Source: a bacterium A37T11 (GTDB taxonomy: Bacteria; Bacteroidota; Bacteroidia; Sphingobacteriales; Sphingobacteriaceae). From it: a stretch of DNA of 64,000 bases. The position numbers and the translations under genes are program-made. The notes under the pieces were generated by a model. The model worked only from the letters and a program-made list of their open reading frames with translations. It did not search any database and had not been told where the DNA came from. Positions 1 to 64,000 of the stretch are shown here, one piece after another. How positions within the stretch are numbered: position 1 is the stretch's first letter; each line of letters begins with the position of its first letter. The DNA lies in the NCBI GenBank assembly GCA_900109895.1, contig FOBR01000018.1, positions 1 through 64,000 of the forward strand. Direction: 5' to 3'.

Positions 1-393
1 TGGGTATAAATGGGATCTGTAGAATATTTTTTGAAATGCCACGCCATGCCTTGTTTCACCATTTCCTGATTGACGATCTGTTTCTGTTGGTTTTTGATGA
101 CGGCTATGAGCCGGCCGTTACGATCTGTTTTTTTACCATAAACGGTTACTTCTTGGCCAAAGCACAGGTCAGATAAGGCTTGTTTTGCCTGGCTTCCATA
201 GGGTTGCGACCCTCTTTTTTCGGGACTGTCTATATGAGCCAGGCGTACCTTTATTGGTATTTTTTTGATACAATACTTCCATGGTATCTCCGTCTATTAT
301 TCGGACGACCTGAGCGGTGAAAGTTTTATCCTGGCTGTAAACCGGGGTTACTTGGAGAAATAATAAAAACAGCATCAATCTTCCTATTTGCAT
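1..393 (-). pseudogene. Secreted thermonuclease-like (SNase) gene, frameshifted and cut by window edge
   Basis: Starts with a signal peptide (MQIGRLMLFLLFLQVTPVYSQ) and the SNase opening VVRIIDGDTMEVLYQ. It then leaves frame at a run of seven A (plus-strand T at 260-266). Removing one A restores the family: VRLAHIDSPEKRG, carrying the catalytic Arg and Glu of the vRLxxIDaPE motif, then TDRNGRLIAVI (third active-site Arg region) and MVKQGMAWHFKKY, up to the window edge. The frame as written runs about 30 nonsense residues and stops near 169. Family members are exported Ca-dependent nucleases that cleave DNA and RNA. Either a true pseudogene, a slippage site, or a homopolymer sequencing error; I cannot tell which. 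Confidence 0.8.
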
Positions 394-492
394 AGTGTCT
401 TACTCTTCTTCTTTGCTTTTTTAAATAATATTAGGGTTGACTTCAATGAGGTTCCTTTCCTCCCGGAAATTCCCAGTGGTAACTGGTGATAA

Positions 493-796
493 TGGCTGTT
501 ACAACTAAATAATGGGGTTGCATGGAGTAAAGGTAGGGAAACTTGGGGAGATATAAATGATATCATACAGGCTGATGCCCAAAAAGCCAGGATAAAAGGC
601 AAGGTCATGGTTAAATTTGTTATTGACCGAACGGGCAAAGTAACCGATGCGCAAATAGTGCAGCCTCTATACCCTTCACTCGATGAAGAAGCACTGCGCC
701 TTGTCAGGAAAATGCCGCGATGGAAACCCGGTCAACAAAAAGGGAAAGCCCATCAGGGTAACTTATCAATTGCCGATTGCTTTCAATTATCAATAA
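493..796 (+). pseudogene. TonB C-terminal domain remnant, frameshifted
   Basis: The frame read from 541 gives ADAQKARIKGKVMVKFVID, then GKVTDAQIVQPLYPSLDEEALRLVRKMPRWKPG, the classic TonB C-terminal (periplasmic, receptor-binding) fold of Bacteroidota energy transducers. After WKPGQQKGK the frame is lost. Shifting by one base within the A/G-rich stretch at about 738-749 restores KPIRVTYQLPIAFNYQ and a stop at 794-796, the normal family ending. Upstream the frame meets stops at 487-492 and there is no membrane anchor or proline-rich spacer, so the N-terminal part is missing. It lies about 100 bp from the frameshifted nuclease on the opposite strand. Confidence 0.75.
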
Positions 797-838
797 TTCA
801 CGACCGCCTCATCAGTCACCTCGCCAGATGGAGGTTTA

Positions 839-949
839 ATGAATATTTTAGACACTAAAAAGACCACTCGCCCCTGTGTTTCGCAGACCCATGACGAGCA
901 GCCTAAAAATGAAGAAGCATCATTCCGGGACCGAAATAACGTTCTTTAA
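839..949 (+). CDS. Possible 36-residue ORF
   Basis: An ATG at 839 follows a good Shine-Dalgarno-like GGAGG (about 8 bases upstream) and opens a 36-codon frame rich in charged residues (MNILDTKKTTRPC...). I recognise nothing in it. It lies in the decayed stretch after the TonB remnant and may be chance. Confidence 0.2.
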   Translation: MNILDTKKTTRPCVSQTHDEQPKNEEASFRDRNNVL

Positions 950-1084
950 CAGTGTTGGTTTGGTGTTGGATAATATGTGCATTTATGACAATTACCCCCT
1001 ATATACTGGCCATCATTTTAAGGGGAACAACCATATTTGACGCATAATAACATGTATTGAATATTACGATAACTTTTGTGAAGT

Positions 1085-1201
1085 ATGAAAATAAACAATT
1101 ACACACTTTCTGCCCTGTTTTGTGGGCTGATCTGCCTGGGCCTGCCAGCCTGCAGGCTATTACAGTTAAAAGAAGATGGTGGTATTCTACTCAAGCTATA
1201 G
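1085..1201 (+). CDS. Short lipoprotein-like ORF (38 aa), possibly truncated
   Basis: The frame begins MKINNYTLSALFCGLICLGLPAC: a signal peptide with a lipobox-like LPAC. It then runs only about 15 more residues to a stop that touches the stop of the convergent ankyrin gene. That is too short for most functional lipoproteins, so it is either a micro-lipoprotein or the 5' stump of a lost gene. A T/A-rich TAACTTTTG just upstream resembles a Bacteroidota -7 element, but no -33 partner is evident. Confidence 0.3.
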   Translation: MKINNYTLSALFCGLICLGLPACRLLQLKEDGGILLKL

Positions 1202-2536
1202 CTAGCTAGCTTCCAGGATCTTCTTTTTCTCTGTAGTAAATTCTTCCTCCGTCAATATCCCGGCATCCAAAAGCTCCTTAAGCGATAACAGCGCCTTCTT
1301 TTTGTCTTCCATATTATCTATTTTAGGCTTTTGCGGCACAGCTACCTCTCCATCAGCTATGGCATTGGTTTTGGCGCCAAATTCTATTAATAAGGCCGTT
1401 ATCTCACTAAAGCCATTCATATTCGAATAATCTATCGGTTTTTGTTCCAACACATTGGCGGTATCTGTTACCGCACCATTGGTCAATAGAAAACGTAGGA
1501 CATCTTTTTTGCCGTAAGCAGCCGCATAATGCAACGCGGTATTACCAGAAGCATCTTGCTTATCGATCAGTGCGCCACTATCCAACAATAATTTCACTAA
1601 GGAAAGATAGCCCATTTTAGTGGCATATTGCAACAACGTTTCTCCTGCATAATAAGGTTCAAAGCCTAAAATAAACGTTCTGGTACCCGTATTTGAAATC
1701 AATTTTTGCATATAATGCCCATCTTTTCCATCCCACGCATCCACACTTCTGGCATAGTCTGGCGACAAACCTTTCTTAAGAAATAAGGCCACCAGCTCTT
1801 TCAGATTAGCCCCCACAGCGTACCACACAGGAGAAACACCTTCTTTAGACTCGGTAAAGATATCGGCCCCCTGTTCAATCAATTTTTCGCATACCATCCG
1901 ATTACCCGACCTGGCTGCCAGTAACAAGGGGCCTTCATTAAGATCGTTGAGTTGATTAACTTGTGAACCATTTTCCAGTAAAAGGGATACAATAGGAACG
2001 CTATTATTGGCAATGGCAACGTTGAGCGGTGTATTTCCATTTTTGTCCGTATAGTTACTATCGGCCCCGTTTTTAATTAAAACTTGACTTACTGGTAAAA
2101 ATTTGTGCTGCACAGCCAATAATAACGGAGACACCGCTTCCTGGTTCAGGGCATTTACATCCAAACCTAATCCAATTAATTTTTCGGCAATCTCCTGCTG
2201 CCCTGTTTGCGCTACCACATGCAAGAGCGAATTTCCTTTAAAATCATTAATGTTACTATTTGCCCCATTATCCAACAAGAATGAAGCTGTTTGTTTCTGC
2301 TTATTAATTAAAGCAAAATACAGCGGCGTTTCTCCTTGATGATCTTCATAATTAATATCAGCACCACTATCAACCAATTTTTTTACGATATCCGTATAAC
2401 CCTGATAAGCCGAATAATGCAGTGCGGTTCGACCTTTCTCATCCGTATATTTTACATCTACTTGTTGATTATCAAGCAGTATTTCTGCTATTTTTCTTTT
2501 TCCGCCTTCACAAGCAACTAAAAATGATTGCGACAT
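1202..2536 (-). CDS. Ankyrin-repeat protein with C-terminal SHOCT domain
   Basis: 444 residues. From residue 1 it is built of roughly ten to eleven ankyrin repeats, for example GRTALHYSAYQGYTDIVKKLVDSGADIN, GETPLYFALINKQKQTASFLLDNGANSN and GNTALHYAAAYGKKDVLRFLLTNGAVTD. A longer, less regular insert lies at about 255-300. The last 33 residues (KALLSLKELLDAGILTEEEFTTEKKKIL) are a SHOCT domain, a short oligomerisation/targeting helix pair. There is no signal peptide or membrane segment, so it is probably cytosolic. It starts 4 bp after the stop of the next ankyrin gene, so the two are co-transcribed and probably work together. Ankyrin proteins bind other proteins; the partner is unknown. Immunity to a polymorphic toxin is one possibility but no toxin is adjacent. 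Confidence 0.9.
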   Translation of the reverse strand: MSQSFLVACEGGKRKIAEILLDNQQVDVKYTDEKGRTALHYSAYQGYTDIVKKLVDSGADINYEDHQGETPLYFALINKQKQTASFLLDNGANSNINDFKGNSLLHVVAQTGQQEIAEKLIGLGLDVNALNQEAVSPLLLAVQHKFLPVSQVLIKNGADSNYTDKNGNTPLNVAIANNSVPIVSLLLENGSQVNQLNDLNEGPLLLAARSGNRMVCEKLIEQGADIFTESKEGVSPVWYAVGANLKELVALFLKKGLSPDYARSVDAWDGKDGHYMQKLISNTGTRTFILGFEPYYAGETLLQYATKMGYLSLVKLLLDSGALIDKQDASGNTALHYAAAYGKKDVLRFLLTNGAVTDTANVLEQKPIDYSNMNGFSEITALLIEFGAKTNAIADGEVAVPQKPKIDNMEDKKKALLSLKELLDAGILTEEEFTTEKKKILEAS

Positions 2537-2540
2537 ACTT

Positions 2541-3743
2541 TTATTTCTCTAATAACGTTTCCACAATTTTTGCCTTCATATTATCATCCATGGCATAGTC
2601 TACCGCCTTTTTATCAAAACGATCTTCCATGGAAGGGTCAGCACCTGCTTTTAATAAATATTTTACTTTTCTATAAAGATCTTTTGCCAAAGCCTCTTCA
2701 TGGTTTGTATTTACTTGACATACTTTGATGAGTACCGTTTGCCCATCGTTATCGATCCAATTTACATCTATCAAATTTTTGTCAAGTAGTGATTTCAATA
2801 TTTCTGAAGGTTTTTCGATCACCCAATCGATGCCCGATTTCTCTTTGCCATAATAGGTAGAAGTATACGCTAATGATGCCCCATTTTCTATTAAATAGAT
2901 CAGCATCTCAATACCTGACGCTGATACTTGCATATGTCTAAGATAACCATTCAGAAAAATTTCACCTTCTCTATTCCGCTTTGTAAAATCGGGCGTCCCA
3001 TATTGCAGCAGCAAGCGGGTCAGTTCCAAATTGTGTGTATACACACTTACGAAAAAAAGCGGAGTAATGCCCTTCTTATCTTCTGCCACTACATCTGCAC
3101 CATTCTCCACCAATAATTGTATGGTATCGGCCTTCACTAAGCCCTCATTTTCTATCGCACTGTACAATGGCGTTTTACCTTCAATATCGTGCTCATTAAC
3201 ATCAATACCATTTTCTATTAATAATTTGGCAATGGCAAAAGAATAGCCTGAATTTCTATTTTGCCTTTGAGACACCGCAATATGCAAATAATTCTGCCCG
3301 GCCCTGTTGTGATAATCCAGCTTAATATCCTTATGGATAATTGCTGCGATCACCTCTTCCGGTAGTCCGTTTTCCAACGCATAAGACAAAAGATTTTGAC
3401 CAGCCAGTTCTTCATCCATATCCTCCAATGCCTGCAAGAACTTTTCAAAATGCGGCAGGTATTCGGCCAATTCCTGCTGATTTAAATACTTAGTTTGACC
3501 AATCAATGGTTGAATTTGTTTATCGTCGAAAGAATCATACTCAAACAATTCAGTTTGGATCAACCCTTCATCAAGCATATAGTCCAACACTTGCCATTTT
3601 TTGCGTTGCATCACCGTGTTAACCAATTGGTCCCTGGAGGAAGCCGGAACGGCCTCAAAATTTTCCTTCAAATATTGAATTAAATCTTCTTCGGTATAAT
3701 CGTATATCGCTTTAAAAAAAACAGCCTGATCGAATGTTGCCAT
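2541..3743 (-). CDS. Ankyrin-repeat protein
   Basis: 400 residues. The first 120 are helical and acidic with no recognisable domain (DYTEEDLIQYLKENFEAVPASS...). From about residue 120 there are ankyrin repeats: AGQNYLHIAVSQRQN, IEGKTPLYSAIENEGLVK, KKGITPLFFVSVYTHNLELTRLLLQYG, NDGQTVLIKVCQVN. The last is a degenerate repeat ending in AMDDNMKAKIVETLLEK. No export signal. It is the first gene of a two-gene unit with the downstream ankyrin-SHOCT gene. Both have low-GC, repeat-derived codons, typical of accessory genes. Function beyond protein binding is not deducible. Confidence 0.85.
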   Translation of the reverse strand: MATFDQAVFFKAIYDYTEEDLIQYLKENFEAVPASSRDQLVNTVMQRKKWQVLDYMLDEGLIQTELFEYDSFDDKQIQPLIGQTKYLNQQELAEYLPHFEKFLQALEDMDEELAGQNLLSYALENGLPEEVIAAIIHKDIKLDYHNRAGQNYLHIAVSQRQNRNSGYSFAIAKLLIENGIDVNEHDIEGKTPLYSAIENEGLVKADTIQLLVENGADVVAEDKKGITPLFFVSVYTHNLELTRLLLQYGTPDFTKRNREGEIFLNGYLRHMQVSASGIEMLIYLIENGASLAYTSTYYGKEKSGIDWVIEKPSEILKSLLDKNLIDVNWIDNDGQTVLIKVCQVNTNHEEALAKDLYRKVKYLLKAGADPSMEDRFDKKAVDYAMDDNMKAKIVETLLEK

Positions 3744-3954
3744 AAATTAATTTTTACTATAAAGTCGCATAAATACGGCTAATTGACCAAAATGACCGTC
3801 AAAAATATAGAAAAATACATTTATATGATACATTTGTATTCGGAGTATTACTTAACTGCTTTTCTATATTCCTTTCCTGTAACCGAAGTGGGTACCCTAA
3901 AACATTTGTACCATAATTATTATTATATTCGGCAATGACCTAATAGATCGCTGA

Positions 3955-3985
3955 TTTGTTTTATCTGTGAGCTTAGTTAATTTTG
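3955..3985 (+). promoter_or_regulatory. Bacteroidota promoter TTTG-N19-TAATTTTG
   Basis: TTTG at 3955-3958 and TAATTTTG at 3978-3985 are separated by exactly 19 bases, matching the primary sigma consensus of Bacteroidota. Transcription should begin about 6-8 bases after the second box. That excludes the TTG at 3983 as a start codon and selects the ATG at 4019. Confidence 0.8.
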
Positions 3986-4018
3986 CAACAAAAAATAGGT
4001 AGAATACTAGTAAATTTC

Positions 4019-5113
4019 ATGAATAATATAAAGAAGGTTAATCCATTCCAAGCCACCATTATTGAAACGAGCCTGGGCACATTGACCACCTTAACTACGG
4101 AGGCAGGGATATCGGCACATGAATGTATTTCATATGGTGAAAAAATGCTTTTGGCCAACTACATTTACCATAAAGATGAAAACTACGATCTCGTTTACTC
4201 TATTATGGACCCTGAAGGGGGGGTCGAAAGTTTTGTTGAACATGATGGGATCTTACCTACATTGTTTTTAAGCCCAACACAGCAGAATTATGTATCTCTG
4301 CAACCATACCACCCTGACAAAAATTTGGAGATTAGTATTCCTGTTTTTAACAGGGAAAATACTGCGTTACCTAAAGGTAATAGACCTTTTTCCGGAAAAT
4401 TTGTCGGTACAATAAATCAGTTTTCCATTTTTTACGAAGTGGATAATTTTTCAGACACAAAACCCGATAAACTGTTGGCTATTGAATTTAAAAATGGAAC
4501 TATTAAAAAAAAACATCTTATAAAAATTGGGTTTCCAAAGAATAATAAAATTTCTATCAAAGACAATGAAATTCATCTGCTAGCTAAAAATGTAAATGGT
4601 TTGACACACAGACAAATTGATGAATTTGGTAATGTAAAAAAAGAAAGGCAGCTTTTAACAAAACAGAACTTCTATAGAGAAATATTAAAACTCTCCTTCG
4701 AAAGTACTTCAAATATCTTATGTGAAGAGAATGGTAAAATAAGTATTAAATCAATATCGGTTCATGGAGAGATAAAAGAGGTTCCATTATTTGATTTAAA
4801 GGAAAAATTATATAATACCTGGGCTCCTGAAAGAATTGCTGAGGATACTTTTGTTACCCGATTTAATGGAGAGTTTGGCAATGGATGGTTTACAACCAAG
4901 GAAGATAACCTGTTGGAACTTTTTTATAACAAAGACGTGGCAGGATATAAGAATATGTTGACAAACGAGGTTTTTCCTATGGATCATCAAGATTTAATTA
5001 TTTCTGGCATAAATAAAACCAGTGAAAATAATTATGCTGTTGTTTTATATCCCCGTCCTGATCAAAAGTCAAGAAATAAAAAATTAATTGTTTTAAATCG
5101 GAAGTTAGGCTAA
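4019..5113 (+). CDS. Uncharacterised cytosolic protein (364 aa)
   Basis: I do not recognise the family. The start is taken at the ATG (MNNIKKVNPFQAT) because the promoter overlaps the upstream TTG. There is no signal peptide, membrane segment or lipobox. The sequence alternates short beta-type stretches and turns (ECISYGEKMLLANYIYHKDENYDLV, DGILPTLFLSPTQQ, NNYAVVLYPRPDQ) with evenly spaced aromatic and glycine residues. This suggests an all-beta, possibly propeller-like scaffold, but that is only an impression. It is divergent from the ankyrin pair with 275 bp between and is followed by gene debris, so it stands alone. Base composition is A/T-rich like its accessory neighbours. Confidence 0.7.
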   Translation: MNNIKKVNPFQATIIETSLGTLTTLTTEAGISAHECISYGEKMLLANYIYHKDENYDLVYSIMDPEGGVESFVEHDGILPTLFLSPTQQNYVSLQPYHPDKNLEISIPVFNRENTALPKGNRPFSGKFVGTINQFSIFYEVDNFSDTKPDKLLAIEFKNGTIKKKHLIKIGFPKNNKISIKDNEIHLLAKNVNGLTHRQIDEFGNVKKERQLLTKQNFYREILKLSFESTSNILCEENGKISIKSISVHGEIKEVPLFDLKEKLYNTWAPERIAEDTFVTRFNGEFGNGWFTTKEDNLLELFYNKDVAGYKNMLTNEVFPMDHQDLIISGINKTSENNYAVVLYPRPDQKSRNKKLIVLNRKLG

Positions 5114-5149
5114 TGTTAGGGTGGACCTCAACCGTACAAACCGGATATA

Positions 5150-5247
5150 GGACCTATATACAATGCGGCTTCCAATTTTTAAGATGGTTTCCGGGGTCAG
5201 ATTTTCCCCGCCCTTCAGGATATTGCTGACCACTGCACGGAAAAGGA
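5150..5247 (-). pseudogene. Fragment of a XRE-type helix-turn-helix regulator
   Basis: On the minus strand the open frame reads VVSNILKGGENLTPETILKI, closely matching the recognition-helix end of Bacteroidota XRE/HTH_3 regulators (xSxILxGxxNLTLxTIxKIE). It has no start codon or N-terminal half and diverges right after KIG. It is a remnant, perhaps of a toxin-antitoxin regulator, in a stretch with other debris. Confidence 0.5.
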
Positions 5248-5371
5248 TGTTTTACCCGTACCGGATAATGGCTGCTACGAATTTGATACCAATAGAATAA
5301 AGCCTCTCTCTTAGCTACAAACTTTAACCGCTTGTTGCACCTTGGCTGCGATAAAACCGTTTAAGAGAATG

Positions 5372-5497
5372 ATGTTCTTCCTGCAAAAAGGCTATCGCGT
5401 TATAGCCCATGACAGAAGAGTCCACGGCCGTTCTGACCAAGCTTCAGGCGGACACGAAATGGAAACCTATGCGGCTGATGTTTTTATATTGAGATGA
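5372..5497 (+). pseudogene. Fragment of an alpha/beta-hydrolase (haloperoxidase-like)
   Basis: The 41-residue open piece MFFLQKGYRVIAHDRR then VHGRSDQASGGHEMETYAAD matches the region between strands beta-4 and beta-5 of non-haem chloroperoxidase-type hydrolases (WxxxMxFLxxxGYRVIAHDRRGHGRS). The conserved Gly of RRGHGRS is changed to Val. Neither the N-terminal HGWP motif nor the catalytic Ser nucleophile elbow follows; a stop occurs after ADVFILR. A remnant of a lost gene. Confidence 0.65.
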
Positions 5498-5843
5498 GAA
5501 AAGGCAATTAATTCCATAAAACCAGCCCCATCAAGTAGCTCCCTGGCTTCAGGTTATTGTTATATGCGGTTTGACCACGCTTTGCAATGGGGGAATTTTT
5601 GCTCGTTCCTGACGACGGCTGCTATTAGGGATCGATTCATCGGCCGCTGCCCAAGTTAAATGGTCTAGTTATGCTGCTTCCTGCCTTTATAATGTGATAT
5701 GCTGTTAAGGGGTAGGGCTTGGGGTTCATCCAATAATTACCTTAAAAAGGGAGAGCCATAATAGAACCTTTGCTATTAGGAGTATGATGATTCCTTGTCC
5801 CTACTAAAACGCGCGACCATGTGCCATGCAACTCACTCTCTCG
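5498..5843. other. Non-coding debris, nothing assigned
   Basis: No frame longer than a few dozen codons in either direction resembles a protein I know. On the minus strand a short open piece (NYWMNPKPYPLTAYHIIKAG, around 5650-5740) looks protein-like but is not assignable. Sandwiched between remnants, the stretch is best read as decayed coding DNA. Confidence 0.4.
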
Positions 5844-5993
5844 TTACTCCTTAAAAATATCACTTAGCTTTTTGTCTAGCGATGCGCCTGATAAGTTTCT
5901 GGCCAATATTACACCGTTTGGATCAATCAAGAAATTGCTGGGAATTGCATGGATAAAGAAACGTTTTGCTACTGAATTATTGTATAAAAACCC
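5844..5993 (-). pseudogene. C-terminal fragment of a thioredoxin-like (AhpC/TSA, TlpA) protein
   Basis: The minus-strand frame ending at 5844 reads NSVAKRFFIHAIPSNFLIDP then NGVILARNLSGASLDKKLSD-IFKE-stop. This is the textbook C-terminal end of Bacteroidota AhpC/TSA-domain thioredoxins, with the cis-Pro loop (AIPSNFLID) and the final helix. The CxxC half is absent. A second open piece immediately upstream (to about 6005-6130, reading AEPLISSKKTVEKVLDAIIKDNK) is in another frame; it may be part of the same dead gene or of an STN-type domain. Confidence 0.65.
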
Positions 5994-6238
5994 TCAAAAA
6001 TGTCTTATACTCTAATTATGGTTTTATTGTCTTTAATGATGGCATCCAGCACTTTCTCCACAGTTTTCTTCGACGAAATCAATGGCTCAGCATAAATGGT
6101 CAGATATAATGGCCAATTAATGCACCAGTCTTAATGATAAATATATGTCACTAAAGTGTTGCAATACATCTATATAGCGAACCTATTTTAGGTGTGTATT
6201 TTTGACACTAAGCCTACAATTAACATTTTAATGTAACG

Positions 6239-6246
6239 TACCTTTG
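6239..6246 (+). promoter_or_regulatory. -7 box TACCTTTG upstream of small ORF
   Basis: A perfect TAnnTTTG element 43 bases before the ATG of the 56-codon ORF. No TTTG is found at the expected 19-20 base distance, so this is a half-supported promoter. Confidence 0.4.
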
Positions 6247-6289
6247 CATCAATTATTATATACTATATTAAATTTATTTTAAAGTTAAC

Positions 6290-6460
6290 ATGATCGACGA
6301 GATTTTAGAGCAAGGTGTGCAGAAAAAGCAGCCTGCTATTACAAAAACAATTATTTCAGCTAAAAAGCAGTCTACTTTTATACCTTCACGTTTTTCAATC
6401 AATAGGTTAAGAAAACATCCTGGAATACAAGCGAGCCGGAAGCCTATTGTATTTAGTTGA
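6290..6460 (+). CDS. Small basic ORF (56 aa), unknown
   Basis: ATG at 6290 opens MIDEILEQGVQKKQPAITK, followed by a very basic C-terminal half (SAKKQSTFIPSRFSINRLRKHPG). It has no signal peptide and no family I recognise. A TACCTTTG promoter element precedes it, which mildly favours a real gene. The overlapping minus-strand frame (6274-6561) looks like a shadow. It lies between gene debris and the cupin gene. Confidence 0.35.
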   Translation: MIDEILEQGVQKKQPAITKTIISAKKQSTFIPSRFSINRLRKHPGIQASRKPIVFS

Positions 6461-6557
6461 TAATGCCTATTATTAATTTGGGCTGGCACTAGGATAATCC
6501 ATTTTGCCGGCCCATTTTGCATACTACTTTGCCAATAGATTACACCTATATATTGAC

Positions 6558-7055
6558 TCATTTACTATCCAAATAATCCATTGGATAGGTTTGTGTTCCG
6601 TATTTTTCGTTGAGTTGCTGTATTCTATTTTTGGCCTCTTGGGTAAGTATAGGCATGGGAATTACCTCTCCTGCTTCTGCAGGTATACCAATTTCCCTGA
6701 AATAGTTGTCTAAGCCTGCAGGCATAACGGTACAAATCATCCGAACAATTTTACTTGATGTGTTTTTAAAACAGTGAATGGCGCCACCCTTCGGAATTTT
6801 AACAAAGCCTCCCTCCCCAACTACTTGCCTTACTTCTTCGGTTTTAAATTCCAATTGACCCTCCAAAAGGTAAAACGTTTCTTCCATAGCGGGATGTGAA
6901 TGGGGTGCTGGTCCACCACCTGGTGGTACGTTCATTTCGATGACCGTATAGTTACCATCGGTCTCTTGTCCTGAAATAATAATTCGGTAATTACCGCCCG
7001 CTACAGATAGGTATTCACCTGCTGTCCCTTCCTTTATGCTTATGTTTTGTTTCAT
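6558..7055 (-). CDS. Single-domain cupin protein
   Basis: 165 residues, cytosolic. The cupin barrel spans about residues 20-125. Metal-binding motif 1 is present (H52, H54 in PAPHSHPAMEETFYLLEG, with the Glu at 58/59), as is motif 2 (GGFVKIPKGGAIHCFKN, H94). Metal ligation is therefore intact. Close relatives are annotated as quercetin 2,3-dioxygenase-like or generic cupin-2 proteins. The C-terminal 40 residues (ILTQEAKNRIQQLNEKYG...) form a helix seen in this subgroup. The substrate is not deducible. Monocistronic, with non-coding sequence on both sides. Confidence 0.85.
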   Translation of the reverse strand: MKQNISIKEGTAGEYLSVAGGNYRIIISGQETDGNYTVIEMNVPPGGGPAPHSHPAMEETFYLLEGQLEFKTEEVRQVVGEGGFVKIPKGGAIHCFKNTSSKIVRMICTVMPAGLDNYFREIGIPAEAGEVIPMPILTQEAKNRIQQLNEKYGTQTYPMDYLDSK

Positions 7056-7441
7056 GTATTATTTCATTTTCTGTGATGATAAAACTCAAAATGGCCCAAA
7101 AGTTCGATTTCTTCACGCATTTTTTTTATTCCTCTTTTATCTTTCTTGGAAAGAGGAAAATTTTCAACATTTGCCTTTATGCTAAATAATACATTAATAA
7201 ATCTATTTGGAATAAAGGTTAGATCCAAAAGTGAATCAAAGTTTCCTTAATATACGTCTATTTTCAAATATATAAATAAATTTTTCACAATGCAATTAAA
7301 TTCTGTGCCAGCAATACCGCAATATTGGCACCATTCTTTCCTGATATCGCATCGATTTATCAACGTTCCGCTATTGCTGCACAGTTTTGCCCGGACGACC
7401 AACCAGGCCTGATCAACTTTTTGATAATTATTATCCTTTTG
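7056..7441. other. 386-bp gap without a supportable gene
   Basis: The stretch is A/T-rich up to about 7290. A plus-strand 40-codon frame at about 7290-7412 (MQLNSVPAIPQYWHHSFLIS...) has no recognisable features. The minus strand of the same part gives DAISGKNGANIAVLLAQNL after two stops, which looks like a worn protein tail but is not assignable. Confidence 0.35.
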
Positions 7442-8050
7442 TCATTGTTCTTTAACTGTCTGGAGCAATGGACTGCCAAATATAGCTGCTGGAGTAATTA
7501 TCGGTTCGTCGAGAGGGATATGGTTGCCATATCGCTCTATTAGTTTTTTCCTGACCGGGGCAGCGCTCAGATCTAACGTCTTAAGGGATTGTAACTTTCC
7601 CAATTCCAAACCTGTTGCGCGCTGATATATTTTCCATATGAGTTCTGAACAGTAAATTCGTCGGTCACTCCAACCAAAAACCAAGTCATAATCTCTTCCG
7701 TAAAGACGGCTACTTTCTAACCTTAGTTTTTGCAATACGGACGGTGTTAAAATTCGTTCGGCTTGTTTTAGACGTCTAACGACATAATGTTTACCTTTTC
7801 CTCGCGCTATCCAATCCAATAAAGGCGTGTATTTTACAGGCTGGACGGCTTCATAAACCACGAGTACTCCCCTCCTTTTAGTTATTAAACCACAATGAGA
7901 ATAGGGCGAATGGGTCGCGGCCTGGATGGCTAAACTTTGACTGGAGGTTGACTGCTGAAAAATAATATCCCCCTCCTTAAAATCATCAGCAGGCAGGCAT
8001 GTAAGAAGCCTTAGGCTAAGATAGAAAAAAACATTTGTTGTGATCAACAT
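7442..8050 (-). CDS. YiiX/YebB-like permuted papain-fold hydrolase
   Basis: 202 residues. An N-terminal hydrophobic segment (MLITTNVFFYLSLRLLTCLP) is a probable signal peptide or anchor. The body follows the YiiX (permuted NlpC/P60-type) layout: FKEGDIIFQQSTSSQSLAIQ, then SPYSHCGLI with the catalytic His (H52), EAVQPVKYTPLLDWI, and RRIYCSELIWK with the catalytic Cys (C134). Members are thought to be amidases or lipid/peptide hydrolases at the cell envelope; the substrate is uncertain. It is separated from the next minus-strand gene by a short region holding two 11-bp direct repeats that may be operator sites. Confidence 0.85.
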   Translation of the reverse strand: MLITTNVFFYLSLRLLTCLPADDFKEGDIIFQQSTSSQSLAIQAATHSPYSHCGLITKRRGVLVVYEAVQPVKYTPLLDWIARGKGKHYVVRRLKQAERILTPSVLQKLRLESSRLYGRDYDLVFGWSDRRIYCSELIWKIYQRATGLELGKLQSLKTLDLSAAPVRKKLIERYGNHIPLDEPIITPAAIFGSPLLQTVKEQ

Positions 8051-8111
8051 AATAAATGAATTTGAATTTGTGCTACAAATATCCTTATAAGCTTTTAAAT
8101 ATAAGTACGAT

Positions 8112-8143
8112 TATGTTGCAAATACGTACGCATATGTTGCAAA
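8112..8143. repeat. Two TATGTTGCAAA direct repeats, 21 bp apart
   Basis: TATGTTGCAAA occurs at 8112-8122 and 8133-8143. The starts are 21 bp apart, two helical turns, so a dimeric regulator could read both from one face. It lies about 60-90 bp upstream of the YiiX-like gene start. The regulator is unknown. Confidence 0.45.
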
Positions 8144-8188
8144 GAACCAGCACGATGGTTTAATGCTCAATCTTTGATAGGCGGGGCA

Positions 8189-8692
8189 CTAGGGTTTTGC
8201 ATTCTGGGCATTCTCCCCAAATTTCGTATATACCTTGATCACATCGACAGCCATGTCTTTTTGCGGATTATTGACCTTATCTATAGTAATTCGCAAAACT
8301 GCCTTTTCATCGACCAGTTGCTCCTCATCGCTACTGTTGATTAATCGGTCATCAATCATATAGACGCTCGGGCCATCTTTTAAGTTGGTGTATTTCTTTT
8401 TAAGTGCGTTTAAGGTTATAAATGATGGGACGTGATCGCTCTTAGTGGTAAAGTATACTTGGGTTGTATAGGTGTGTCCATTAAATATGGTATCTTTTTT
8501 GACCAAATTTATATCCAGAGGTCCAATTGTTGAAAAATCCTGATTGGATACTAACTGCCCATTAACGAAATAAACAATATTGGGATCAACAGTTTGCTTG
8601 GTGTATACCACTTCAATGTTTGTAGAATCATTTACCTGGCCAATGCTCTTTAATGAAAGTAATGTCATCGTTAGCATTAAAATCTTTTTCAT
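8189..8692 (-). CDS. Secreted hypothetical protein (167 aa)
   Basis: A clean signal peptide (MKKILMLTMTLLSLKSIGQ) is followed by about 148 residues of unknown fold. The text has a NGQLVSNQDFSTIGPLDINLVKKDT pattern and a later VYMIDDRLINSS. These look like reused short motifs of the kind (a name plus an anchor residue) seen in periplasmic CarboxypepD/TonB-associated proteins, but I cannot assign a family. No cysteine lipobox. Monocistronic. Confidence 0.7.
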   Translation of the reverse strand: MKKILMLTMTLLSLKSIGQVNDSTNIEVVYTKQTVDPNIVYFVNGQLVSNQDFSTIGPLDINLVKKDTIFNGHTYTTQVYFTTKSDHVPSFITLNALKKKYTNLKDGPSVYMIDDRLINSSDEEQLVDEKAVLRITIDKVNNPQKDMAVDVIKVYTKFGENAQNAKP

Positions 8693-8858
8693 GATAATTT
8701 ACGTTCCTTATTAATCTAACTTCACTAGATAGTCCACAACCCTAGTAGAACATCAATCTACCCCAAATTTTTATTCAAATTTAAATATTCAAATGAAATA
8801 TCCAAACAAACAAAAATAATTTAAGGTCCTAAAATGTACTTAAATTGTCTTTCTTTAG

Positions 8859-9962
8859 TTATTTCATTGTTTCATTATATTTGGCTAGGTTTTCTTCTGC
8901 TTTTATTTTTACTCCTTCATTCTGCTGAGATAATGATGGATCATTTATGATATCAATAACCTTTTGCTGTAACTTAATTGCATTTTTTAGGTCTCCTACC
9001 TGAAAGTAGGCGGCTGCCATCTCACTATACGAATAAGAATCTATTGGCGAAAGTCTTGAAAAAGCTTGCTCCATAATACGTAAACCAAGGCGTTTGTCTT
9101 CAGTATTATCTTTCTCAACTACAGTTTTTCCAAACATCGCTAATGAAATTGGATCGTCTGCATAGCGTTCCATTATTTGTTGCGCATACTGATGTGCTTT
9201 TTTTTGGTCGTTCTTTTCCAACAGGTCAAAACAAGCAGTCATGAAAATGCCTTTTCCCAATAGCGAATTTTCTACACATTCTTGAGCAACATTAAAAGCT
9301 GCGCTGTCATTTCCATTTTTTATATATTCCATATATTGGATGCGAAGCAAGGAAAGATGGTCATTTTGTTTTTTTATTAATGTGTCTACATCTTTCTTAT
9401 CCTGTTTGTCAAATTTTCCTGTAATTACCCGATCTAACACGTATTCTAATCCTGCAAAAGGATGACCAATCCATGCTATACATCCATTTTGGTTGATGAC
9501 AAATGAAGTAGGGATCCCCTTCAATCCTGCCGCAGTCATCCAGTCATTCCAAGTTAGATCATTAGCAACGTCTGCCGCAACGGTATAATCAATACCATCA
9601 CCCAAATAATCTACAAATTGTTTCACTTTGACTAAGTAATCTGCTTTTTTATTTGTTGAATAGCGGTTTTCAAGGACGTCAAAACCAATAATTGTAGCTT
9701 TACCACTGTATTTTCTGGCTAATTTTGAAAGATGTGGCATAGCCATTTTACATGGGCCACACCATGTAGCCCAAAACTCCACAACGTAAACATGACCTTT
9801 TTCAAATTTATTTACCGGATTCCCTTTAATCCATCCAGAGGTGGTTATTTTAGGTGCCGGATCACCAATTTTTAGAATTTTTTGTTGTTTTTGGCTTTTT
9901 GCAGAAATGGCTACAAATATCAATGCTATAATTAATAGGAATTTAGTTATTCTATTTTTCAT
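8859..9962 (-). CDS. Secreted TlpA-like thioredoxin with helical C-terminal half
   Basis: 367 residues: a signal peptide (to about 24, ISAKSQ), then a thioredoxin domain at about 30-185 with redox motif WCGPC (C68, C71) and cis-Pro segment KGIPTSFVINQNG. A C-terminal part of about 180 residues with TPR-like helices follows (EECVENSLLGKGIF..., KKAHQYAQQIMERYADDPISLAMFGK, GDLKNAIKLQQKVIDII). It probably acts in the periplasm as a thiol-disulfide reductase. It is the last gene of uptake locus 1: its ATG overlaps the TAA of the PKD-like gene by one base (TAATG), so translation is coupled. Thioredoxins of this type accompany DUF4843/PKD-like SusCD loci; the client is unknown. Confidence 0.9.
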   Translation of the reverse strand: MKNRITKFLLIIALIFVAISAKSQKQQKILKIGDPAPKITTSGWIKGNPVNKFEKGHVYVVEFWATWCGPCKMAMPHLSKLARKYSGKATIIGFDVLENRYSTNKKADYLVKVKQFVDYLGDGIDYTVAADVANDLTWNDWMTAAGLKGIPTSFVINQNGCIAWIGHPFAGLEYVLDRVITGKFDKQDKKDVDTLIKKQNDHLSLLRIQYMEYIKNGNDSAAFNVAQECVENSLLGKGIFMTACFDLLEKNDQKKAHQYAQQIMERYADDPISLAMFGKTVVEKDNTEDKRLGLRIMEQAFSRLSPIDSYSYSEMAAAYFQVGDLKNAIKLQQKVIDIINDPSLSQQNEGVKIKAEENLAKYNETMK

Positions 9963-11404
9963 TATTTTCTGTTTTTATAATCTATATCTATTATTGCATT
10001 GAATCCGCTATATACATGTTCATAGGTTTGGTTATAAAAATCACCGGTATTAGTGATGGAAAAGGTATATAATTTTCCTTCTCCATTTTCATTTGTGGCC
10101 ACACAAATACTTCGGTTGTTATCTGGATATAGAACAAAAGCCCCAAATGCCTGCTTCAGTTTAAAAGCAGTTATTTGTGCCTCTTCAGAAAATGTATATA
10201 CTAACCGGGATTTTCTCGCTGGGATATCTAAGAGATATATACGATTTGATACAGTATAGTAAATTTGGAGATATAATCCTGATGATGCAAAAAATTGGGC
10301 ATCTGCTATATTTATGGCATCGCTGACATCGTATTTTTCTGCTGCTGCTATGGTGCCAGCGGTATTTATGCGGTACACATATCGTCCTCTTCCGGAATTA
10401 TCTTTCATGACGCAGTTATAAAACCCACTGATACTTTGACCTCCATATATCAATTCTTTCCCAACATTATTCATATCAAAAGCAGCTCCGTCCGGATTAG
10501 AAAATCCGTTGAGGAAGCCATTTTCATGAGAAAGGAATCGCTGGTTTTTGGTGTCATATACAAAACACTGACCCATGAATTGTTTTGGAAAAAGAAATGG
10601 AGATATTTTCCAATTTCCACGTATTGGAGCGCCATATTTGGTTACGAATGTGGGTATATTAATGTCAACATAAAATTCGTCTGCTAGGACCATAAAAGCT
10701 CCATAGGCATACTTTGTATATGCGTGTGCCTGAATATACCCTGGGAGTTGGGACTGATAAAACCAATCATGCAAACCATTAATTTTTGAAAAACTGGCAT
10801 AGTCTACTTGAACAGCATCTTTTTCTCCGTATGCGAATATTTGTTGAACTAAGTTTGCATTAAGTACGCGAACCGATTTTGTGTTTTTAGGTAGCAGGTC
10901 TGTATTGGCTGTACGGTATAGATCATGGATAATGTTACTTTCAGGCGTGACGATAGCTATGTCATTTGTTCCATCAGGTTTACGCTCTAATACCAGCCAA
11001 CCTTCACTCAGCTTACTATTTACATAGAGCTGAAATTCTTTATAATAGGAAACCTGGGTGTTTGGGTCTGTAACAGTATAAAGCAATATGTAATTTCCGG
11101 GATGCAATCCTACTGAAATTTTTAGGTCTTTCTCATTGCCCAGTTCATAGTTTGTGCCACCGTTGGGTGTTAAAAATGCACTCCAACGATATTGGAGAGT
11201 TGATTCAGAAACTTTTGCCGTTTGAGTTAGGATGGTTGAGACCTTCAACGTATCAAATTGTTGTACTGTAATGGTGTCTCCTAGTACGGAGGATGCGGAT
11301 ATTACATTTATGGGATGCAAATCATAGTTTCCTTTATCCTTATAACAACTGCTAACCAATAGAGATATTGCAGCTATGCCGCTATAAAATATATTTATTT
11401 TCAT
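9962..11404 (-). CDS. PKD-like family surface lipoprotein
   Basis: 480 residues from the chosen start (MKINIFYSGIAAISLLVSSC), which gives a signal peptide with lipobox LVSSC. The longer frame back to 11476 would add an unlikely 24-residue leader overlapping the upstream gene. The N-terminal third resembles a PKD/Ig-like fold (TLQYRWSAFLTPNGG, GNYILLYTVTDPNTQVSYYKEFQLYV). The rest is a beta-rich region typical of the family found downstream of DUF4843 genes in SusCD loci. It is probably exposed on the outer membrane as a substrate-binding accessory to SusC/SusD. No catalytic motif is visible. Confidence 0.8.
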   Translation of the reverse strand: MKINIFYSGIAAISLLVSSCYKDKGNYDLHPINVISASSVLGDTITVQQFDTLKVSTILTQTAKVSESTLQYRWSAFLTPNGGTNYELGNEKDLKISVGLHPGNYILLYTVTDPNTQVSYYKEFQLYVNSKLSEGWLVLERKPDGTNDIAIVTPESNIIHDLYRTANTDLLPKNTKSVRVLNANLVQQIFAYGEKDAVQVDYASFSKINGLHDWFYQSQLPGYIQAHAYTKYAYGAFMVLADEFYVDINIPTFVTKYGAPIRGNWKISPFLFPKQFMGQCFVYDTKNQRFLSHENGFLNGFSNPDGAAFDMNNVGKELIYGGQSISGFYNCVMKDNSGRGRYVYRINTAGTIAAAEKYDVSDAINIADAQFFASSGLYLQIYYTVSNRIYLLDIPARKSRLVYTFSEEAQITAFKLKQAFGAFVLYPDNNRSICVATNENGEGKLYTFSITNTGDFYNQTYEHVYSGFNAIIDIDYKNRK

Positions 11405-11441
11405 GCCGAATATTTTTATGTAAATACTATCATCAATAATA

Positions 11442-12131
11442 TTAAAATGGAAAAACGATTGCTTCTCCAAATTCATCTAATAGGGGCACCCCATGTTCTT
11501 CCTGATAAGTGATCAAGGCATTTCGGCATGTTTGATTAATAAACCTGAAAATGGAAAGCTGCAAACCGGTAAATTCTTCATATCCGGTTTCACGGATAAT
11601 CAATCCGTATTTAACCTGACTGAATCGACCAAGAAAATTTTCTTGCCAGGATGCTGGTCGTGTCAGGAAATTATTTACTTTCAATAAGTAGTTGATCTGG
11701 TCGGTTACTCCTGGGTCAAAATCATCCGAATGCGTTAGGGTGAGGTGTAGTTTAATTTCTTTTTGTGCCAGAATCGGGTCTTTAAATAGTTTGACCGGAA
11801 GATAACCAGTGAAACTACCTGCTGGTATTACTGCAGTCAATAATTGATATATATTTGAATAACTTTCTGATTCAGTGGTCAGTGTACAGTTTACAAGCCG
11901 GTCTGCATCTTTTGCAACTCCCATAATTCGCAATGGTATATAAAAGGTGTCTTGAAGTATTCCTGGCTCTTTTATTGCAAATGAATAAGTAGCACTATCC
12001 CGAATTAATGTGTTAGCTATTCCATCAAAATAAACTTTATCCTTTAATGAAAAGGACATCAACGCATCTTTTTTACATGCCGCCATCATAATAAAAAGGC
12101 ATGCTAATATGAATATGTATTTTATGTGCAT
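11442..12131 (-). CDS. DUF4843-type lipoprotein of uptake locus 1
   Basis: 229 residues with signal peptide and lipobox (LFIMMAAC). The middle has the family pattern KVYFDGIANTLIRDSATYSFAI, then IPLRIMGVAKDADRLVNC, and a C-terminal helical part with FNLGRFSQVKYGLIIRETG-like sequence. It sits 12 bp after susD and 37 bp before the PKD-like gene. DUF4843 proteins occur almost only in this SusC-SusD-DUF4843-PKD arrangement and are taken to be surface accessory binding proteins. Confidence 0.8.
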   Translation of the reverse strand: MHIKYIFILACLFIMMAACKKDALMSFSLKDKVYFDGIANTLIRDSATYSFAIKEPGILQDTFYIPLRIMGVAKDADRLVNCTLTTESESYSNIYQLLTAVIPAGSFTGYLPVKLFKDPILAQKEIKLHLTLTHSDDFDPGVTDQINYLLKVNNFLTRPASWQENFLGRFSQVKYGLIIRETGYEEFTGLQLSIFRFINQTCRNALITYQEEHGVPLLDEFGEAIVFPF

Positions 12132-12143
12132 CGTTTTAAAATT

Positions 12144-13550
12144 CTAAGGGTTAAATTCTTTTTCATCATCAGGTTGTGGTAATTGATAAATTGCCGGGGT
12201 TATTGGTGAAGGATAACCACTGAGTTGGGTCACGTTTTTGCGCTTATAATAGTAGAATAGTTGTCCTTCCTGATAAAATTCCTTTTGATAAGATTTAGTC
12301 AACTCGTCTGAAAGATTGCTTTTGGAAAGTTCAGCTGACAATAATTGTTGACCGCGGTTTTGCCTCACTTGATTGAGAAGAGAAATACTGGCAGCTTGAT
12401 TTGGAGCAGTTTCTGCAGCTATAAAATACATTTCGGCCAATTTAATGACTGGTACACGATTTCTAAAATTACTGTTTGTGATATCGTCTTGCCAATATTT
12501 AGCTGGATACTTTATTCCCGACGCGCCTTCTGTTTTCCAAAGGTAAAGGTACCTGTAATCTGTACTTCCGCCAGAAGAAACATCAAAAATTTGGTTTATG
12601 GCGTCTTCTTTGGTTGTAAGTAATTGAGAAAGAGAAGATGACTTAAACAATTCTGCATTGATATCGGTTAGGTTAGACACGTAGATACCAAACAGCTGTT
12701 CCATGGTAAATGTTCTGTTTGGTGAACTCACTGCACTTACCTCCTCTGATGTTATAAATGGAAACAAACCGGACTGAATGACCTCCATGGATTGTGAATA
12801 GGCCGCTTCTGTTGCTCCTCTATATAGGTTGATTCTTGCCATAAGGCCGATCACCGCCCAATAATTCATGTGGTTGCGGGTGTTTGAAAGAAATATATCA
12901 GAAATACCTGTAACCACTTCTTTTCTAACGGATAGGAGACTTTTGGCTGTATCCAGGTCGGCAAGACATTTTTCTAATATAGTCCCTGTTGGAAGTGCCT
13001 TTTTGACGTCCATATCAAATGTGGTTACATAGGGTATAGAAGCATTATCCATGCCGAGCGTGGGAACAGGCCCGAATGCTCTGAGCAGATCAAAGTGAAC
13101 TAAGGCCCTTAACGCAAAAGCCTCTCCTTTAATGATTTGATAATTGTTATGGGTAAATAAGGATTCTTTGCCGTTAATGGCTTCCAAAAGATTATTTAGA
13201 TTGGCAATAGCACTATATGCGTTTATCCAAAATGTGTTAATTTTGGCCTGGGTTGAAATATCTTTATACTCATACTGCCCTGCTTGATAATATGCGCTGC
13301 TGGTGGCATCTACGTCATACTGCCTGGCTAATACATCCACCAATCCCATGGTAAATTCTTTGGCATATAGTTCTCGTGAAGCTAATTTAACATATACTCC
13401 TATCAGGGCATCTTTAAAGCCCTGTTCATTTTCAAACAATGCGGCTTCGCTAATTTGTGATTTTGGTTTGGTATCCAGCCATTTGCTACAACTTACACAA
13501 ATCACACTAAGAGTGATAATCAATATACAATATATATTTTTAATTCGCAT
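12144..13550 (-). CDS. SusD/RagB-family nutrient-binding lipoprotein (locus 1)
   Basis: 468 residues from the ATG giving MRIKNIYCILIITLSVICVSC, a signal peptide with lipobox. The longer frame to 13601 would overlap susC. SusD hallmarks: SKWLDTKPKSQISEAALFENEQGFKDALIGVY at the N-terminus, the TPR-like helices (AIANLNNLLEAI, EAFALRALVHFDLLRAFG), and a C-terminal RVPVIKLAEMYFIAAET motif. It forms the lid over the SusC barrel and captures ligand on the cell surface. It lies 10 bp after susC in the same operon. Confidence 0.92.
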   Translation of the reverse strand: MRIKNIYCILIITLSVICVSCSKWLDTKPKSQISEAALFENEQGFKDALIGVYVKLASRELYAKEFTMGLVDVLARQYDVDATSSAYYQAGQYEYKDISTQAKINTFWINAYSAIANLNNLLEAINGKESLFTHNNYQIIKGEAFALRALVHFDLLRAFGPVPTLGMDNASIPYVTTFDMDVKKALPTGTILEKCLADLDTAKSLLSVRKEVVTGISDIFLSNTRNHMNYWAVIGLMARINLYRGATEAAYSQSMEVIQSGLFPFITSEEVSAVSSPNRTFTMEQLFGIYVSNLTDINAELFKSSSLSQLLTTKEDAINQIFDVSSGGSTDYRYLYLWKTEGASGIKYPAKYWQDDITNSNFRNRVPVIKLAEMYFIAAETAPNQAASISLLNQVRQNRGQQLLSAELSKSNLSDELTKSYQKEFYQEGQLFYYYKRKNVTQLSGYPSPITPAIYQLPQPDDEKEFNP

Positions 13551-13560
13551 GTTATAAGTA

Positions 13561-16500
13561 TTAAAATGAAGTTGAAATATTGACTGTATAATTTCTGGCA
13601 AAGGGATAGCTCAAGCCTCTTTCTATCTCAACGGTTGATATCCTCGCCAGATTATTAACCATAAAATTAATCCGTGTATTTTTAAGTTTCAACCGAGAGG
13701 TCTTTGTCTCTGGTATGATATAAGCTAGGGATATAGACTCTAAATCTAAAAAGTTATCGCGTTGCATAAACCTGGAGGTACTGTTAGTTGCTGTAGTCAC
13801 AATTTGATTATTGCTCGTGATTAGCCCTTTAAAAAATGTTTCATCGCCAGGTTGTTTCCACCGGTCATATAAAACCCGATCATCTACATTGAAACGTAGG
13901 TCGGCATTCTCTACCCTATCTACCAAAGTTTGGTTATACACTGTTCCTCCAAGCTGATAGGAAGCGTATGCAGATATTTGCCAGCCTTTATAACTAAAAG
14001 TGGTTCCTAAATTACCTCTTAGGTCTGGAATAGCATCGCCCACAATAACTTTATCTGATGCACTCCATGTATAGGTATAGTCTCCATTTTTGGTTAGAAA
14101 AACTTCACTACCATTACTTGGGTCAATTCCCATAGAACGTACTGCCCAAATGGCATTGACAGACTGTCCTTCTACAAATCGAAGTTGAGGCCTATTTTGT
14201 AAATCGATGGCATCATTTGCTTCATTCATTTTCTGTAACGAATTAGAAATCTCTTTAATCCGATTCTGATTGTGTATGCCATTTGCAAAAACATTCAGGT
14301 AAATGGATTGCCGCTCATCTCGAATAAGAAAGGCGCTAATATTAGCCTCTACACCTATATTTTCAAGTTTGCCTACATTTTGTTTATATGAACTCACGCC
14401 AAGTGAAGGTGGCGTATTGATATCTAATAATAAGTCGTTGGTTATCTCACGATAGCCGTCTAATCTAATCGTTACGCGGTCATTCCAAAAAGAAATATCA
14501 CTTCCGATATTTTGCTTAAGGGTTTGCTGCCACTTTAATGAAGCATTACCATAACTAAGAATGTTAGCTCCGAACATCCCTATGTAATCTTGATTACTTT
14601 GATACTGATAGGTACTTACGGCCATATATGGAGGAAATTGTTGACTTCCGGTTGTGCCAATACCTGCTCTTATTTTGAATTTTGAAAGGAAATTTTCTCT
14701 CAAAGACTTCATAAATGATTCTTCATGAAGGTTCCATCCAATACCTGCTGCCCAAAAAGGTGCTAACCTGTTATTCGCCCCAAATTGTGATGAGCCATCT
14801 ACATTCCACGAAAAATCAAATAAGTATCGTTTATCATACGTATAATTAACACTCGTGAAAGCCGAAGTTCTTCTTGTGATGTTGTTATAGCCTGTTGGAC
14901 GACTATCGCGCAAATATTCTTTGCCTAAAAAAAACTGATCTAACAGTTGGTTGGGGAAGCCCCGTACAATAAATGACCCTGCATCACTTTTTTGTTGGGC
15001 AACTGCGGTGCCAATGGTAACGTAAATTAAGCTTTTCCCGAAATTACGGTTATAATCTGCTGTCAGACTGATATCGTATGAATTAAAACTTCCATTACCT
15101 TTGGTATAACTTCCTCTGGTGTAATAATCTTCTGATTCATAATCATCTATTCCAATAAATGAGGTATGATCTGCAGGCAAATATTGATGGCTTTCATTCT
15201 GTTGGCTGGTCAAACCCAATTTTCCTGTCAAACGGAAAGAATTATTGGGACGATATTCTATAAACGTGTTATTATTAAACCCGATGTATTTTGAGTAATC
15301 TGTAGTTCCAATTGTGGCATTATACATGGGATTAGTAATAATGGTTTCTCCTGAATATCCTGGTATACTAAAATAATCTAATACTTTTGTGATCCGTCCA
15401 TATTCGTCATAAGGCGACCAATATGGATTTAATTTTGCATATTCGGAAAAATTACCATAGGGCGAATTATCAGAACGATTGCTGGAAATGGTGAATTGAT
15501 TACTAACTAATAATTGTTTTTTTCGATAGGAAATCATCATACTCCCTTCATAGTTGTCTCTTGATGATCCCTTCATAACTCCACGGTTATTGGTATAGGC
15601 AAAAGAAGTGCTATATCGCAAGTAATTATCTCCTCCTTCTACAAACAGCGATTGTTTATTTCCCCATCCGCTTTGCAGGGGCTGCGAAAGCCAATAGGTG
15701 TCTACACCTCTTTGAATATCACCCAGCCTTTTGGCATATAGTTTGTCGTAATATAATTGGTATTTCGGATTGGTGGTACGTCCATCATATAATCCACCGA
15801 GTTTCTCTACTTTAAGTTTTTCTGACGCATTTAGTAAATGATAAGAATTTAAATCTGGACCGGTATATTGAATATTGCCGGTATAAGTTAGGGTGAGCTT
15901 GCCGGGGAGCGGTCGTTTGGTCTCTACTACGATTACTCCGTTGGCTGCACGGGAACCATATGCAGATGTTGCTACTGCATCTTTCAGAACCGTAATTTTA
16001 TCAATCCGATTTATATCAAGGTCATAGATCTTTTGCAAACTAACCTCAAATCCATCCAAAATAAATAATGGCATACTTGGATTAGTTGAATAGGATGCCA
16101 TAAAATCTGCACCAGATGAGGGTATAACCGCGGTTTCACCTTGCTGAACTGGAAAATTATTTGTGCCTCGAAGGCTTATTTGAGGCAATTTATTAGGGTC
16201 GCTTCCAAATTCTAAATTGTCTGGAATACGTATTGCTGGATCAAATACTTTCAGTGCCTCGAAAACGTTTATAGAATTGACGTTGCGAAGTTGATCTCCG
16301 TTAATGGTTGTAGCTACGCCAGTAAAATTTTCTGTGGGCCTTGAATATAGCCCAGTTACCACAACACTTTCTAATTCTACTTTGATGGTTTTCAATTCAA
16401 CATCGAGTACTTGGCTGGGATCGGTCACAACAACCTCTTTAACTTCCATTCCCAAAAATTTAAAAATTAAGGTAACTCCTTTGCGGGGAATAAGAATAGA

Positions 16501-17016
16501 AAATGCGCCATTTATATCTGTAGTGGTTTTTATGTTGTATTCCTTTATAGATATTAGTGCCCCTTTGAGCGGATTCCCTAAGGTATCTGTCAATTTGCCT
16601 TGTACAACCATTTGTTGTATAGGGTAATTTTTAGCATTTTTAAGTAAAGCTTCGTCTTTTCTTTTAACTATAATCGACTTGTTAATAATTCGATATGAGA
16701 ATGGAAGATTTTTAAAAAGTGTATTTAATGTTTCTTCTAAACTGACCTGATTGACATTTAAAGTTGTATTGATTTGTCCAAGGCTTTCTTCATCCCAAAT
16801 GAATACGAAGCCCGTCTGATCCTTTACAGACGAAAATATATTAGTCAGAGGCTGATTTAACTCATGTAGCGTAACTAATTGTGCATATCCTTTGGCTGCA
16901 ACTTGAATGCAACAAACTGTCATAATGAATACAAATATTCTCATCACCCGTATTATGATAAGTACCGGGGTCGATTGTTTAACCCTGGAGCATTGATTAA
17001 ATAACATAAAATTCAT
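13561..17016 (-). CDS. SusC/RagA TonB-dependent receptor with STN signalling domain (locus 1)
   Basis: 1151 residues. A long signal peptide ends near KGYAQ (about 45). It is followed by a secretin/TonB short N-terminal domain (about 50-125; TTLNVNQVSLEETLNTLFKNLPFSYRIINKSIIV). Next come a CarboxypepD regulatory-like domain (about 135-220; VQGKLTDTLGNPLKGALISI), a plug (about 225-360; SLRGTNNF, FILDGFEVSL, DINRIDKITVLKDAVATSAYGSRAANGVIVVETK) and the outer-membrane barrel ending in an aromatic residue (NISTSF). The STN domain is the part that contacts FecR in trans-envelope signalling and matches the sigma/FecR pair just upstream. Imports an unknown polymer or peptide together with SusD. Confidence 0.93.
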   Translation of the reverse strand: MNFMLFNQCSRVKQSTPVLIIIRVMRIFVFIMTVCCIQVAAKGYAQLVTLHELNQPLTNIFSSVKDQTGFVFIWDEESLGQINTTLNVNQVSLEETLNTLFKNLPFSYRIINKSIIVKRKDEALLKNAKNYPIQQMVVQGKLTDTLGNPLKGALISIKEYNIKTTTDINGAFSILIPRKGVTLIFKFLGMEVKEVVVTDPSQVLDVELKTIKVELESVVVTGLYSRPTENFTGVATTINGDQLRNVNSINVFEALKVFDPAIRIPDNLEFGSDPNKLPQISLRGTNNFPVQQGETAVIPSSGADFMASYSTNPSMPLFILDGFEVSLQKIYDLDINRIDKITVLKDAVATSAYGSRAANGVIVVETKRPLPGKLTLTYTGNIQYTGPDLNSYHLLNASEKLKVEKLGGLYDGRTTNPKYQLYYDKLYAKRLGDIQRGVDTYWLSQPLQSGWGNKQSLFVEGGDNYLRYSTSFAYTNNRGVMKGSSRDNYEGSMMISYRKKQLLVSNQFTISSNRSDNSPYGNFSEYAKLNPYWSPYDEYGRITKVLDYFSIPGYSGETIITNPMYNATIGTTDYSKYIGFNNNTFIEYRPNNSFRLTGKLGLTSQQNESHQYLPADHTSFIGIDDYESEDYYTRGSYTKGNGSFNSYDISLTADYNRNFGKSLIYVTIGTAVAQQKSDAGSFIVRGFPNQLLDQFFLGKEYLRDSRPTGYNNITRRTSAFTSVNYTYDKRYLFDFSWNVDGSSQFGANNRLAPFWAAGIGWNLHEESFMKSLRENFLSKFKIRAGIGTTGSQQFPPYMAVSTYQYQSNQDYIGMFGANILSYGNASLKWQQTLKQNIGSDISFWNDRVTIRLDGYREITNDLLLDINTPPSLGVSSYKQNVGKLENIGVEANISAFLIRDERQSIYLNVFANGIHNQNRIKEISNSLQKMNEANDAIDLQNRPQLRFVEGQSVNAIWAVRSMGIDPSNGSEVFLTKNGDYTYTWSASDKVIVGDAIPDLRGNLGTTFSYKGWQISAYASYQLGGTVYNQTLVDRVENADLRFNVDDRVLYDRWKQPGDETFFKGLITSNNQIVTTATNSTSRFMQRDNFLDLESISLAYIIPETKTSRLKLKNTRINFMVNNLARISTVEIERGLSYPFARNYTVNISTSF

Positions 17017-17053
17017 CGTTCATAAAGGCAACATAAAGGCCGATGGGCTACCC

Positions 17054-17075
17054 AAGTTGACTATGCCGTCAACTT
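17054..17075. promoter_or_regulatory. 8-bp perfect hairpin in the susC leader (locus 1)
   Basis: AAGTTGAC and GTCAACTT form a perfect 8-bp stem around a 6-base loop (TATGCC), about 40 bases upstream of the susC start. CATAAAGGC is also repeated at 17021 and 17032 next to the start. Could be a dyad operator or an RNA element controlling susC translation. No function is established. Confidence 0.45.
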
Positions 17076-17147
17076 TACTTATGTTTGTGCCTTTGGGTAA
17101 GTAAATTTAGTTCTGTGAATAGTAATAGGTGCTACCCAGAAAATTTG

Positions 17148-17172
17148 CCGGTAGTGTAGTCAGCACTGCCGG
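17148..17172 (-). terminator. Hairpin between fecR and susC, possible terminator/attenuator
   Basis: Read on the minus strand, CCGGCAGTG pairs with CACTACCGG (one G-U wobble) around a short loop and is followed by CAAATTTTC, a weak U-tract. It lies 60 bases after the anti-sigma stop. It could end the regulatory transcript, leaving susC under its own sigma-dependent promoter. Confidence 0.5.
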
Positions 17173-17230
17173 TTTTATCTTATGGAAGCAAATTTTTGTA
17201 TGATTTATTACTGCCTAACCTCCTTTTTTA

Positions 17231-18430
17231 TTATGGATTAGTTTTAACTAATATCTCATAGTTATTATCCGATCCTTTGTTAAGTATAAATTTTACCTTT
17301 CCGTCCTCGAGCTCATTGAGCACAACAAGCAATTGCGACAAAGTATATGTTCGATATATTTCTCCGAAAATCTTTTGCTGTCCAACTGTACCCTGCATTT
17401 TAATTCGGATATTATACCACCTGGATATATAATGCATCAACTCACTAATCCTAGTGCCCTGAAAACGAAATAACCCAAATTTCCATGCAATTGCCGAATT
17501 TACATCGACATCCTTCACCTTCAACGTATTTCCTTCTAGAATAGCTTGTTTACCAGGAACTAATGTAACTGACTGTTGTGATAAGGGCATTAAAGGGTTG
17601 GTAATACGTACAGCGCCCTCTACCAAGGTGGTCTTTATCTGTTTTTCATCAGCATACGCACTTACATTAAACTCAGTACCCAAAACACAAATTATCTGGC
17701 CCCTCGTTTTTACCAGAAATGGTTGGTTTGCTTCATCCGATGAGCCTTTATTGGATATCTTAAAATAACCTTCACCCTCCAATTCTACTTCCCGCAGTTG
17801 CTTGGAAAATTTTGATGGGTATTTCAGTTTACTTTGTGCATTAAGCCATACTTTGCTACCATCCGATAAAATAACCTGATATTGACCCCCTGTGGGAGTA
17901 CTCAGTTCATAATATTGTGCTTTAAAATGATCAGTTATAATTTTTGACGCATCGTTATAGCGAATGCCTTCATTCTGTACGATAATGCTCTCACGTGTAC
18001 TATCCAGAACGATAGTTTTGCCATTGTCCAGTTTTAAAGAGGCTTTATTATTTCCAGGAAAAACATCTGTGACAGAATGAGGGCTTCTACTCCAATTTCC
18101 GCTATGATGCCAGAAATACACACAGCAACTAACAAGAAAAATGCTTGCTGCTATATATAGTGAGGGAAGAATAAACCTACGAATAGGTGATCTATTTTTT
18201 CTGATGAGTTTTTGGATCATCGATAATCTGGTTTCTGTATCGGTGTCACTAAGCTCCAATAGGTCTTTTGTTAAATTCTTTTCTGTGAGTATGTAATTGA
18301 ATAGTTCCTGATGCCAGGTTTCTTGTTTTAGCCACTCATCAAGCAGTATTCTTTCCTCTGCGGTTATTTCGTGCTTAAGGTAATTACTGATCCATTGTGC
18401 TGCCTGAAAACTGGAATTGATATCTTTCAT
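17231..18430 (-). CDS. FecR-family anti-sigma factor
   Basis: 399 residues. A cytoplasmic N-terminal part with a helical anti-sigma motif (AAQWISNYLKHEITAEERILLDEWL) is followed by one membrane span at about 87-107 (FILPSLYIAASIFLVSCCVYFW). The periplasmic FecR domain is at about 170-275 (YYELSTPTGGQYQVILSDGS, VWLNAQSKLKYPSKF, LEGEGYFKI) and a C-terminal DUF4974 domain at about 320-395 (FRFQGTRISELMHYISRWYNI). It holds the adjacent ECF sigma factor inactive until the STN domain of the SusC receptor signals. It lies 93 bp after the sigma gene, in the same direction. Confidence 0.93.
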   Translation of the reverse strand: MKDINSSFQAAQWISNYLKHEITAEERILLDEWLKQETWHQELFNYILTEKNLTKDLLELSDTDTETRLSMIQKLIRKNRSPIRRFILPSLYIAASIFLVSCCVYFWHHSGNWSRSPHSVTDVFPGNNKASLKLDNGKTIVLDSTRESIIVQNEGIRYNDASKIITDHFKAQYYELSTPTGGQYQVILSDGSKVWLNAQSKLKYPSKFSKQLREVELEGEGYFKISNKGSSDEANQPFLVKTRGQIICVLGTEFNVSAYADEKQIKTTLVEGAVRITNPLMPLSQQSVTLVPGKQAILEGNTLKVKDVDVNSAIAWKFGLFRFQGTRISELMHYISRWYNIRIKMQGTVGQQKIFGEIYRTYTLSQLLVVLNELEDGKVKFILNKGSDNNYEILVKTNP

Positions 18431-18523
18431 TACCTATTAATCCGCTATTTAGTATAAAAACGGAGAAAATTGGTTTTTATCTAAATTATATTAACTTTTT
18501 TCTATCTTTTGTGAAGATTTTAT

Positions 18524-19126
18524 TTATTCAAAAAAAATTGTCGATATAAGTAATAATAATTCGGAAAAATTACGAAAATTAATACGTTGTCTTAATATGG
18601 ATATGCCTCTAGCTTTCTGATTATTGACAGTGCTTACCTTAATTGAGAGTATTTGTGCGATTTCTTTGGGTGATTTGCCATCTTGAAAGCTAAGTTTCAT
18701 GACCCTTCGGCATTGATCAGGTAATGATTCGATGGCGGAGGATAGATCTCTCAATATTTCTGCACGTATTATAAAGTCTTCTGAAGAATTTTCTACTTCC
18801 TGGTATTGCCTGAAATAATTCTCCTTGTGCGGTTTTATTCGCTTAAGTTTATCTATATAATCAAGGCATGCATTTTTTGTACTTATATAAACAAATGCTT
18901 TTAAAGCTGAATAACTTTCGATAGTTTGACGTCGTTCCCAAACTTTATATAATATATCCTGGACAATTTCTTCTGCCATTTCCATTTCTCCTGGCGGAAG
19001 CAGCTTTCTTGCAAAAAAACGTAAAGCTGGAAAAAAGCGTCTGAATAGTTGATTAAACGCCAATTCTTTCCCAGACTTCAATTGGGTGATTAATTGATCA
19101 TCCGTCATTTTGTCTATATTTTTCAT
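18524..19126 (-). CDS. ECF RNA polymerase sigma factor (Bacteroidota SusC/FecR-linked type)
   Basis: 200 residues from MKNIDKMTDDQLITQL; an upstream ATG at 19159 would add 11 residues and cannot be ruled out. Region 2: FNQLFRRFFPALRFFARKLL and AEEIVQDILYKVWERR. Region 4: LPDQCRRVMKLSFQDGKSPKEIAQILSIKVSTV, the HTH that reads the -35 box. No other domains. Followed by its FecR-type anti-sigma factor, so it most likely directs transcription of the susC operon downstream when released. Confidence 0.92.
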   Translation of the reverse strand: MKNIDKMTDDQLITQLKSGKELAFNQLFRRFFPALRFFARKLLPPGEMEMAEEIVQDILYKVWERRQTIESYSALKAFVYISTKNACLDYIDKLKRIKPHKENYFRQYQEVENSSEDFIIRAEILRDLSSAIESLPDQCRRVMKLSFQDGKSPKEIAQILSIKVSTVNNQKARGISILRQRINFRNFSELLLLISTIFFE

Positions 19127-19287
19127 ATTTGGGATTACGGAAATTTTAAAAGTCCGCATTTCGGTATAAAAGTATTAAAAATTATTATCAAATTAAGTTT
19201 TGCATTTTTTTCCCAAATATCTTAAATCAAAATAAGAGCTTAAATCAGGCTATTAATTTGTTACCTGCCTATTATTTTCTATGTGTA

Positions 19288-19452
19288 TTAATTTGTTTGG
19301 CTTTTATCTACCTTTGCAACAATTACTTCTGTTATGTGAACCAATCTCAATTTAATCATGGTGTCAATAACATCTACAAGCTGCATTCCTGATTCACTTA
19401 GGAAATATTCAATGATTACTGGGGTTTGCACGTATACGTTTCGTGCCAAGCG
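19288..19452 (-). pseudogene. C-terminal remnant of a HxlR-family regulator
   Basis: The 54-codon minus-strand frame RLARNVYVQTPVIIEYFLSE then SGMQLVDVIDTMIKL matches the wing and C-terminal helix of HxlR winged-helix regulators (RxVYxxVPpxVEYxLTxxGxxLxPxxxxM). It opens right after a stop and lacks the HTH half, so it is a remnant. The 340 bp beyond it may be debris of a former divergent partner gene. Confidence 0.6.
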
Positions 19453-19455
19453 TCA

Positions 19456-19735
19456 TTGATCATTTTATTAAAAAGTGGTGTATTTTGAAAAATAGGACTA
19501 ATTAATATGTTAATGTGATAAACGCCTCAAAGAAGGCTGGAGTGAGACACATTATTGATACATCTTTATCAGGAGGCCTGATTACGAACTTCCTCCAATT
19601 GATTCGCTTCAGCATTCGCACATACAATCGGAAACATCTTAAATGAGCCTGGAATAATTAAACCATTTATTGGAAACAATTTATTGAAGGTTTCTAGGGA
19701 TGTTGATAGTTTTTCTGTAAAGTGTAGAGAGACAA
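19456..19735. other. Non-coding stretch with possible debris
   Basis: No supported gene. A short minus-strand open piece around 19502-19575 (DKDVSIMCLTPAFFEAFI) looks protein-like. HxlR genes often stand beside NmrA-type oxidoreductase genes, and this could be a scrap of one, but the match is too short to claim. Confidence 0.3.
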
Positions 19736-19769
19736 TTTTGTTCGATATCCTAAAAAATGTATACTTTTG
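19736..19769 (+). promoter_or_regulatory. Promoter TTTTG-N21-TACTTTTG
   Basis: TTTTG at 19736-19740 and TACTTTTG at 19762-19769 upstream of the nitronate monooxygenase start at 19795. The -7 box is perfect and spacing is one base above the usual range, leaving a leader of about 20 bases. Confidence 0.6.
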
Positions 19770-19794
19770 AAAGTAGTTATCTTTCTCTGCATTT

Positions 19795-20865
19795 ATGATT
19801 ATAGATAATAAAAGTCCGAATACACTTCTTAAACGGCTAAATATTGACTTCCCTATTGTTCAAGCACCCATGTTAGGGGTTACCACACCGAATATGGTTG
19901 CGGAAATAGCTAATTCCGGCGGGTTAGGTTCTCTACCCGTTGGTGGCTTGTCTCCTGAAAAAACGAGGATGCTGATTCGAGAAACGAAAGCAAGAACAAA
20001 AAAACCTTTTGCTGTCAATTTGTTTGTTTATGAAATTCCGGAATTATTGAATGAACGGGAGCTAAACGTAATGCAGGATTTCCTTGAACTGTTTTGTAGG
20101 GAGAATGACCTCCCCTTCCATCGTCGCGTACCGAAAGAGTTTAAATTTTACAACCACAAGGATCAATTGGAGATTTTAATGGATGAAGAGGTTCGTATTA
20201 TTAGTTTTACGTTTGGGGCCCTGGAAACAGAAACTGTAAGTTTATTCAAAAATAAACATGTCTTCACTATAGGTACTGCAACGACTACCGATGAGGCTGC
20301 GGTGCTTGAAAAATTGGGGATCGATGCTGTAGTAGCCCAGGGTATTGAGGCTGGTGGTCATAGAGGTTCCTTTCTTCATCAGGAAATGCTTCCGCAAATC
20401 GGGCTTTTTTCATTAGTCTCTCAAATGGTGGACTCGATTGATATACCAGTTATTGCTGCTGGGGGCATATATGATCAGAGAACCATCCGGGCTGCATTGT
20501 GCCTGGGTGCTCAAGCGGCACAAATAGGGAGTTTCTTTTTGAGGGCAGATGAAAGTGCAGTAGGTGAAGCCCACAAACGCTTAATAAGCCAATCAAACAT
20601 GGTGAAAACGATGATTACCCGCGCGCTTTCTGGCAGATGGGCCAGGGGTATTCCTAACAAATTTATAAAAACTATTGAAAACGCTAACATACCAATTCCC
20701 GACTATACATTACAGAATGCGCTTACTGCACCCATTAGAGCTTATGCACAAAAAAAAGGTCTTACTGAGTACCTTTCTTTATGGGCTGGCCAATCTGCCC
20801 ATCTTGCAAAAAGTGGGCCTGCCAAAACACTTTTTTTGTCACTTATTGAAGGTTTTTATGAATAA
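19795..20865 (+). CDS. Nitronate monooxygenase (2-nitropropane dioxygenase family)
   Basis: 356 residues forming one FMN-binding TIM barrel. FDFPIVQAPMLGVT-like start (NIDFPIVQAPMLG), NSGGLGSLPVG phosphate loop, AQGIEAGGHRG with the catalytic His (H189), PVIAAGGIYDQRTIRAALCLGAQAAQIGS FMN-phosphate site, and TRALSGRWARGIPN near the C-terminus. The family oxidises nitronates (for example propionate-3-nitronate, a plant and fungal toxin) using FMN and O2, in the cytosol. It stands alone between the two uptake loci with its own promoter and is probably a detoxification gene. Confidence 0.93.
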   Translation: MIIDNKSPNTLLKRLNIDFPIVQAPMLGVTTPNMVAEIANSGGLGSLPVGGLSPEKTRMLIRETKARTKKPFAVNLFVYEIPELLNERELNVMQDFLELFCRENDLPFHRRVPKEFKFYNHKDQLEILMDEEVRIISFTFGALETETVSLFKNKHVFTIGTATTTDEAAVLEKLGIDAVVAQGIEAGGHRGSFLHQEMLPQIGLFSLVSQMVDSIDIPVIAAGGIYDQRTIRAALCLGAQAAQIGSFFLRADESAVGEAHKRLISQSNMVKTMITRALSGRWARGIPNKFIKTIENANIPIPDYTLQNALTAPIRAYAQKKGLTEYLSLWAGQSAHLAKSGPAKTLFLSLIEGFYE

Positions 20866-20965
20866 GCATAATAGCCATTTGAAATTAATTATAAAAACTG
20901 AATGTTTTGGTTCGTTAAAAGGAGGTGATAAAATGGAAGATGGATTCCTTAGATTTTCTTATTAG
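20858..20965 (+). CDS. Possible small GG-motif peptide, or 10-codon ORF with perfect Shine-Dalgarno
   Basis: An ATG at 20858 overlaps the end of the monooxygenase by 8 bases and opens a 35-codon frame with LKGG in the middle followed by DKMEDGFLRFSY. Inside it, AAGGAGGTGAT (20919-20929), the full complement of the 16S rRNA 3' end, precedes a second ATG at 20933 that would encode only ten residues. Such strong ribosome sites are unusual in Bacteroidota. It could be a double-glycine peptide precursor, a leader peptide, or chance. The stop overlaps the stop of the convergent GH97 gene. Confidence 0.25.
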   Translation: MNKHNSHLKLIIKTECFGSLKGGDKMEDGFLRFSY

Positions 20966-22950
20966 GAGCCTGTCGCAATCATGATGTGTGCTGCAAACCC
21001 TCCATTTTTCACCATTTTTACTGAAATTGTATCTCCACCATTTATGTATATGGTGCGGGTACGATAATCCATAGCCTGCTGTCCTGCATTTATTCCGTCT
21101 TCGAAGAGAACCATCTTATATTTTTTACCGGGCGCCAAAAAGTTTAATGGAATTTTAAATAAGCGTCCGCTTTCGTGACTATTTGTAATTCCACCTATAA
21201 ACCAATTTTCGCCCTTGCGTTTTGCGGTAATTACATATTCACCTACTGCTGCTTTCAATGGTTTAGTCTCGTCCCAGGTAGTGGGAACTGATGTTATGAA
21301 TTCGGTGCATTCTGCATTTTTGTAATATAAGGTAGGATTGTCGGCCAGCATTTGCAGGCCACTTTCAAACAATACATATAGTGCCATCTGGTAGGCCCTG
21401 GTACCGATGCTAGCTGAATTAGGTCGCTCAGAAACATATACTTCAGGCTGCATGTTTAGCATGGCGCCGGGCGTATAATCCATGGGTCCTACGGCATTTC
21501 GCATAAATGGAAGATACACATTATTATTGGGTGTTGCACCACTCATCTGCTCCATGCCCCGCACTCCCTCGTATGAGATTACATTGGGGTATTTATATTC
21601 CAGTCCTGCTGGTTTAAACGATCCATGGAAGTCAACCAGTATGTGATATTTTGCTGCCTCAGCAGCTACTCGTTCATAAAAATTAACCATCCATTGATCA
21701 CTGCGATCCATAAAATCAATTTTTACTCCTTTCACCCCCCATTCACTGAAGGTCTTAAATAATCCCATGTTTTTTTCTACCGTGAGCCAGGTGAGCCAAA
21801 GAATAATGTTAACATTTTTTTCTTTACCATACCGGATCAATTCATGGACATCTACCTGCGGATTGGGTGTATAAGGGTCACGGGTGTCCTTGGCCCATCC
21901 CTCATCCATAAGAATGTAGGGAATGTGGTATTTTGATGCAAAGTCGATAAAATATTTGTAGGTGTTTAGGTTGTAACCAGCCTCAAAATTCACTTCTGGG
22001 CCATACGGTGACGCACCGTTCCACCATTCCCAACTTACCTGGCCAGGTTTTATCCAATCTGTCACTGATAACTGACTATTTGTAGCGAGTTTGGCCGTCA
22101 TCGTGTTGGTAAGTAAGGCTGAATCAGTTGACACTACAACTGCGTACCTCCATGGAAAATTGCGTTTTGCTGAAGTTCTGGCAATATATTTGGCTTCTTT
22201 AAGAATTTTTAGACTTCGGTCACCGTCTTCGCCAAAGTTTAGAGGTACTTTTGGAAACAGGCCAAACATTCCTTCCTGACCATTTCCTTTTAAAAACATG
22301 GCCGGATAATCTGAAAGGTCAGATTCTGAGAAAAGTAATTGCTTACCAGAAGGTGTGGTTACCAAGACTGGAAGGGTTGACATATTCTGGGTCGTATCCC
22401 AATCTTGTACCTTTAAATGGTTATAAAATCCTTCATATGAAGTTATGAAAGATTTTGTCTGTTGCATATGCACTACGCTATTCTTGGGAACGTTCACTTG
22501 AAAGTCTTCATGCATAATATTTAAACTATCTGATTTCAAATTAGTGATAAACCGGTATGCAAATCCTTCATTATATACTCGAAATTCTATACTATAACCC
22601 GCTTTAAACTCCAATAGTAGCTGCCTGAAATCGGTGCTTATGGTGGAAAACTTTAAAGGTATTACTGGTTTAAATGAACCCTCATTTAACGAAATCTGAT
22701 GCTTTCTTAGCTTTCCACTGCCATCAAAATTGCCCAGGTTTGTTTGCAAGGTTAACTCAGAATCCTGAATCAGGCATTCACCATTAAGTACCACAGAGTA
22801 GCGTATAGTGCCATCTATCGAAACCTGGAGCGTTAAATTACCGTTTGGTGAGCTTATCTTCATTAATTCATCTCGTTTAGCTGCCATCAAAAATTGACAT
22901 GAACAAACGATAGCCAAAAAACCCAACACCATTCTACGCTTCTTATTCAT
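20962..22950 (-). CDS. Glycoside hydrolase family 97 (alpha-glycosidase)
   Basis: 662 residues. Signal peptide (to about 24), N-terminal beta-sandwich (to about 290; ISSPNGNLTLQVSIDGTIRYSV), TIM barrel (about 300-560; WEWWNGASPYG, YILMDEGWAKD, VKGVKIDFMDRSDQ, YEGVRGMEQ) and C-terminal beta domain. The barrel has Asp residues in KIDFMDRSDQ (D412/D415), where retaining GH97 enzymes carry their nucleophile, rather than the two-Glu arrangement of the inverting SusB type. I infer an alpha-galactosidase-like retaining enzyme, with moderate confidence. Periplasmic. Last gene of uptake locus 2, so it trims the imported glycan. Confidence 0.92.
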   Translation of the reverse strand: MNKKRRMVLGFLAIVCSCQFLMAAKRDELMKISSPNGNLTLQVSIDGTIRYSVVLNGECLIQDSELTLQTNLGNFDGSGKLRKHQISLNEGSFKPVIPLKFSTISTDFRQLLLEFKAGYSIEFRVYNEGFAYRFITNLKSDSLNIMHEDFQVNVPKNSVVHMQQTKSFITSYEGFYNHLKVQDWDTTQNMSTLPVLVTTPSGKQLLFSESDLSDYPAMFLKGNGQEGMFGLFPKVPLNFGEDGDRSLKILKEAKYIARTSAKRNFPWRYAVVVSTDSALLTNTMTAKLATNSQLSVTDWIKPGQVSWEWWNGASPYGPEVNFEAGYNLNTYKYFIDFASKYHIPYILMDEGWAKDTRDPYTPNPQVDVHELIRYGKEKNVNIILWLTWLTVEKNMGLFKTFSEWGVKGVKIDFMDRSDQWMVNFYERVAAEAAKYHILVDFHGSFKPAGLEYKYPNVISYEGVRGMEQMSGATPNNNVYLPFMRNAVGPMDYTPGAMLNMQPEVYVSERPNSASIGTRAYQMALYVLFESGLQMLADNPTLYYKNAECTEFITSVPTTWDETKPLKAAVGEYVITAKRKGENWFIGGITNSHESGRLFKIPLNFLAPGKKYKMVLFEDGINAGQQAMDYRTRTIYINGGDTISVKMVKNGGFAAHIMIATGS

Positions 22951-22983
22951 ATAATGCTCGTAATTAATATTGCTTTAAAAATT

Positions 22984-24183
22984 TTATAATTTTGTTAATG
23001 TCCAGTGTTGTGCTAAAGAAGTCGAGGCGCTTTCTTGAATTAAATTGGCTCCGCGAACCGTACTTGCTCCATCTACCGACAGAAAAAGACCGGACGATTT
23101 ATTTACTATGCTCCAACTGCCATCCTCGTTTAGAACGGGTTTCCATAGTTGATTATCGGTTCCCACCCATTCGTATTGTCGCACTCCAGCTTCACCATTT
23201 AATGATACTTCTATAACCTTTGAACTAAAACCTGTGAAGATACGATACCAGTTATCTGATACATGTACAAATTGCCATTGCTGGTTTAATTTACCGTTGG
23301 CATCCCATTGTATGATTGGTTTGAGGTTATCAGGAGAGGATAAGCCTACGTCGGCAGAAAATCCGCTGTTGCGATTTAATAAGGTGTATACTCCGGAAGG
23401 TAAATTGCCATTTGAGGTTGGAGGCACAATGGATATCATAGAACCTGTTGTATCTGGATCGTTAGTGTAAACATCCCATAGTTGTTCAATACTAATGCCA
23501 ATCAAATCCCACCAAAACTTGGAGGTATATGTTCCGGCGCGACATGCTTTATCAGCATCCATAACTGCACCCTGTTGTACCCGATTGTCCAGCCATACTA
23601 AGAAAGTTGATGCCTGCGCATAGTAGTTTGACAGTTTGTCTGAAGGTTTATACCCTGCTAATTCCCAACCAACCTCGGCGCTTGGAATTTTTAATTTATG
23701 CCGTACAAAGTCGGGAAGGCCTTCTTGCAAAAACATAGGCGATACTTTATAGTTTTGAACAAAATGGGTAGCTTCATGGGTTATTACGTCAATGTGTGCT
23801 AAATCCTCGTTGAAAAAGTCTGTTCGGATATGAAGTTCTCCATTTGAAGTATAGGCCGGTGGGCCATCGTATGTTTGAATATAAACGGTTACTGTATCTT
23901 TTGCTTCGGGATTGATATAGTTAACCAGCATAGGGTATACTTGAAAGAATAGGTTTACCATGGAATCTTTATACGCCAAATTGGTGCTGGAATCTTCCAC
24001 TGTTATCCGAATATGAAATGGACTTCCCGGTTTGCTGTATATTTTTGTAAATGGAAACGTCTGCGTGTTACCTGTAACTGGTGTGACTGGAGAAATTAAA
24101 TCTTTTTGGCTGCAAGATTGTATAAAGAGGGAAATAATGAACATCATTACTCCTATACGTATTATTGATAAAATCGCTTTCAT
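22984..24183 (-). CDS. Basic secretory protein-type peptidase fused to ricin-type lectin domain
   Basis: 399 residues from MKAILSIIRIGVMM; an ATG 9 bases upstream overlaps the susD stop and is also possible. Lipobox FIQSC. Residues about 45-245 are a basic secretory protein (BSP) domain, a putative zinc peptidase family first known in plants, with VITHEATHFVQ (HExxH; H136, E137, H140), FLQEGLPDFVRHKL and YAQASTFLVWLD. Residues about 265-399 are a ricin B-like beta-trefoil with QW repeats (QWDANGKLNQQWQF, SLAQHWTL) that should bind glycans. Predicted surface lipoprotein. Between susD and GH97 in uptake locus 2, suggesting glycoprotein attack. Confidence 0.88.
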   Translation of the reverse strand: MKAILSIIRIGVMMFIISLFIQSCSQKDLISPVTPVTGNTQTFPFTKIYSKPGSPFHIRITVEDSSTNLAYKDSMVNLFFQVYPMLVNYINPEAKDTVTVYIQTYDGPPAYTSNGELHIRTDFFNEDLAHIDVITHEATHFVQNYKVSPMFLQEGLPDFVRHKLKIPSAEVGWELAGYKPSDKLSNYYAQASTFLVWLDNRVQQGAVMDADKACRAGTYTSKFWWDLIGISIEQLWDVYTNDPDTTGSMISIVPPTSNGNLPSGVYTLLNRNSGFSADVGLSSPDNLKPIIQWDANGKLNQQWQFVHVSDNWYRIFTGFSSKVIEVSLNGEAGVRQYEWVGTDNQLWKPVLNEDGSWSIVNKSSGLFLSVDGASTVRGANLIQESASTSLAQHWTLTKL

Positions 24184-24185
24184 AA

Positions 24186-25997
24186 CTACCATCCTGGATT
24201 TTGAACCATATTTTCATTCTTTAATATCTCATCGTTTTGGATTGGCCACAAGTAATCACGTTGTTTAAAAACCCAATTGTCAACAACTGTCGGCGTGTAA
24301 AATGCATTTCCACTAGCAAACATATTTAGTCCGTATACGGGGCCATTATTTGTTTCGTTGGCAATTTTCCATCTGCGAGTATCAAAATATCGCACATTTT
24401 CAAAGGCAAGCTCTACTCTTCGTTCTTTACGGATAGCTTCCCTAACGGCCGCTTGCGAATTGCCTATAGCAACTTTTCCTGCACCTGTACCATATGCGGG
24501 AATGCCGGCACGACTGCGGATCAAATTGAGCATGTTCACAATTTCAGCATTGCCGGGATCATATTCATTCAATGCCTCAGCATAATCCAAATAAATTTGT
24601 GCTAATCTTAAAAGAAGGGATCCACGGCTATTTGCAGTCGCTGTCGCATTTTTGCGAATGATATATCCGGTTGGCGAAACGTCAGATGTACTCTGGCTAC
24701 GCCCAGAATTTCCAGAAAATTCCATATTGGTAATAACTTCTTTATCATCATTACTTTGGTAAAGCCAATAACTATTATTATAGGTTATTCCGGTATAAAA
24801 CCTGGGTTCTCGGTTAGTCCATTGATTATATGTATTTCGTTCTTTCACATCAAATGGGGCTTTGAATGAAGAAAAGCCAGCTGAAACATAGCCTGATCCT
24901 GATTCATTTATACTTAGCCCGTTGGCCATGAAATAGTCATCAACCATTCGTTGGGTAGCACCCAATGCACCAAATCCACGAACTTTGCTTGAATAACCCA
25001 CATGTAAGGGTGTGACGTCATGCCAAAGGTAAGTACCCGAATTAGTCCGCGCAAAGATCCATTCTTTATTCCAATCTGAGGTCACTACATCACAGGTTGC
25101 TTTATATGCAGCAACAAAAGGGTCTGCATTGCTTACGGTATAAAGGTCATACGTACCCGGAACAAACTCATTGATAAAATCTTTTGCCGCATCTGCTGCT
25201 GCTTTCCATTTTTCAGGCTGGTAAGTTTGGTTAACTAGTGCTGTTCCGTCTTTATTGACCAAACTACCCAGGTCTGAATTACCATTGAATAGCGGGCTGG
25301 CAGCTAACATTAATACCTCCACTTTATACGCCTTGACTATTCCTTTAGTAATGCGCCCTTTTTCGCTATTCGCCGGATCTACAGGCAAGTCTGTATAGGC
25401 CGAATCCAGTTGCCCAACCACATAGTTGATACAATCATCAAATGGCGACCTGGAAAGTTTGAGCTCGCTAAGTTGGGTATCTGGCGGGTATACTTTTGTG
25501 ACTAACGGAACTGGGCCGTATATTCGCAGCAGCCAATAGTAATACAGCGCACGCAGTGCCCGTGCTTCTGCCTTGCTCTGGATTTTTTGGAGGCTAGATA
25601 CTTCTACTGAGTTTGCCCCGTCTATTTTACTGATAAAGTCTGAGGCATTGCGAATGGACTTGTACCATTCATTCCAATATAATGCTACCTCCCAATCGGT
25701 GTTAGACCAGGTACTCCGAGTCATAGTGCGTCCATAATTAAAGTCCCAATTGTAAAAACCTTCATCGGATGCAGGAGTCCAAGGCCCTGATAAATCACTG
25801 CCTACATAACGCTGGGTTAATTCGTTGGGAATATTGGAATAGATGTTTGCCAGGTATTCATCTACGTATTTTTTAGAATTGAAAATGTCATCAATAGTCA
25901 AAACGTCATCTGGCACCTGATCGAGAAAATTACTACAAGATGTAAAGCCGCTTATCAATATACTTGTTAAAATTAACTTATAGAGTTTCGTTATCAT
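24186..25997 (-). CDS. SusD/RagB-family nutrient-binding lipoprotein (locus 2)
   Basis: 603 residues. Signal peptide with lipobox GFTSC, then SNFLDQVPDDVLTIDDIFNSKKYVDEYLANIY. The TPR region is seen in IQSKAEARALRALYYYWLLRIYGPVPLV, and the C-terminal SusD signature in LLLRLAQIYLDYAEALNEYDPGNAE and IRKERRVELAFENVRYFDTRRWK, ending NPGW. This is the longer, glycan-type SusD subgroup, consistent with glycosidase neighbours. 24 bp after susC; two to seven bases from the peptidase start, depending on which ATG is used. Confidence 0.93.
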   Translation of the reverse strand: MITKLYKLILTSILISGFTSCSNFLDQVPDDVLTIDDIFNSKKYVDEYLANIYSNIPNELTQRYVGSDLSGPWTPASDEGFYNWDFNYGRTMTRSTWSNTDWEVALYWNEWYKSIRNASDFISKIDGANSVEVSSLQKIQSKAEARALRALYYYWLLRIYGPVPLVTKVYPPDTQLSELKLSRSPFDDCINYVVGQLDSAYTDLPVDPANSEKGRITKGIVKAYKVEVLMLAASPLFNGNSDLGSLVNKDGTALVNQTYQPEKWKAAADAAKDFINEFVPGTYDLYTVSNADPFVAAYKATCDVVTSDWNKEWIFARTNSGTYLWHDVTPLHVGYSSKVRGFGALGATQRMVDDYFMANGLSINESGSGYVSAGFSSFKAPFDVKERNTYNQWTNREPRFYTGITYNNSYWLYQSNDDKEVITNMEFSGNSGRSQSTSDVSPTGYIIRKNATATANSRGSLLLRLAQIYLDYAEALNEYDPGNAEIVNMLNLIRSRAGIPAYGTGAGKVAIGNSQAAVREAIRKERRVELAFENVRYFDTRRWKIANETNNGPVYGLNMFASGNAFYTPTVVDNWVFKQRDYLWPIQNDEILKNENMVQNPGW

Positions 25998-26020
25998 GAT
26001 TATTATAGCATGAGAGTTAA

Positions 26021-29000
26021 TTAAAAATTGATTTGTAAACCAATGGAAATATTTCTGGTCATGGGGTAAACCGTACCATTTCCTGAATCAATTTCCGGAT
26101 CCCATAATTTGAAGGGACTCCAGTACAACAGATTGACCCCTTGAATATAGATACGAGCATTTTTTGCATAAATGCCTTTTATCCAATTATCTGGAAAGTA
26201 GTACCCAAGGTCTACCGTTTTAAGCCGCAAATAGTTCATATCTTTTACCCACCAACTACTTACTACGGAGTTATTATTGTTGGCGGAATTGCCAAATGCT
26301 AACCGGGGATAAAAGGGTTTTTCCTTTGGATTTTCTGCTGTCCAGCGATCTTCGGCAACAGCAAAAAGATTGCTGCGCTCACCGCCATTGCTGTTGTTAA
26401 AAGGCAAAATGCCGTCTCCAGACATTAATCGGTCAGCCCCGGTAGCTCCCTGCAAAAATCCGCTTATGAAAAACTTTTTATAGGTTAGATTTATCCCAAA
26501 GCCAAAAACCCACTTAGGCACGTTACCATTACCTATTCGGGTACGGTCATTGGCGTTTATAACACCATCATTGTTTAGGTCTTTATACTTAATATCGCCC
26601 ACACGTTGGTTTCCCAGGGCTGATTGATCAGCGTGCTCAGTTAATTCAGCTTCAGACTGGTATAATCCTTCTGCAACATAGCCAAATGTGGCATTTAAAT
26701 TAGTGCCTCGATGTTCCATATATGAGAAGGGCTGTACAGGGTCGTCATTTTCAATAACTTTGTCTTTATTGTAAGAAAACGTTCCGCGAAGGGAAATTGA
26801 AGCATCTCCTCCTAGTTTAACAGGTGCGAGATCTAAGGTCCCATCTATACCCTTGTTATCAATAATACCCAAATTGCCATAGGGACTGTTTTGGAATCCT
26901 AGAAATCCAGGTAAACTATTTCGCTGCAGGAATACCCCTTTACGATGTTCTTTGAATACGTCTACAGTAAGTGACAATAGCTCTTTAAACGTCTTTAGCT
27001 CCAAACCCAGATTTTGCTTGTGCGACTGAGACCAAACAATATCAGCACCATAATCGGAAATGACTACTCCTGAATAGCCATACTTGTTGGAGGGATCTCC
27101 AAAGGTATAACCCTTACCTCCGTCTGAAACCAGCGTGAGATAACCAAATCGCCTGCCCCCACTTCCGGAACCCACTAGTCCATTAGAATATCGAAATTTA
27201 ACAAATTGAAGTGCTTCTTTAACTGAGGCAAAAAAAGGCTCATTTGACAGGACCCAACCTACTCCAAATGAAGGGAAGAAACCATAACGTTTGTCAGGGG
27301 CAAAATTTTCAGATCCATTGTAACCAAAATTGAACTCACCGAAATAGCGTTCCTTCCAGGAGTAAGTGGCCCTTCCGGATATACCTCGGTTACGATAAGG
27401 CAAAGAAGAAGTAAGATCGGACGCAAAGGATGCGGTGTAGTCTGTTTGATTGAATAAAACCATGCCTGACACACTGTGGTCACCAAAAACACGACTATAA
27501 TTGATGTTTGCCTCCGTATAAAATTGCCTGTTGCCATTATTTGAACGTTCATATCCTAAGGCATCACTGCCGTTTGCAACTACGTTTAGATTGGGCGAGC
27601 CATCTTCATTATAAGGATTGTTTCGGTCAATGGCATACCAAGTTCGGTCGCGCCTCCGGTTTATATTATGGGTATTCCAGGTGTCAAACGAAAAGATAAT
27701 TTTTGCATTTAACCCTTTTATCCAACCTCCCAGATCTTGATATATGCCGGCATTGGAATAGATTTGGCTTTCAAATAAATTTTGATAGCCTGTTTGAGTT
27801 AGTAGTCCGTACGGATTGGGTTGATAATCTCTTGAAGAATTTAAACCAGGTACCAAATTGCCCGGATACATCACTGGATACAGTACCGGATTAGTCTGCA
27901 TGACGCGCGCATATGCAGACTGTGGGTTCATTCCTGGATAGTTGGTATTGGAAACATACCCCTGAATACCGAGCGAAAATTTGGTGGTCTTTGTCCAGTT
28001 CATATCCACGTTGGAAGTAAAATTATATTTGCGGTATTTGGTATCTGCCTTATATTTTTGCAAATTGTCGGTCCTGAACATACTGCTCTCATCATAATAA
28101 GCCAAAGAGCTATAGTATTGTGTGTTTTCTGACCCTCCCCTTGCACTAAAATTAAATCGTCTGTTTAGAGATGTATTTTTAAAGATGGTGCTCATCCAGT
28201 CCACATCTGGATATAGAATAGGATCTACTCCAGATAAGGTGTTTTTAATGTATTCATCTGAATAGTCAGCGGGCATGCCTGAAGCCTTTAGTGCCTCATT
28301 TCTGAGTTCCATATATTGAGCTCCTGTGGCCAGTTTTGGTAGTTTTGTAAACGAATTAATTCCTTCATTATAGTTAAACATGAGTGATGGCTTACCGGCT
28401 AATCCTTTTTTAGTGGTGATTAGTATGACGCCGTTAGCTCCCTGAGCACCGTATACTGCTGTAGCGGCTGCATCCTTAAGTATAGAAAAGGAAGATATGT
28501 CTTCAGGGTCAAATGCATTGAGGTCACGTCCTTGTATACCGTCAACAATGATCAACGGAGAGGATGAGTTTGTCCCGGTAAAGGTTGATATACCGCGTAT
28601 CCAAACATCGGCCTGATTCATACCCGGTAGCCCGGATCTTTGTATACCCACTAGCCCTGCTATTCTTCCAGCTAATGATGCACTCAGATTGGCTACAGGC
28701 TGTTTAAGGTCTTCGACTTTTATTGTTGATTGTGCTCCTAATACATTTATCCTACGCTGCTGTCCGTAGCCCACCACCACAATTTCGTTAAGACTATTGC
28801 CTCCTCCTTTCATTATAATAGGGATCTCAATGGAGTTTGTAACCGCAACTTTGATGGGATCGTATCCTACATAACTAAATTCTAACGAATCACCGCGGCT
28901 CGCAAATATATTGTACCTTCCTGATTCATCTGTTTTAGTCATATCGCTAGTCGTTATATTGCTAACGCTTACGCCGACCATCACGACATTTAACTCATCT

Positions 29001-29116
29001 TTTACCGTTCCGGTAATTTGCATTGCACTGCTGCGTTTTTGAGCAGATGCTATCTCCGTACACATCATTATGCATACCAAAAGCCAGATAACTTTGTTGT
29101 GTATACTATTCATCAT
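26021..29116 (-). CDS. SusC/RagA TonB-dependent receptor (locus 2)
   Basis: About 1031 residues from the chosen start MMNSIHNKVIWLLVCIMMC; the open frame extends to 29185 but that prefix is not signal-like. Signal peptide to about ASAQ, CarboxypepD regulatory-like domain (ITGTVKDELNVVMVGVSVSN), plug with EIVVVGYGQQRRINVLGAQS, DVWIRGISTFTG, PLIIVDGIQGRDLNAFDPEDISSFSILKDAAATAVYGAQGANGVI, then the 22-strand barrel ending SIGLQINF. It has no STN domain, so control is not by sigma/FecR. A kinase/regulator pair lies divergently 200 bp away. Confidence 0.93.
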   Translation of the reverse strand: MMNSIHNKVIWLLVCIMMCTEIASAQKRSSAMQITGTVKDELNVVMVGVSVSNITTSDMTKTDESGRYNIFASRGDSLEFSYVGYDPIKVAVTNSIEIPIIMKGGGNSLNEIVVVGYGQQRRINVLGAQSTIKVEDLKQPVANLSASLAGRIAGLVGIQRSGLPGMNQADVWIRGISTFTGTNSSSPLIIVDGIQGRDLNAFDPEDISSFSILKDAAATAVYGAQGANGVILITTKKGLAGKPSLMFNYNEGINSFTKLPKLATGAQYMELRNEALKASGMPADYSDEYIKNTLSGVDPILYPDVDWMSTIFKNTSLNRRFNFSARGGSENTQYYSSLAYYDESSMFRTDNLQKYKADTKYRKYNFTSNVDMNWTKTTKFSLGIQGYVSNTNYPGMNPQSAYARVMQTNPVLYPVMYPGNLVPGLNSSRDYQPNPYGLLTQTGYQNLFESQIYSNAGIYQDLGGWIKGLNAKIIFSFDTWNTHNINRRRDRTWYAIDRNNPYNEDGSPNLNVVANGSDALGYERSNNGNRQFYTEANINYSRVFGDHSVSGMVLFNQTDYTASFASDLTSSLPYRNRGISGRATYSWKERYFGEFNFGYNGSENFAPDKRYGFFPSFGVGWVLSNEPFFASVKEALQFVKFRYSNGLVGSGSGGRRFGYLTLVSDGGKGYTFGDPSNKYGYSGVVISDYGADIVWSQSHKQNLGLELKTFKELLSLTVDVFKEHRKGVFLQRNSLPGFLGFQNSPYGNLGIIDNKGIDGTLDLAPVKLGGDASISLRGTFSYNKDKVIENDDPVQPFSYMEHRGTNLNATFGYVAEGLYQSEAELTEHADQSALGNQRVGDIKYKDLNNDGVINANDRTRIGNGNVPKWVFGFGINLTYKKFFISGFLQGATGADRLMSGDGILPFNNSNGGERSNLFAVAEDRWTAENPKEKPFYPRLAFGNSANNNNSVVSSWWVKDMNYLRLKTVDLGYYFPDNWIKGIYAKNARIYIQGVNLLYWSPFKLWDPEIDSGNGTVYPMTRNISIGLQINF

Positions 29117-29274
29117 ACAATTTTTTTTAAAATATTTATTCGCCATTGAGCGTACAAATTTGTGTAAATTTACAATGACAAACATAACAATATGTTGTTT
29201 ATTAATAAGTTAACAAACTTCAAATAGAATGTTAATGTTTTTAACCACTAAACGTTAACAGATTGTAAACGACC

Positions 29275-29304
29275 TTGTATAGTCATAGACAATACCTACA
29301 TTTG
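29275..29304 (+). promoter_or_regulatory. Promoter TTG-N19-TACATTTG before the kinase gene
   Basis: TTG at 29275-29277 and TACATTTG at 29297-29304 are 19 bases apart. Transcription should start near 29311, that is at the GTG start codon, so the message is nearly leaderless. The first possible codon of the open frame (29275) lies inside the promoter and is excluded. Confidence 0.75.
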
Positions 29305-29310
29305 TATATA

Positions 29311-30735
29311 GTGGAGAGCAGGATAAAAAAATACCGTATTTTTGCACTTATTACCATTTTCATTATGGTATGCGTGTTGTTGTTTTTTACATTTAACACT
29401 TATCAACTTAAAGAAAACCAATATCAGGTCATTGAGAAAAATTTTTTTGAATCATTATACCGGCGGTCGATTCTTCATGATCAAATTTACCCTGGTGGAT
29501 ATGCTATAATGGCAAAACATATAGAACGCAATTTAAAGGCATTGGAAGGTAGTTACCACATGACAGGCGCTGCTAAACACAATAAATATGCAGACTCTGT
29601 TCTGTTTTCCTTATTTGAAGAATTGAGAGCTAAAAATCCCATGGACTCACTATTTGTTGGCGAAATAACTGACAAAAATCTGGATACACACCTACAATAC
29701 TTATTATGCATTCATGATATACATTTGGTACTGAATAATCGCCGTTATCCCTTATACGTACCGGAAGTTAAATTTGATTTTCTTCCGGATACATTACAGA
29801 CCAAATATGGTTATATAATTGGGGGTAAATTACGTAACCCGGCCCCAAAAAGCATTATTACATATATGACTATAACGAGTGAAGGACCCTATCATTATGA
29901 AATGGCTTTTGCTTTTTACGTGGATAAAAATAACCGAAAGACCGAAATAATTTTATTAGTACTGCCTGCGTTTCTTTTATCGATTATTTCTATTGCATCC
30001 GTTGTCACTGTATACTATCAAACTTTTTTAAATTGGGTACGCCAAAAAAAATTGGCTGATATGAAATCCGATTTTGTGAACAGCATCACGCATGAATTTA
30101 ATACCCCATTGACAACTATTATGGTGGCTAACAAATCCATGCTCGATAATGACGTTATCACGAACCCTGCCAACCTGAAGACGCTGATCAATGTGATTGA
30201 TCGCCAATCCAGCCATCTGAAAAAATTATTTAATCAGGTCATCGATATTACCTTGATGGATAATGGGCCAATAATGGATGAATACCATGATCTGGGAGAA
30301 CTTTTATCAGAGGCCTCTCATGACTATTCGGTTAATTTAACAGGGGCTAAAGTTAAACTTAACCTTATAATACCTTCACAATCCATGATGATAAAAGTGA
30401 ATAAATTTTATTTTAATACCATGCTTAATAATTTGTTAGACAATGCAGTTAAATACAATGATAAAATTGAAAAACAAATTACCATTGAGGCTATAAAAAC
30501 TTTGGAGGGATATAGTTTAAAAGTAAAGGATAATGGAATGGGGATTGAAGAACAGGATATGGCCTATATATTTGATAAATTTTATAGATCGGGAAATTTG
30601 GTTTCAAATCGAATTTCAGGACTTGGATTAGGGCTGTACTATGTATATTTGTGCATAAAAAGCCATGGCTGGCAAGTATCGGTTTCAAGTGAACTTAATG
30701 TTGGCACATGGTTTCATATTCTTATTCCCTATTAA
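29311..30735 (+). CDS. Sensor histidine kinase next to uptake locus 2
   Basis: 474 residues from GTG (VESRIKKYRIF), chosen because the promoter lies immediately upstream. Two membrane spans (about 9-31 and 212-236) enclose a periplasmic sensor domain of about 180 residues that I do not recognise (it has the YPGGYAIMAKHIERNLKAL start). HisKA with phospho-acceptor His (NSITHEFNTPLTT, H261), then HATPase with N box NTMLNNLLDNAVKYND, G1 KDNGMGI, and GLGLGLYY. Followed after 17 bp by its response regulator. Divergent from susC, so it probably senses the imported glycan and switches on locus 2. Confidence 0.92.
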   Translation: MESRIKKYRIFALITIFIMVCVLLFFTFNTYQLKENQYQVIEKNFFESLYRRSILHDQIYPGGYAIMAKHIERNLKALEGSYHMTGAAKHNKYADSVLFSLFEELRAKNPMDSLFVGEITDKNLDTHLQYLLCIHDIHLVLNNRRYPLYVPEVKFDFLPDTLQTKYGYIIGGKLRNPAPKSIITYMTITSEGPYHYEMAFAFYVDKNNRKTEIILLVLPAFLLSIISIASVVTVYYQTFLNWVRQKKLADMKSDFVNSITHEFNTPLTTIMVANKSMLDNDVITNPANLKTLINVIDRQSSHLKKLFNQVIDITLMDNGPIMDEYHDLGELLSEASHDYSVNLTGAKVKLNLIIPSQSMMIKVNKFYFNTMLNNLLDNAVKYNDKIEKQITIEAIKTLEGYSLKVKDNGMGIEEQDMAYIFDKFYRSGNLVSNRISGLGLGLYYVYLCIKSHGWQVSVSSELNVGTWFHILIPY

Positions 30736-30752
30736 TAAATCTCAGTAATATT

Positions 30753-31460
30753 ATGCATGGAAAAGTACTGTATGTAGAAGACCAGGTTGACTTGGGTTTT
30801 TTGACCAAACAATATCTGGAAAAAAGGGGTATTGAAGTTATTTGGTGCACTACTGGAAAAACCGCACTTGAAGCCTATAAGCTCCACTTTCCTTTGCAGG
30901 GTCTAATTATTATCGATATTCAGCTTCCAGATATGGATGGTTTTGACTTGGCACGCCGTATTGCGGCGCAAGATGAGCGGGCGTACTTTATTTTTCTGAC
31001 CGCACGTACTGACCGTATTGACCGCATGCTTGGCCTTGAACTTGGAGCAGTGGATTACATTGCGAAGCCCTTTGAAATTGACGAGCTCGTTTTGCGCGTG
31101 AAAAATTTGCTGAGGCATGTATATTTTACAGATGAGCAAACATTTGAGAAACAATCCATCAGCCAAATGGGCGATATCACTTTAAATAAAAGCTCGCTGA
31201 GCCTTATGATAGATGGACAAGCCCGAATCCCCCTCACTATTCGTGAAGCAGAGCTTTTGGAATATCTTTTTCAGAGAAAAAATGTAGTGGTGCGGAAAGA
31301 AGACTTGCTACTTCGTTTTTGGGGACGTAGTGATTATTTTATTGGTCGCAGCCTGGATGTTTTTATTTCTAGGTTACGGAAGTTTCTTCGCAATTCATCA
31401 ACTGGTGTAAGCATCGAAAATGTGTATGGTGTTGGATTTATCATGAATGTGCCAGACTAG
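30753..31460 (+). CDS. OmpR-family response regulator (partner of the kinase)
   Basis: 235 residues from MHGKVLYVED. Receiver domain 1-120 with acidic pocket (E9/D10), phospho-acceptor D55 (LIIIDIQLPDMDG), Thr in FLTARTD and Lys in YIAKPF. Winged-helix DNA-binding domain about 140-235 (IPLTIREAELLEYLFQRKNVVVRKEDLL, SRLRKFLR, IENVYGVGFIM). It is the cognate output of the adjacent kinase. Its targets are probably the divergent susCD operon and itself. Confidence 0.93.
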   Translation: MHGKVLYVEDQVDLGFLTKQYLEKRGIEVIWCTTGKTALEAYKLHFPLQGLIIIDIQLPDMDGFDLARRIAAQDERAYFIFLTARTDRIDRMLGLELGAVDYIAKPFEIDELVLRVKNLLRHVYFTDEQTFEKQSISQMGDITLNKSSLSLMIDGQARIPLTIREAELLEYLFQRKNVVVRKEDLLLRFWGRSDYFIGRSLDVFISRLRKFLRNSSTGVSIENVYGVGFIMNVPD

Positions 31461-31510
31461 AATCCGATAAGAAGTTCACAACATTTTTACCTGTTGTTTG
31501 TTTAGATATT

Positions 31511-31936
31511 ATGCATCCAAAAACTTTTTCTTCTCCCACGGTTAAAAAATGGTCCCGAACGTTAGCACGTATTTTACTAGGTAGTGTTCTTGTTTTTGCG
31601 GGAATAAGTCATCTGCTGTTTAAACGAAAGGAATTTCAGAACCAAGTTCCTGATTGGTTGCCCCTAAAAAAGGATTATGTAGTGGTGGTTTCTGGTTATG
31701 TAGAAATCCTTATGGGGCTGGCTCTATTATTTGCTAGGGAAAAAAGGGTTGAAATTGGCAGGATAGCCGCTTTATTTTTTATGATGGTTTTCCCCGGAAA
31801 CCTCTCACAATTTCTACATCAAAGAAATGCGTTTGGTTTGGATTCTGATAGTAAACGATTGGCCAGGTTATGGTTTCAGCCCATTTTAGTGTTTTGGGCT
31901 TTATGGAGTACAACAAAAATGGAAAAAACTCGATAA
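31511..31936 (+). CDS. DoxX-family membrane protein
   Basis: 141 residues with four hydrophobic segments: LARILLGSVLVFAGISHLLF, VVVVSGYVEILMGLALLFA, GRIAALFFMMVFPGNLSQFL, WFQPILVFWALW. The first segment has the DoxX start (RxxLGxxxxFAGxxHF). Family members sit in the inner membrane and are linked to redox or membrane-lipid functions without a settled activity. It ends 8 bp before the phospholipase gene, so the two are probably co-transcribed. Confidence 0.8.
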   Translation: MHPKTFSSPTVKKWSRTLARILLGSVLVFAGISHLLFKRKEFQNQVPDWLPLKKDYVVVVSGYVEILMGLALLFAREKRVEIGRIAALFFMMVFPGNLSQFLHQRNAFGLDSDSKRLARLWFQPILVFWALWSTTKMEKTR

Positions 31937-31944
31937 TTATAGGT

Positions 31945-32769
31945 ATGCATAAATGTTTATTGATAGCAATTTTTATTCTAGGAATGGTCAACAAGGCGAA
32001 TTCACAGTTTTTTAGGAAAGATTCTTTACATTCTGCTAATGATGAGCTCGATTCTTTACCCGCATTTACTATGCATAAAGATAATTATTTTATTACAGGT
32101 ACGACGCTTAAAGATAAACCCTCACGTAATAATTCGGATATCAAATATCAGATCAGCTTTAAGCAGCGCTTGCGTGTGCGGCCGCTTCCTGGCAATTTGA
32201 TTCCTTTTCTTTTATATACCCAAAAGGCATTTTGGGATATTTTTAAAAATTCAAAACCTTTTGATGAAATCAATTTCAATCCGGGATTTGCATTGGTCCG
32301 GCCGTTTTATTTTAAGGGTTACCGCCAATCATATTTAACTTTGTCATTTGAGCATGAATCTAATGGGCGTGATAGTATTTATTCGCGAAGTTGGAACTAT
32401 ATCGCTTTGTCTATACGTACCCGATTAAATAAAAAATGGATTCTTTCTATGCGTGGCTGGATTCCTTTTTCATATCAGGATGATAATCCGGATTTACTGA
32501 GATATATTGGTTATGGGGAATTTTCAGCCACTTATAAGCTTAAGCCTAACCGCTGGTCTATTGATATGGTTGCGAGAAAGGGTTCTCGATGGGACTGGAA
32601 AGGCTCAATTCAAACCCAGCTTAATTTTAGACCCTTCAAAAGTGAAAATGAATATATCATGCTACAATGGTTTCATGGGTTTGAGGAAAGCCTTATTGAT
32701 TATCATGATAGGGTAAGCATGCTTAGGCTGGGGTTTGTACTCAAAGCAAACCAACTAAATGTATTTTAG
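31945..32769 (+). CDS. Outer-membrane phospholipase A (PldA/OmPLA family)
   Basis: 274 residues. Signal peptide (MHKCLLIAIFILGMVNKANSQ), which fixes this start rather than the 31870 ATG inside the DoxX gene. The catalytic block FEHESNGRDSIYSRSWNYIAL contains the His and Ser of the OmPLA triad (H137, S139) and Asn (N151). The rest is amphipathic beta strands (RGWIPFSYQDD, SATYKLKPNRWSIDM, QTQLNFRPF) for a 12-strand barrel. Hydrolyses outer-membrane phospholipids, as a dimer with Ca in characterised members. Co-transcribed with DoxX. Confidence 0.9.
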   Translation: MHKCLLIAIFILGMVNKANSQFFRKDSLHSANDELDSLPAFTMHKDNYFITGTTLKDKPSRNNSDIKYQISFKQRLRVRPLPGNLIPFLLYTQKAFWDIFKNSKPFDEINFNPGFALVRPFYFKGYRQSYLTLSFEHESNGRDSIYSRSWNYIALSIRTRLNKKWILSMRGWIPFSYQDDNPDLLRYIGYGEFSATYKLKPNRWSIDMVARKGSRWDWKGSIQTQLNFRPFKSENEYIMLQWFHGFEESLIDYHDRVSMLRLGFVLKANQLNVF

Positions 32770-32832
32770 TTAGTATTTGACTTCATTTCAATACTCCGCT
32801 TTTATATTATTTTGGTTAAATGTCATTAAACA

Positions 32833-33318
32833 TCACTTTACAATAATATTTGCTTCTGCATCCAATATATTCGAAGCATTATTCTTATCCCACACATGTG
32901 TTTTTAGATGGTATGTTTGACCTGCTTTCATGGGTGGTATTATCCGGATGGAGCCCAATAATACTGATCCTTCTTGTTCTGAAAATCCAGGGCTATTGGC
33001 AAACAGATCGGGTGATTGATTTACTACAGGAAATCCATTTTGATCTTCAACTGCCACCGACATACCAGGAAATATTTTACCATTCTTTAGCGAAAATTTA
33101 GATATTCCATATACCAAAAAGCCAATTTTGGCATTAAAAGGAATTTTATTACTGTTCAGTTTTTGATTAGCAGAATCTACAAGAAAAACATTATTAGTGC
33201 GAAACCCTTTATAATGAAATGAGAGACCTGTTTTTAGATCTTTTTTAATACCTGCACTGAAGTTGCATGAGCTAATTGCTAAGGTTATGAATAAGAGATA
33301 GGACAAATAAATTTTCAT
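32833..33318 (-). CDS. Lipoprotein of unknown function (161 aa)
   Basis: Signal peptide with lipobox LAISSC, then a beta-rich domain of about 140 residues (GIKKDLKTGLSFHYKGF, IPFNAKIGFLVYGISKFSLKNG, MKAGQTYHLKTHVWDKNN). I do not recognise a named family, but the GQTYHLKTHVWD pattern recalls Ig-like binding modules. Located singly between the phospholipase and yjdM, opposite to the former. Confidence 0.7.
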   Translation of the reverse strand: MKIYLSYLLFITLAISSCNFSAGIKKDLKTGLSFHYKGFRTNNVFLVDSANQKLNSNKIPFNAKIGFLVYGISKFSLKNGKIFPGMSVAVEDQNGFPVVNQSPDLFANSPGFSEQEGSVLLGSIRIIPPMKAGQTYHLKTHVWDKNNASNILDAEANIIVK

Positions 33319-33475
33319 TTTTAAATTGTTTAATTTTTAAAACAATAATATATACAGGTTAAACTTTCATTTGAAGTTCAAATAAATTATTATTGAATGT
33401 CCAAAATTAAATAATTAAAAAAGTGTATTACGTATGAATTTGTCTCAAAAACATATCATTTTGTTGCAGATGACC

Positions 33476-33838
33476 TTAAACTTTTTTAACAAATTCAGAT
33501 TTCAAGGATATGGCTCCTAATCCATCAATTTTACAGTCTATATTGTGATCACTATTTACCAATCGAATGTTTTTAACTTTTGTCCCTACTTTTATACTTT
33601 GCGAGGATCCCCGTAATGGTAGGTTTTTTATGACCATAACGGCATCGCCATTATTAAGTATATTCCCATAAGCATCTGTTACTACTAATGCATTTTCATC
33701 ACCAGCATTGTTTTCTTCAAATTTCCAATCATGTCCACATTCCGGACAATTTAGCAGTTCATCCATTTCATAGGTATATGTTGATTTACATTTGGGGCAA
33801 GGGGGAAGTTCTGTCATATGGGGCATTTTTTTTGCCAA
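33476..33838 (-). CDS. yjdM: YjdM/PhnA-like zinc-ribbon protein
   Basis: 120 residues. N-terminal zinc ribbon with two CxxC pairs (CPKCKSTYTYEMDELLNCPECGHDW) and a C-terminal SH3-like domain (DAYGNILNNGDAVMVIKNLPLRG, VGTKVKNIRLV). Family length and order are intact. Named after the E. coli phosphonate operon neighbour but no phosphonate role has been shown; it is widespread and of unclear function. Start chosen as the first ATG. Confidence 0.92.
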   Translation of the reverse strand: MAKKMPHMTELPPCPKCKSTYTYEMDELLNCPECGHDWKFEENNAGDENALVVTDAYGNILNNGDAVMVIKNLPLRGSSQSIKVGTKVKNIRLVNSDHNIDCKIDGLGAISLKSEFVKKV

Positions 33839-33987
33839 AGATATGAACTTTAAGTTAAATGTATTGTGTTTGGACGTTTAGCATGTGTAACTGTTAGAAC
33901 AAAAATTTGTTGCTTTTTATTTGATTTTTACTTATCCATTTAAATATTTATTATCTTTATAGCAAAATTTTATTAAATACTTACCAT

Positions 33988-34809
33988 GTGTTCATAGGCG
34001 CTGTAAAATGGTTTGATAATATCAAAGGTTATGGCATGCTTGCCGCTCCAATGGAAGGTAATTTATTTGTGCATATTCGTGGTTTTACCTTGCGGCCCAA
34101 AAAAATTAGTCCTGGGGAGGTGGTTATTGGACAACGTTTACTGGATGTACGTAAAGGCCGTATGAATGCACATCATTGCCATTTGGCGGCCTATCCTGCT
34201 GACTGGATAACCTTGATGACTTTGCTCGGTAAGCCAGATAAGGTGGTAATTAATTCCATGGGACCAGGCCACAATTCTTTTAGCTTGTTGGAGCTGGCTA
34301 TACCTCAATTTCTATCAGGAAAGGATATTCAGGATATAATGTTGATCATCACTCATTATTTTGAGCAGGAATTAAAATCAGAAAATTTTATTGAATATGC
34401 GCGAGTATTGGAAAAAACAATACCTAAATCATTAGGACAAGAGGATGGAAATCTTTTCCTTAAACGTATTTTTGCCTATTTTGGAAGTAAAGTCTCACCA
34501 GATGTTTTATTTTCGGTTTGGAAAAAACGAAAATTTAAGTACATTGGTTATTCCGAAAAAGGGGATTATGAGATACCTAGAAAAATTTTGGATGATTTTG
34601 CGACAATGGTAACCCTTAAAGATCTTAACCGCATCCACAAGTATACTTACGGCCCTTCATATTGTGCCAACTTAGCAACGGCTATGTTGGAAAATGCTGA
34701 TGGAATGAACCAACTGGAACTGGATAGTTTGACACCATGCCTTGACTTTTTAGAAGGCGAAGATAAGGAAATTTGGAAATCTCATTTAGAACAACTGAAA
34801 ACCGAATAA
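33988..34809 (+). CDS. Cold-shock-domain protein with 200-residue C-terminal extension
   Basis: 273 residues from GTG. Residues 1-70 form a cold-shock/S1-like OB fold: VKWFDNIKGYGML (RNP1-like) and NLFVHIRGFTL (RNP2-like), which bind single-stranded nucleic acid. The remaining 200 residues (DWITLMTLLGKPDKVVIN..., FLKRIFAYFGSKVSPDVLF, LDFLEGEDKEIWKSHLEQL) are helical and unassigned. Typical CspA proteins are only about 65-75 residues, so this is a different architecture, probably an RNA-binding adaptor. 43 bp before the ABC transporter and possibly co-transcribed. Confidence 0.75.
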   Translation: MFIGAVKWFDNIKGYGMLAAPMEGNLFVHIRGFTLRPKKISPGEVVIGQRLLDVRKGRMNAHHCHLAAYPADWITLMTLLGKPDKVVINSMGPGHNSFSLLELAIPQFLSGKDIQDIMLIITHYFEQELKSENFIEYARVLEKTIPKSLGQEDGNLFLKRIFAYFGSKVSPDVLFSVWKKRKFKYIGYSEKGDYEIPRKILDDFATMVTLKDLNRIHKYTYGPSYCANLATAMLENADGMNQLELDSLTPCLDFLEGEDKEIWKSHLEQLKTE

Positions 34810-34830
34810 CCTCCTTCCGTCCATTTTTGC

Positions 34831-34838
34831 TACTTTTG
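34831..34838 (+). promoter_or_regulatory. -7 box TACTTTTG before the ABC transporter
   Basis: TAnnTTTG element 14 bases before the ATG at 34853. No clear TTTG partner upstream. If active, it gives the transporter a promoter separate from the cold-shock-domain gene and a very short leader. Confidence 0.4.
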
Positions 34839-34852
34839 CCAAATATTAAACG

Positions 34853-36673
34853 ATGAAGACATACTTCCGCTTACTTTCTTTTGCACGTCCTATTGGCAAA
34901 TTTGCTATTCCTTATATCCTCACGACATCACTGGCCGTGGTATTTAATACATTAAATTTATTTCTACTGGTGCCGCTTTTGAATGTATTATTCAGGGCAG
35001 ATGGCAATCAGACAGTATACGAAAAGCCAGAAAGTATTTGGAATGTGCTTGCTAATTTTAATTATTATTCGCAAGAATTTAGTAAAACCTATGGTATTTA
35101 TGGGGCGCTTCAGTTTGTATGCCTTATTATAATAATCTCGGTATTGCTTAGCAACCTATTCAGGTACATTTCGCAACGAATTATGGAAAATTTACGAATT
35201 TACACATTGCTAAATGTAAGAAAGGCCGTTTTTAATAATGTAATGGACATGCATTTGGGATTTTTCAATAATGAACGCAAAGGGGATATACTTTCTAAGA
35301 TTACCAACGACGTGCAAGTGGTACAATTCACGGTGACGGGTACACTGCAGGTTATTTTTAGAGAACCGTTTCAACTTATAGCGTACCTTGTCACGCTTTT
35401 TTCTATATCGTATAAATTAACTTTATTTTCAATTCTTTTTATCCCCATATCTGCCGTTTTTATAGCCAGGCTCGTTAAAAGCCTTAAAAGTCAAGCATCA
35501 AAATCTCAATCTTCCTTTGGAACAATGGTGAGTACTTTAGACGAAGCGCTCTCTGGAGTCAAGATTATCAAAGCTTTTAATGCGCTTAATTTTATTAAAG
35601 ACAAATTTTTAAAAGACAACCAGGAGTATTCGCAGATCGGAGTTAACATGGCAAAAAAACAACAGCTGGCTTCTCCAATCTCTGAATTTTTGGGTGTATT
35701 GATGGTTACTTTTATTGTTTTGTATGGTGGGCATTTAGTGCTTAGTGGTGACTCAAATCTTACGGCGGCCATGTTTATAGGCTATATCGGTATCTTCTCC
35801 CAACTCACAAGGCCTGCCAAGGCTCTTTCTGACGCTTTTACCGGTGTGAATTTGGGTATTGCTGCAGGGGAAAGAATTTTGGAGCTTATCGACATGAAGC
35901 CTGCCATCACAGATGCTCCAAATGCAACGGTAATTACGGAATTTAAAGAATCAATTACCATGGAGGGAATAACTTTTTCATATGGTGAGAAACGAATATT
36001 GGATAATATATCTCTAACTATTCCTAGAGGTAAGACTATTGCATTGGTTGGACCATCTGGAGGCGGCAAATCGACACTTATGGATCTTATACCTCGATTT
36101 ATTGAACCGCAAGTAGGAACTATTTGTTTTGACGGAAAAAATATTCAGGAGATAACGATGGATTCTTTACGAAACCAAATTGGTTTTGTGAACCAAGAGT
36201 CGATCTTGTTCAATGATACGATCTTTAATAATATTGCCTTTGGCAAACCTAACGCTAGCCAGAGAGATGTAGAGGCTGCAGCTCGTATTGCCAATGCGCA
36301 TGATTTTATATTAAATACAGACCATGGCTATCAAACTAATATTGGAGACCGGGGTATTAAACTTTCCGGTGGACAAAAACAACGTATTAACATTGCCCGT
36401 GCGGTTTTTAAAAACCCACCAATTATGTTACTTGACGAGGCTACCTCGGCATTAGATACTGAATCTGAAAAGTTGGTGCAAGAAGCCCTGAATAATCTGA
36501 TGAAGAACCGCACAACACTAGTAATAGCTCATAGACTGAGTACTATTCAGGATGCCGACCATATTTTAGTGCTTGATGCTGGCCGCTTAGTGGAAGAAGG
36601 TAACCATACTGCCCTGATGGCCAATGATGGAATTTATAGACGCCTGGTAGAAATGCAAACATTCGGAGAGTAA
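34853..36673 (+). CDS. MsbA-like ABC exporter (fused membrane and ATPase domains)
   Basis: 606 residues. Six-helix transmembrane domain about 15-325, then the nucleotide-binding domain: Walker A GPSGGGKST (400-408), Q-loop VNQESILF, signature LSGGQKQR, Walker B IMLLDEATSALD and H-loop IAHRLST. Half-size homodimeric exporter of the lipid A/multidrug type in the inner membrane. Bacteroidota commonly have several paralogues, so the substrate (lipid A core, other lipid, or drug) is not certain. An unusual 36-base hairpin follows the stop. Confidence 0.92.
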   Translation: MKTYFRLLSFARPIGKFAIPYILTTSLAVVFNTLNLFLLVPLLNVLFRADGNQTVYEKPESIWNVLANFNYYSQEFSKTYGIYGALQFVCLIIIISVLLSNLFRYISQRIMENLRIYTLLNVRKAVFNNVMDMHLGFFNNERKGDILSKITNDVQVVQFTVTGTLQVIFREPFQLIAYLVTLFSISYKLTLFSILFIPISAVFIARLVKSLKSQASKSQSSFGTMVSTLDEALSGVKIIKAFNALNFIKDKFLKDNQEYSQIGVNMAKKQQLASPISEFLGVLMVTFIVLYGGHLVLSGDSNLTAAMFIGYIGIFSQLTRPAKALSDAFTGVNLGIAAGERILELIDMKPAITDAPNATVITEFKESITMEGITFSYGEKRILDNISLTIPRGKTIALVGPSGGGKSTLMDLIPRFIEPQVGTICFDGKNIQEITMDSLRNQIGFVNQESILFNDTIFNNIAFGKPNASQRDVEAAARIANAHDFILNTDHGYQTNIGDRGIKLSGGQKQRINIARAVFKNPPIMLLDEATSALDTESEKLVQEALNNLMKNRTTLVIAHRLSTIQDADHILVLDAGRLVEEGNHTALMANDGIYRRLVEMQTFGE

Positions 36674-36685
36674 AATTACAAAAAT

Positions 36686-36721
36686 GTAAAGTCCCCAGCC
36701 GGGGAGACTGGAGACCTTTAC
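36686..36721. terminator. GC-rich hairpin after the ABC exporter gene
   Basis: GTAAAG (36686-36691) pairs with CTTTAC (36716-36721) and encloses CCCC/GGGG and nested AGTC/GACT complementarity. It stands out in A/T-rich surroundings 12 bases after the stop codon. No T-run follows, so it may be an mRNA-end stabiliser or a factor-dependent terminator rather than a rho-independent terminator. Confidence 0.4.
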
Positions 36722-36972
36722 TAACCAATTATAAACCTAAATTATGATGAAACAAATGTAAGCCTTTGTGTAATTAAAAACGAAAAAAATTCCATTTTTA
36801 ACAAAAAATTAACATATTGCATTAAATAATATAAAATTATTGACCTTAAATAATAAATCTATTAAAATTTATCGTAAAGTAACTTTAGACCCTGAATTTA
36901 AAAATTCAGCCTGCAAACAATTATTGCTGTATTTTGTCTCTCATATCATATACTGTTTATTTAACTTTTTAT

Positions 36973-37323
36973 ATGAAAAAGACGGTAATGGTAGTTGAGG
37001 ATAATAAGGATATCAGGGAACTAATTGAATTTGTTTTAGTCGAAGAACAATATGAAGTTAAAACTTTTGAACGCGCATCCAGTTTTTGGGAAGGAATTAA
37101 ATTTAGTTACCCAGATTTGGTATTTTTAGACATTATGCTGCCAGATGGAAACGGAGTTGAAATTTGTGAGAAATTAAAATCAGCTAAATCAACGGCTCAA
37201 ATACCCATCATCCTGATGTCTGCCCACACGTATATTGACAATAGAAAGTGTGCCGCTGATTTTATGCCTAAGCCATTTGATATTGTCGATTTAATCGGCA
37301 GAGTACGCCGCATGGTCGGCTAA
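36973..37323 (+). CDS. Receiver-only response regulator
   Basis: 116 residues from MKKTVMVVEDNKD. A complete receiver domain (D10/E9 pocket, D53 in LVFLDIMLPDG, Ser in LMSAHTY, Lys in FMPKPFD) with no output domain. It probably passes phosphate or binds a partner. Convergent with a PAS-domain kinase whose stop codon overlaps its own (shared CTAA), so the two probably form a signalling pair or phosphorelay. Confidence 0.88.
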   Translation: MKKTVMVVEDNKDIRELIEFVLVEEQYEVKTFERASSFWEGIKFSYPDLVFLDIMLPDGNGVEICEKLKSAKSTAQIPIILMSAHTYIDNRKCAADFMPKPFDIVDLIGRVRRMVG

Positions 37324-38819
37324 GACAATGGCAGAGAAAAATAAAAAGTAGATCCTTCTCCCAACGTACTTTCTACCCAGTAAGTTCCATCATGTTTTTT
37401 CAATATCTCTGCTGCTATAAATAAACCCAGGCCTAGGCCGGGGAAATTGTCAGCTGTATGATTAACTCGATAATAGCGATCAAATAATAAATTGATCGAT
37501 TGGGGTGGTATCCCAATGCCATGGTCACTCACAGAAATAACCACCTTGTTTTGGATTTTTTTAACGGCCACCTGAACAACTTCGCCATCTGGAGAGTATT
37601 TAATGGCATTATTTAATAAATTTATCAACACTTGTTCCAGCTTTAACTTATCGCCCATTACACGTGAATCATCTAGTTGGGTTATTTGAATTCTGCTGAC
37701 TTCAGTAAACTGCCTTACATCCTCGACTGTGTTTTCAACAAAGTCGCGAACGTTTATTTCAGCCATGGTATAGGTCATCTTACCAATTTTTATTCGGGAT
37801 ACATCCAATAACCCATTAATTAGGTTTTCTAATTTACCAAGGCTAAGCAAGGCTTTGGTGGCGAAAGTATAATATTTTCTATGCTTATTTGCATTATGCA
37901 AAATAAGCTGGATATAAGCCTTTGCACTGGTAAGAGGCGTTTTTAGCTCATGACTCGCCAGGCTCAGAAACTGGTCCTTGTATTGATTTTCCTGTTTTAG
38001 TTTTTTATTATATAATTCAAGCATTTTACGGACAGCCACTTCCTGTGTGATCTCCCTGGCAATTTTTGATACGCCAATAATTTTTCCATTTTCATCCCTA
38101 ATTGGAGAGATGGTTAGAGAAATAGGAATCCATCTACCAGATTTATGCTTTAGAATTGTTTCATAATGTCTAATACGTTCACCACGTTTTATCAGTTCCA
38201 TTATTTGCTCATCCTCTTTCTGGCGATCAGTTGGAATAATCTGTGAAATATGTTGACCGATTATTTCAGGTGATATATATCCTAATAATTTAATAGCTCC
38301 ATTGTTCCAGCCAATCACTAAACCCTGCAAATCTTTTAAAATAACCGCATCTTCTGCTGATTCAATAACTGATGAAATGATTTGATGATGAGTTCTCGCT
38401 TTTTTTTGATCTGTTACATCATAAATAAGTTCGTATGCACCATTAAACAAATTATTTTCATCAAATATAGGATAGGAATAAATTATTAAATGGCGGATGC
38501 TTCCGTCAGCCCTTTCTGCTAGTAATTCCTCCCGGCTATGCCTTACTTGAAGCTTCAGTGTGCGGAATATGGGAAATTCTTCTGAAAGTAATGCCTGAAA
38601 ATCCTGTCGGTATAGTTTCCACACGGCTCGCCATGTATCTTCTCCAATGGTAGGATGCATTTGCCATAAAGTGGCAGCTTCAGCATTATAAAATTTTATA
38701 ATTCCGTTCACATCACAGGCATACATTGCTAACGGCATCTCCATCAAAATGCTTTGCATGGCAGCATTAGTTAAAAAATCAACCCTTAGGTTAGTAAATC
38801 TTTGATTTTCTATACCCAT
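37320..38819 (-). CDS. Cytosolic PAS-domain histidine kinase
   Basis: 499 residues, no membrane span. Two PAS domains: about 20-140 (MYACDVNGIIKFYNAEAATLW, followed by a PAC-type motif) and about 150-262 (ILKDLQGLVIGWNNGAIKLLGY, SLTISPIRDENGKIIGVSKIARE). A short coiled linker leads to HisKA with H290 (FLSLASHELKTPLTS), then HATPase with N box INLLNNAIKYSPDG, DHGIGIPP and GLGLGLFIAAEI. Senses an internal signal through PAS. Paired with the convergent receiver-only regulator. Confidence 0.92.
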   Translation of the reverse strand: MGIENQRFTNLRVDFLTNAAMQSILMEMPLAMYACDVNGIIKFYNAEAATLWQMHPTIGEDTWRAVWKLYRQDFQALLSEEFPIFRTLKLQVRHSREELLAERADGSIRHLIIYSYPIFDENNLFNGAYELIYDVTDQKKARTHHQIISSVIESAEDAVILKDLQGLVIGWNNGAIKLLGYISPEIIGQHISQIIPTDRQKEDEQIMELIKRGERIRHYETILKHKSGRWIPISLTISPIRDENGKIIGVSKIAREITQEVAVRKMLELYNKKLKQENQYKDQFLSLASHELKTPLTSAKAYIQLILHNANKHRKYYTFATKALLSLGKLENLINGLLDVSRIKIGKMTYTMAEINVRDFVENTVEDVRQFTEVSRIQITQLDDSRVMGDKLKLEQVLINLLNNAIKYSPDGEVVQVAVKKIQNKVVISVSDHGIGIPPQSINLLFDRYYRVNHTADNFPGLGLGLFIAAEILKKHDGTYWVESTLGEGSTFYFSLPLS

Positions 38820-39022
38820 CAGTGTTTGTTATTTCTTTATATATGATAGAATAACAGGAGTTGTGTTAAAAAGTTTGAAAACACAAAAACTAGTAAATAG
38901 CAAAATGTAATTTCTGTGTTATTTTTTTTTTACTTTTTTTATACCAAAAAAAAATATTTTTCGTTATGATTACAGGTGATCGGTTTGTGATCGACACATA
39001 TTATTAATTAATCAATAACGTT

Positions 39023-39370
39023 ATGAAAAGAGTATCGTTAAAAAAATCAGGAATTATTATTGTTTTTGGCTTTTTCACCCTGTACGTATATGGCCAGGAA
39101 AACCCTCAGAAAACCAGCCAAACCATTCAGGATGCACCGAAAGTCAAGCTAGCAGCAAATCAACATACTCAAGTGTTGAGCATAAATAATAAACAAAATT
39201 TAACTTATGTAGTATCAAATTCTGTTTACATAGGCCAGAAAAGCCAACCGCAACAGATAATAAATGTGGTAATAGGAACAGAAGAAAATGTTAAAGTTAA
39301 AAAACAGGCTCGTGTTAATTGGTTTGGAAACTATTTGTTAGCTAAGATTGCCAGCAAATTTACTGAATAA
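39023..39370 (+). CDS. Small secreted protein (115 aa), unknown
   Basis: N-terminal signal peptide (KKSGIIIVFGFFTLYVYGQ) followed by about 90 residues with polar, Gln/Asn-rich composition (ENPQKTSQTIQDAP, KSQPQQIINVVIG) and a basic C-terminus. I recognise no domain. 101 bp before the chloride-transporter start; the latter has its own promoter, so it need not be co-transcribed. Confidence 0.6.
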   Translation: MKRVSLKKSGIIIVFGFFTLYVYGQENPQKTSQTIQDAPKVKLAANQHTQVLSINNKQNLTYVVSNSVYIGQKSQPQQIINVVIGTEENVKVKKQARVNWFGNYLLAKIASKFTE

Positions 39371-39434
39371 ACCTATCACTACCACTTCACCCCTTTTATA
39401 TGTAAGCATCGTTCGGATTGCCTATTACTTAAGA

Positions 39435-39466
39435 TTTGGTAAATTGGCTGCTTATCCGCAACTTTG
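39435..39466 (+). promoter_or_regulatory. Promoter TTTG-N20-CAACTTTG before the CLC gene
   Basis: TTTG at 39435-39438 and CAACTTTG at 39459-39466, spaced by 20 bases. The ATG lies 5 bases after the -7 box, so the transcript is essentially leaderless. Confidence 0.65.
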
Positions 39467-39471
39467 CGTAA

Positions 39472-41256
39472 ATGTCCCAGAAACGAAAAATCCTTCATCA
39501 GATCAACGATTGGCGGGTTCAAAAAATTTCCAACCGAAATTTTTTGATTATCCTGGCAGTTGTCGTCGGTATCGTCGGTGGACTTGCGGCCTCTTTGCTC
39601 AAACTTTTGACACACTCTATTGCAAAAACATTGCAAAACGATGTGGTTTGGGAGTATAAATATATTTTATACTTGCTGTTTCCTTTAATCGGTATTTTAC
39701 TCAGTGTGCTTTATGTACGTCGTTTTATCAGACATCATAAATTTGATCATGGGCTTACACCAATTATTTATGCTGTATCGCGCAATTCAAGTAAAATTCC
39801 GGTACATAATGTCTACTCACAAATCATTACCAGTGCCTTAACTGTAGGTTTTGGAGGTTCAGCAGGATTGGAAGCTCCAATAGCCTATAGTGGATCAGCA
39901 ATTGGCTCAAATATCGGCAGGTTCTTTGGGTTAAATTACAGGGAAACCACCATGCTGCTTGCTTGTGGCGCTGCTGCAGGCATTGCAGGTGCATTTAACA
40001 GTCCCGTGGCAGGGATGGTGTTTGCCATAGAAATTTTATTGCCTGAGTTTTCTATACCGGCTTTCATACCCTTATTAATGGCCGCGGCTACAGGTGCTGT
40101 TATATCAAAAGTTTTGTATAGTGAACCATTGTTTCATTTGGTAACGGATAACTGGGTATTGTCAGCTTTAATCTTTTACCTGCTTATGGCTGTTTGCATC
40201 GGCTTGTTCTCCATCTATTTTGCCAAGGTAGACGGGTTAATGAAAAGGTGGATGTTGAAAATAAAAAATCCATACCAAAAAGTGTTGGTTGCGGGTTTAT
40301 CACTGGGTTTGCTCATATTTCTGTTCCCAGCTCTGTATGGCGAAGGTTATTTGACCATTCAGCAATTACTGGCCGGCAATGAAGAGTCTTTGCTAAAGAA
40401 CAGCATATTTTCTGAATACAGGCATGTAGGGGTATTGCTGGTAGTTTATGCCTTACTTACTGTATTAATTAAGCCTTTTGCCACGATACTGACTTTGGGC
40501 GGGGGGGGTAACGGTGGTACGTTTGGGCCCAGCCTGGTAATGGGAGGGCTTCTCGGATTTGCATTTTCATTTGGTTTAAATTTAACCGGTTTGGTCAACC
40601 TGAATGTGGCCAATTTCATTGTAGCAGGGATGGCAGCTTCGTTAAGCGGGATTATGCATGCTCCATTAACTGGCATTTTCCTTATTGCCGAAATTACCGG
40701 TGGATATGTGCTTATGGTACCGCTTATGATCGTTTCGGCCGTGTCTTATTTTATAAATAAAGCTACACTCAAATATTCCATCTATACGAAAAGTTTGGCA
40801 GAAAGAGGTGATCTGATTACCCATGACGATAGGGATCGAATCGTTTTACGGATGATGAAGCTACGCTACGTACTGGAACGTAATTTTACGCAGCTTCCTC
40901 CATTGGCTCGTCCGTTTGATAAACGCCATGAGATCATCCACAGTAAACGTAACATTTTTCCCGTTGTTGATGAAGATAGAAAGCTTATCGGTATTATTTC
41001 CAGTGAGCTCTTATTGGAGATCTTGTTGGGAGAAAATCCTACTGAACAAACCTTTAGAGAGTTAGCACAAGCGCCTGCCGATGTGGTATATCTGAATGCT
41101 AATATGCAAGATGTTATGCGTAAAATGGAGCGCGAAGACGTGTGGATACTTCCAGTTCTTGACAACGAAGGACATTACATGGGCTTTGTTTCTAAATCAG
41201 CCATTTTTAATAAGTACCGGGCACTTTTAATGCGACAAAGTTCTTATATGGCTTAA
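39472..41256 (+). CDS. CLC-family chloride channel/transporter with CBS domain pair
   Basis: 594 residues. A membrane part of about 10-12 spans holds the CLC selectivity motifs: GGSAGLEAPIAYSGSAIGSN (external gating-type Glu, E134), GAFNSPVAGMVFAIE and GGNGGTFGPSLVMGG. The C-terminal cytosolic CBS pair spans about 455-590 (HSKRNIFPVVDEDRKLIGIIS, MEREDVWILPVLDNEGHYMGFVSKS). In the inner membrane it exchanges chloride for protons or conducts chloride. Ends about 100 bp before the tRNA-Arg gene. Confidence 0.92.
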   Translation: MSQKRKILHQINDWRVQKISNRNFLIILAVVVGIVGGLAASLLKLLTHSIAKTLQNDVVWEYKYILYLLFPLIGILLSVLYVRRFIRHHKFDHGLTPIIYAVSRNSSKIPVHNVYSQIITSALTVGFGGSAGLEAPIAYSGSAIGSNIGRFFGLNYRETTMLLACGAAAGIAGAFNSPVAGMVFAIEILLPEFSIPAFIPLLMAAATGAVISKVLYSEPLFHLVTDNWVLSALIFYLLMAVCIGLFSIYFAKVDGLMKRWMLKIKNPYQKVLVAGLSLGLLIFLFPALYGEGYLTIQQLLAGNEESLLKNSIFSEYRHVGVLLVVYALLTVLIKPFATILTLGGGGNGGTFGPSLVMGGLLGFAFSFGLNLTGLVNLNVANFIVAGMAASLSGIMHAPLTGIFLIAEITGGYVLMVPLMIVSAVSYFINKATLKYSIYTKSLAERGDLITHDDRDRIVLRMMKLRYVLERNFTQLPPLARPFDKRHEIIHSKRNIFPVVDEDRKLIGIISSELLLEILLGENPTEQTFRELAQAPADVVYLNANMQDVMRKMEREDVWILPVLDNEGHYMGFVSKSAIFNKYRALLMRQSSYMA

Positions 41257-41316
41257 TAATGTTCAACTCATTTTAATTGCCTAACCCCGCGGGATTAAAA
41301 TCAAAGCAGATTTATA

Positions 41317-41352
41317 AATAAAAAAAGTACCCAACATAAATGTTAAGTACTT
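41317..41352 (-). terminator. Rho-independent terminator after tRNA-Arg
   Basis: On the minus strand AAGTAC/GTACTT and AACAT/ATGTT form an interrupted stem with a small internal loop, followed by a run of seven T. Positioned 3-4 bases past the tRNA CCA end. The simplest reading is the tRNA terminator. Confidence 0.75.
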
Positions 41353-41355
41353 CTA

Positions 41356-41432
41356 TGGTGCACCTGTAGGGATTCGAACCCCAAACCTCCTGATCCGTAG
41401 TCAGGTGCTCTATCCAGTTAAGCTACAGGTGC
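41356..41432 (-). tRNA. tRNA-Arg (anticodon ACG), CCA encoded
   Basis: The acceptor stem is GCACCTG/CAGGTGC, the D arm holds TAGCTTAACTGGATAGAGC, the anticodon stem CCTGA/TCAGG encloses the loop CTACGGA (anticodon ACG), and the T arm is GGTTCGAATCC. The discriminator base A is followed by encoded CCA (41356-41358). The tRNA body is 74 nt without CCA. The ACG anticodon would be deaminated to ICG for CGN codons. Confidence 0.97.
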
Positions 41433-41494
41433 GATTTGGGATTGCAAAGATAGAATAACCTTTTGAATAGTAAAAATAAAAATAAAAAAACCTT

Positions 41495-42724
41495 TCATTT
41501 AGTTCGGGATCGCTTATTAAAGCTGTTTAACGCTAAAAATACACTAATCAACATGAGCAAGGCAGCTACATAAAATGGAGCTTCTGGCATGTATGTCACA
41601 CTACTTGAATTGGTGAAATAGTAAAACAAATAAGTCATAAACCAAGGACCAAAAATAGCGCTTAGGCTCATAAGGCTGGTAAGTCCACCTTGTAACTCTC
41701 CCTGTTCATTAGCCGGTACAGCATTGGTCATCACACCCTGCAATGCCGGACCAGCAATGCCTCCCAATGCATATGGTATCATAAAAGCGAACATCATCCA
41801 GCTTTTGTTTGCCAGTCCGAACAATAACATGCCCACTGCATAAAATATTAAACCAACCCAGATACTTCGTTGTTGCCCTAATTTAGGAATAGCAATTCGG
41901 ATGAGCCCCCCCTGCACGATGGCTACGGTTAACCCGACAAAACCAAGAGAATATCCCACTAAGTCTTCGTTCCACTTAAATTTTTCCATGGTATAAAATG
42001 TCCATACACTTTGCACGGCGTGTGAAGCAAAATATACCACAAATAAGCAAACGGCCAAACTGATCACAGATGGATATTTTTTTAACTGCATGAGTGATCC
42101 AAGCGGATTGGCCCGTTTCCAATTAAAAGGCCGCCGATGTTCGCGATCAAGCGATTCGGGAAGAATGAAATATCCATAAGTTGCATTTAAAAGCGCTAAA
42201 ATCGCAGCCGCGTAAAAAGGATAGTGTACATCCATTTTTCCTAATACTCCTCCAATTACTGGCCCTATAATAAATCCTAAGCCGAAGGCGACACCGATCA
42301 TTCCAAAGTTCTGAGCACGTTTTTCCGGGGAACTGACATCAGCTATATAGGCCGAAGCTGTGGTAAAACTGGCCCCGGTGATACCCGCCACGACACGCCC
42401 TACAAACAGCCAACCGATATTGGGGGCAAAACCCAGGAACAGATAATCCACACCAAACCCTAATAAAGAAAATAAAAGGACAGGGCGCCTTCCATATCTG
42501 TCGCTCAGATTGCCCAATACAGGCGAAAACAGAAATTGCATCACCGCATAGGCCACCAATAGCAACCCTGACACGCGAGACGCTTCGCTTATATTACCAT
42601 TGATTAACCGTTCTATTAATTTGGGAAATACTGGAATAATAATGGCCATTCCGATTACATCAATGAGAAGTGTAATGAATATAAACCACAGCGCCCCACT
42701 TTTGCTAGCACGTATCTTGTTCAT
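41495..42724 (-). CDS. MFS drug-efflux transporter, TCR/Tet-like
   Basis: 409 residues from [13 protein letters not shown]; a longer frame to 42769 is excluded because a promoter box lies between the two starts. Twelve spans, with motif [15 protein letters not shown] in the first cytosolic loop and [22 protein letters not shown] in span 4/5. Homologues are annotated tetracycline-resistance MFS proteins, though chromosomal members of this group often have other or unknown substrates. Resistance to tetracycline should not be assumed. Confidence 0.88.
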
Positions 42725-42729
42725 GCGGG

Positions 42730-42737
42730 CAAAAGTA
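42730..42737 (-). promoter_or_regulatory. -7 box TACTTTTG before the MFS gene
   Basis: Minus-strand TACTTTTG ends 5 bases before ATG at 42724, giving a near-leaderless start. It shows that the longer N-terminal frame is upstream of transcription. Confidence 0.55.
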
Positions 42738-42837
42738 ATTAAAAGGAATGGATGTTGTGCATCCATCAAATTTTGCTAAATTTGCTGCCACCCATTGATT
42801 TTTCAATGACAATTAAAATTTTTTAGCATCGTTTTTT

Positions 42838-43410
42838 ATGTTTAATTTGGTACTTTTTGGCCCACCGGGCGCTGGTAAGGGAACGCAATCAGAAAAGCTG
42901 ATCAACAAATATGGATTTGTACATATTTCTACCGGGGATTTATTTAGGGCCCATATAAATGACGAAACAACTTTGGGTAAAAGGGTGAAGGAATTGATTT
43001 CTGCGGGTCACCTGGTGCCAGATGAAATTACGATTGCTATGCTGGAAGGTGAGATCGATAAGAAACCGGATGCCAAAGGTTTTATATTTGATGGTTTTCC
43101 GCGTACGGTAATTCAAGCAGAGGCGTTGGATATTTTTCTGAAAAATATGGGAGAGAATATCAATGCCGTGATTGCGCTGGATGTGGACCAGGACGAATTG
43201 ACGCGTCGAATAAGCGAAAGACAAAAAATAAGCGGCCGGGCTGATGATGCGGCAGACAAACTCATTAAACGCATTGACGAGTATTTCACAAAGACCATTC
43301 ATGTCCTTCCTTATTATGCCGATCAGGAAAAGTTAACTAAAGTAAATGGCATTGGGGAGATTGATCACATTTTCAACGAGGTTTGTGAAGTTATTGATCG
43401 TAAATTATAA
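42838..43410 (+). CDS. adk: Adenylate kinase
   Basis: 190 residues. P-loop GPPGAGKGTQ near the N-terminus, NMP-binding STGDLFRAHI, DGFPRTVIQAEAL, and the short lid (RISERQKISGRADDAADKL with conserved Arg and Asp residues), as in short-lid adenylate kinases of Bacteroidota. It interconverts ATP, ADP and AMP in the cytosol. Separated from obgE by 4 bases; the two form an operon, a common pairing in this group. Confidence 0.96.
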   Translation: MFNLVLFGPPGAGKGTQSEKLINKYGFVHISTGDLFRAHINDETTLGKRVKELISAGHLVPDEITIAMLEGEIDKKPDAKGFIFDGFPRTVIQAEALDIFLKNMGENINAVIALDVDQDELTRRISERQKISGRADDAADKLIKRIDEYFTKTIHVLPYYADQEKLTKVNGIGEIDHIFNEVCEVIDRKL

Positions 43411-43414
43411 ATAA

Positions 43415-44413
43415 TTGGCTCAAGGATCAAATTTTGTTGATTACGTAAAGATTTGTTGCCGATCAGGTCATGGAGGGGCTGGTTCTGCCCATTTACACCG
43501 TGACAAGCATACCGCTAAAGGTGGTCCTGACGGTGGTGATGGCGGACGTGGCGGACATGTAATATTAAGGGGTAATAGCCAACTTTGGACCCTTCTGCAC
43601 CTTAAGTTTCGAAAACATATCATTGCCGAAAATGGCGGTCCCGGTGGTAGTGCATTAAAATCCGGACCTTTCGGTAAGGATGAAGTACTCGATGTTCCAC
43701 TGGGAACGATAGCACGTAACGCAGAAACTAATGAAATCCTTTTTGAGATAACTGAGGATAGTGAGACCAAAATATTAACTGCAGGTGGACGGGGTGGATT
43801 GGGAAACTGGCATTTTAAAAGCCCTACTCAACAAACACCACGTTTTTCTCAGCCGGGTGAGCCCGGTAAGGAAGAATGGATGGTATTAGAGCTGAAGGTA
43901 TTGGCCGATGTAGGGCTAGTGGGTTTCCCAAATGCGGGCAAATCAACCCTGCTCTCGGTGGTGTCTGCCGCTAAACCTGAAATTGCCGATTATGCGTTCA
44001 CCACACTGGTGCCCAATCTGGGTATTGTATCCTATCGGGATAACCGTTCATTTGTAATGGCTGATATTCCTGGTATCATTGAGGGTGCTTCTGAAGGAAA
44101 GGGGTTGGGTTATCGTTTTCTACGGCATATTGAGCGAAATTCGGTATTATTGTTTATGGTGCCTGCCGACACTATGCGTAGCATTGCCGATGAATATGAC
44201 ATACTGCTGAATGAACTGACAGCCTACAACCCCGAATTACTAGCAAAACCCCGATTGCTGGCTATCAGTAAAAGTGACCTGCTGGATGAAGAATTGAAGC
44301 AGGAGATGACAACAACACTTCCCAAAGGTCTGCCTTATATATTTATTTCTTCTGTAGCAAACCAAGGCATCGTAGAACTAAAAGACCTGATCTGGAATGC
44401 CATTATTGGTTAG
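43415..44413 (+). CDS. obgE: Obg-family GTPase
   Basis: 332 residues from TTG ([18 protein letters not shown]), the usual length and start in Bacteroidota. The Obg glycine-rich fold fills 1-158 ([30 protein letters not shown]). The GTPase domain carries P-loop [10 protein letters not shown]3 DIPGIIEG and G4 SKSD. The C-terminal OCT domain of longer homologues is absent. A ribosome-associated essential GTPase for 50S assembly and stress control. Confidence 0.95.
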
Positions 44414-44486
44414 AGGTATAAGGTTTAAGGTTACGCTTTGAGCTTTATGCTATCCGCATTATCCTTTATGCTTTCCGCTAATTTAT
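44413..44486. repeat. Short imperfect repeats between obgE and panB
   Basis: CTTTATGCTATCCGC (about 44441-44455) and CTTTATGCTTTCCGC (about 44464-44478) are near-identical 15-mers spaced 23 bases apart, next to AAGGTTTAAGGTT. Probably a local duplication; they lie just upstream of the panB promoter box. Confidence 0.35.
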
Positions 44487-44494
44487 TACCTTTG
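44487..44494 (+). promoter_or_regulatory. -7 box TACCTTTG before panB
   Basis: Perfect TAnnTTTG, 4 bases before the panB ATG (44499), with only partial -33 matches (TTTA). Gives a near-leaderless panB message. Confidence 0.55.
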
Positions 44495-44498
44495 CTTT

Positions 44499-45314
44499 AT
44501 GTCTGTACATAATGAAGTAAAGCGAATCACGACAAGTGTGATTCGGAAAATGAAGGCTGAAGGGAAAAAAATCAGCATGTTAACGGCTTATGATTACTCC
44601 ATGGCAAAGATTTTTGATGAGGCTGGCATGGATATTATTTTGGTAGGCGATTCAGCCGCTAATGTAATGGCCGGGTATGACACTACGCTGCCAATTACCC
44701 TTGAACAAATGATCTATCATGCAGCTTCTGTCGTTAGGGCGGCAAAACGCTCTATGGTAATTGCTGACCTGCCTTTTGGTACATATCAAGGCAGCGCTGA
44801 AAAAGCGCTGGATTCCGCTGTCCGCATGATGAAAGAAAGCGGAGTACAGGGCGTAAAAATGGAAGGTGGCATAGAAATAGAACAGGCAATAAGAGGAATT
44901 GTTAATGCCGGTATACCTGTGATGGGGCACCTAGGGTTAACACCACAGTCTATTAACCAATTTGGTAATTTCGGTTTGCGGGCTGGCAATGAGACGGAAG
45001 CTCACAAGCTTCACGAAGACTGTTTGGCTTTGCAAACTGCGGGTTGTTTTGGGATCGTTCTGGAAAAGATACCCGCTAAACTTGCCAAAACGGTCACGGA
45101 CCAATTGCTGGTACCAACCATTGGCATCGGCGCAGGCCCACACTGTGATGGGCAGGTGCTAGTGATGCACGATTTGCTGGGCATTAACAAGGGCTTTAAA
45201 CCGAAATTTTTAAGGCTATACCTGAACCTCTTTGACGAAATACAGGGTGCCGTAAGCTCCTACATCAATGATGTGAAATCAGGAAGTTTTCCAAATGAGG
45301 AAGAACAGTACTAA
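44499..45314 (+). CDS. panB: 3-methyl-2-oxobutanoate hydroxymethyltransferase
   Basis: 271 residues, a TIM barrel. Hallmarks: ISMLTAYDYSMAKIFDEAGMDIILVGDS (Mg-binding Asp), VIADLPFGTY, GVKMEGG, GHLGLTPQSIN, FGIVLEKIPA (catalytic Glu) and GIGAGPHCDGQVLVMHD. Transfers a one-carbon unit from methylene-tetrahydrofolate to 2-oxoisovalerate, the first step to pantothenate and CoA, and hence to the phosphopantetheine of the assembly line further right. panC is not adjacent. The stop shares CTAA with the convergent eboF. Confidence 0.96.
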   Translation: MSVHNEVKRITTSVIRKMKAEGKKISMLTAYDYSMAKIFDEAGMDIILVGDSAANVMAGYDTTLPITLEQMIYHAASVVRAAKRSMVIADLPFGTYQGSAEKALDSAVRMMKESGVQGVKMEGGIEIEQAIRGIVNAGIPVMGHLGLTPQSINQFGNFGLRAGNETEAHKLHEDCLALQTAGCFGIVLEKIPAKLAKTVTDQLLVPTIGIGAGPHCDGQVLVMHDLLGINKGFKPKFLRLYLNLFDEIQGAVSSYINDVKSGSFPNEEEQY

Positions 45315-46666
45315 TTCTCTAATAACGACTCCATCAACACATCAAATACCTCTACGGCTTCCAGCTCGTCTTTTGCCAGCTTATTGCCGGTAATCAGTAC
45401 AGCATACATATCCTTGTTAGTGTGTACGCGGCCGTGAGAGCCTTTTATAAGGGTTGCATCCAGCGGAACGACGTCCATCACGTACCTCAGCGCTGCCTTT
45501 TTGCGCAAAAGTTTATAGCCGGCCCGGATTTTGGAGGTCATAAACATTTCGACAGGGTCATATCCGGGCTTTTTATGGATATCCACGCACCGGGCATAAT
45601 CCGGCGCCTTAGCATCGTCCTCCCAGAAATAATAAGTGAACCAGCTGTCTTTATCGGCCATGACAACAAGGTCACCTGCACGTTCGTGGTCAATATGGTA
45701 GGCTGATTGGATTTCTCGGTCTAGTACCAGCTCTACCCCTTTCGTGTTTTGTAATAGCTGCGATACTTGCTCTTTGACAGCAGGATCGTTGATGTAAATA
45801 TGGGCGATTTGATGGTCGGCTACAGCAAAGGCTTTTGACGATCCGGCATCTAGCAGTTCCAGCCCACGTTCTACCCGAATTTGCAAGAGCCCTGCCCTGC
45901 GCAATACGCGGTTCAGGTGAACGGGTTGATGTACGGGGGTTATGCCGTATTCCGAAAGAATGATCACATTGGTTTGTTGCTGTTCATAATGGGTTACAAG
46001 ATCCCGGGCAAGTTCATCGATCTGCCGGAGTTCGGGTGCAATGACGCGGAAGTCAGGGCCAAACTTTTGCAGGCAATAGTCCAAATGCGGCAAATAAATA
46101 ACCGTAAGGGTTGGATCATGTTTTTTGTCCGTATAGACGGATGCATCGGCGATCCACTTGCTGGAAGTTATGTTAGCGCCTGCGCCCCAAAATTGAAAAA
46201 GGGGAAATTGTCCAAGGCTACTTTGCAATTCATCGCGCAAACTGGCCGGCTGCGTATAACAATCGGGCATTTTACGTCCATCGGCCAAATAATTAGGCCG
46301 GGGCGTCACGGAGTAATCCACCGCGGCATACATATTATACCACCAGCACATTTGGGAACAGGTAAATGCCGGATCGAGCTTTTTTGCCTTTTCCCAAATC
46401 TTTTCTGCCAACACCAGTTTATTGGACTGCTTCCAGAACTTTACTTCGCAGTCGATACGGTCATACCATCCATTGCCCACGATGCCGTGTTCTGTTGGCC
46501 ATTTGCCAGTTAGATAGGTTGACTGCACGGAGTTAGTGACAGAAGAGAGCATGGGTTTTATTCGCTGTAGATGCCTTCCTTTGACATAGGAGTGCAAAAA
46601 AGGTGTATGTTCTCCAATAAGTGAGGATGAAAGACCAACAATATTGATGACGACAGTTTTTTTCAT
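45311..46666 (-). CDS. eboF: EboF-like alkaline phosphatase/phosphodiesterase-fold protein
   Basis: 451 residues. The type I phosphodiesterase/nucleotide pyrophosphatase fold (alkaline phosphatase superfamily) is shown by the N-terminal strand TVVINIVGLSSSLIGEHTPFL, the nucleophile region SSVTNSVQSTYLTGKWPTEHGIVGNGW, TVIYLPHLDYCLQKFG (metal Asp/His), NVIILSEYGITPV and GSHGRVHTNKDM (metal His). No signal peptide is obvious. Last gene of the ebo operon, 9 bases after eboE. In cyanobacteria this cluster is needed for scytonemin precursor export; the exact step of EboF is unknown. It could instead be read as a generic phosphodiesterase, but the context is decisive. Confidence 0.85.
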   Translation of the reverse strand: MKKTVVINIVGLSSSLIGEHTPFLHSYVKGRHLQRIKPMLSSVTNSVQSTYLTGKWPTEHGIVGNGWYDRIDCEVKFWKQSNKLVLAEKIWEKAKKLDPAFTCSQMCWWYNMYAAVDYSVTPRPNYLADGRKMPDCYTQPASLRDELQSSLGQFPLFQFWGAGANITSSKWIADASVYTDKKHDPTLTVIYLPHLDYCLQKFGPDFRVIAPELRQIDELARDLVTHYEQQQTNVIILSEYGITPVHQPVHLNRVLRRAGLLQIRVERGLELLDAGSSKAFAVADHQIAHIYINDPAVKEQVSQLLQNTKGVELVLDREIQSAYHIDHERAGDLVVMADKDSWFTYYFWEDDAKAPDYARCVDIHKKPGYDPVEMFMTSKIRAGYKLLRKKAALRYVMDVVPLDATLIKGSHGRVHTNKDMYAVLITGNKLAKDELEAVEVFDVLMESLLEN

Positions 46667-46675
46667 GGAATGACT

Positions 46676-47884
46676 TTATATGTGAAGCAATTGCTGTTTA
46701 ACCCAATCAAGTTCACGGATTATAGACTGGTCAATGGGTAACTTATGGGTATCCGGCAGGACCTCCCAGGTATAGGTTTCAACCTCCAGATGCCTAGTAG
46801 GGTGATGTTGCTGATGCTGGCGTAGCACTTGGGTAATGTCTTCCTGTGTGGATTGCAGTATACCAAATTGATTTGTAAAAACCGGGACGTGAAAATGTGC
46901 GCGCCACTCAGCCACATCTTGGTTTCCTGCATCAGCCAAGGCTTGGGGAAGATCAGGATAGCGAAGAAGCTGTCCATTTTTTGTTTGGGCAACTACCTGA
47001 TGTAGATAAGTACTTTCTTGGTAGCTGGCAAATCCACCAATAATGCGCTGTCTTTCTTCAACTACGGGCATCCTGGATTTCAATGCTGCGCTTATCTGGA
47101 ATTTTCCGATCCGGATACCAGCTGCCTGCAGCATATTCAAGACGCTTTCGTGTGGCTCGTAGCCGATGGCAAAATGGCACACATCGTAACATAGCCTTAC
47201 ATGACTCTTGAGCAGGTTTTCGGCTCCTGTAGCATCAACATCCAGGCTTTCCATAACCTGAAGTATAGCCTGAGGGAGCAAGTATTGCTCATACCATTGG
47301 ATAAATTCCGCGCCTGTTTCCAACATACCATCTGGCTCTGGTTCAATATCCAAATGAATCACCTGGCCGGTTTTCCGTTGGATCTGCATGAGGTGCAGTG
47401 CCACATCTATGAGCTGGGAGGTGGCCTGCCGGATAATGTCAGGCATTTCAGTCTGTCGAAACCAATGCCGATAGCTAAGGGGTGATGTAGATATACCTCC
47501 GTCCATTCCGGCAGGCAGTAGTTGGCTTAGGATATTTGCCAATCGCTTGGTATAGTTTCTGCGCGCATCACTGGTCCAGTCAGGGCTATGTACTTGATCC
47601 TTGACAACGGTGTGGTGGAAACCGCCGTAAGGAAATCCGTTTATAGTAAAAACGTAGGCATCCTGTTGTGCGAGCCAGTCTTTAAATTCTGCAATCTGGT
47701 CTCCCTCCTGTAACGCGATACTTGCAGCATTGGCAAGCCGCAAACCAATACCCATGGGCTGATGGGGAGATATCGCTTGTTTAATCGTTGGAAAATATTT
47801 TTTTAGCTCGGTAAAATGATCTGGCCAGGTTTCACCTGGGTGAATATTCGTGCAATAGGTTAAATGGGAATTTTCGATCTGCAT
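46676..47884 (-). CDS. eboE: EboE, TIM-barrel metabolite-traffic protein
   Basis: 402 residues resembling xylose isomerase-like TIM-barrel (AP endonuclease 2-type) proteins: LTYCTNIHPGETWPDHFTELKKYFP, YVFTINGFPYGGFH, VIHLDIEPEPDGMLE and RLCYDVCHFAIGYEPHESVL, where the Glu, Asp and His residues could bind metal. Bacteroidota members are annotated metabolite traffic protein EboE. One base separates it from eboD. Substrate unknown. Confidence 0.88.
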   Translation of the reverse strand: MQIENSHLTYCTNIHPGETWPDHFTELKKYFPTIKQAISPHQPMGIGLRLANAASIALQEGDQIAEFKDWLAQQDAYVFTINGFPYGGFHHTVVKDQVHSPDWTSDARRNYTKRLANILSQLLPAGMDGGISTSPLSYRHWFRQTEMPDIIRQATSQLIDVALHLMQIQRKTGQVIHLDIEPEPDGMLETGAEFIQWYEQYLLPQAILQVMESLDVDATGAENLLKSHVRLCYDVCHFAIGYEPHESVLNMLQAAGIRIGKFQISAALKSRMPVVEERQRIIGGFASYQESTYLHQVVAQTKNGQLLRYPDLPQALADAGNQDVAEWRAHFHVPVFTNQFGILQSTQEDITQVLRQHQQHHPTRHLEVETYTWEVLPDTHKLPIDQSIIRELDWVKQQLLHI

Positions 47885-47885
47885 A

Positions 47886-49052
47886 TCAGGTGAGATTTAA
47901 TTGATTAGTTCTTTCTCGTAGCTGGGCGGCTGATGCGATGATGAGCGACGCATTCAATTCATGAACTTCTACGCCTTGTCCGATGGCATCGAGCAGCATC
48001 ACCGTAAGCCGGCCTCCGAGATGCTCCCGGAATTCTTCCAGACCATTAAGTAATGCATTTGTACCAGGCCCTGGTTCGATGAGTGCGTGACTGATGGGCA
48101 AATCCAGGGCGACCAATACCTCAATGACACGGTTTGCATCAGCAACGGATATGCGGCCTTCCAAGGCTGAATAAAGGGTATCCAACGCAATTCCGATAGA
48201 CACTGCTTCTCCGTGTAATACATCAAATCCACTGATTTGCTCCAGTTTATGAGCGCTCCAGTGCCCAAAGTCAAGGGGACGTGATGATCCCTTTTCAAAC
48301 GGATCATTACTGCTGATATGTTCAAGGTGTAGACTGGCACTACGCTTGATTAGATATTCCATAGCCCCCTCATCACGCCGGGTAAGCTGTTCAGTATGTG
48401 CTTCGATCCACTCAAAAAAAACAGCATCTTTAATTAGGGCCACTTTAACTGCCTCGGAAATACCACTACACCACTGTCGATGAGAAAGACTTGTTAGAAA
48501 AGAAAAATCGTTGATTACAGCAACCGGCGGTGCAAAGGTGCCTAGGAAATTTTTTTTGCCTTGATAATTGATACCGTTTTTGACACCAACGCCTGAATCA
48601 TCCTGCGACAATACGGTGGTTGGAATACGGATATGCCGGATGCCACGGTGTGCGATAGCGGCTGCATAACCAACCGCGTCAAGCACAGCGCCACCACCAA
48701 TGGCAATGAGATATGAATGGCGGTCAATCCCAAAACGATTAATTGCGTCTACGATCCTTAGGTAATGTGTTTCGCTATTTTTGGCTTCCTCGCCGCCTGC
48801 AATAGTTAATATTTCAGGCACAAGGGCCACTTGGTCATATTTTTCAAAATAGGTGTGGATTTGTCCGGTCAAGTCCGGACGATGGGCAACTAGGCCCGCA
48901 TCCAATACAAAAAGTACCTTCGCTTGGTTGCCCTGGCTTGGCTGAGCAGAAAAGTATTCTGCCAACAACAAATTGTCTGGTTCAAATAGCTGCCGTGTGA
49001 AGTATACGTTGTATGTAAAAGGAACCTGAAATGTTTGTTTGATAAAATCCAT
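47886..49052 (-). CDS. eboD: EboD, 3-dehydroquinate synthase-like sugar-phosphate cyclase
   Basis: 388 residues from MDFIKQTFQVPFTYNVYFTR. The open frame extends to 49361 but the extra N-terminus is Cys-rich nonsense overlapping eboC. The NAD and metal sites are intact: AIGGGAVLDAVGYAAAIAHRG, RIPTTVLSQDDSGVGVKNG, GISEAVKVALI, FGHWSAHKLEQ and LHGEAVSIGI. It resembles 3-dehydroquinate synthase but belongs with the ebo family rather than the shikimate enzyme. It may cyclise a sugar phosphate to a cyclitol-type product that EboC then prenylates or anchors, but this is inference. Confidence 0.88.
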   Translation of the reverse strand: MDFIKQTFQVPFTYNVYFTRQLFEPDNLLLAEYFSAQPSQGNQAKVLFVLDAGLVAHRPDLTGQIHTYFEKYDQVALVPEILTIAGGEEAKNSETHYLRIVDAINRFGIDRHSYLIAIGGGAVLDAVGYAAAIAHRGIRHIRIPTTVLSQDDSGVGVKNGINYQGKKNFLGTFAPPVAVINDFSFLTSLSHRQWCSGISEAVKVALIKDAVFFEWIEAHTEQLTRRDEGAMEYLIKRSASLHLEHISSNDPFEKGSSRPLDFGHWSAHKLEQISGFDVLHGEAVSIGIALDTLYSALEGRISVADANRVIEVLVALDLPISHALIEPGPGTNALLNGLEEFREHLGGRLTVMLLDAIGQGVEVHELNASLIIASAAQLRERTNQLNLT

Positions 49053-49093
49053 GGCTTTGTAAATTAAATTGATATACGAGGTATTCCGGGAAT

Positions 49094-49978
49094 TTATGTC
49101 ACGGCAAATAGTTTTGAAAGTGCAATTGATATCGGCAACAAAATTAGGATGAAGATGGCTACATATAATGTACCAGCAGCTGCAGCCCAGGCAGCATTGA
49201 GCAGGATAAGGGCAATAACACCCGCTTTTACCGCTTTTCCTATATTTGGCCCAATCGGCTGAGCAATGGCTTTGAGGAGGGGCTTGCCAGTCATCCATAC
49301 AAGCCCTATAAGAAATAAAGAAGTAACAAGAGCCTGGTGACGATAAATGCCAAATGTCCATACTGAAAGGACTACCAGTAAATAAAGAAAAGCTGACAGG
49401 TATAAGGGGGTTCGGCTGCTTCCATGAACTTCTCCCCTGCTGATGGTGGTTACTGCGGCGATATATACAAGCGGTATGAGCGAAAGATAACCCAAGGCAG
49501 GAACGGCTGATGGCAGGATACTAATACCTAGTAAGAGGTTTAACCCGCGGCAAAGCCCCATGTTTAGTGGCCCAATAAGGGATTGATGTTTGGACCATTT
49601 ATTATAAACAAGTGCGCCAATTGCCGTCAAAATGGCGATCACACCGGAAAGGTTGCTGGCGATAAAGGCTGCAGTTATGCCGGTAAGCAACAAGATTAGC
49701 CCCAACAGCTGAGCTTCCTGTAAACGGACCACTCCTGAAGGTATGGGGCGTTCCGGGCGTTCCACCCGGTCAAGTTCGGCATCAAATACATCATTGAAGA
49801 CTACGCCCCCCCCGTAAAGCCCGATGGTTGAGAGACACAGCCAACCGATGCCTGGTGGCAGCGTGTGTTCTCTTTGTGCCCAGATTCCGGTAATAGCAGC
49901 ACCCGCCAATACATCTGCAATAGCGGTAATAATATTTGCCGGTCGCATTAATAGCAATAATCCCCTGAATTTATTCAT
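49094..49978 (-). CDS. eboC: EboC, UbiA-like membrane prenyltransferase
   Basis: 294 residues, about nine hydrophobic spans (FRGLLLLMRPANIITAIADVLAGAAITG...). The first Asp-rich motif NDVFDAELDRVERPERPIPSG is intact and would bind the prenyl diphosphate through Mg. The usual second Asp motif is replaced by ISRGEVHGSSRTPL. By family it transfers a polyprenyl group to an acceptor; in this operon it may attach a lipid carrier. 7 bases after eboB. Confidence 0.88.
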   Translation of the reverse strand: MNKFRGLLLLMRPANIITAIADVLAGAAITGIWAQREHTLPPGIGWLCLSTIGLYGGGVVFNDVFDAELDRVERPERPIPSGVVRLQEAQLLGLILLLTGITAAFIASNLSGVIAILTAIGALVYNKWSKHQSLIGPLNMGLCRGLNLLLGISILPSAVPALGYLSLIPLVYIAAVTTISRGEVHGSSRTPLYLSAFLYLLVVLSVWTFGIYRHQALVTSLFLIGLVWMTGKPLLKAIAQPIGPNIGKAVKAGVIALILLNAAWAAAAGTLYVAIFILILLPISIALSKLFAVT

Positions 49979-49985
49979 GAATGAT

Positions 49986-50972
49986 TTAACGGATGATAAT
50001 GCTTGATTTGTCTATCCTTGGCTGCTGTCCACCGCGTAATACGGTATTGCCTTCAAATTTGAGGCTTTGGTCTACCTGACTTGTTTTTTCAAAATCTGTT
50101 GTATCGATCTGCCCGCTTTGCCCGAATGCAGTGATGGCATTGTGATAGGTAACCGTTTCTACTTGAGCTTTACTGATGTCGCTGGCTAGCATGAGGGCGG
50201 CGGTTTTAGGAACAGCCAAGGGGTCACTGATGCCCCAATCGGCCGCCGAATTAACCATAATTCGTTCTGATCCGTATTGTTTAACGATCTCTACCATCCG
50301 TTCATTGCCCATTTTAGTAAATGGATAGATCGTAAAAGCAGCCCAAAAGCCCTTATCAAGTACTTCTTTAACGGTTTCTTCATTATTGTGGTCCACAATG
50401 ACGGTATACGGGTCTAGTCCATGTTCCAAGGCTATATCAATACTGCGATGGGTACCTTTTTTCTTATCACGGTGCGGGGTATGGATCTGCACAGGAAGAC
50501 TAGCTTCTTTGGCCAGTTCCAATTGCAAGCGGTAATACTTCTCTTCAGCGGCTGTCTGGTCGTCAAAACCGATCTCACCTATCCCTACAACACCTTCCTT
50601 AAAAAGAAAAAGCGGAAGGATTTCCATTACCTCAGCAGCCAACCGCTCATTATTGGCTTCACGGGAATTAAGGCCAATGGTGCAGTAATGTTTAATACCA
50701 AATTGCGAGGCACGAAATCGCTCCCATCCGATCAGGCTGCTGTAATAATCGATAAAACTGTCAATTCCAGTGCGTGGTTGACCTAACCAAAAGGCGGGCT
50801 CGATGATAGCGCTTATCCCCGCATCCGCCATCGCCTGATAATCGTCAGTCGTACGTGAAGTCATGTGGATATGCGGGTCAAAAAAACGCATTCCTGCAAT
50901 ATTGGTCAATTCTGGAGCGGTAAGCGGTCCTGTACCTGGTTCTTTATCGTGTATTGAGCGATTGCCACACAT
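49986..50972 (-). CDS. eboB: EboB, TatD-like metal-dependent hydrolase
   Basis: 328 residues. N-terminal metal motif FFDPHIHMTSR (HxH), then EGVVGIGEIGFDDQT, SLPVQIHTPHRDK, TVIVDHNNEETVKEVL and MVNSAADWGISDP, following the TatD/amidohydrolase order of ligands. The first 28 residues (MCGNRSIHDKEPGTG...) are extra; a start at MRFFDPHIHM is possible. Second gene of the ebo operon, 4 bases after eboA. Deoxyribonuclease function is not implied; the ebo member is a dedicated subfamily. Confidence 0.88.
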   Translation of the reverse strand: MCGNRSIHDKEPGTGPLTAPELTNIAGMRFFDPHIHMTSRTTDDYQAMADAGISAIIEPAFWLGQPRTGIDSFIDYYSSLIGWERFRASQFGIKHYCTIGLNSREANNERLAAEVMEILPLFLFKEGVVGIGEIGFDDQTAAEEKYYRLQLELAKEASLPVQIHTPHRDKKKGTHRSIDIALEHGLDPYTVIVDHNNEETVKEVLDKGFWAAFTIYPFTKMGNERMVEIVKQYGSERIMVNSAADWGISDPLAVPKTAALMLASDISKAQVETVTYHNAITAFGQSGQIDTTDFEKTSQVDQSLKFEGNTVLRGGQQPRIDKSSIIIR

Positions 50973-50976
50973 AAAT

Positions 50977-51708
50977 TTATGGATTATGCTGTTTATTTTC
51001 TTTTTCTTTATGGAAGGTCACGAGTAATTGGTCGATCAGGGGGTGTACTTCCCTACCAGCAGAGCGCCGCTCATCCCGGTAGTCGCTAAGCGTATCAGCA
51101 AGGCGGGCATTCATTCGTTCCTGCAAACCGATGATCTGTTCTACCGGCAATGCGACGAAAAATGCTTTAAGCACCAATTGGTTCCAAGGGCCTTCTTCTA
51201 ACTGGTCTGCTGGATAAGGATTGTTGCAAATGATAGCGCGCAATACATCACTTATATTGCTACGAATACCTTCGGCACAACGCATGCGCCAAGTTTCCGG
51301 ATAAGCCAGTAATGGTAATGCACTGTAAAGGGCGACCAATTCATTCATCTCCGCTACTCGAAACAATTGTTCTATTTGCCGAATATAGACTTGTTGATCT
51401 GTGGCATTCAGTTGCAATAACAAGCGAACCCTGAAAATTCGGCTCATGCTCCAACCATTAATATGAAATCCCTGGTGGATGAACTGAAAAATATTTTGTT
51501 CGTTATCGGTTAATTCCACAATCTTTTTGCCAATTTTGAGTGGTGCAGTGGCAAAACTTATAGAAAAACGGGTCCGGTACTGATCAATTTGAGCCCTTAC
51601 CCAAGCCCATTGTCCCTGATCCAAATGCCTGCTTAGCACTTCGTCAAAAAGCGCAATCAATTTATTGTTTTTGGATTGATTAAGTGATTCATGTTGTAAC
51701 CAAGACAT
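50977..51708 (-). CDS. eboA: EboA domain protein
   Basis: 243 residues, mostly helical, no catalytic motif. Distinct parts: FRVRLLLQLNATDQQVYIRQIEQLFRVAEMNELVALYSALPLLAYP and ADQLEEGPWNQLVLKAFFVALPVEQIIGLQERM, which match the EboA pattern known only from ebo clusters. First gene of the operon; the promoter box TAAATTTG on the minus strand ends 4 bases before the ATG. Function unknown. Confidence 0.88.
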   Translation of the reverse strand: MSWLQHESLNQSKNNKLIALFDEVLSRHLDQGQWAWVRAQIDQYRTRFSISFATAPLKIGKKIVELTDNEQNIFQFIHQGFHINGWSMSRIFRVRLLLQLNATDQQVYIRQIEQLFRVAEMNELVALYSALPLLAYPETWRMRCAEGIRSNISDVLRAIICNNPYPADQLEEGPWNQLVLKAFFVALPVEQIIGLQERMNARLADTLSDYRDERRSAGREVHPLIDQLLVTFHKEKENKQHNP

Positions 51709-51712
51709 CTCA

Positions 51713-51720
51713 CAAATTTA
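51713..51720 (-). promoter_or_regulatory. -7 box TAAATTTG before the ebo operon
   Basis: Minus-strand TAAATTTG ends 4 bases before the eboA ATG, implying a leaderless transcript. No clear TTTG partner at 19-20 bases. Confidence 0.45.
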
Positions 51721-51806
51721 TACAAAACCAACAAATAAGCTGAATTTTTATAGCCTTGTTACAAAATTATGATGTTTAGGGGATCTTTCAGGATCAGTAA
51801 TTGATT

Positions 51807-51838
51807 TTTAGACCGTGCTAACATTTTTATTACCTTTG
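51807..51838 (+). promoter_or_regulatory. Promoter TTTA-N20-TACCTTTG before the DtxR gene
   Basis: TTTA at 51807-51810 and perfect TACCTTTG at 51831-51838 with 20 bases between; the ATG at 51843 follows closely. Divergent from the ebo promoter, 110 bp away, so a metal regulator bound here could affect both. Confidence 0.6.
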
Positions 51839-51842
51839 CTTC

Positions 51843-52499
51843 ATGTTATCCAGTACGGAGGAAAATTATCTTAAAGCGTTGTTACGGATTGCCACTGAAA
51901 AAGACGGCAATGGTGAAGCGGGGACTAATCAGTTAGCATTAAAGCTAAATGTTAAGCCCGCTACAGCTACCGATATGCTTAAGAAATTAAAAGAAAAAGG
52001 GCTGGTTGAATATCAAAAGTATAAAAAGATCTCGCTCACTGACACAGGTCGGGCTTTAGCAACTGGCATAATACGTAAGCATAGGTTATGGGAAACTTTC
52101 CTTTTCAAAAAGCTTGGTTTTAGCTGGGACGAGGTGCATGATGTGGCAGAACAATTAGAGCATATTCAATCTGATAAACTAGTGGAACAACTGGATAACT
52201 TTCTTGGATATCCTCAATTTGACCCACATGGAGACATGATTCCCAGGGCTAACGGCGAATTAAAATCTGATAAGTCTGTTACATTGGCCGAAACGCTGGT
52301 AGGCACACAATACACCATTGTATCAGTTACTGATAATGGTCCTGACTTTTTGCAATATTTAAGCCAATTAAAACTTGGCATCCAAAGCGTAATTCATGTG
52401 CTTACTCGTTTTGATTTTGATGGTTCGGTAGTTTTAAAGCTGCATGATCATGAAGTGACAGTTTCGAAAAAAGTAGCTGAAAATATTTACGTGGTTTAA
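51843..52499 (+). CDS. DtxR-family metal-dependent regulator
   Basis: 218 residues. N-terminal winged helix 1-62 (YLKALLRIATEK, LALKLNVKPATATDMLKKLKEKGLVEYQKYKKISLT), dimerisation/metal domain about 63-125 (GIIRKHRLWETFLFKKLGFSWDEVHDVAEQLEHIQSDKLVEQLDNFLGYPQFDPHGDMIP, with metal-type His, Glu and Asp residues) and a C-terminal FeoA/SH3-like domain about 150-218. Represses iron or manganese uptake genes when metal is bound; the metal is not certain. Divergent from the ebo operon and followed by smpB after 28 bp. Confidence 0.93.
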   Translation: MLSSTEENYLKALLRIATEKDGNGEAGTNQLALKLNVKPATATDMLKKLKEKGLVEYQKYKKISLTDTGRALATGIIRKHRLWETFLFKKLGFSWDEVHDVAEQLEHIQSDKLVEQLDNFLGYPQFDPHGDMIPRANGELKSDKSVTLAETLVGTQYTIVSVTDNGPDFLQYLSQLKLGIQSVIHVLTRFDFDGSVVLKLHDHEVTVSKKVAENIYVV

Positions 52500-52527
52500 T
52501 GATTATAATATATAATATGTCATCCAT

Positions 52528-52977
52528 ATGATTTCGTCCCAAATAAACGTAAAAAATAAAAAAGCTTTTTTTGAATACCATATCCTGGATAAATACGTAG
52601 CAGGCTTAAGATTATTAGGTACTGAAATTAAGTCTATCCGTGAAGGAAAAGTAAATATTAATGATTCTTTTTGTGCCTTTCTTAATGGTGACCTCTATAT
52701 CCGCAACATGCACATAGCAGAATATAGTCATGGATCTTTCTATAATCATGAGGCCAAACGTGACCGACAACTCCTTATTACTAAAAGGGAGTTGAAAAAG
52801 TTAAAGATAAAGGGCGTAGAACGTGGATACACTATTATTCCGTTACGCATGTTTATTAGTGATCGTGGTTTTGCAAAATTAGAGATCGCCCTTGCTCAAG
52901 GGAAAAAGGATTATGATAAACGGAATAGTATTAAAGAACGGGACACACAACGTGAATTAGGAAGACTATTTAAATAA
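52528..52977 (+). CDS. smpB: SsrA-binding protein
   Basis: 149 residues. NKKAFFEYHILDKYVAGLRLLGTEIKSIREGKVNINDSF, LYIRNMHIAEYSHGSFYNHEAKRDRQLLITKRELKKL and the basic C-terminal tail KKDYDKRNSIKERDTQRELGRLFK are the family hallmarks. Binds tmRNA and delivers it to stalled ribosomes. The ssrA gene is not in the window. Core genome; marks the left border of the assembly-line region. Confidence 0.97.
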   Translation: MISSQINVKNKKAFFEYHILDKYVAGLRLLGTEIKSIREGKVNINDSFCAFLNGDLYIRNMHIAEYSHGSFYNHEAKRDRQLLITKRELKKLKIKGVERGYTIIPLRMFISDRGFAKLEIALAQGKKDYDKRNSIKERDTQRELGRLFK

Positions 52978-53257
52978 AAATTTGTAGTTTTTTCTTTACA
53001 AGAGAAGAAAATAAGCTTTTTATTTTAACTAATATTTATGATTTAATCATAGCTTTGAAATACATAGTATCCTAAGAAAATATTAGATAATAGGTATTTT
53101 CATTTTTTTTTCATTATTTAGTGCCTAATTGTTTAGGAATTAATATTCACAAACAATTTTACCAGTTATACGGTTTCGTTATAATTAAATTTATAAAGCA
53201 TTAAATGCTGACTTAGTGATAAGGTTACTTTAAAAGAATATTTAAATAATATCTTCT

Positions 53258-56200
53258 ATGGAAAGCATGGTTCCTATAAATACAACTGTTCATGACATGT
53301 TGGGTTATTGGCTAAGCCATACACCTAATACTCCTGCCATTCTTTACAATAATGAACAGATTACATATGCCGAATTGGAACATCGGGCAGAGCTTCTGAA
53401 ACAGTTCATTTTATTGACAGATCTGACAACCCCTATCATAGGAATCAGCACTTCCAGGCAAATAGAGATGGTTGTGGGAATATTGGCTATCTTAAAAGCA
53501 GGTAAAGCCTATTTACCGCTTGACCCTAACTATCCCATAGATCGTTTAACGCAAATTTCCCAAGATGCAGAGATATCCATTTGCCTTTGTAGTGCTTATG
53601 AAGCTAATATTTTTGAAAAGGTCGCAACAAAGTTATTGGTATATGACCAGGACCAACCTATAGCAATGAGCCCATCAAAAATGAGTGTAGATAAGGGTTC
53701 CCTGGCTTATGTATTGTATACCTCAGGATCAACAGGTACTCCAAAAGGTGTATGTATGGGCCATAAAGCACTTATAAACCTGCTTGAATGGCAGAAAACG
53801 ACTTCTGTGGCAGGTCCTGGAACCAAAACTTTACAATTTGCCCCACTCAGTTTTGATGTTTCTTTTCAGGAGATTTTTGCCACGTTAAGCACAGGCGGCA
53901 CGTTGGTATTGATTGATGATGATATGCGATTGGATTCAGCTGAACTGCTTTCATTTATAGAAAAGGAAGGAATTAACCGAATTTTTCTGCCTTTTGTAGC
54001 ATTACAGATGTTGACAGATACTGCTAGTTTCCATAATATTTTTCCGGCGAGCTTACAGGAAGTGATCACAGCGGGCGAACAGCTGAAGATTACACCACAG
54101 GTGTCTAATTTTTTTGAAAAAATTCCGAGTGCGGTTTTATATAACCAATATGGTCCAACGGAATGCCATGTAGTAACTGCTCTAAAGCTGGATGGAAAAC
54201 CAAAAACATGGCCGGAACTTCCAAATATTGGTAAACCTATTTGGAACACCAATATTTTCATTCTTGATGAACAGGGGAAGGAATTGGATAGGGGCAATAC
54301 CGGAGAACTTTGCATTGGAGGCATTAGTTTGGCCGATGGTTACCTAAATCGCCCTCAACTGACAGCTGAAAAGTTTATATACTGGAAACATCCTACGCAT
54401 GGAGAACTGCGTATATATAAAACCGGTGATCTTGCCAGGTATCTGTCCAATGGTGAAATTGAGTTCCTTGGGCGTAAGGATGACCAGGTAAAGATTAGGG
54501 GCCACCGAATCGAACCAGGCGAAATTGAAGGGTTGCTTATCTTGCATCCCCAGGTTAAGAATGCTGTCATTTTGGCAAGGGGTATACACGCTGATGATAA
54601 AAAATTACTTGCATATCTCCTCCCTAATGGAGAAAGTTGTGATACAGCTGAATTAAGAAAATATTTGGAAAAAAGACTACCGGAATACATGGTTCCCAAT
54701 GTTTTTATCTGGATGGACAGCTTTCCGAAAACATCGAGTGGTAAAGTGGATAAAAAAGCTTTGCCTGATCCAGATATTAAACGTCCGGAGCTGAGCGTTC
54801 TTTATAAAAAACCTGATACACTCGTTGAAAAGAACATTGCAGCTCTATGGATGGAACTTTTGCAATACGACCGTATTGGCATAAATGATAATTTTTTTGA
54901 GCTAGGCGGGAATTCGCTGCTGGCACAAAAAACCGTCAATCTTCTCAAACAGCGATTTGGTTATAAATTACCTATTACCAGACTCTATCTACACCCAACA
55001 ATAGCAAACCTAGCGAAGTTTATTGAAGGAAAGGAAAGCCCCTTGGTCACCTCAAAAATTAAAAGGGATCCTGGCACAACTGCAAAAGATATTGCCATCA
55101 TTGGAATGGATGGCCGTTTCCCTGGTGCGAATTCGGTAGAGGATTTATGGGAAGTGCTGAAAGACGGAAAGGAAACGATTTCTTTTTTCAAGGAAGAAGA
55201 ACTGGATCCATATATTCCCGCTTCCAGGAGAAACGATCCTTCTTATGTCTCTGCCCGTGGGGTTATTCAAAACCCAGACCAATTTGACCCCGCCTTTTTT
55301 GGCATTAGTCCCCGTATGGCCGAGCTTATGGATCCACAACAGCGGCTTTTTTTGGAATTGTCACGTAATGTGCTAGAAAAGTGTGGCTACCTTTCAGAAA
55401 AGAAAAAGGCTTCTGTGGGAGTTTTTACCGGAAGCAATAACAATACCTATTATGTAAACAATGTGTTGAGCCATCCGGAAAAAATTGATAAGGTGGGGGC
55501 TTTTAACGTAAGTCTTGTGTCTGACAAGGATTATATAGCTACACGCACAGCTTACCAGTTAAATTTAGAAGGTCCGGCTGTCAGCGTGTTCACGGCTTGT
55601 TCCACCTCATTGCTTGCAGTGGTCCAGGCGGTGGAAAGCATACAGCGAGGCCAGTGTGAAGTAGCTATTGCCGGCGGGGTGACCATAACCGTGCCGGTAA
55701 ATAGTGGCCACATTTATGAAGAAGGTGCCATGTTTAGTAAGGACGGGCATACACGTACCTTTGACGCTCAGGCAACGGGTACGGTTTTTAGCGATGGTGC
55801 TGGCGTAGTGTTGCTCAAATCCTTGGCAGACGCAAGGCGTGACGGTGATAAGGTCTATGCAGTCATTAAGGGTGTGGGCCTAAACAATGACGGGAGTTCC
55901 AAAGGCAGCTTTACAGCTCCAAGCGCTGAAGGGCAGGCCGGAGCAATACTAATGGCCCTTAGTGACGCAAATATAGACCCTTCAACCATTTCTTATGTGG
56001 AGGCACACGGCACAGCGACTCCACTCGGAGATCCGATAGAGATAGCAGGACTCAAAATGGCTTTTGGCGAACAGGAAGCTAAACAATATTGTGCCATTGG
56101 CTCTATTAAAAGCAATATGGGCCACTTAACACATGCAGCAGGTGTTACTGGTCTGATCAAAACGGCACTGTCACTTCATTATAAGCAGCTACCCCCAACG

Positions 56201-59200
56201 ATCAATTTTGAGCAGGAAAATCCAAATATTGATTTTAAAAACAGCCCCTTTCGTGTTCAATCAAAATTAGCCGACTGGGAAAGTCAGGGAACCAGAAGGG
56301 CTGGGGTGAGCTCTTTTGGTGTGGGTGGTACCAATGTTCATGTTATTATGGAAGAGGCACCAGAGGAGTTGGTCCCCGCCACTCCAATGGAAATGCCTAT
56401 GTATCTCATTAATTGGTCTGCAAAGACCCGAGAAAGTGCATGGGCATATGCCTCAAAATTGACGACTTATTTGTCGCAAACATCTGATGTAAATTTGGCG
56501 CAAATAGCCTACACGCTGCAAACAACACGGGTGGATTATAATCATCGCTGTTTTGTAACAGCTGCTAATACCGATGAACTGATCAGTAAATTGGAAAACA
56601 GTACTTTATTGGAAGGCAGTCTTTCAGAACTAATGGAAGAGCAGCGCGAATTGGCGTTTATGTTTCCTGGACAGGGTGCCCAATATATTAACATGGGCAA
56701 AGAGATGTATTTGCGTGAACCCGTCTTTAAAAAAGCAGTGGATGATTGCCTCGCAATTCTTGATAAAGAGATGCAGGAGTCTATATTACCCGTCCTGTAT
56801 CCGGAGATCATTACAGATGATTCTGCTGCTCAATTGAAAAATACTTATTATACTCAACCTGCCTTGTTCATAACCGAATATGCGCTGGCAAGATGGTGGA
56901 TAAGTATAGGAATTAAACCAACTGCATTTATTGGACATAGTGTCGGAGAGTTTGTAGGAGCGCATTTAGCTGGTGTTTTTTCCCTGGCAGATGCCCTGAA
57001 ACTAATTGTAGCGAGAGGTAAGTTAATTAGCAAATTGCCGAAAGGAAGCATGCTTTCTGTTCGGAAAGGAATAGAAACCGTGCGTTCTTTGCTCCCTTCA
57101 TCGATATCTGTGGCCGCCATCAATGCACCAAATCTTGTCGTCGTGGCCGGAAAAGATGAAGATATTGCAGATTTTGCCAAACTACTGGACCAGGAAAATA
57201 TAGCAAATAAGCTTTTAAAAACCAGCCATGCTTTCCATTCAGATATGATGGTTCCGATTATTTCTGAATTTGAAGCTGTTGTCAAGGAAATTACCTTAAA
57301 TATTCCTCAAATGTCGGTTGTATCTACAGTAACCGGACAGTGGATGAAGGATCAGGAAGCGACTGATCCAGCCTATTGGGCTGGACATATCCGCGCTACG
57401 GTGCGATTTTCTGAGTCCGTCATCTTCCTTTATGATGAATTGCAGCCCGTGATGCTCGAAGTTGGGCCAGGAAATGTAACGGCGACCCTTGCCAGGCAAC
57501 ACGGCTCGGCAATAGCAGCAAAGGTTGTTGGGGGTCTTGACACTTCGGCCAATGCAGGCGTACATTCTGAATACTTTAGCGTGCTGCACGCAGCAGGTAA
57601 ACTGTGGTCGGCAGGTATAAGCTTCAATTGGCTCAAGCTCTATCCGTCAAAACCCGCGCTTTTACATACATTGCCTGCTTATGCTTACCAATATAGTCGA
57701 TTTTGGATTGATCCAAATATTTTACCTGACAAACAAAGTATTCAAATAGTTCAGGAAAACGCAGAACATACATTAGTTCCTTCAGTTATGAGAAAAGAAA
57801 CACTTATATTCAAGATTAAGCAACTTTTGGAAGATGCTTCCGGCATCGATATAGCCGGTGCAAAACCGCAAACCAGCTTTATCGAATTGGGTTTGGATTC
57901 ATTGCTTCTTACCCAAATAGCGGCCAGCCTAAAGAAAGAATTCAAGGTCCCACTAACCTTTAGGCAGCTAAATGAGGAATATAGCAACCTGGATACGTTA
58001 GCAACCTATCTTGATAAAACACTTCCGCCCGATAATGCAATCGTAAACACAGTAAACCCTGCTCCGAAAAGCACGCAGCCTGCCCCGGCATGGACGCCTG
58101 CACCTGTTTTTGCCAATAACGGGTTGCAAGGGCAAACGGCCTTAAATCTGATTGCTCAACAAATGAACCTGTTAGCACAGCAAATTGCGTTATTACAGGG
58201 GGTACCAGAATCCGCTGTACCGCATGGCTCCTTGCAGGTACCGGATACAGCAAAAAGCCTTTCTGCTCCCATTCCTGAAATGGAGGTCACCGCGGAGGAA
58301 GCTGTTGAATTAAAAAAACCTTTCGGGGCCACAGCGCGCATCGACCGTCATGTAATCGGGCTGGATGCAGAACAGGAAGCCTTCCTCAAAAAATTTACGC
58401 TTGATTATAATCAGAAAACAAAAGCCAGTAAAACATATTGCCAGGATAACCGCTCTTTTATGGCTGACCCACGTGTGGTTTCAGGTTTTAAGCCCCTAAC
58501 AAAAGAGTTGGTTTACTCCTTGGTGGTAAATCGTTCAAAAGGCAGCCGCGTATGGGACTTGGATGGTAATGAATACATTGATGCATTAAACGGCTTTGGA
58601 TCCAATTTTTTGGGTTATCAGCCAGATTTCATTAAAGATGCCCTGCATGCGCAGGTTGAACAAGGATATGAAATCGGCCCTCAGCATGAATTAGCTGGCA
58701 AAGTCTGTAAACTGATTACAGAATTTATTGGGCATGATCGGGCTGCACTTTGCAACACAGGTTCTGAGGCCGTTTTGGGAGCTATGCGGATCGCCCGTAC
58801 AGTAACAGGCAGGTCCATTATCGTGGCTTTCTCCGGATCTTATCATGGCATAAACGACGAGGTACTGGTACGAGGCACCAAAAAGTTGAAAACTTTTCCG
58901 GCTGCCTCTGGCATCCTAGGTGAGAATGTGCAGCAAATGCTTATACTTGAATATGGTACTGAGGAATCACTTAACATTATCCAGGAACGTAGCGATGAGA
59001 TTGCAGCCGTACTGGTTGAACCGGTTCAAAGCCGACGTCCAGAATTTCAACCTGTGGAATTCTTGAAGAAATTGCGTACGTTAACTGAAAATTCGGGTTC
59101 TGTACTGATCTTTGATGAAGTTATTACCGGATTTAGGATGCATCCTGGGGGTGCACAGGCTCTATTTGGGATAAAAGCAGACTTGGGAACCTACGGAAAA

Positions 59201-59863
59201 GTGATCGGTGGTGGTATCTCTATTGGGATTATTGCCGGCAAGAAGGCCTATATGGATGCTTTGGATGGTGGCTTTTGGCAATATGGGGATGATTCCGTAC
59301 CCGAGGTGGGTGTCACCTACTTTGCCGGCACCTTTGTTCGTCATCCACTAGCTTTGGCTACAACCTATGCAACATTGGCATATCTTAAAGAGCAAGGCCC
59401 TTCTCTTCAACAACAGTTAAACGAACGGACAACTTATTTAGCTGAGGCTCTAAACAAGATTTGTGAAATCAATGGAATTCCCATCTATATTGCACATTTC
59501 GGATCACTTTGGAAGATCAAATTTAAGGACGAGTACAGCTATTACGATTTATTATTTACAGTAATGAGACATAAAGGTATTCACATTTGGGATGGTTTCC
59601 CCTGTTTTCTAACCACCGCACATTCACAGGCAGATATCGATGTGATTATTGAGGCTTTTCACGGTGCGGTTCGGGATTTGTTAGCAGCTGGTTTCATTCC
59701 TTCATCTAAGCCGGCTTCAAATTCGACGAACAGTGCCTTGTCATTTAACACTCCCCCCGTTGCAGGGGCGAGACTGGGCAAAGACAAAAGCGGCAACCCA
59801 GCATGGTTTATTCAGGACCCAAAAAATGAAGGGAAATATTTACAGATAACTGCAAATATTTGA
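53258..59863 (+). CDS. Hybrid NRPS-PKS megasynthase A-PCP-KS-AT-ACP-aminotransferase
   Basis: 2201 residues. Domain order by motif: adenylation 1-510 (LYTSGSTGTPKG, YGPTECHVV, KTGDLARYL, K496 region KTSSGKVDKKAL). PCP about 520-590 (LGGNSLL, S553). Ketosynthase 610-1035 (C781 in TACSTSL, H917 in EAHGTATPLGDP, H956 in NMGHLTHAAG). Acyltransferase 1130-1430 (GHSVGEF, S1228; HAFH at 1324-1327 indicates malonyl-CoA). ACP about 1510-1585 (LGLDSLL, S1548). Pro/Gln-rich linker. Class-III PLP aminotransferase 1690-2150 (CNTGSEAV, FDEVITGFR, K1981 in GTYGKVIGGG). Tail ARLGKDKSGNPAWFIQDPKN typical after such aminotransferases. No condensation domain at the front, no ketoreductase. It starts a chain with one amino acid, adds two carbons, then aminates the beta-ketone. 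Confidence 0.95.
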   Translation: MESMVPINTTVHDMLGYWLSHTPNTPAILYNNEQITYAELEHRAELLKQFILLTDLTTPIIGISTSRQIEMVVGILAILKAGKAYLPLDPNYPIDRLTQISQDAEISICLCSAYEANIFEKVATKLLVYDQDQPIAMSPSKMSVDKGSLAYVLYTSGSTGTPKGVCMGHKALINLLEWQKTTSVAGPGTKTLQFAPLSFDVSFQEIFATLSTGGTLVLIDDDMRLDSAELLSFIEKEGINRIFLPFVALQMLTDTASFHNIFPASLQEVITAGEQLKITPQVSNFFEKIPSAVLYNQYGPTECHVVTALKLDGKPKTWPELPNIGKPIWNTNIFILDEQGKELDRGNTGELCIGGISLADGYLNRPQLTAEKFIYWKHPTHGELRIYKTGDLARYLSNGEIEFLGRKDDQVKIRGHRIEPGEIEGLLILHPQVKNAVILARGIHADDKKLLAYLLPNGESCDTAELRKYLEKRLPEYMVPNVFIWMDSFPKTSSGKVDKKALPDPDIKRPELSVLYKKPDTLVEKNIAALWMELLQYDRIGINDNFFELGGNSLLAQKTVNLLKQRFGYKLPITRLYLHPTIANLAKFIEGKESPLVTSKIKRDPGTTAKDIAIIGMDGRFPGANSVEDLWEVLKDGKETISFFKEEELDPYIPASRRNDPSYVSARGVIQNPDQFDPAFFGISPRMAELMDPQQRLFLELSRNVLEKCGYLSEKKKASVGVFTGSNNNTYYVNNVLSHPEKIDKVGAFNVSLVSDKDYIATRTAYQLNLEGPAVSVFTACSTSLLAVVQAVESIQRGQCEVAIAGGVTITVPVNSGHIYEEGAMFSKDGHTRTFDAQATGTVFSDGAGVVLLKSLADARRDGDKVYAVIKGVGLNNDGSSKGSFTAPSAEGQAGAILMALSDANIDPSTISYVEAHGTATPLGDPIEIAGLKMAFGEQEAKQYCAIGSIKSNMGHLTHAAGVTGLIKTALSLHYKQLPPTINFEQENPNIDFKNSPFRVQSKLADWESQGTRRAGVSSFGVGGTNVHVIMEEAPEELVPATPMEMPMYLINWSAKTRESAWAYASKLTTYLSQTSDVNLAQIAYTLQTTRVDYNHRCFVTAANTDELISKLENSTLLEGSLSELMEEQRELAFMFPGQGAQYINMGKEMYLREPVFKKAVDDCLAILDKEMQESILPVLYPEIITDDSAAQLKNTYYTQPALFITEYALARWWISIGIKPTAFIGHSVGEFVGAHLAGVFSLADALKLIVARGKLISKLPKGSMLSVRKGIETVRSLLPSSISVAAINAPNLVVVAGKDEDIADFAKLLDQENIANKLLKTSHAFHSDMMVPIISEFEAVVKEITLNIPQMSVVSTVTGQWMKDQEATDPAYWAGHIRATVRFSESVIFLYDELQPVMLEVGPGNVTATLARQHGSAIAAKVVGGLDTSANAGVHSEYFSVLHAAGKLWSAGISFNWLKLYPSKPALLHTLPAYAYQYSRFWIDPNILPDKQSIQIVQENAEHTLVPSVMRKETLIFKIKQLLEDASGIDIAGAKPQTSFIELGLDSLLLTQIAASLKKEFKVPLTFRQLNEEYSNLDTLATYLDKTLPPDNAIVNTVNPAPKSTQPAPAWTPAPVFANNGLQGQTALNLIAQQMNLLAQQIALLQGVPESAVPHGSLQVPDTAKSLSAPIPEMEVTAEEAVELKKPFGATARIDRHVIGLDAEQEAFLKKFTLDYNQKTKASKTYCQDNRSFMADPRVVSGFKPLTKELVYSLVVNRSKGSRVWDLDGNEYIDALNGFGSNFLGYQPDFIKDALHAQVEQGYEIGPQHELAGKVCKLITEFIGHDRAALCNTGSEAVLGAMRIARTVTGRSIIVAFSGSYHGINDEVLVRGTKKLKTFPAASGILGENVQQMLILEYGTEESLNIIQERSDEIAAVLVEPVQSRRPEFQPVEFLKKLRTLTENSGSVLIFDEVITGFRMHPGGAQALFGIKADLGTYGKVIGGGISIGIIAGKKAYMDALDGGFWQYGDDSVPEVGVTYFAGTFVRHPLALATTYATLAYLKEQGPSLQQQLNERTTYLAEALNKICEINGIPIYIAHFGSLWKIKFKDEYSYYDLLFTVMRHKGIHIWDGFPCFLTTAHSQADIDVIIEAFHGAVRDLLAAGFIPSSKPASNSTNSALSFNTPPVAGARLGKDKSGNPAWFIQDPKNEGKYLQITANI

Positions 59864-59889
59864 ATGGAAAAAATAGTGATGCATAATCT

Positions 59890-62800
59890 ATGTTAACATA
59901 TACTCCAACAGATTTTGATCCCTTTTCAGGAAATACCATTGAAAAGGTTTTTCCGGTGATTCCCGCACAGCAGGAAATATGGTTGTCTTGCATAATGGGT
60001 GGCGATGACGCAAACCGTGCTTATAATGAGTCCATCAGCATTTTTTTGGATGGAAAAGTTAATCTGAACGCTTTAGAAAAAAGCTTGCACCAACTCCTTT
60101 TGCGTCACCAAGCATTAAGGTCGTGTTTTAGTAATAATGGTGAGTGGGTGATTGTTTATAAAAACCCTCCAATACAACTAACTATCGTAGACCTGCATAA
60201 TAAAGGTGACGTAGACCAGGACGATTGCATTAATTCTTTTCTTAAAAACGACGCCCTGACTGCATTTAACCTTTCAGACGGCCCTCTATTTAGAGCTTAT
60301 ATACATTTGCTTAATGAAACCAATACGAAGCTAACGATAACCGCACATCATTTGGTTTGCGATGGCTGGTCTTTGGGCATCCTTCTTCAGGACTTAAGCA
60401 AATTCTATAATGCGTATAGCCAAGAATTGCAACCTATGTTGCCTACAGCCATTTCAATGAGTGATTATGCCCTGGAAGAATTATCTTTTATTCAAAGTAA
60501 TGAATATAAAAAAATGGAGGCCTATTGGGTAGGATTGTTCCGGTCAGGTGTTCCTTTGGTTGACCTGCCTACTGACAACCCTCGCACGTCTCCGCGCACA
60601 TACGAAGCTAAACGGCATGATTTTCCGCTGGATTCAAGCCTGATGTCAACTGTAAAAAAATTGGGTGCATCCAAAGGAATAAGCTTAGTGAATACGTTGA
60701 TTTGTGCTTTTGAAGTACTCCTATATAAAATTACCGGACAACAAAATCTCGTGTTGGGCCTTCCGTCTGCTGGTCAATCCATTGGGAGTTTCTATCACTT
60801 GGTAGGCCATTGTGTTAATTTATTACCACTAAAAAGCTGCGTTAACCCTGCCATAAGCTTTGAAGAATATTTGGCAGTACGAAAAGCCGAATTATTGGAC
60901 GCCTATGATCATCAGCGAGTGACATTTGGAGAACTGATTAAAAAAATCAATGTACAGCGCGATAATGCCCGGGTACCACTAGTACCTGTTGTTTTTAATA
61001 TTGACATTGGCATGGATGATGGCGTAACCTTTCACGACCTTAAGCATCATTTATCATACAATAAGAGATCATATGAAACATTCGAAATTTTCTTAAACAT
61101 TGCAGGTCGAGGAGATGACTTTACGTTGCAATTGTCGTATAATAGCTACCTATTCAAATCGGAAAGAATAGAAAACATAATACAAGCTTTTAGCTCTTTA
61201 TTGGCGTTGATAGCTAACCAACCAGATATATTGATCCGTGATATTTCCCTTGATGTATTTACAAATGTAGTTAATCCAAGCTCTGAGGTCACAGTACAGG
61301 CTAGTATCTATCCTGCAAACGCTATGCTTACCGATCTATTAGATGATATAGCGTTTTTATATCCTCAAAAAATAGCAATCATTGGAAGGGAAAATCAACT
61401 TTCTTATTCTGAAATTTACAAAAAATCCAATCAGTTAGCCTCTTTGCTTATTCAAAAAGGGGTTAAATCAGGAGATATAGTTGGTTTATCAGTATATCGC
61501 AGCCCGGAGATGATTATTGCATTGCTTGCAATTCTGAAGTCAGGCGCCGCCTATGTTCCGCTTGATCCCTCTTATCCAAAAGACCGCTTGGAATATATGA
61601 TCGGTGATGCATCTGTTAACTTATTGATCACCAACTTTGTTTTTAAAAACAGGCTAAATAGCAAAGCGGAAGAGCTTTATTTGGAAGAGTCTTTGCTCCT
61701 ATTAGAAAATTATCCGGATGAGAAACCCTTAATAAAATCAAATAGCAAGCAACTTGCTTATATTCTTTATACTTCCGGATCTACAGGAAAACCTAAAGGG
61801 GTGATGGTGAGCCATCGAAATCTGGTAAATTTGATGTGGGGTTTAAAAATAGAACCTGGTTTACAATTTGAAGATAAGTTCTTAGCCCTAACCACAATCT
61901 CTTTTGATATTGCAGGGACTGAAATTTATTTACCCTTATTAGTAGGTGCTACCATTGTTTTGGCTGATGATGGTGCTTCAAAGGACGGCCGTGTTATTCA
62001 TCAATTAATCAAAGAAGAACAAATTACGGTTATGCAGGCAACTCCCGCAACCTGGCGCAATATGCTGAGCACAGGATGGGATAATCCATACCCCATCCGA
62101 ATTTTCTCCACTGGTGAAGAACTCCCGCTAGAATTGGCTAAGCAACTTTTGAGAAAATGCAGGGAACTTTGGAATGGTTACGGTCCTACCGAAACCACCA
62201 TCTGGTCCACCATTAAACAAGTAGATCCCAACGACACTATTATTTCGATCGGCAAACCTGTTGCTAATACCAGCATTTATATACTTGATGAGCATCGCCA
62301 TATTTTACCGGCGTCGGCAACTGGTGAAATTTATATTGGAGGGGACGGCGTGACACTGGGATACCTAAATCTTCCGGACCAAACTGAAGAACGCTTTTTA
62401 AAAGATCCCTTCAGTCAGGATCAATTTGCCAAAATGTATCGAACCGGAGACTTGGGTAGGTATTTGGAGAATGGAGAAATTCAGTGTTTGGGAAGGATTG
62501 ACAACCAAGTGAAGATAAGGGGATATCGAATAGAACTGGATGAGATAGCGTCAGTTATAAGTAGGCATCCCGAAGTAGATGCTGCTATGGTAAATGCTGT
62601 CGATTTTGGCCATGGAGATATGCGTTTAGTGGCTTATGTAATTCCGAAAGATATTGACCGATATCAGATTGTAAACCAGCAGAATAATGATCAAGAATTA
62701 TCTGTAATAGCATTACCGAATGCAGAAATTAACCAACTAAAAACGGCCTTAAAAGAATTTCTACCTGATTATATGATTCCCCCTTACTGGGTTGGAATAA

Positions 62801-63927
62801 ATCGATTTCCGCTAACTCCCAACCAAAAAATTGACAAGAAGGCACTTCCTTTACCCGGACCTTTGTCAACAGTTTCGCAAACAAATAAAGAAGTCGAAAA
62901 TCCAAACGAAAAGTTCCTAAAAGAACTTTGGAAGCAGGAACTCCAATTGTCTGAGGTAAAGTTAACTGACGATTTTTTTGATCTTGGAGGCCATTCGCTG
63001 GCTGCGGTACGCATTATGGTGGCAATTGAAAAAGAATTGGGGATTAAATTGCCAATTTCGGCATTGTTTGAAAATCCTACAATACAAAAACTCGCGTCCT
63101 TATTAGATAATGATAGCAATACTTCTTCTTGGAATTCACTGGTTAAAATTAAGCCCAATGGCAGCAAAATAGCTATTTACCTTATTCATGGAGGGGGTCT
63201 CAACGTTCTCAACTTTCAATCCATGGCAAAATATATGGATAGTGAACAACCTGTGTATGGAATGCAGGCATTAGGTTTAAACGGGGAAACAAAGCTTTTT
63301 AGTACGATAGAAGAAATTAGCAAAATATACGTGGATGAAATTATCCAAAACGATCCAAATGGGCCTTATGCACTGGCTGGATATTCCATGGGTGGGCTTC
63401 TTGCATATGAAATGGCTAGGCAGTTGATGAACTTAGGAAAAGAAATAAAAATGCTTGGAATTATGGATACAAATGCGTCGATGCGAAAACCAGATCTCAC
63501 AATGAGCAAAAAGTTATTAACAAAAATAGTTCGTCAGATTAAAAAAATTGGTTTTATTATACGTTCTCTAATTAACCATCCCAAAAAAACATTACAATAT
63601 CAAACACATATTCTATCAAAAAAAATATCTCCATTCTTGCACGAACCCCACGAAGATGTATTTAGCTACGATCCAAATATTATAAAACATTATGATTTGG
63701 CTTATGACACTTATAAAATGAACCCTTTACCTGTCAAGGTTGATTTATTCAGAGTTAAGGAAAGGATTTACTTTTTAGATGATTTAATTTATTTGGGATG
63801 GAAAGAATATGCACTTTATGGTGTCAACGTCCATGAAATTCCTGGCGACCATAAAACTTTTTTATACCCTCCCAACGACCAAGAATTAGCCAAAATCCTC
63901 CAAGCTCGGTTGGATCAACTAAATTGA
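59890..63927 (+). CDS. NRPS termination module C-A-PCP-TE
   Basis: 1345 residues. Condensation 20-450 (HHLVCDGWS; H153/H154, D158). Adenylation about 480-985 (LYTSGSTGKPKGVMV, SFDIAGTEIYLPL, NGYGPTETTIW, YRTGDLGRY). PCP about 1005-1075 (LGGHSLAAV, S1036). Thioesterase 1090-1345 (GYSMGGLLAYE, S1166; D1193; H1321 in GDHKTF). Begins 26 bases after the first megasynthase. It condenses the beta-amino acyl chain from the upstream ACP with a second amino acid and releases the product, by hydrolysis or cyclisation. All catalytic residues are present. Confidence 0.95.
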   Translation: MLTYTPTDFDPFSGNTIEKVFPVIPAQQEIWLSCIMGGDDANRAYNESISIFLDGKVNLNALEKSLHQLLLRHQALRSCFSNNGEWVIVYKNPPIQLTIVDLHNKGDVDQDDCINSFLKNDALTAFNLSDGPLFRAYIHLLNETNTKLTITAHHLVCDGWSLGILLQDLSKFYNAYSQELQPMLPTAISMSDYALEELSFIQSNEYKKMEAYWVGLFRSGVPLVDLPTDNPRTSPRTYEAKRHDFPLDSSLMSTVKKLGASKGISLVNTLICAFEVLLYKITGQQNLVLGLPSAGQSIGSFYHLVGHCVNLLPLKSCVNPAISFEEYLAVRKAELLDAYDHQRVTFGELIKKINVQRDNARVPLVPVVFNIDIGMDDGVTFHDLKHHLSYNKRSYETFEIFLNIAGRGDDFTLQLSYNSYLFKSERIENIIQAFSSLLALIANQPDILIRDISLDVFTNVVNPSSEVTVQASIYPANAMLTDLLDDIAFLYPQKIAIIGRENQLSYSEIYKKSNQLASLLIQKGVKSGDIVGLSVYRSPEMIIALLAILKSGAAYVPLDPSYPKDRLEYMIGDASVNLLITNFVFKNRLNSKAEELYLEESLLLLENYPDEKPLIKSNSKQLAYILYTSGSTGKPKGVMVSHRNLVNLMWGLKIEPGLQFEDKFLALTTISFDIAGTEIYLPLLVGATIVLADDGASKDGRVIHQLIKEEQITVMQATPATWRNMLSTGWDNPYPIRIFSTGEELPLELAKQLLRKCRELWNGYGPTETTIWSTIKQVDPNDTIISIGKPVANTSIYILDEHRHILPASATGEIYIGGDGVTLGYLNLPDQTEERFLKDPFSQDQFAKMYRTGDLGRYLENGEIQCLGRIDNQVKIRGYRIELDEIASVISRHPEVDAAMVNAVDFGHGDMRLVAYVIPKDIDRYQIVNQQNNDQELSVIALPNAEINQLKTALKEFLPDYMIPPYWVGINRFPLTPNQKIDKKALPLPGPLSTVSQTNKEVENPNEKFLKELWKQELQLSEVKLTDDFFDLGGHSLAAVRIMVAIEKELGIKLPISALFENPTIQKLASLLDNDSNTSSWNSLVKIKPNGSKIAIYLIHGGGLNVLNFQSMAKYMDSEQPVYGMQALGLNGETKLFSTIEEISKIYVDEIIQNDPNGPYALAGYSMGGLLAYEMARQLMNLGKEIKMLGIMDTNASMRKPDLTMSKKLLTKIVRQIKKIGFIIRSLINHPKKTLQYQTHILSKKISPFLHEPHEDVFSYDPNIIKHYDLAYDTYKMNPLPVKVDLFRVKERIYFLDDLIYLGWKEYALYGVNVHEIPGDHKTFLYPPNDQELAKILQARLDQLN

Positions 63928-63932
63928 TTAAA

Positions 63933-64000
63933 ATGAACCTGGAATGTATACCATTAAAAAAGATAAAATGGCAGCCTTATCAGCCAGATTTGTCAGTTAG
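63933..64000 (+). CDS. Start of a further cluster gene, cut by the window edge
   Basis: ATG 5 bases after the thioesterase stop opens an uninterrupted frame to the edge (MNLECIPLKKIKWQPYQPDL...), 22 residues. Too short to identify; an accessory enzyme or a phosphopantetheinyl transferase would be reasonable guesses. The tight spacing indicates co-transcription. Confidence 0.45.
   Translation, partial: MNLECIPLKKIKWQPYQPDLSV

Follow-up and report, generated by a model that had tools for sequence, protein, structure and literature searches.

Our analysis of a 64-kb stretch of bacterial DNA (contig FOBR01000018.1, positions 1 to 64,000; hereafter the window) indicates that its first adenylation domain, A1, probably initiates a compact hybrid assembly line, one that would load L-proline, extend it with a malonyl unit, aminate the beta position, add one more amino acid and release the product through a TE domain. 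The specificity code of A1 is DVQFIAQVVK, with glutamine at GrsA position 322, where proline domains usually carry histidine. As part of this explanation, the replacement of the usual His322 by Gln is most likely neutral or of mild effect. The genome in which the window lies is a draft of 5.09 Mb in 60 contigs and is 97.48% complete.

A1 occupies positions 53258–54811 of the window, on the plus strand like all of the assembly-line features described here, and forms an initiation module that no C domain precedes (PF00501, aa 20–363, E 9.2e-65; PF13193, aa 422–496). It opens an ORF of 2201 aa (53258–59863) whose domain order, from Pfam matches and motifs, is A-T-KS-AT-T-AMT. A1 is followed by carrier domain T1 (54836–55024; PF00550, aa 527–589), with the motif FFELGGNSL, and by a ketosynthase (KS; 55085–56557; PF00109, PF02801 and PF16197) in which TACSTSL (Cys) and both EAHGTAT and SNMGH (His) are present. 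The acyltransferase (AT; 56657–57493; PF00698, aa 1134–1412) has the motifs GHSVGE and HAFHS, the HAFH of which we take to mark the malonyl type. Carrier domain T2 was placed from two PF00550 stretches at 57800–57997, limits that are approximate, with ELGLDSL at 57884, and the protein ends in a PLP aminotransferase domain (AMT; 58517–59587; PF00202, aa 1754–2110). The best solved relative of the AMT was the aminotransferase of mycosubtilin synthase MycA (PDB 6kfm) at 410.9 bits, the next protein scoring 186.6; the first protein has both the KS-AT-T-AMT order of MycA and a GSA-like aminotransferase in cis. The next ORF (59890–63927) encodes the partner protein, which Pfam, motifs and alignment resolve as C-A2-T-TE, with the A2 code DITQFTGIWK. 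A Pfam scan of the assembly-line proteins found no ketoreductase or other reductive domain.

GrsA numbering was anchored with a GrsA fragment that matched PDB 1amu at 102/102 residues (chain 234–335). On this numbering a MAFFT alignment gave DVQFIAQVV for A1 (D200, V201, Q204, F243, I270, A272, Q297, V305 and V306 in its own numbering), completed by K496 of the A10 motif. Gln297, the equivalent of position 322, lies in the motif NQYGPTE and is encoded at 54146–54148. The ten residues are those that a first-pass annotation had read by eye, and an independent HMMER alignment agreed at 322, where the Gln of NQYGPTE pairs with the His of NHYGPSE in TycB1 and GrsB1; the same alignment bore out the annotation's further observation that FDVxxQEIF and, after A5, HVV are common to A1 and these two domains. 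The annotation had also stated that a single change, His to Gln at 322, separates A1 from proline domains of the gramicidin and tyrocidine type. This stands against the consensus of modular proline domains between D235 and K517, VQ(Y/F)IAHVV in the available text of PMC3874040, with which A1 agrees at seven of eight positions. It does not stand against the gramicidin S and tyrocidine domains themselves, the codes of GrsB1 and TycB1 in our MAFFT alignment both being DVQSIAHVV (DVQSIAHVVK with the lysine), so that A1 differs twice, at 278 (Phe where they have Ser) and at 322 (Gln where they have His).

The first-pass annotation had raised the possibility of proline loading, which both the code and the nearest solved relatives of the A1 pocket by sequence, two proline domains, support. 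A search of the PDB with the A3–A5 segment returned seven sequences below 1e-12, headed by TycB1 (9bfd_B; 81.8 bits) and GrsB1 (8p5o; 79.4 bits), whereas five LgrA chains, each matching in two separate stretches, reached at most 53.8 bits (34.0 for the best stretch by itself). The title of 8p5o describes a proline activating adenylation domain, GrsB1-Acore. With the whole A core, GrsB1 scored 273.4 bits and TycB1 263.5, and other chains no more than 239.8, except that five long LgrA chains stood near 406 bits; two A domains are apparently added up in these scores, as LgrA constructs with one domain scored 209–214. The bit scores of the A3–A5 segment put the likeness of A1 to TycB1 and GrsB1 beyond chance resemblance. 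Two points weigh against proline, namely the Phe at 278 and the modest identity over the pocket segment, which was 47/122 for TycB1 and 45/122 for GrsB1 (37–39%), compared with 32/94 for GrsA-Phe. GrsB1 and TycB1 are elongation domains, whereas A1 is an initiation domain placed before a KS.

Published codes point in the same direction. The terminal proline domains of telomycin-type Tem22 proteins combine DVQF with Gln322, and the consulted part of PMC9113097 assigns proline both to DVQFVAQVVK, from a predicted cluster of S. formicae KY5 and one residue from the A1 code, and to DVQFVSQVMK of S. canus; unlike A1, these domains have Val299 and belong to the terminal module of a lipopeptide line. 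Phe at 278 likewise occurs in a domain that the available text of PMC2866473 lists as proline-activating, ituri002 (DVQFIAHVXK). In a homology model of the stand-alone proline domain CcbC, as described in the accessible sections of PMC3874040, proline contacts the invariant Asp and Lys and only V202, A274 and V306; mapped by code order, these fall at positions 236, 301 and 330, where A1 also has Val, Ala and Val. The consensus of stand-alone proline ligases of the PltF/CcbC type given in the same text, L(L/F)YLALVC, is not that of A1, which reads VQFIAQVV and lies within a protein of 2201 aa. The exact strings DVQFIAQV and DVQLIAHVVK were not found in the open-access literature searched, where Gln-type code prefixes occurred in a single paper. 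Taken together, the sequence evidence makes proline the most likely, and best-supported, substrate of A1.

This reading is drawn from sequence and not from fold. Modelled with AlphaFold, A1 had the form of a normal A domain (mean pLDDT 88.4, pTM 0.82), and among the best 50 rows of a fold comparison GrsB1 ranked 14th (Z 51.6) and TycB1 32nd (Z 49.7), below an engineered TycA (Z 53.1) and LgrA (Z 52.8). Among the best 50 Foldseek rows TycB1 was 25th, and 8p5o was absent from the rows listed. Fold scores thus showed no preference for proline domains, and with TycA and LgrA structures outranking GrsB1 fold likeness does not speak for proline; it was set aside as a test of specificity.

The first-pass annotation had implied that the change from His to Gln was significant, a suggestion that the distribution of the two residues does not favour. 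Named genomes were scanned with a profile built from an alignment of seven A1-family domains and with the patterns [ST]FDVSFQE and Y[VI]L[YFH]TSGST, and the sample consisted of the best 80 of 591 stretches that were confirmed, with resemblance to a Gln322 query as the ranking criterion. DVQ-type codes made up 58 of these best 80, a share that is built in, since the scan pattern favours V236 and Q239; 36 of the 58 had Gln322 and 22 His322, which, although the pattern leaves out position 322, is still no unbiased frequency. Within the best 80 of 591, the phyla with DVQ codes containing Gln322 were Bacteroidota, Cyanobacteriota, Pseudomonadota, Myxococcota, Chloroflexota, Planctomycetota and Actinomycetota, and one further such locus bears no phylum label; six of the 80 had the exact nine code residues of A1. 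For 59 DVQ domains, 58 of them with residue 322 masked, a maximum-likelihood tree (short search; 23/56 inner branches open) called for at least 13 changes of the His/Gln label, four of them forced by well-supported branches. Shuffled labels gave a mean of 17.9 changes, and 4/500 shuffles were as low as 13; the labels are therefore partly clustered, which suggests a residue that is partly inherited and often swapped. A larger FastTree phylogeny of 235 rows, from which 20 near-identical rows and one short row had been dropped and which carried warnings for long branches meeting and for odd residue composition, gave three changes between DVQ and other codes and at least 11 between His322 and Gln322. 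As judged from these alignments and trees, Gln322 is an ordinary natural variant that by itself offers no argument against proline. Alternation of His and Gln at 322 in DVQ-type domains of several phyla should be useful to code predictors.

A proline analogue such as hydroxyproline, methylproline, pipecolate or azetidine-2-carboxylate, with Gln322 as part of the adaptation, is an unlikely substrate, though one with precedents in the literature. Where Gln322 codes have been assigned to proline in print, the substrate was deduced from the cluster and its product (available text of PMC9113097), that of S. formicae being itself a predicted telomycin cluster, and telomycin, the product that goes with the Gln322 code DVQFVSQVMK, contains cis- and trans-3-hydroxyproline according to the part of PMC6331918 consulted, so that a published Gln322 domain might see hydroxyproline rather than proline. 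The azetidine-carboxylate code DMQLVSQQVK, given in the accessible portion of PMC12283262, also has Gln322, and codes of analogues, pipecolate and azetidine-carboxylate among them, reportedly can barely be distinguished from those of the parent amino acids. In the literature and loci examined, no domain with Gln322 had a substrate that had been measured. The named loci were also searched for such a domain in a cluster of assigned product; in the three Myxococcota candidates (L055, L059 and L063) the neighbouring codes did not fit myxochromide, and they were rejected. Against a special substrate, the occurrence of Gln322 with DVQ in seven named phyla among the best 80 of 591 loci is rather wide, and no enzyme for supplying a proline analogue was recognized among ten neighbouring proteins, eight of which had a Pfam match and two of which had none (one of the two being an EboA-domain protein by NCBIfam). 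At the level of the genome, which is 97.48% complete, a pyrroline-5-carboxylate reductase match was present and no match to the ornithine-cyclodeaminase family was found, a combination that slightly favours plain proline over pipecolate formed by an ornithine cyclodeaminase.

The assembly line belongs to a family that recurs among relatives of the source organism. Scoring no more than three candidates per genome, matches to A1 (E ≤1e-100) were found in 84/399 genomes from its family, representing 7/25 genera. First modules were compared in 83 cases, comprising 79 of the 84 matching genomes and four others (G003, G013, G044 and G058), with G061, G121, G123, G138 and G361 left out. Position 331, an alignment gap in DVQ rows, was re-read by motif (118 agreeing; 72 gaps filled, with 69 Val and three Ile). 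Of the 83 domains, 49 had a DVQ code with Gln322, one a DVQ code with His322 and 33 other codes; Gln322 is the usual state among DVQ members of the family. DVQFMAQVV was the commonest code (35/83), and DVQFIAQVV occurred in 7/83, including A1 itself. Second-module codes varied, with 59/83 starting DILQ (31+19+6+2+1) and resembling the glycine code DILQLGMIWK that appears in the consulted text of PMC12283262; the code of A2 (61360–62847), DITQFTGIWK, differs from these glycine-like codes. Both modules were proline-type, DVQFMAQ in the first and DVQYMAQ in the second, in Pedobacter-type loci (L044, L045, L051, L057, L177, L178, L180, L182, L183, L184 and L187).

The diversity of first-module codes bears on a second alternative, that A1 no longer takes proline and loads a different amino acid, small or hydrophobic, a shift that sister domains of the family appear to have made. 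The 33/83 non-DVQ codes include DAMIIAMVC, DAQFTGIVC and DVWHLSLID, and the smallest strongly supported set holding A1 in the 235-row tree contains 28 non-DVQ rows beside 55 with DVQ and Gln322, which indicates that pocket changes are common in the A1 lineage. The A1 code nevertheless keeps D235, V236, Q239, I299, A301, V330 and V331 of GrsB1 and TycB1, and we consider such a departure improbable for A1 itself. Nineteen first A domains (L039, L189, L192, L193, L196–L199, L201, L202, L204, L205, L207–L210 and L212–L214) have codes such as DAMNIAMVC, DAMIIAMVC and DAVNIAMVA and share 49–64% mean identity with A1 per 40-residue block around the pocket, which looks like a proline-type pocket that has drifted to another substrate. 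Three further first A domains with Asp/Ser-like codes (L042, L043 and L226) show 23–32% mean identity to A1 over approximately residues 161–320 of the aligned stretch and about 50% thereafter, a dip as would be expected for A-subdomain swapping.

That A1 or the cluster is inactive, or that A1 is bypassed, has nothing specific in its favour and is very improbable, as the core motifs checked are intact in both assembly-line proteins, a phosphopantetheinyl transferase gene (L034:2-661) follows the assembly-line genes just past the end of the window, and the layout is kept, with an A-first protein ending in AMT in 73/73 relatives retrieved and a C-A stretch next in 71/73 (fused in L205; lacking in L185 and in L220, which a contig end cuts).

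With L-proline as the substrate, A1 would activate it and load it onto T1, and the KS would extend the prolyl unit by one malonyl unit, which the AT would select. Since a ketoreductase was not found, the beta-keto group would pass to a beta-amine by way of the MycA-like aminotransferase. In MycA the same KS-AT-T-AMT logic gives a beta-amine from a fatty acid starter, whereas the starter here would be the aminoacyl unit supplied by A1 and T1. The predicted unit, 3-amino-3-(pyrrolidin-2-yl)propanoyl, is a vicinal diamine. The first-pass annotation had foreseen an amine beside a pyrrolidine, which agrees in outline; it had placed the new amine on the ring, whereas the predicted position is the exocyclic carbon adjoining it. 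The partner protein would join a second amino acid to this unit, and release of the product would fall to the TE. Attack of the pyrrolidine nitrogen on the carbonyl could close a ring and give a 1-aminopyrrolizidin-3-one, which is put forward as a chemical possibility only. The dolaproine unit of dolastatin 10 is a related case, also consisting of proline and a two-carbon polyketide unit, with a beta-oxygen in place of the beta-amine predicted here.

More tentatively, the family as a whole may make vicinal-diamine pyrrolidines, that is, peptides with a 3-amino-3-(pyrrolidin-2-yl)propanoyl unit, which on release might cyclize to 1-aminopyrrolizidin-3-ones or to small diaza rings. Producers would then be common among Pedobacter-like Bacteroidota, and some Burkholderiales would join them with His322 in place of Gln. 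We know of no isolated example of such a vicinal-diamine pyrrolidine scaffold. The predicted beta-amino pyrrolidine unit was not found in the titles and abstract openings of the open-access literature searched, which is weak evidence of absence. Four loci from Burkholderiales and Pseudoxanthomonas (L075–L078) have a His322 DVQ-type A domain, then (KS-)AT-(T-)AMT and then a DILQ-type A domain, which by their domain order is the same assembly logic outside Bacteroidota.

The layout is not new in itself, and Gln322 is not an oddity of this organism. A-T-KS-AT-T-AMT was already catalogued in 2013, when Pedobacter heparinus C6XWU5 was listed as A-CP-KS-AT-CP-PLP1 with the predicted product Nrp-Mal-Gly-Pk (available part of PMC3870968); compared by layout, its domain order is identical to that of our first protein, and its first substrate is given as Nrp. 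A genome-mining study of Pedobacter put NRPS-PKS hybrids at 12% of clusters, and its main text nowhere mentions proline (PMC12181424). Our data describe, in Bacteroidota, a widespread and apparently uncharacterized family of assembly lines built from two proteins, in which the first position carries a proline-type code in some members and a different code in others. The family offers a ready system for studying pocket change, and its members may yield vicinal-diamine products.

Two other features of the window lie upstream of the assembly line. An ebo-like cluster on the minus strand (45311–51708) encodes an EboA-domain protein, a TatD-like hydrolase, a UbiA prenyltransferase, a dehydroquinate-synthase-like protein and a type I phosphodiesterase. 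A DtxR/MntR-type metal-dependent regulator with a FeoA domain (51843–52499) is encoded on the same strand as the assembly-line genes, approximately 760 bases upstream of them.
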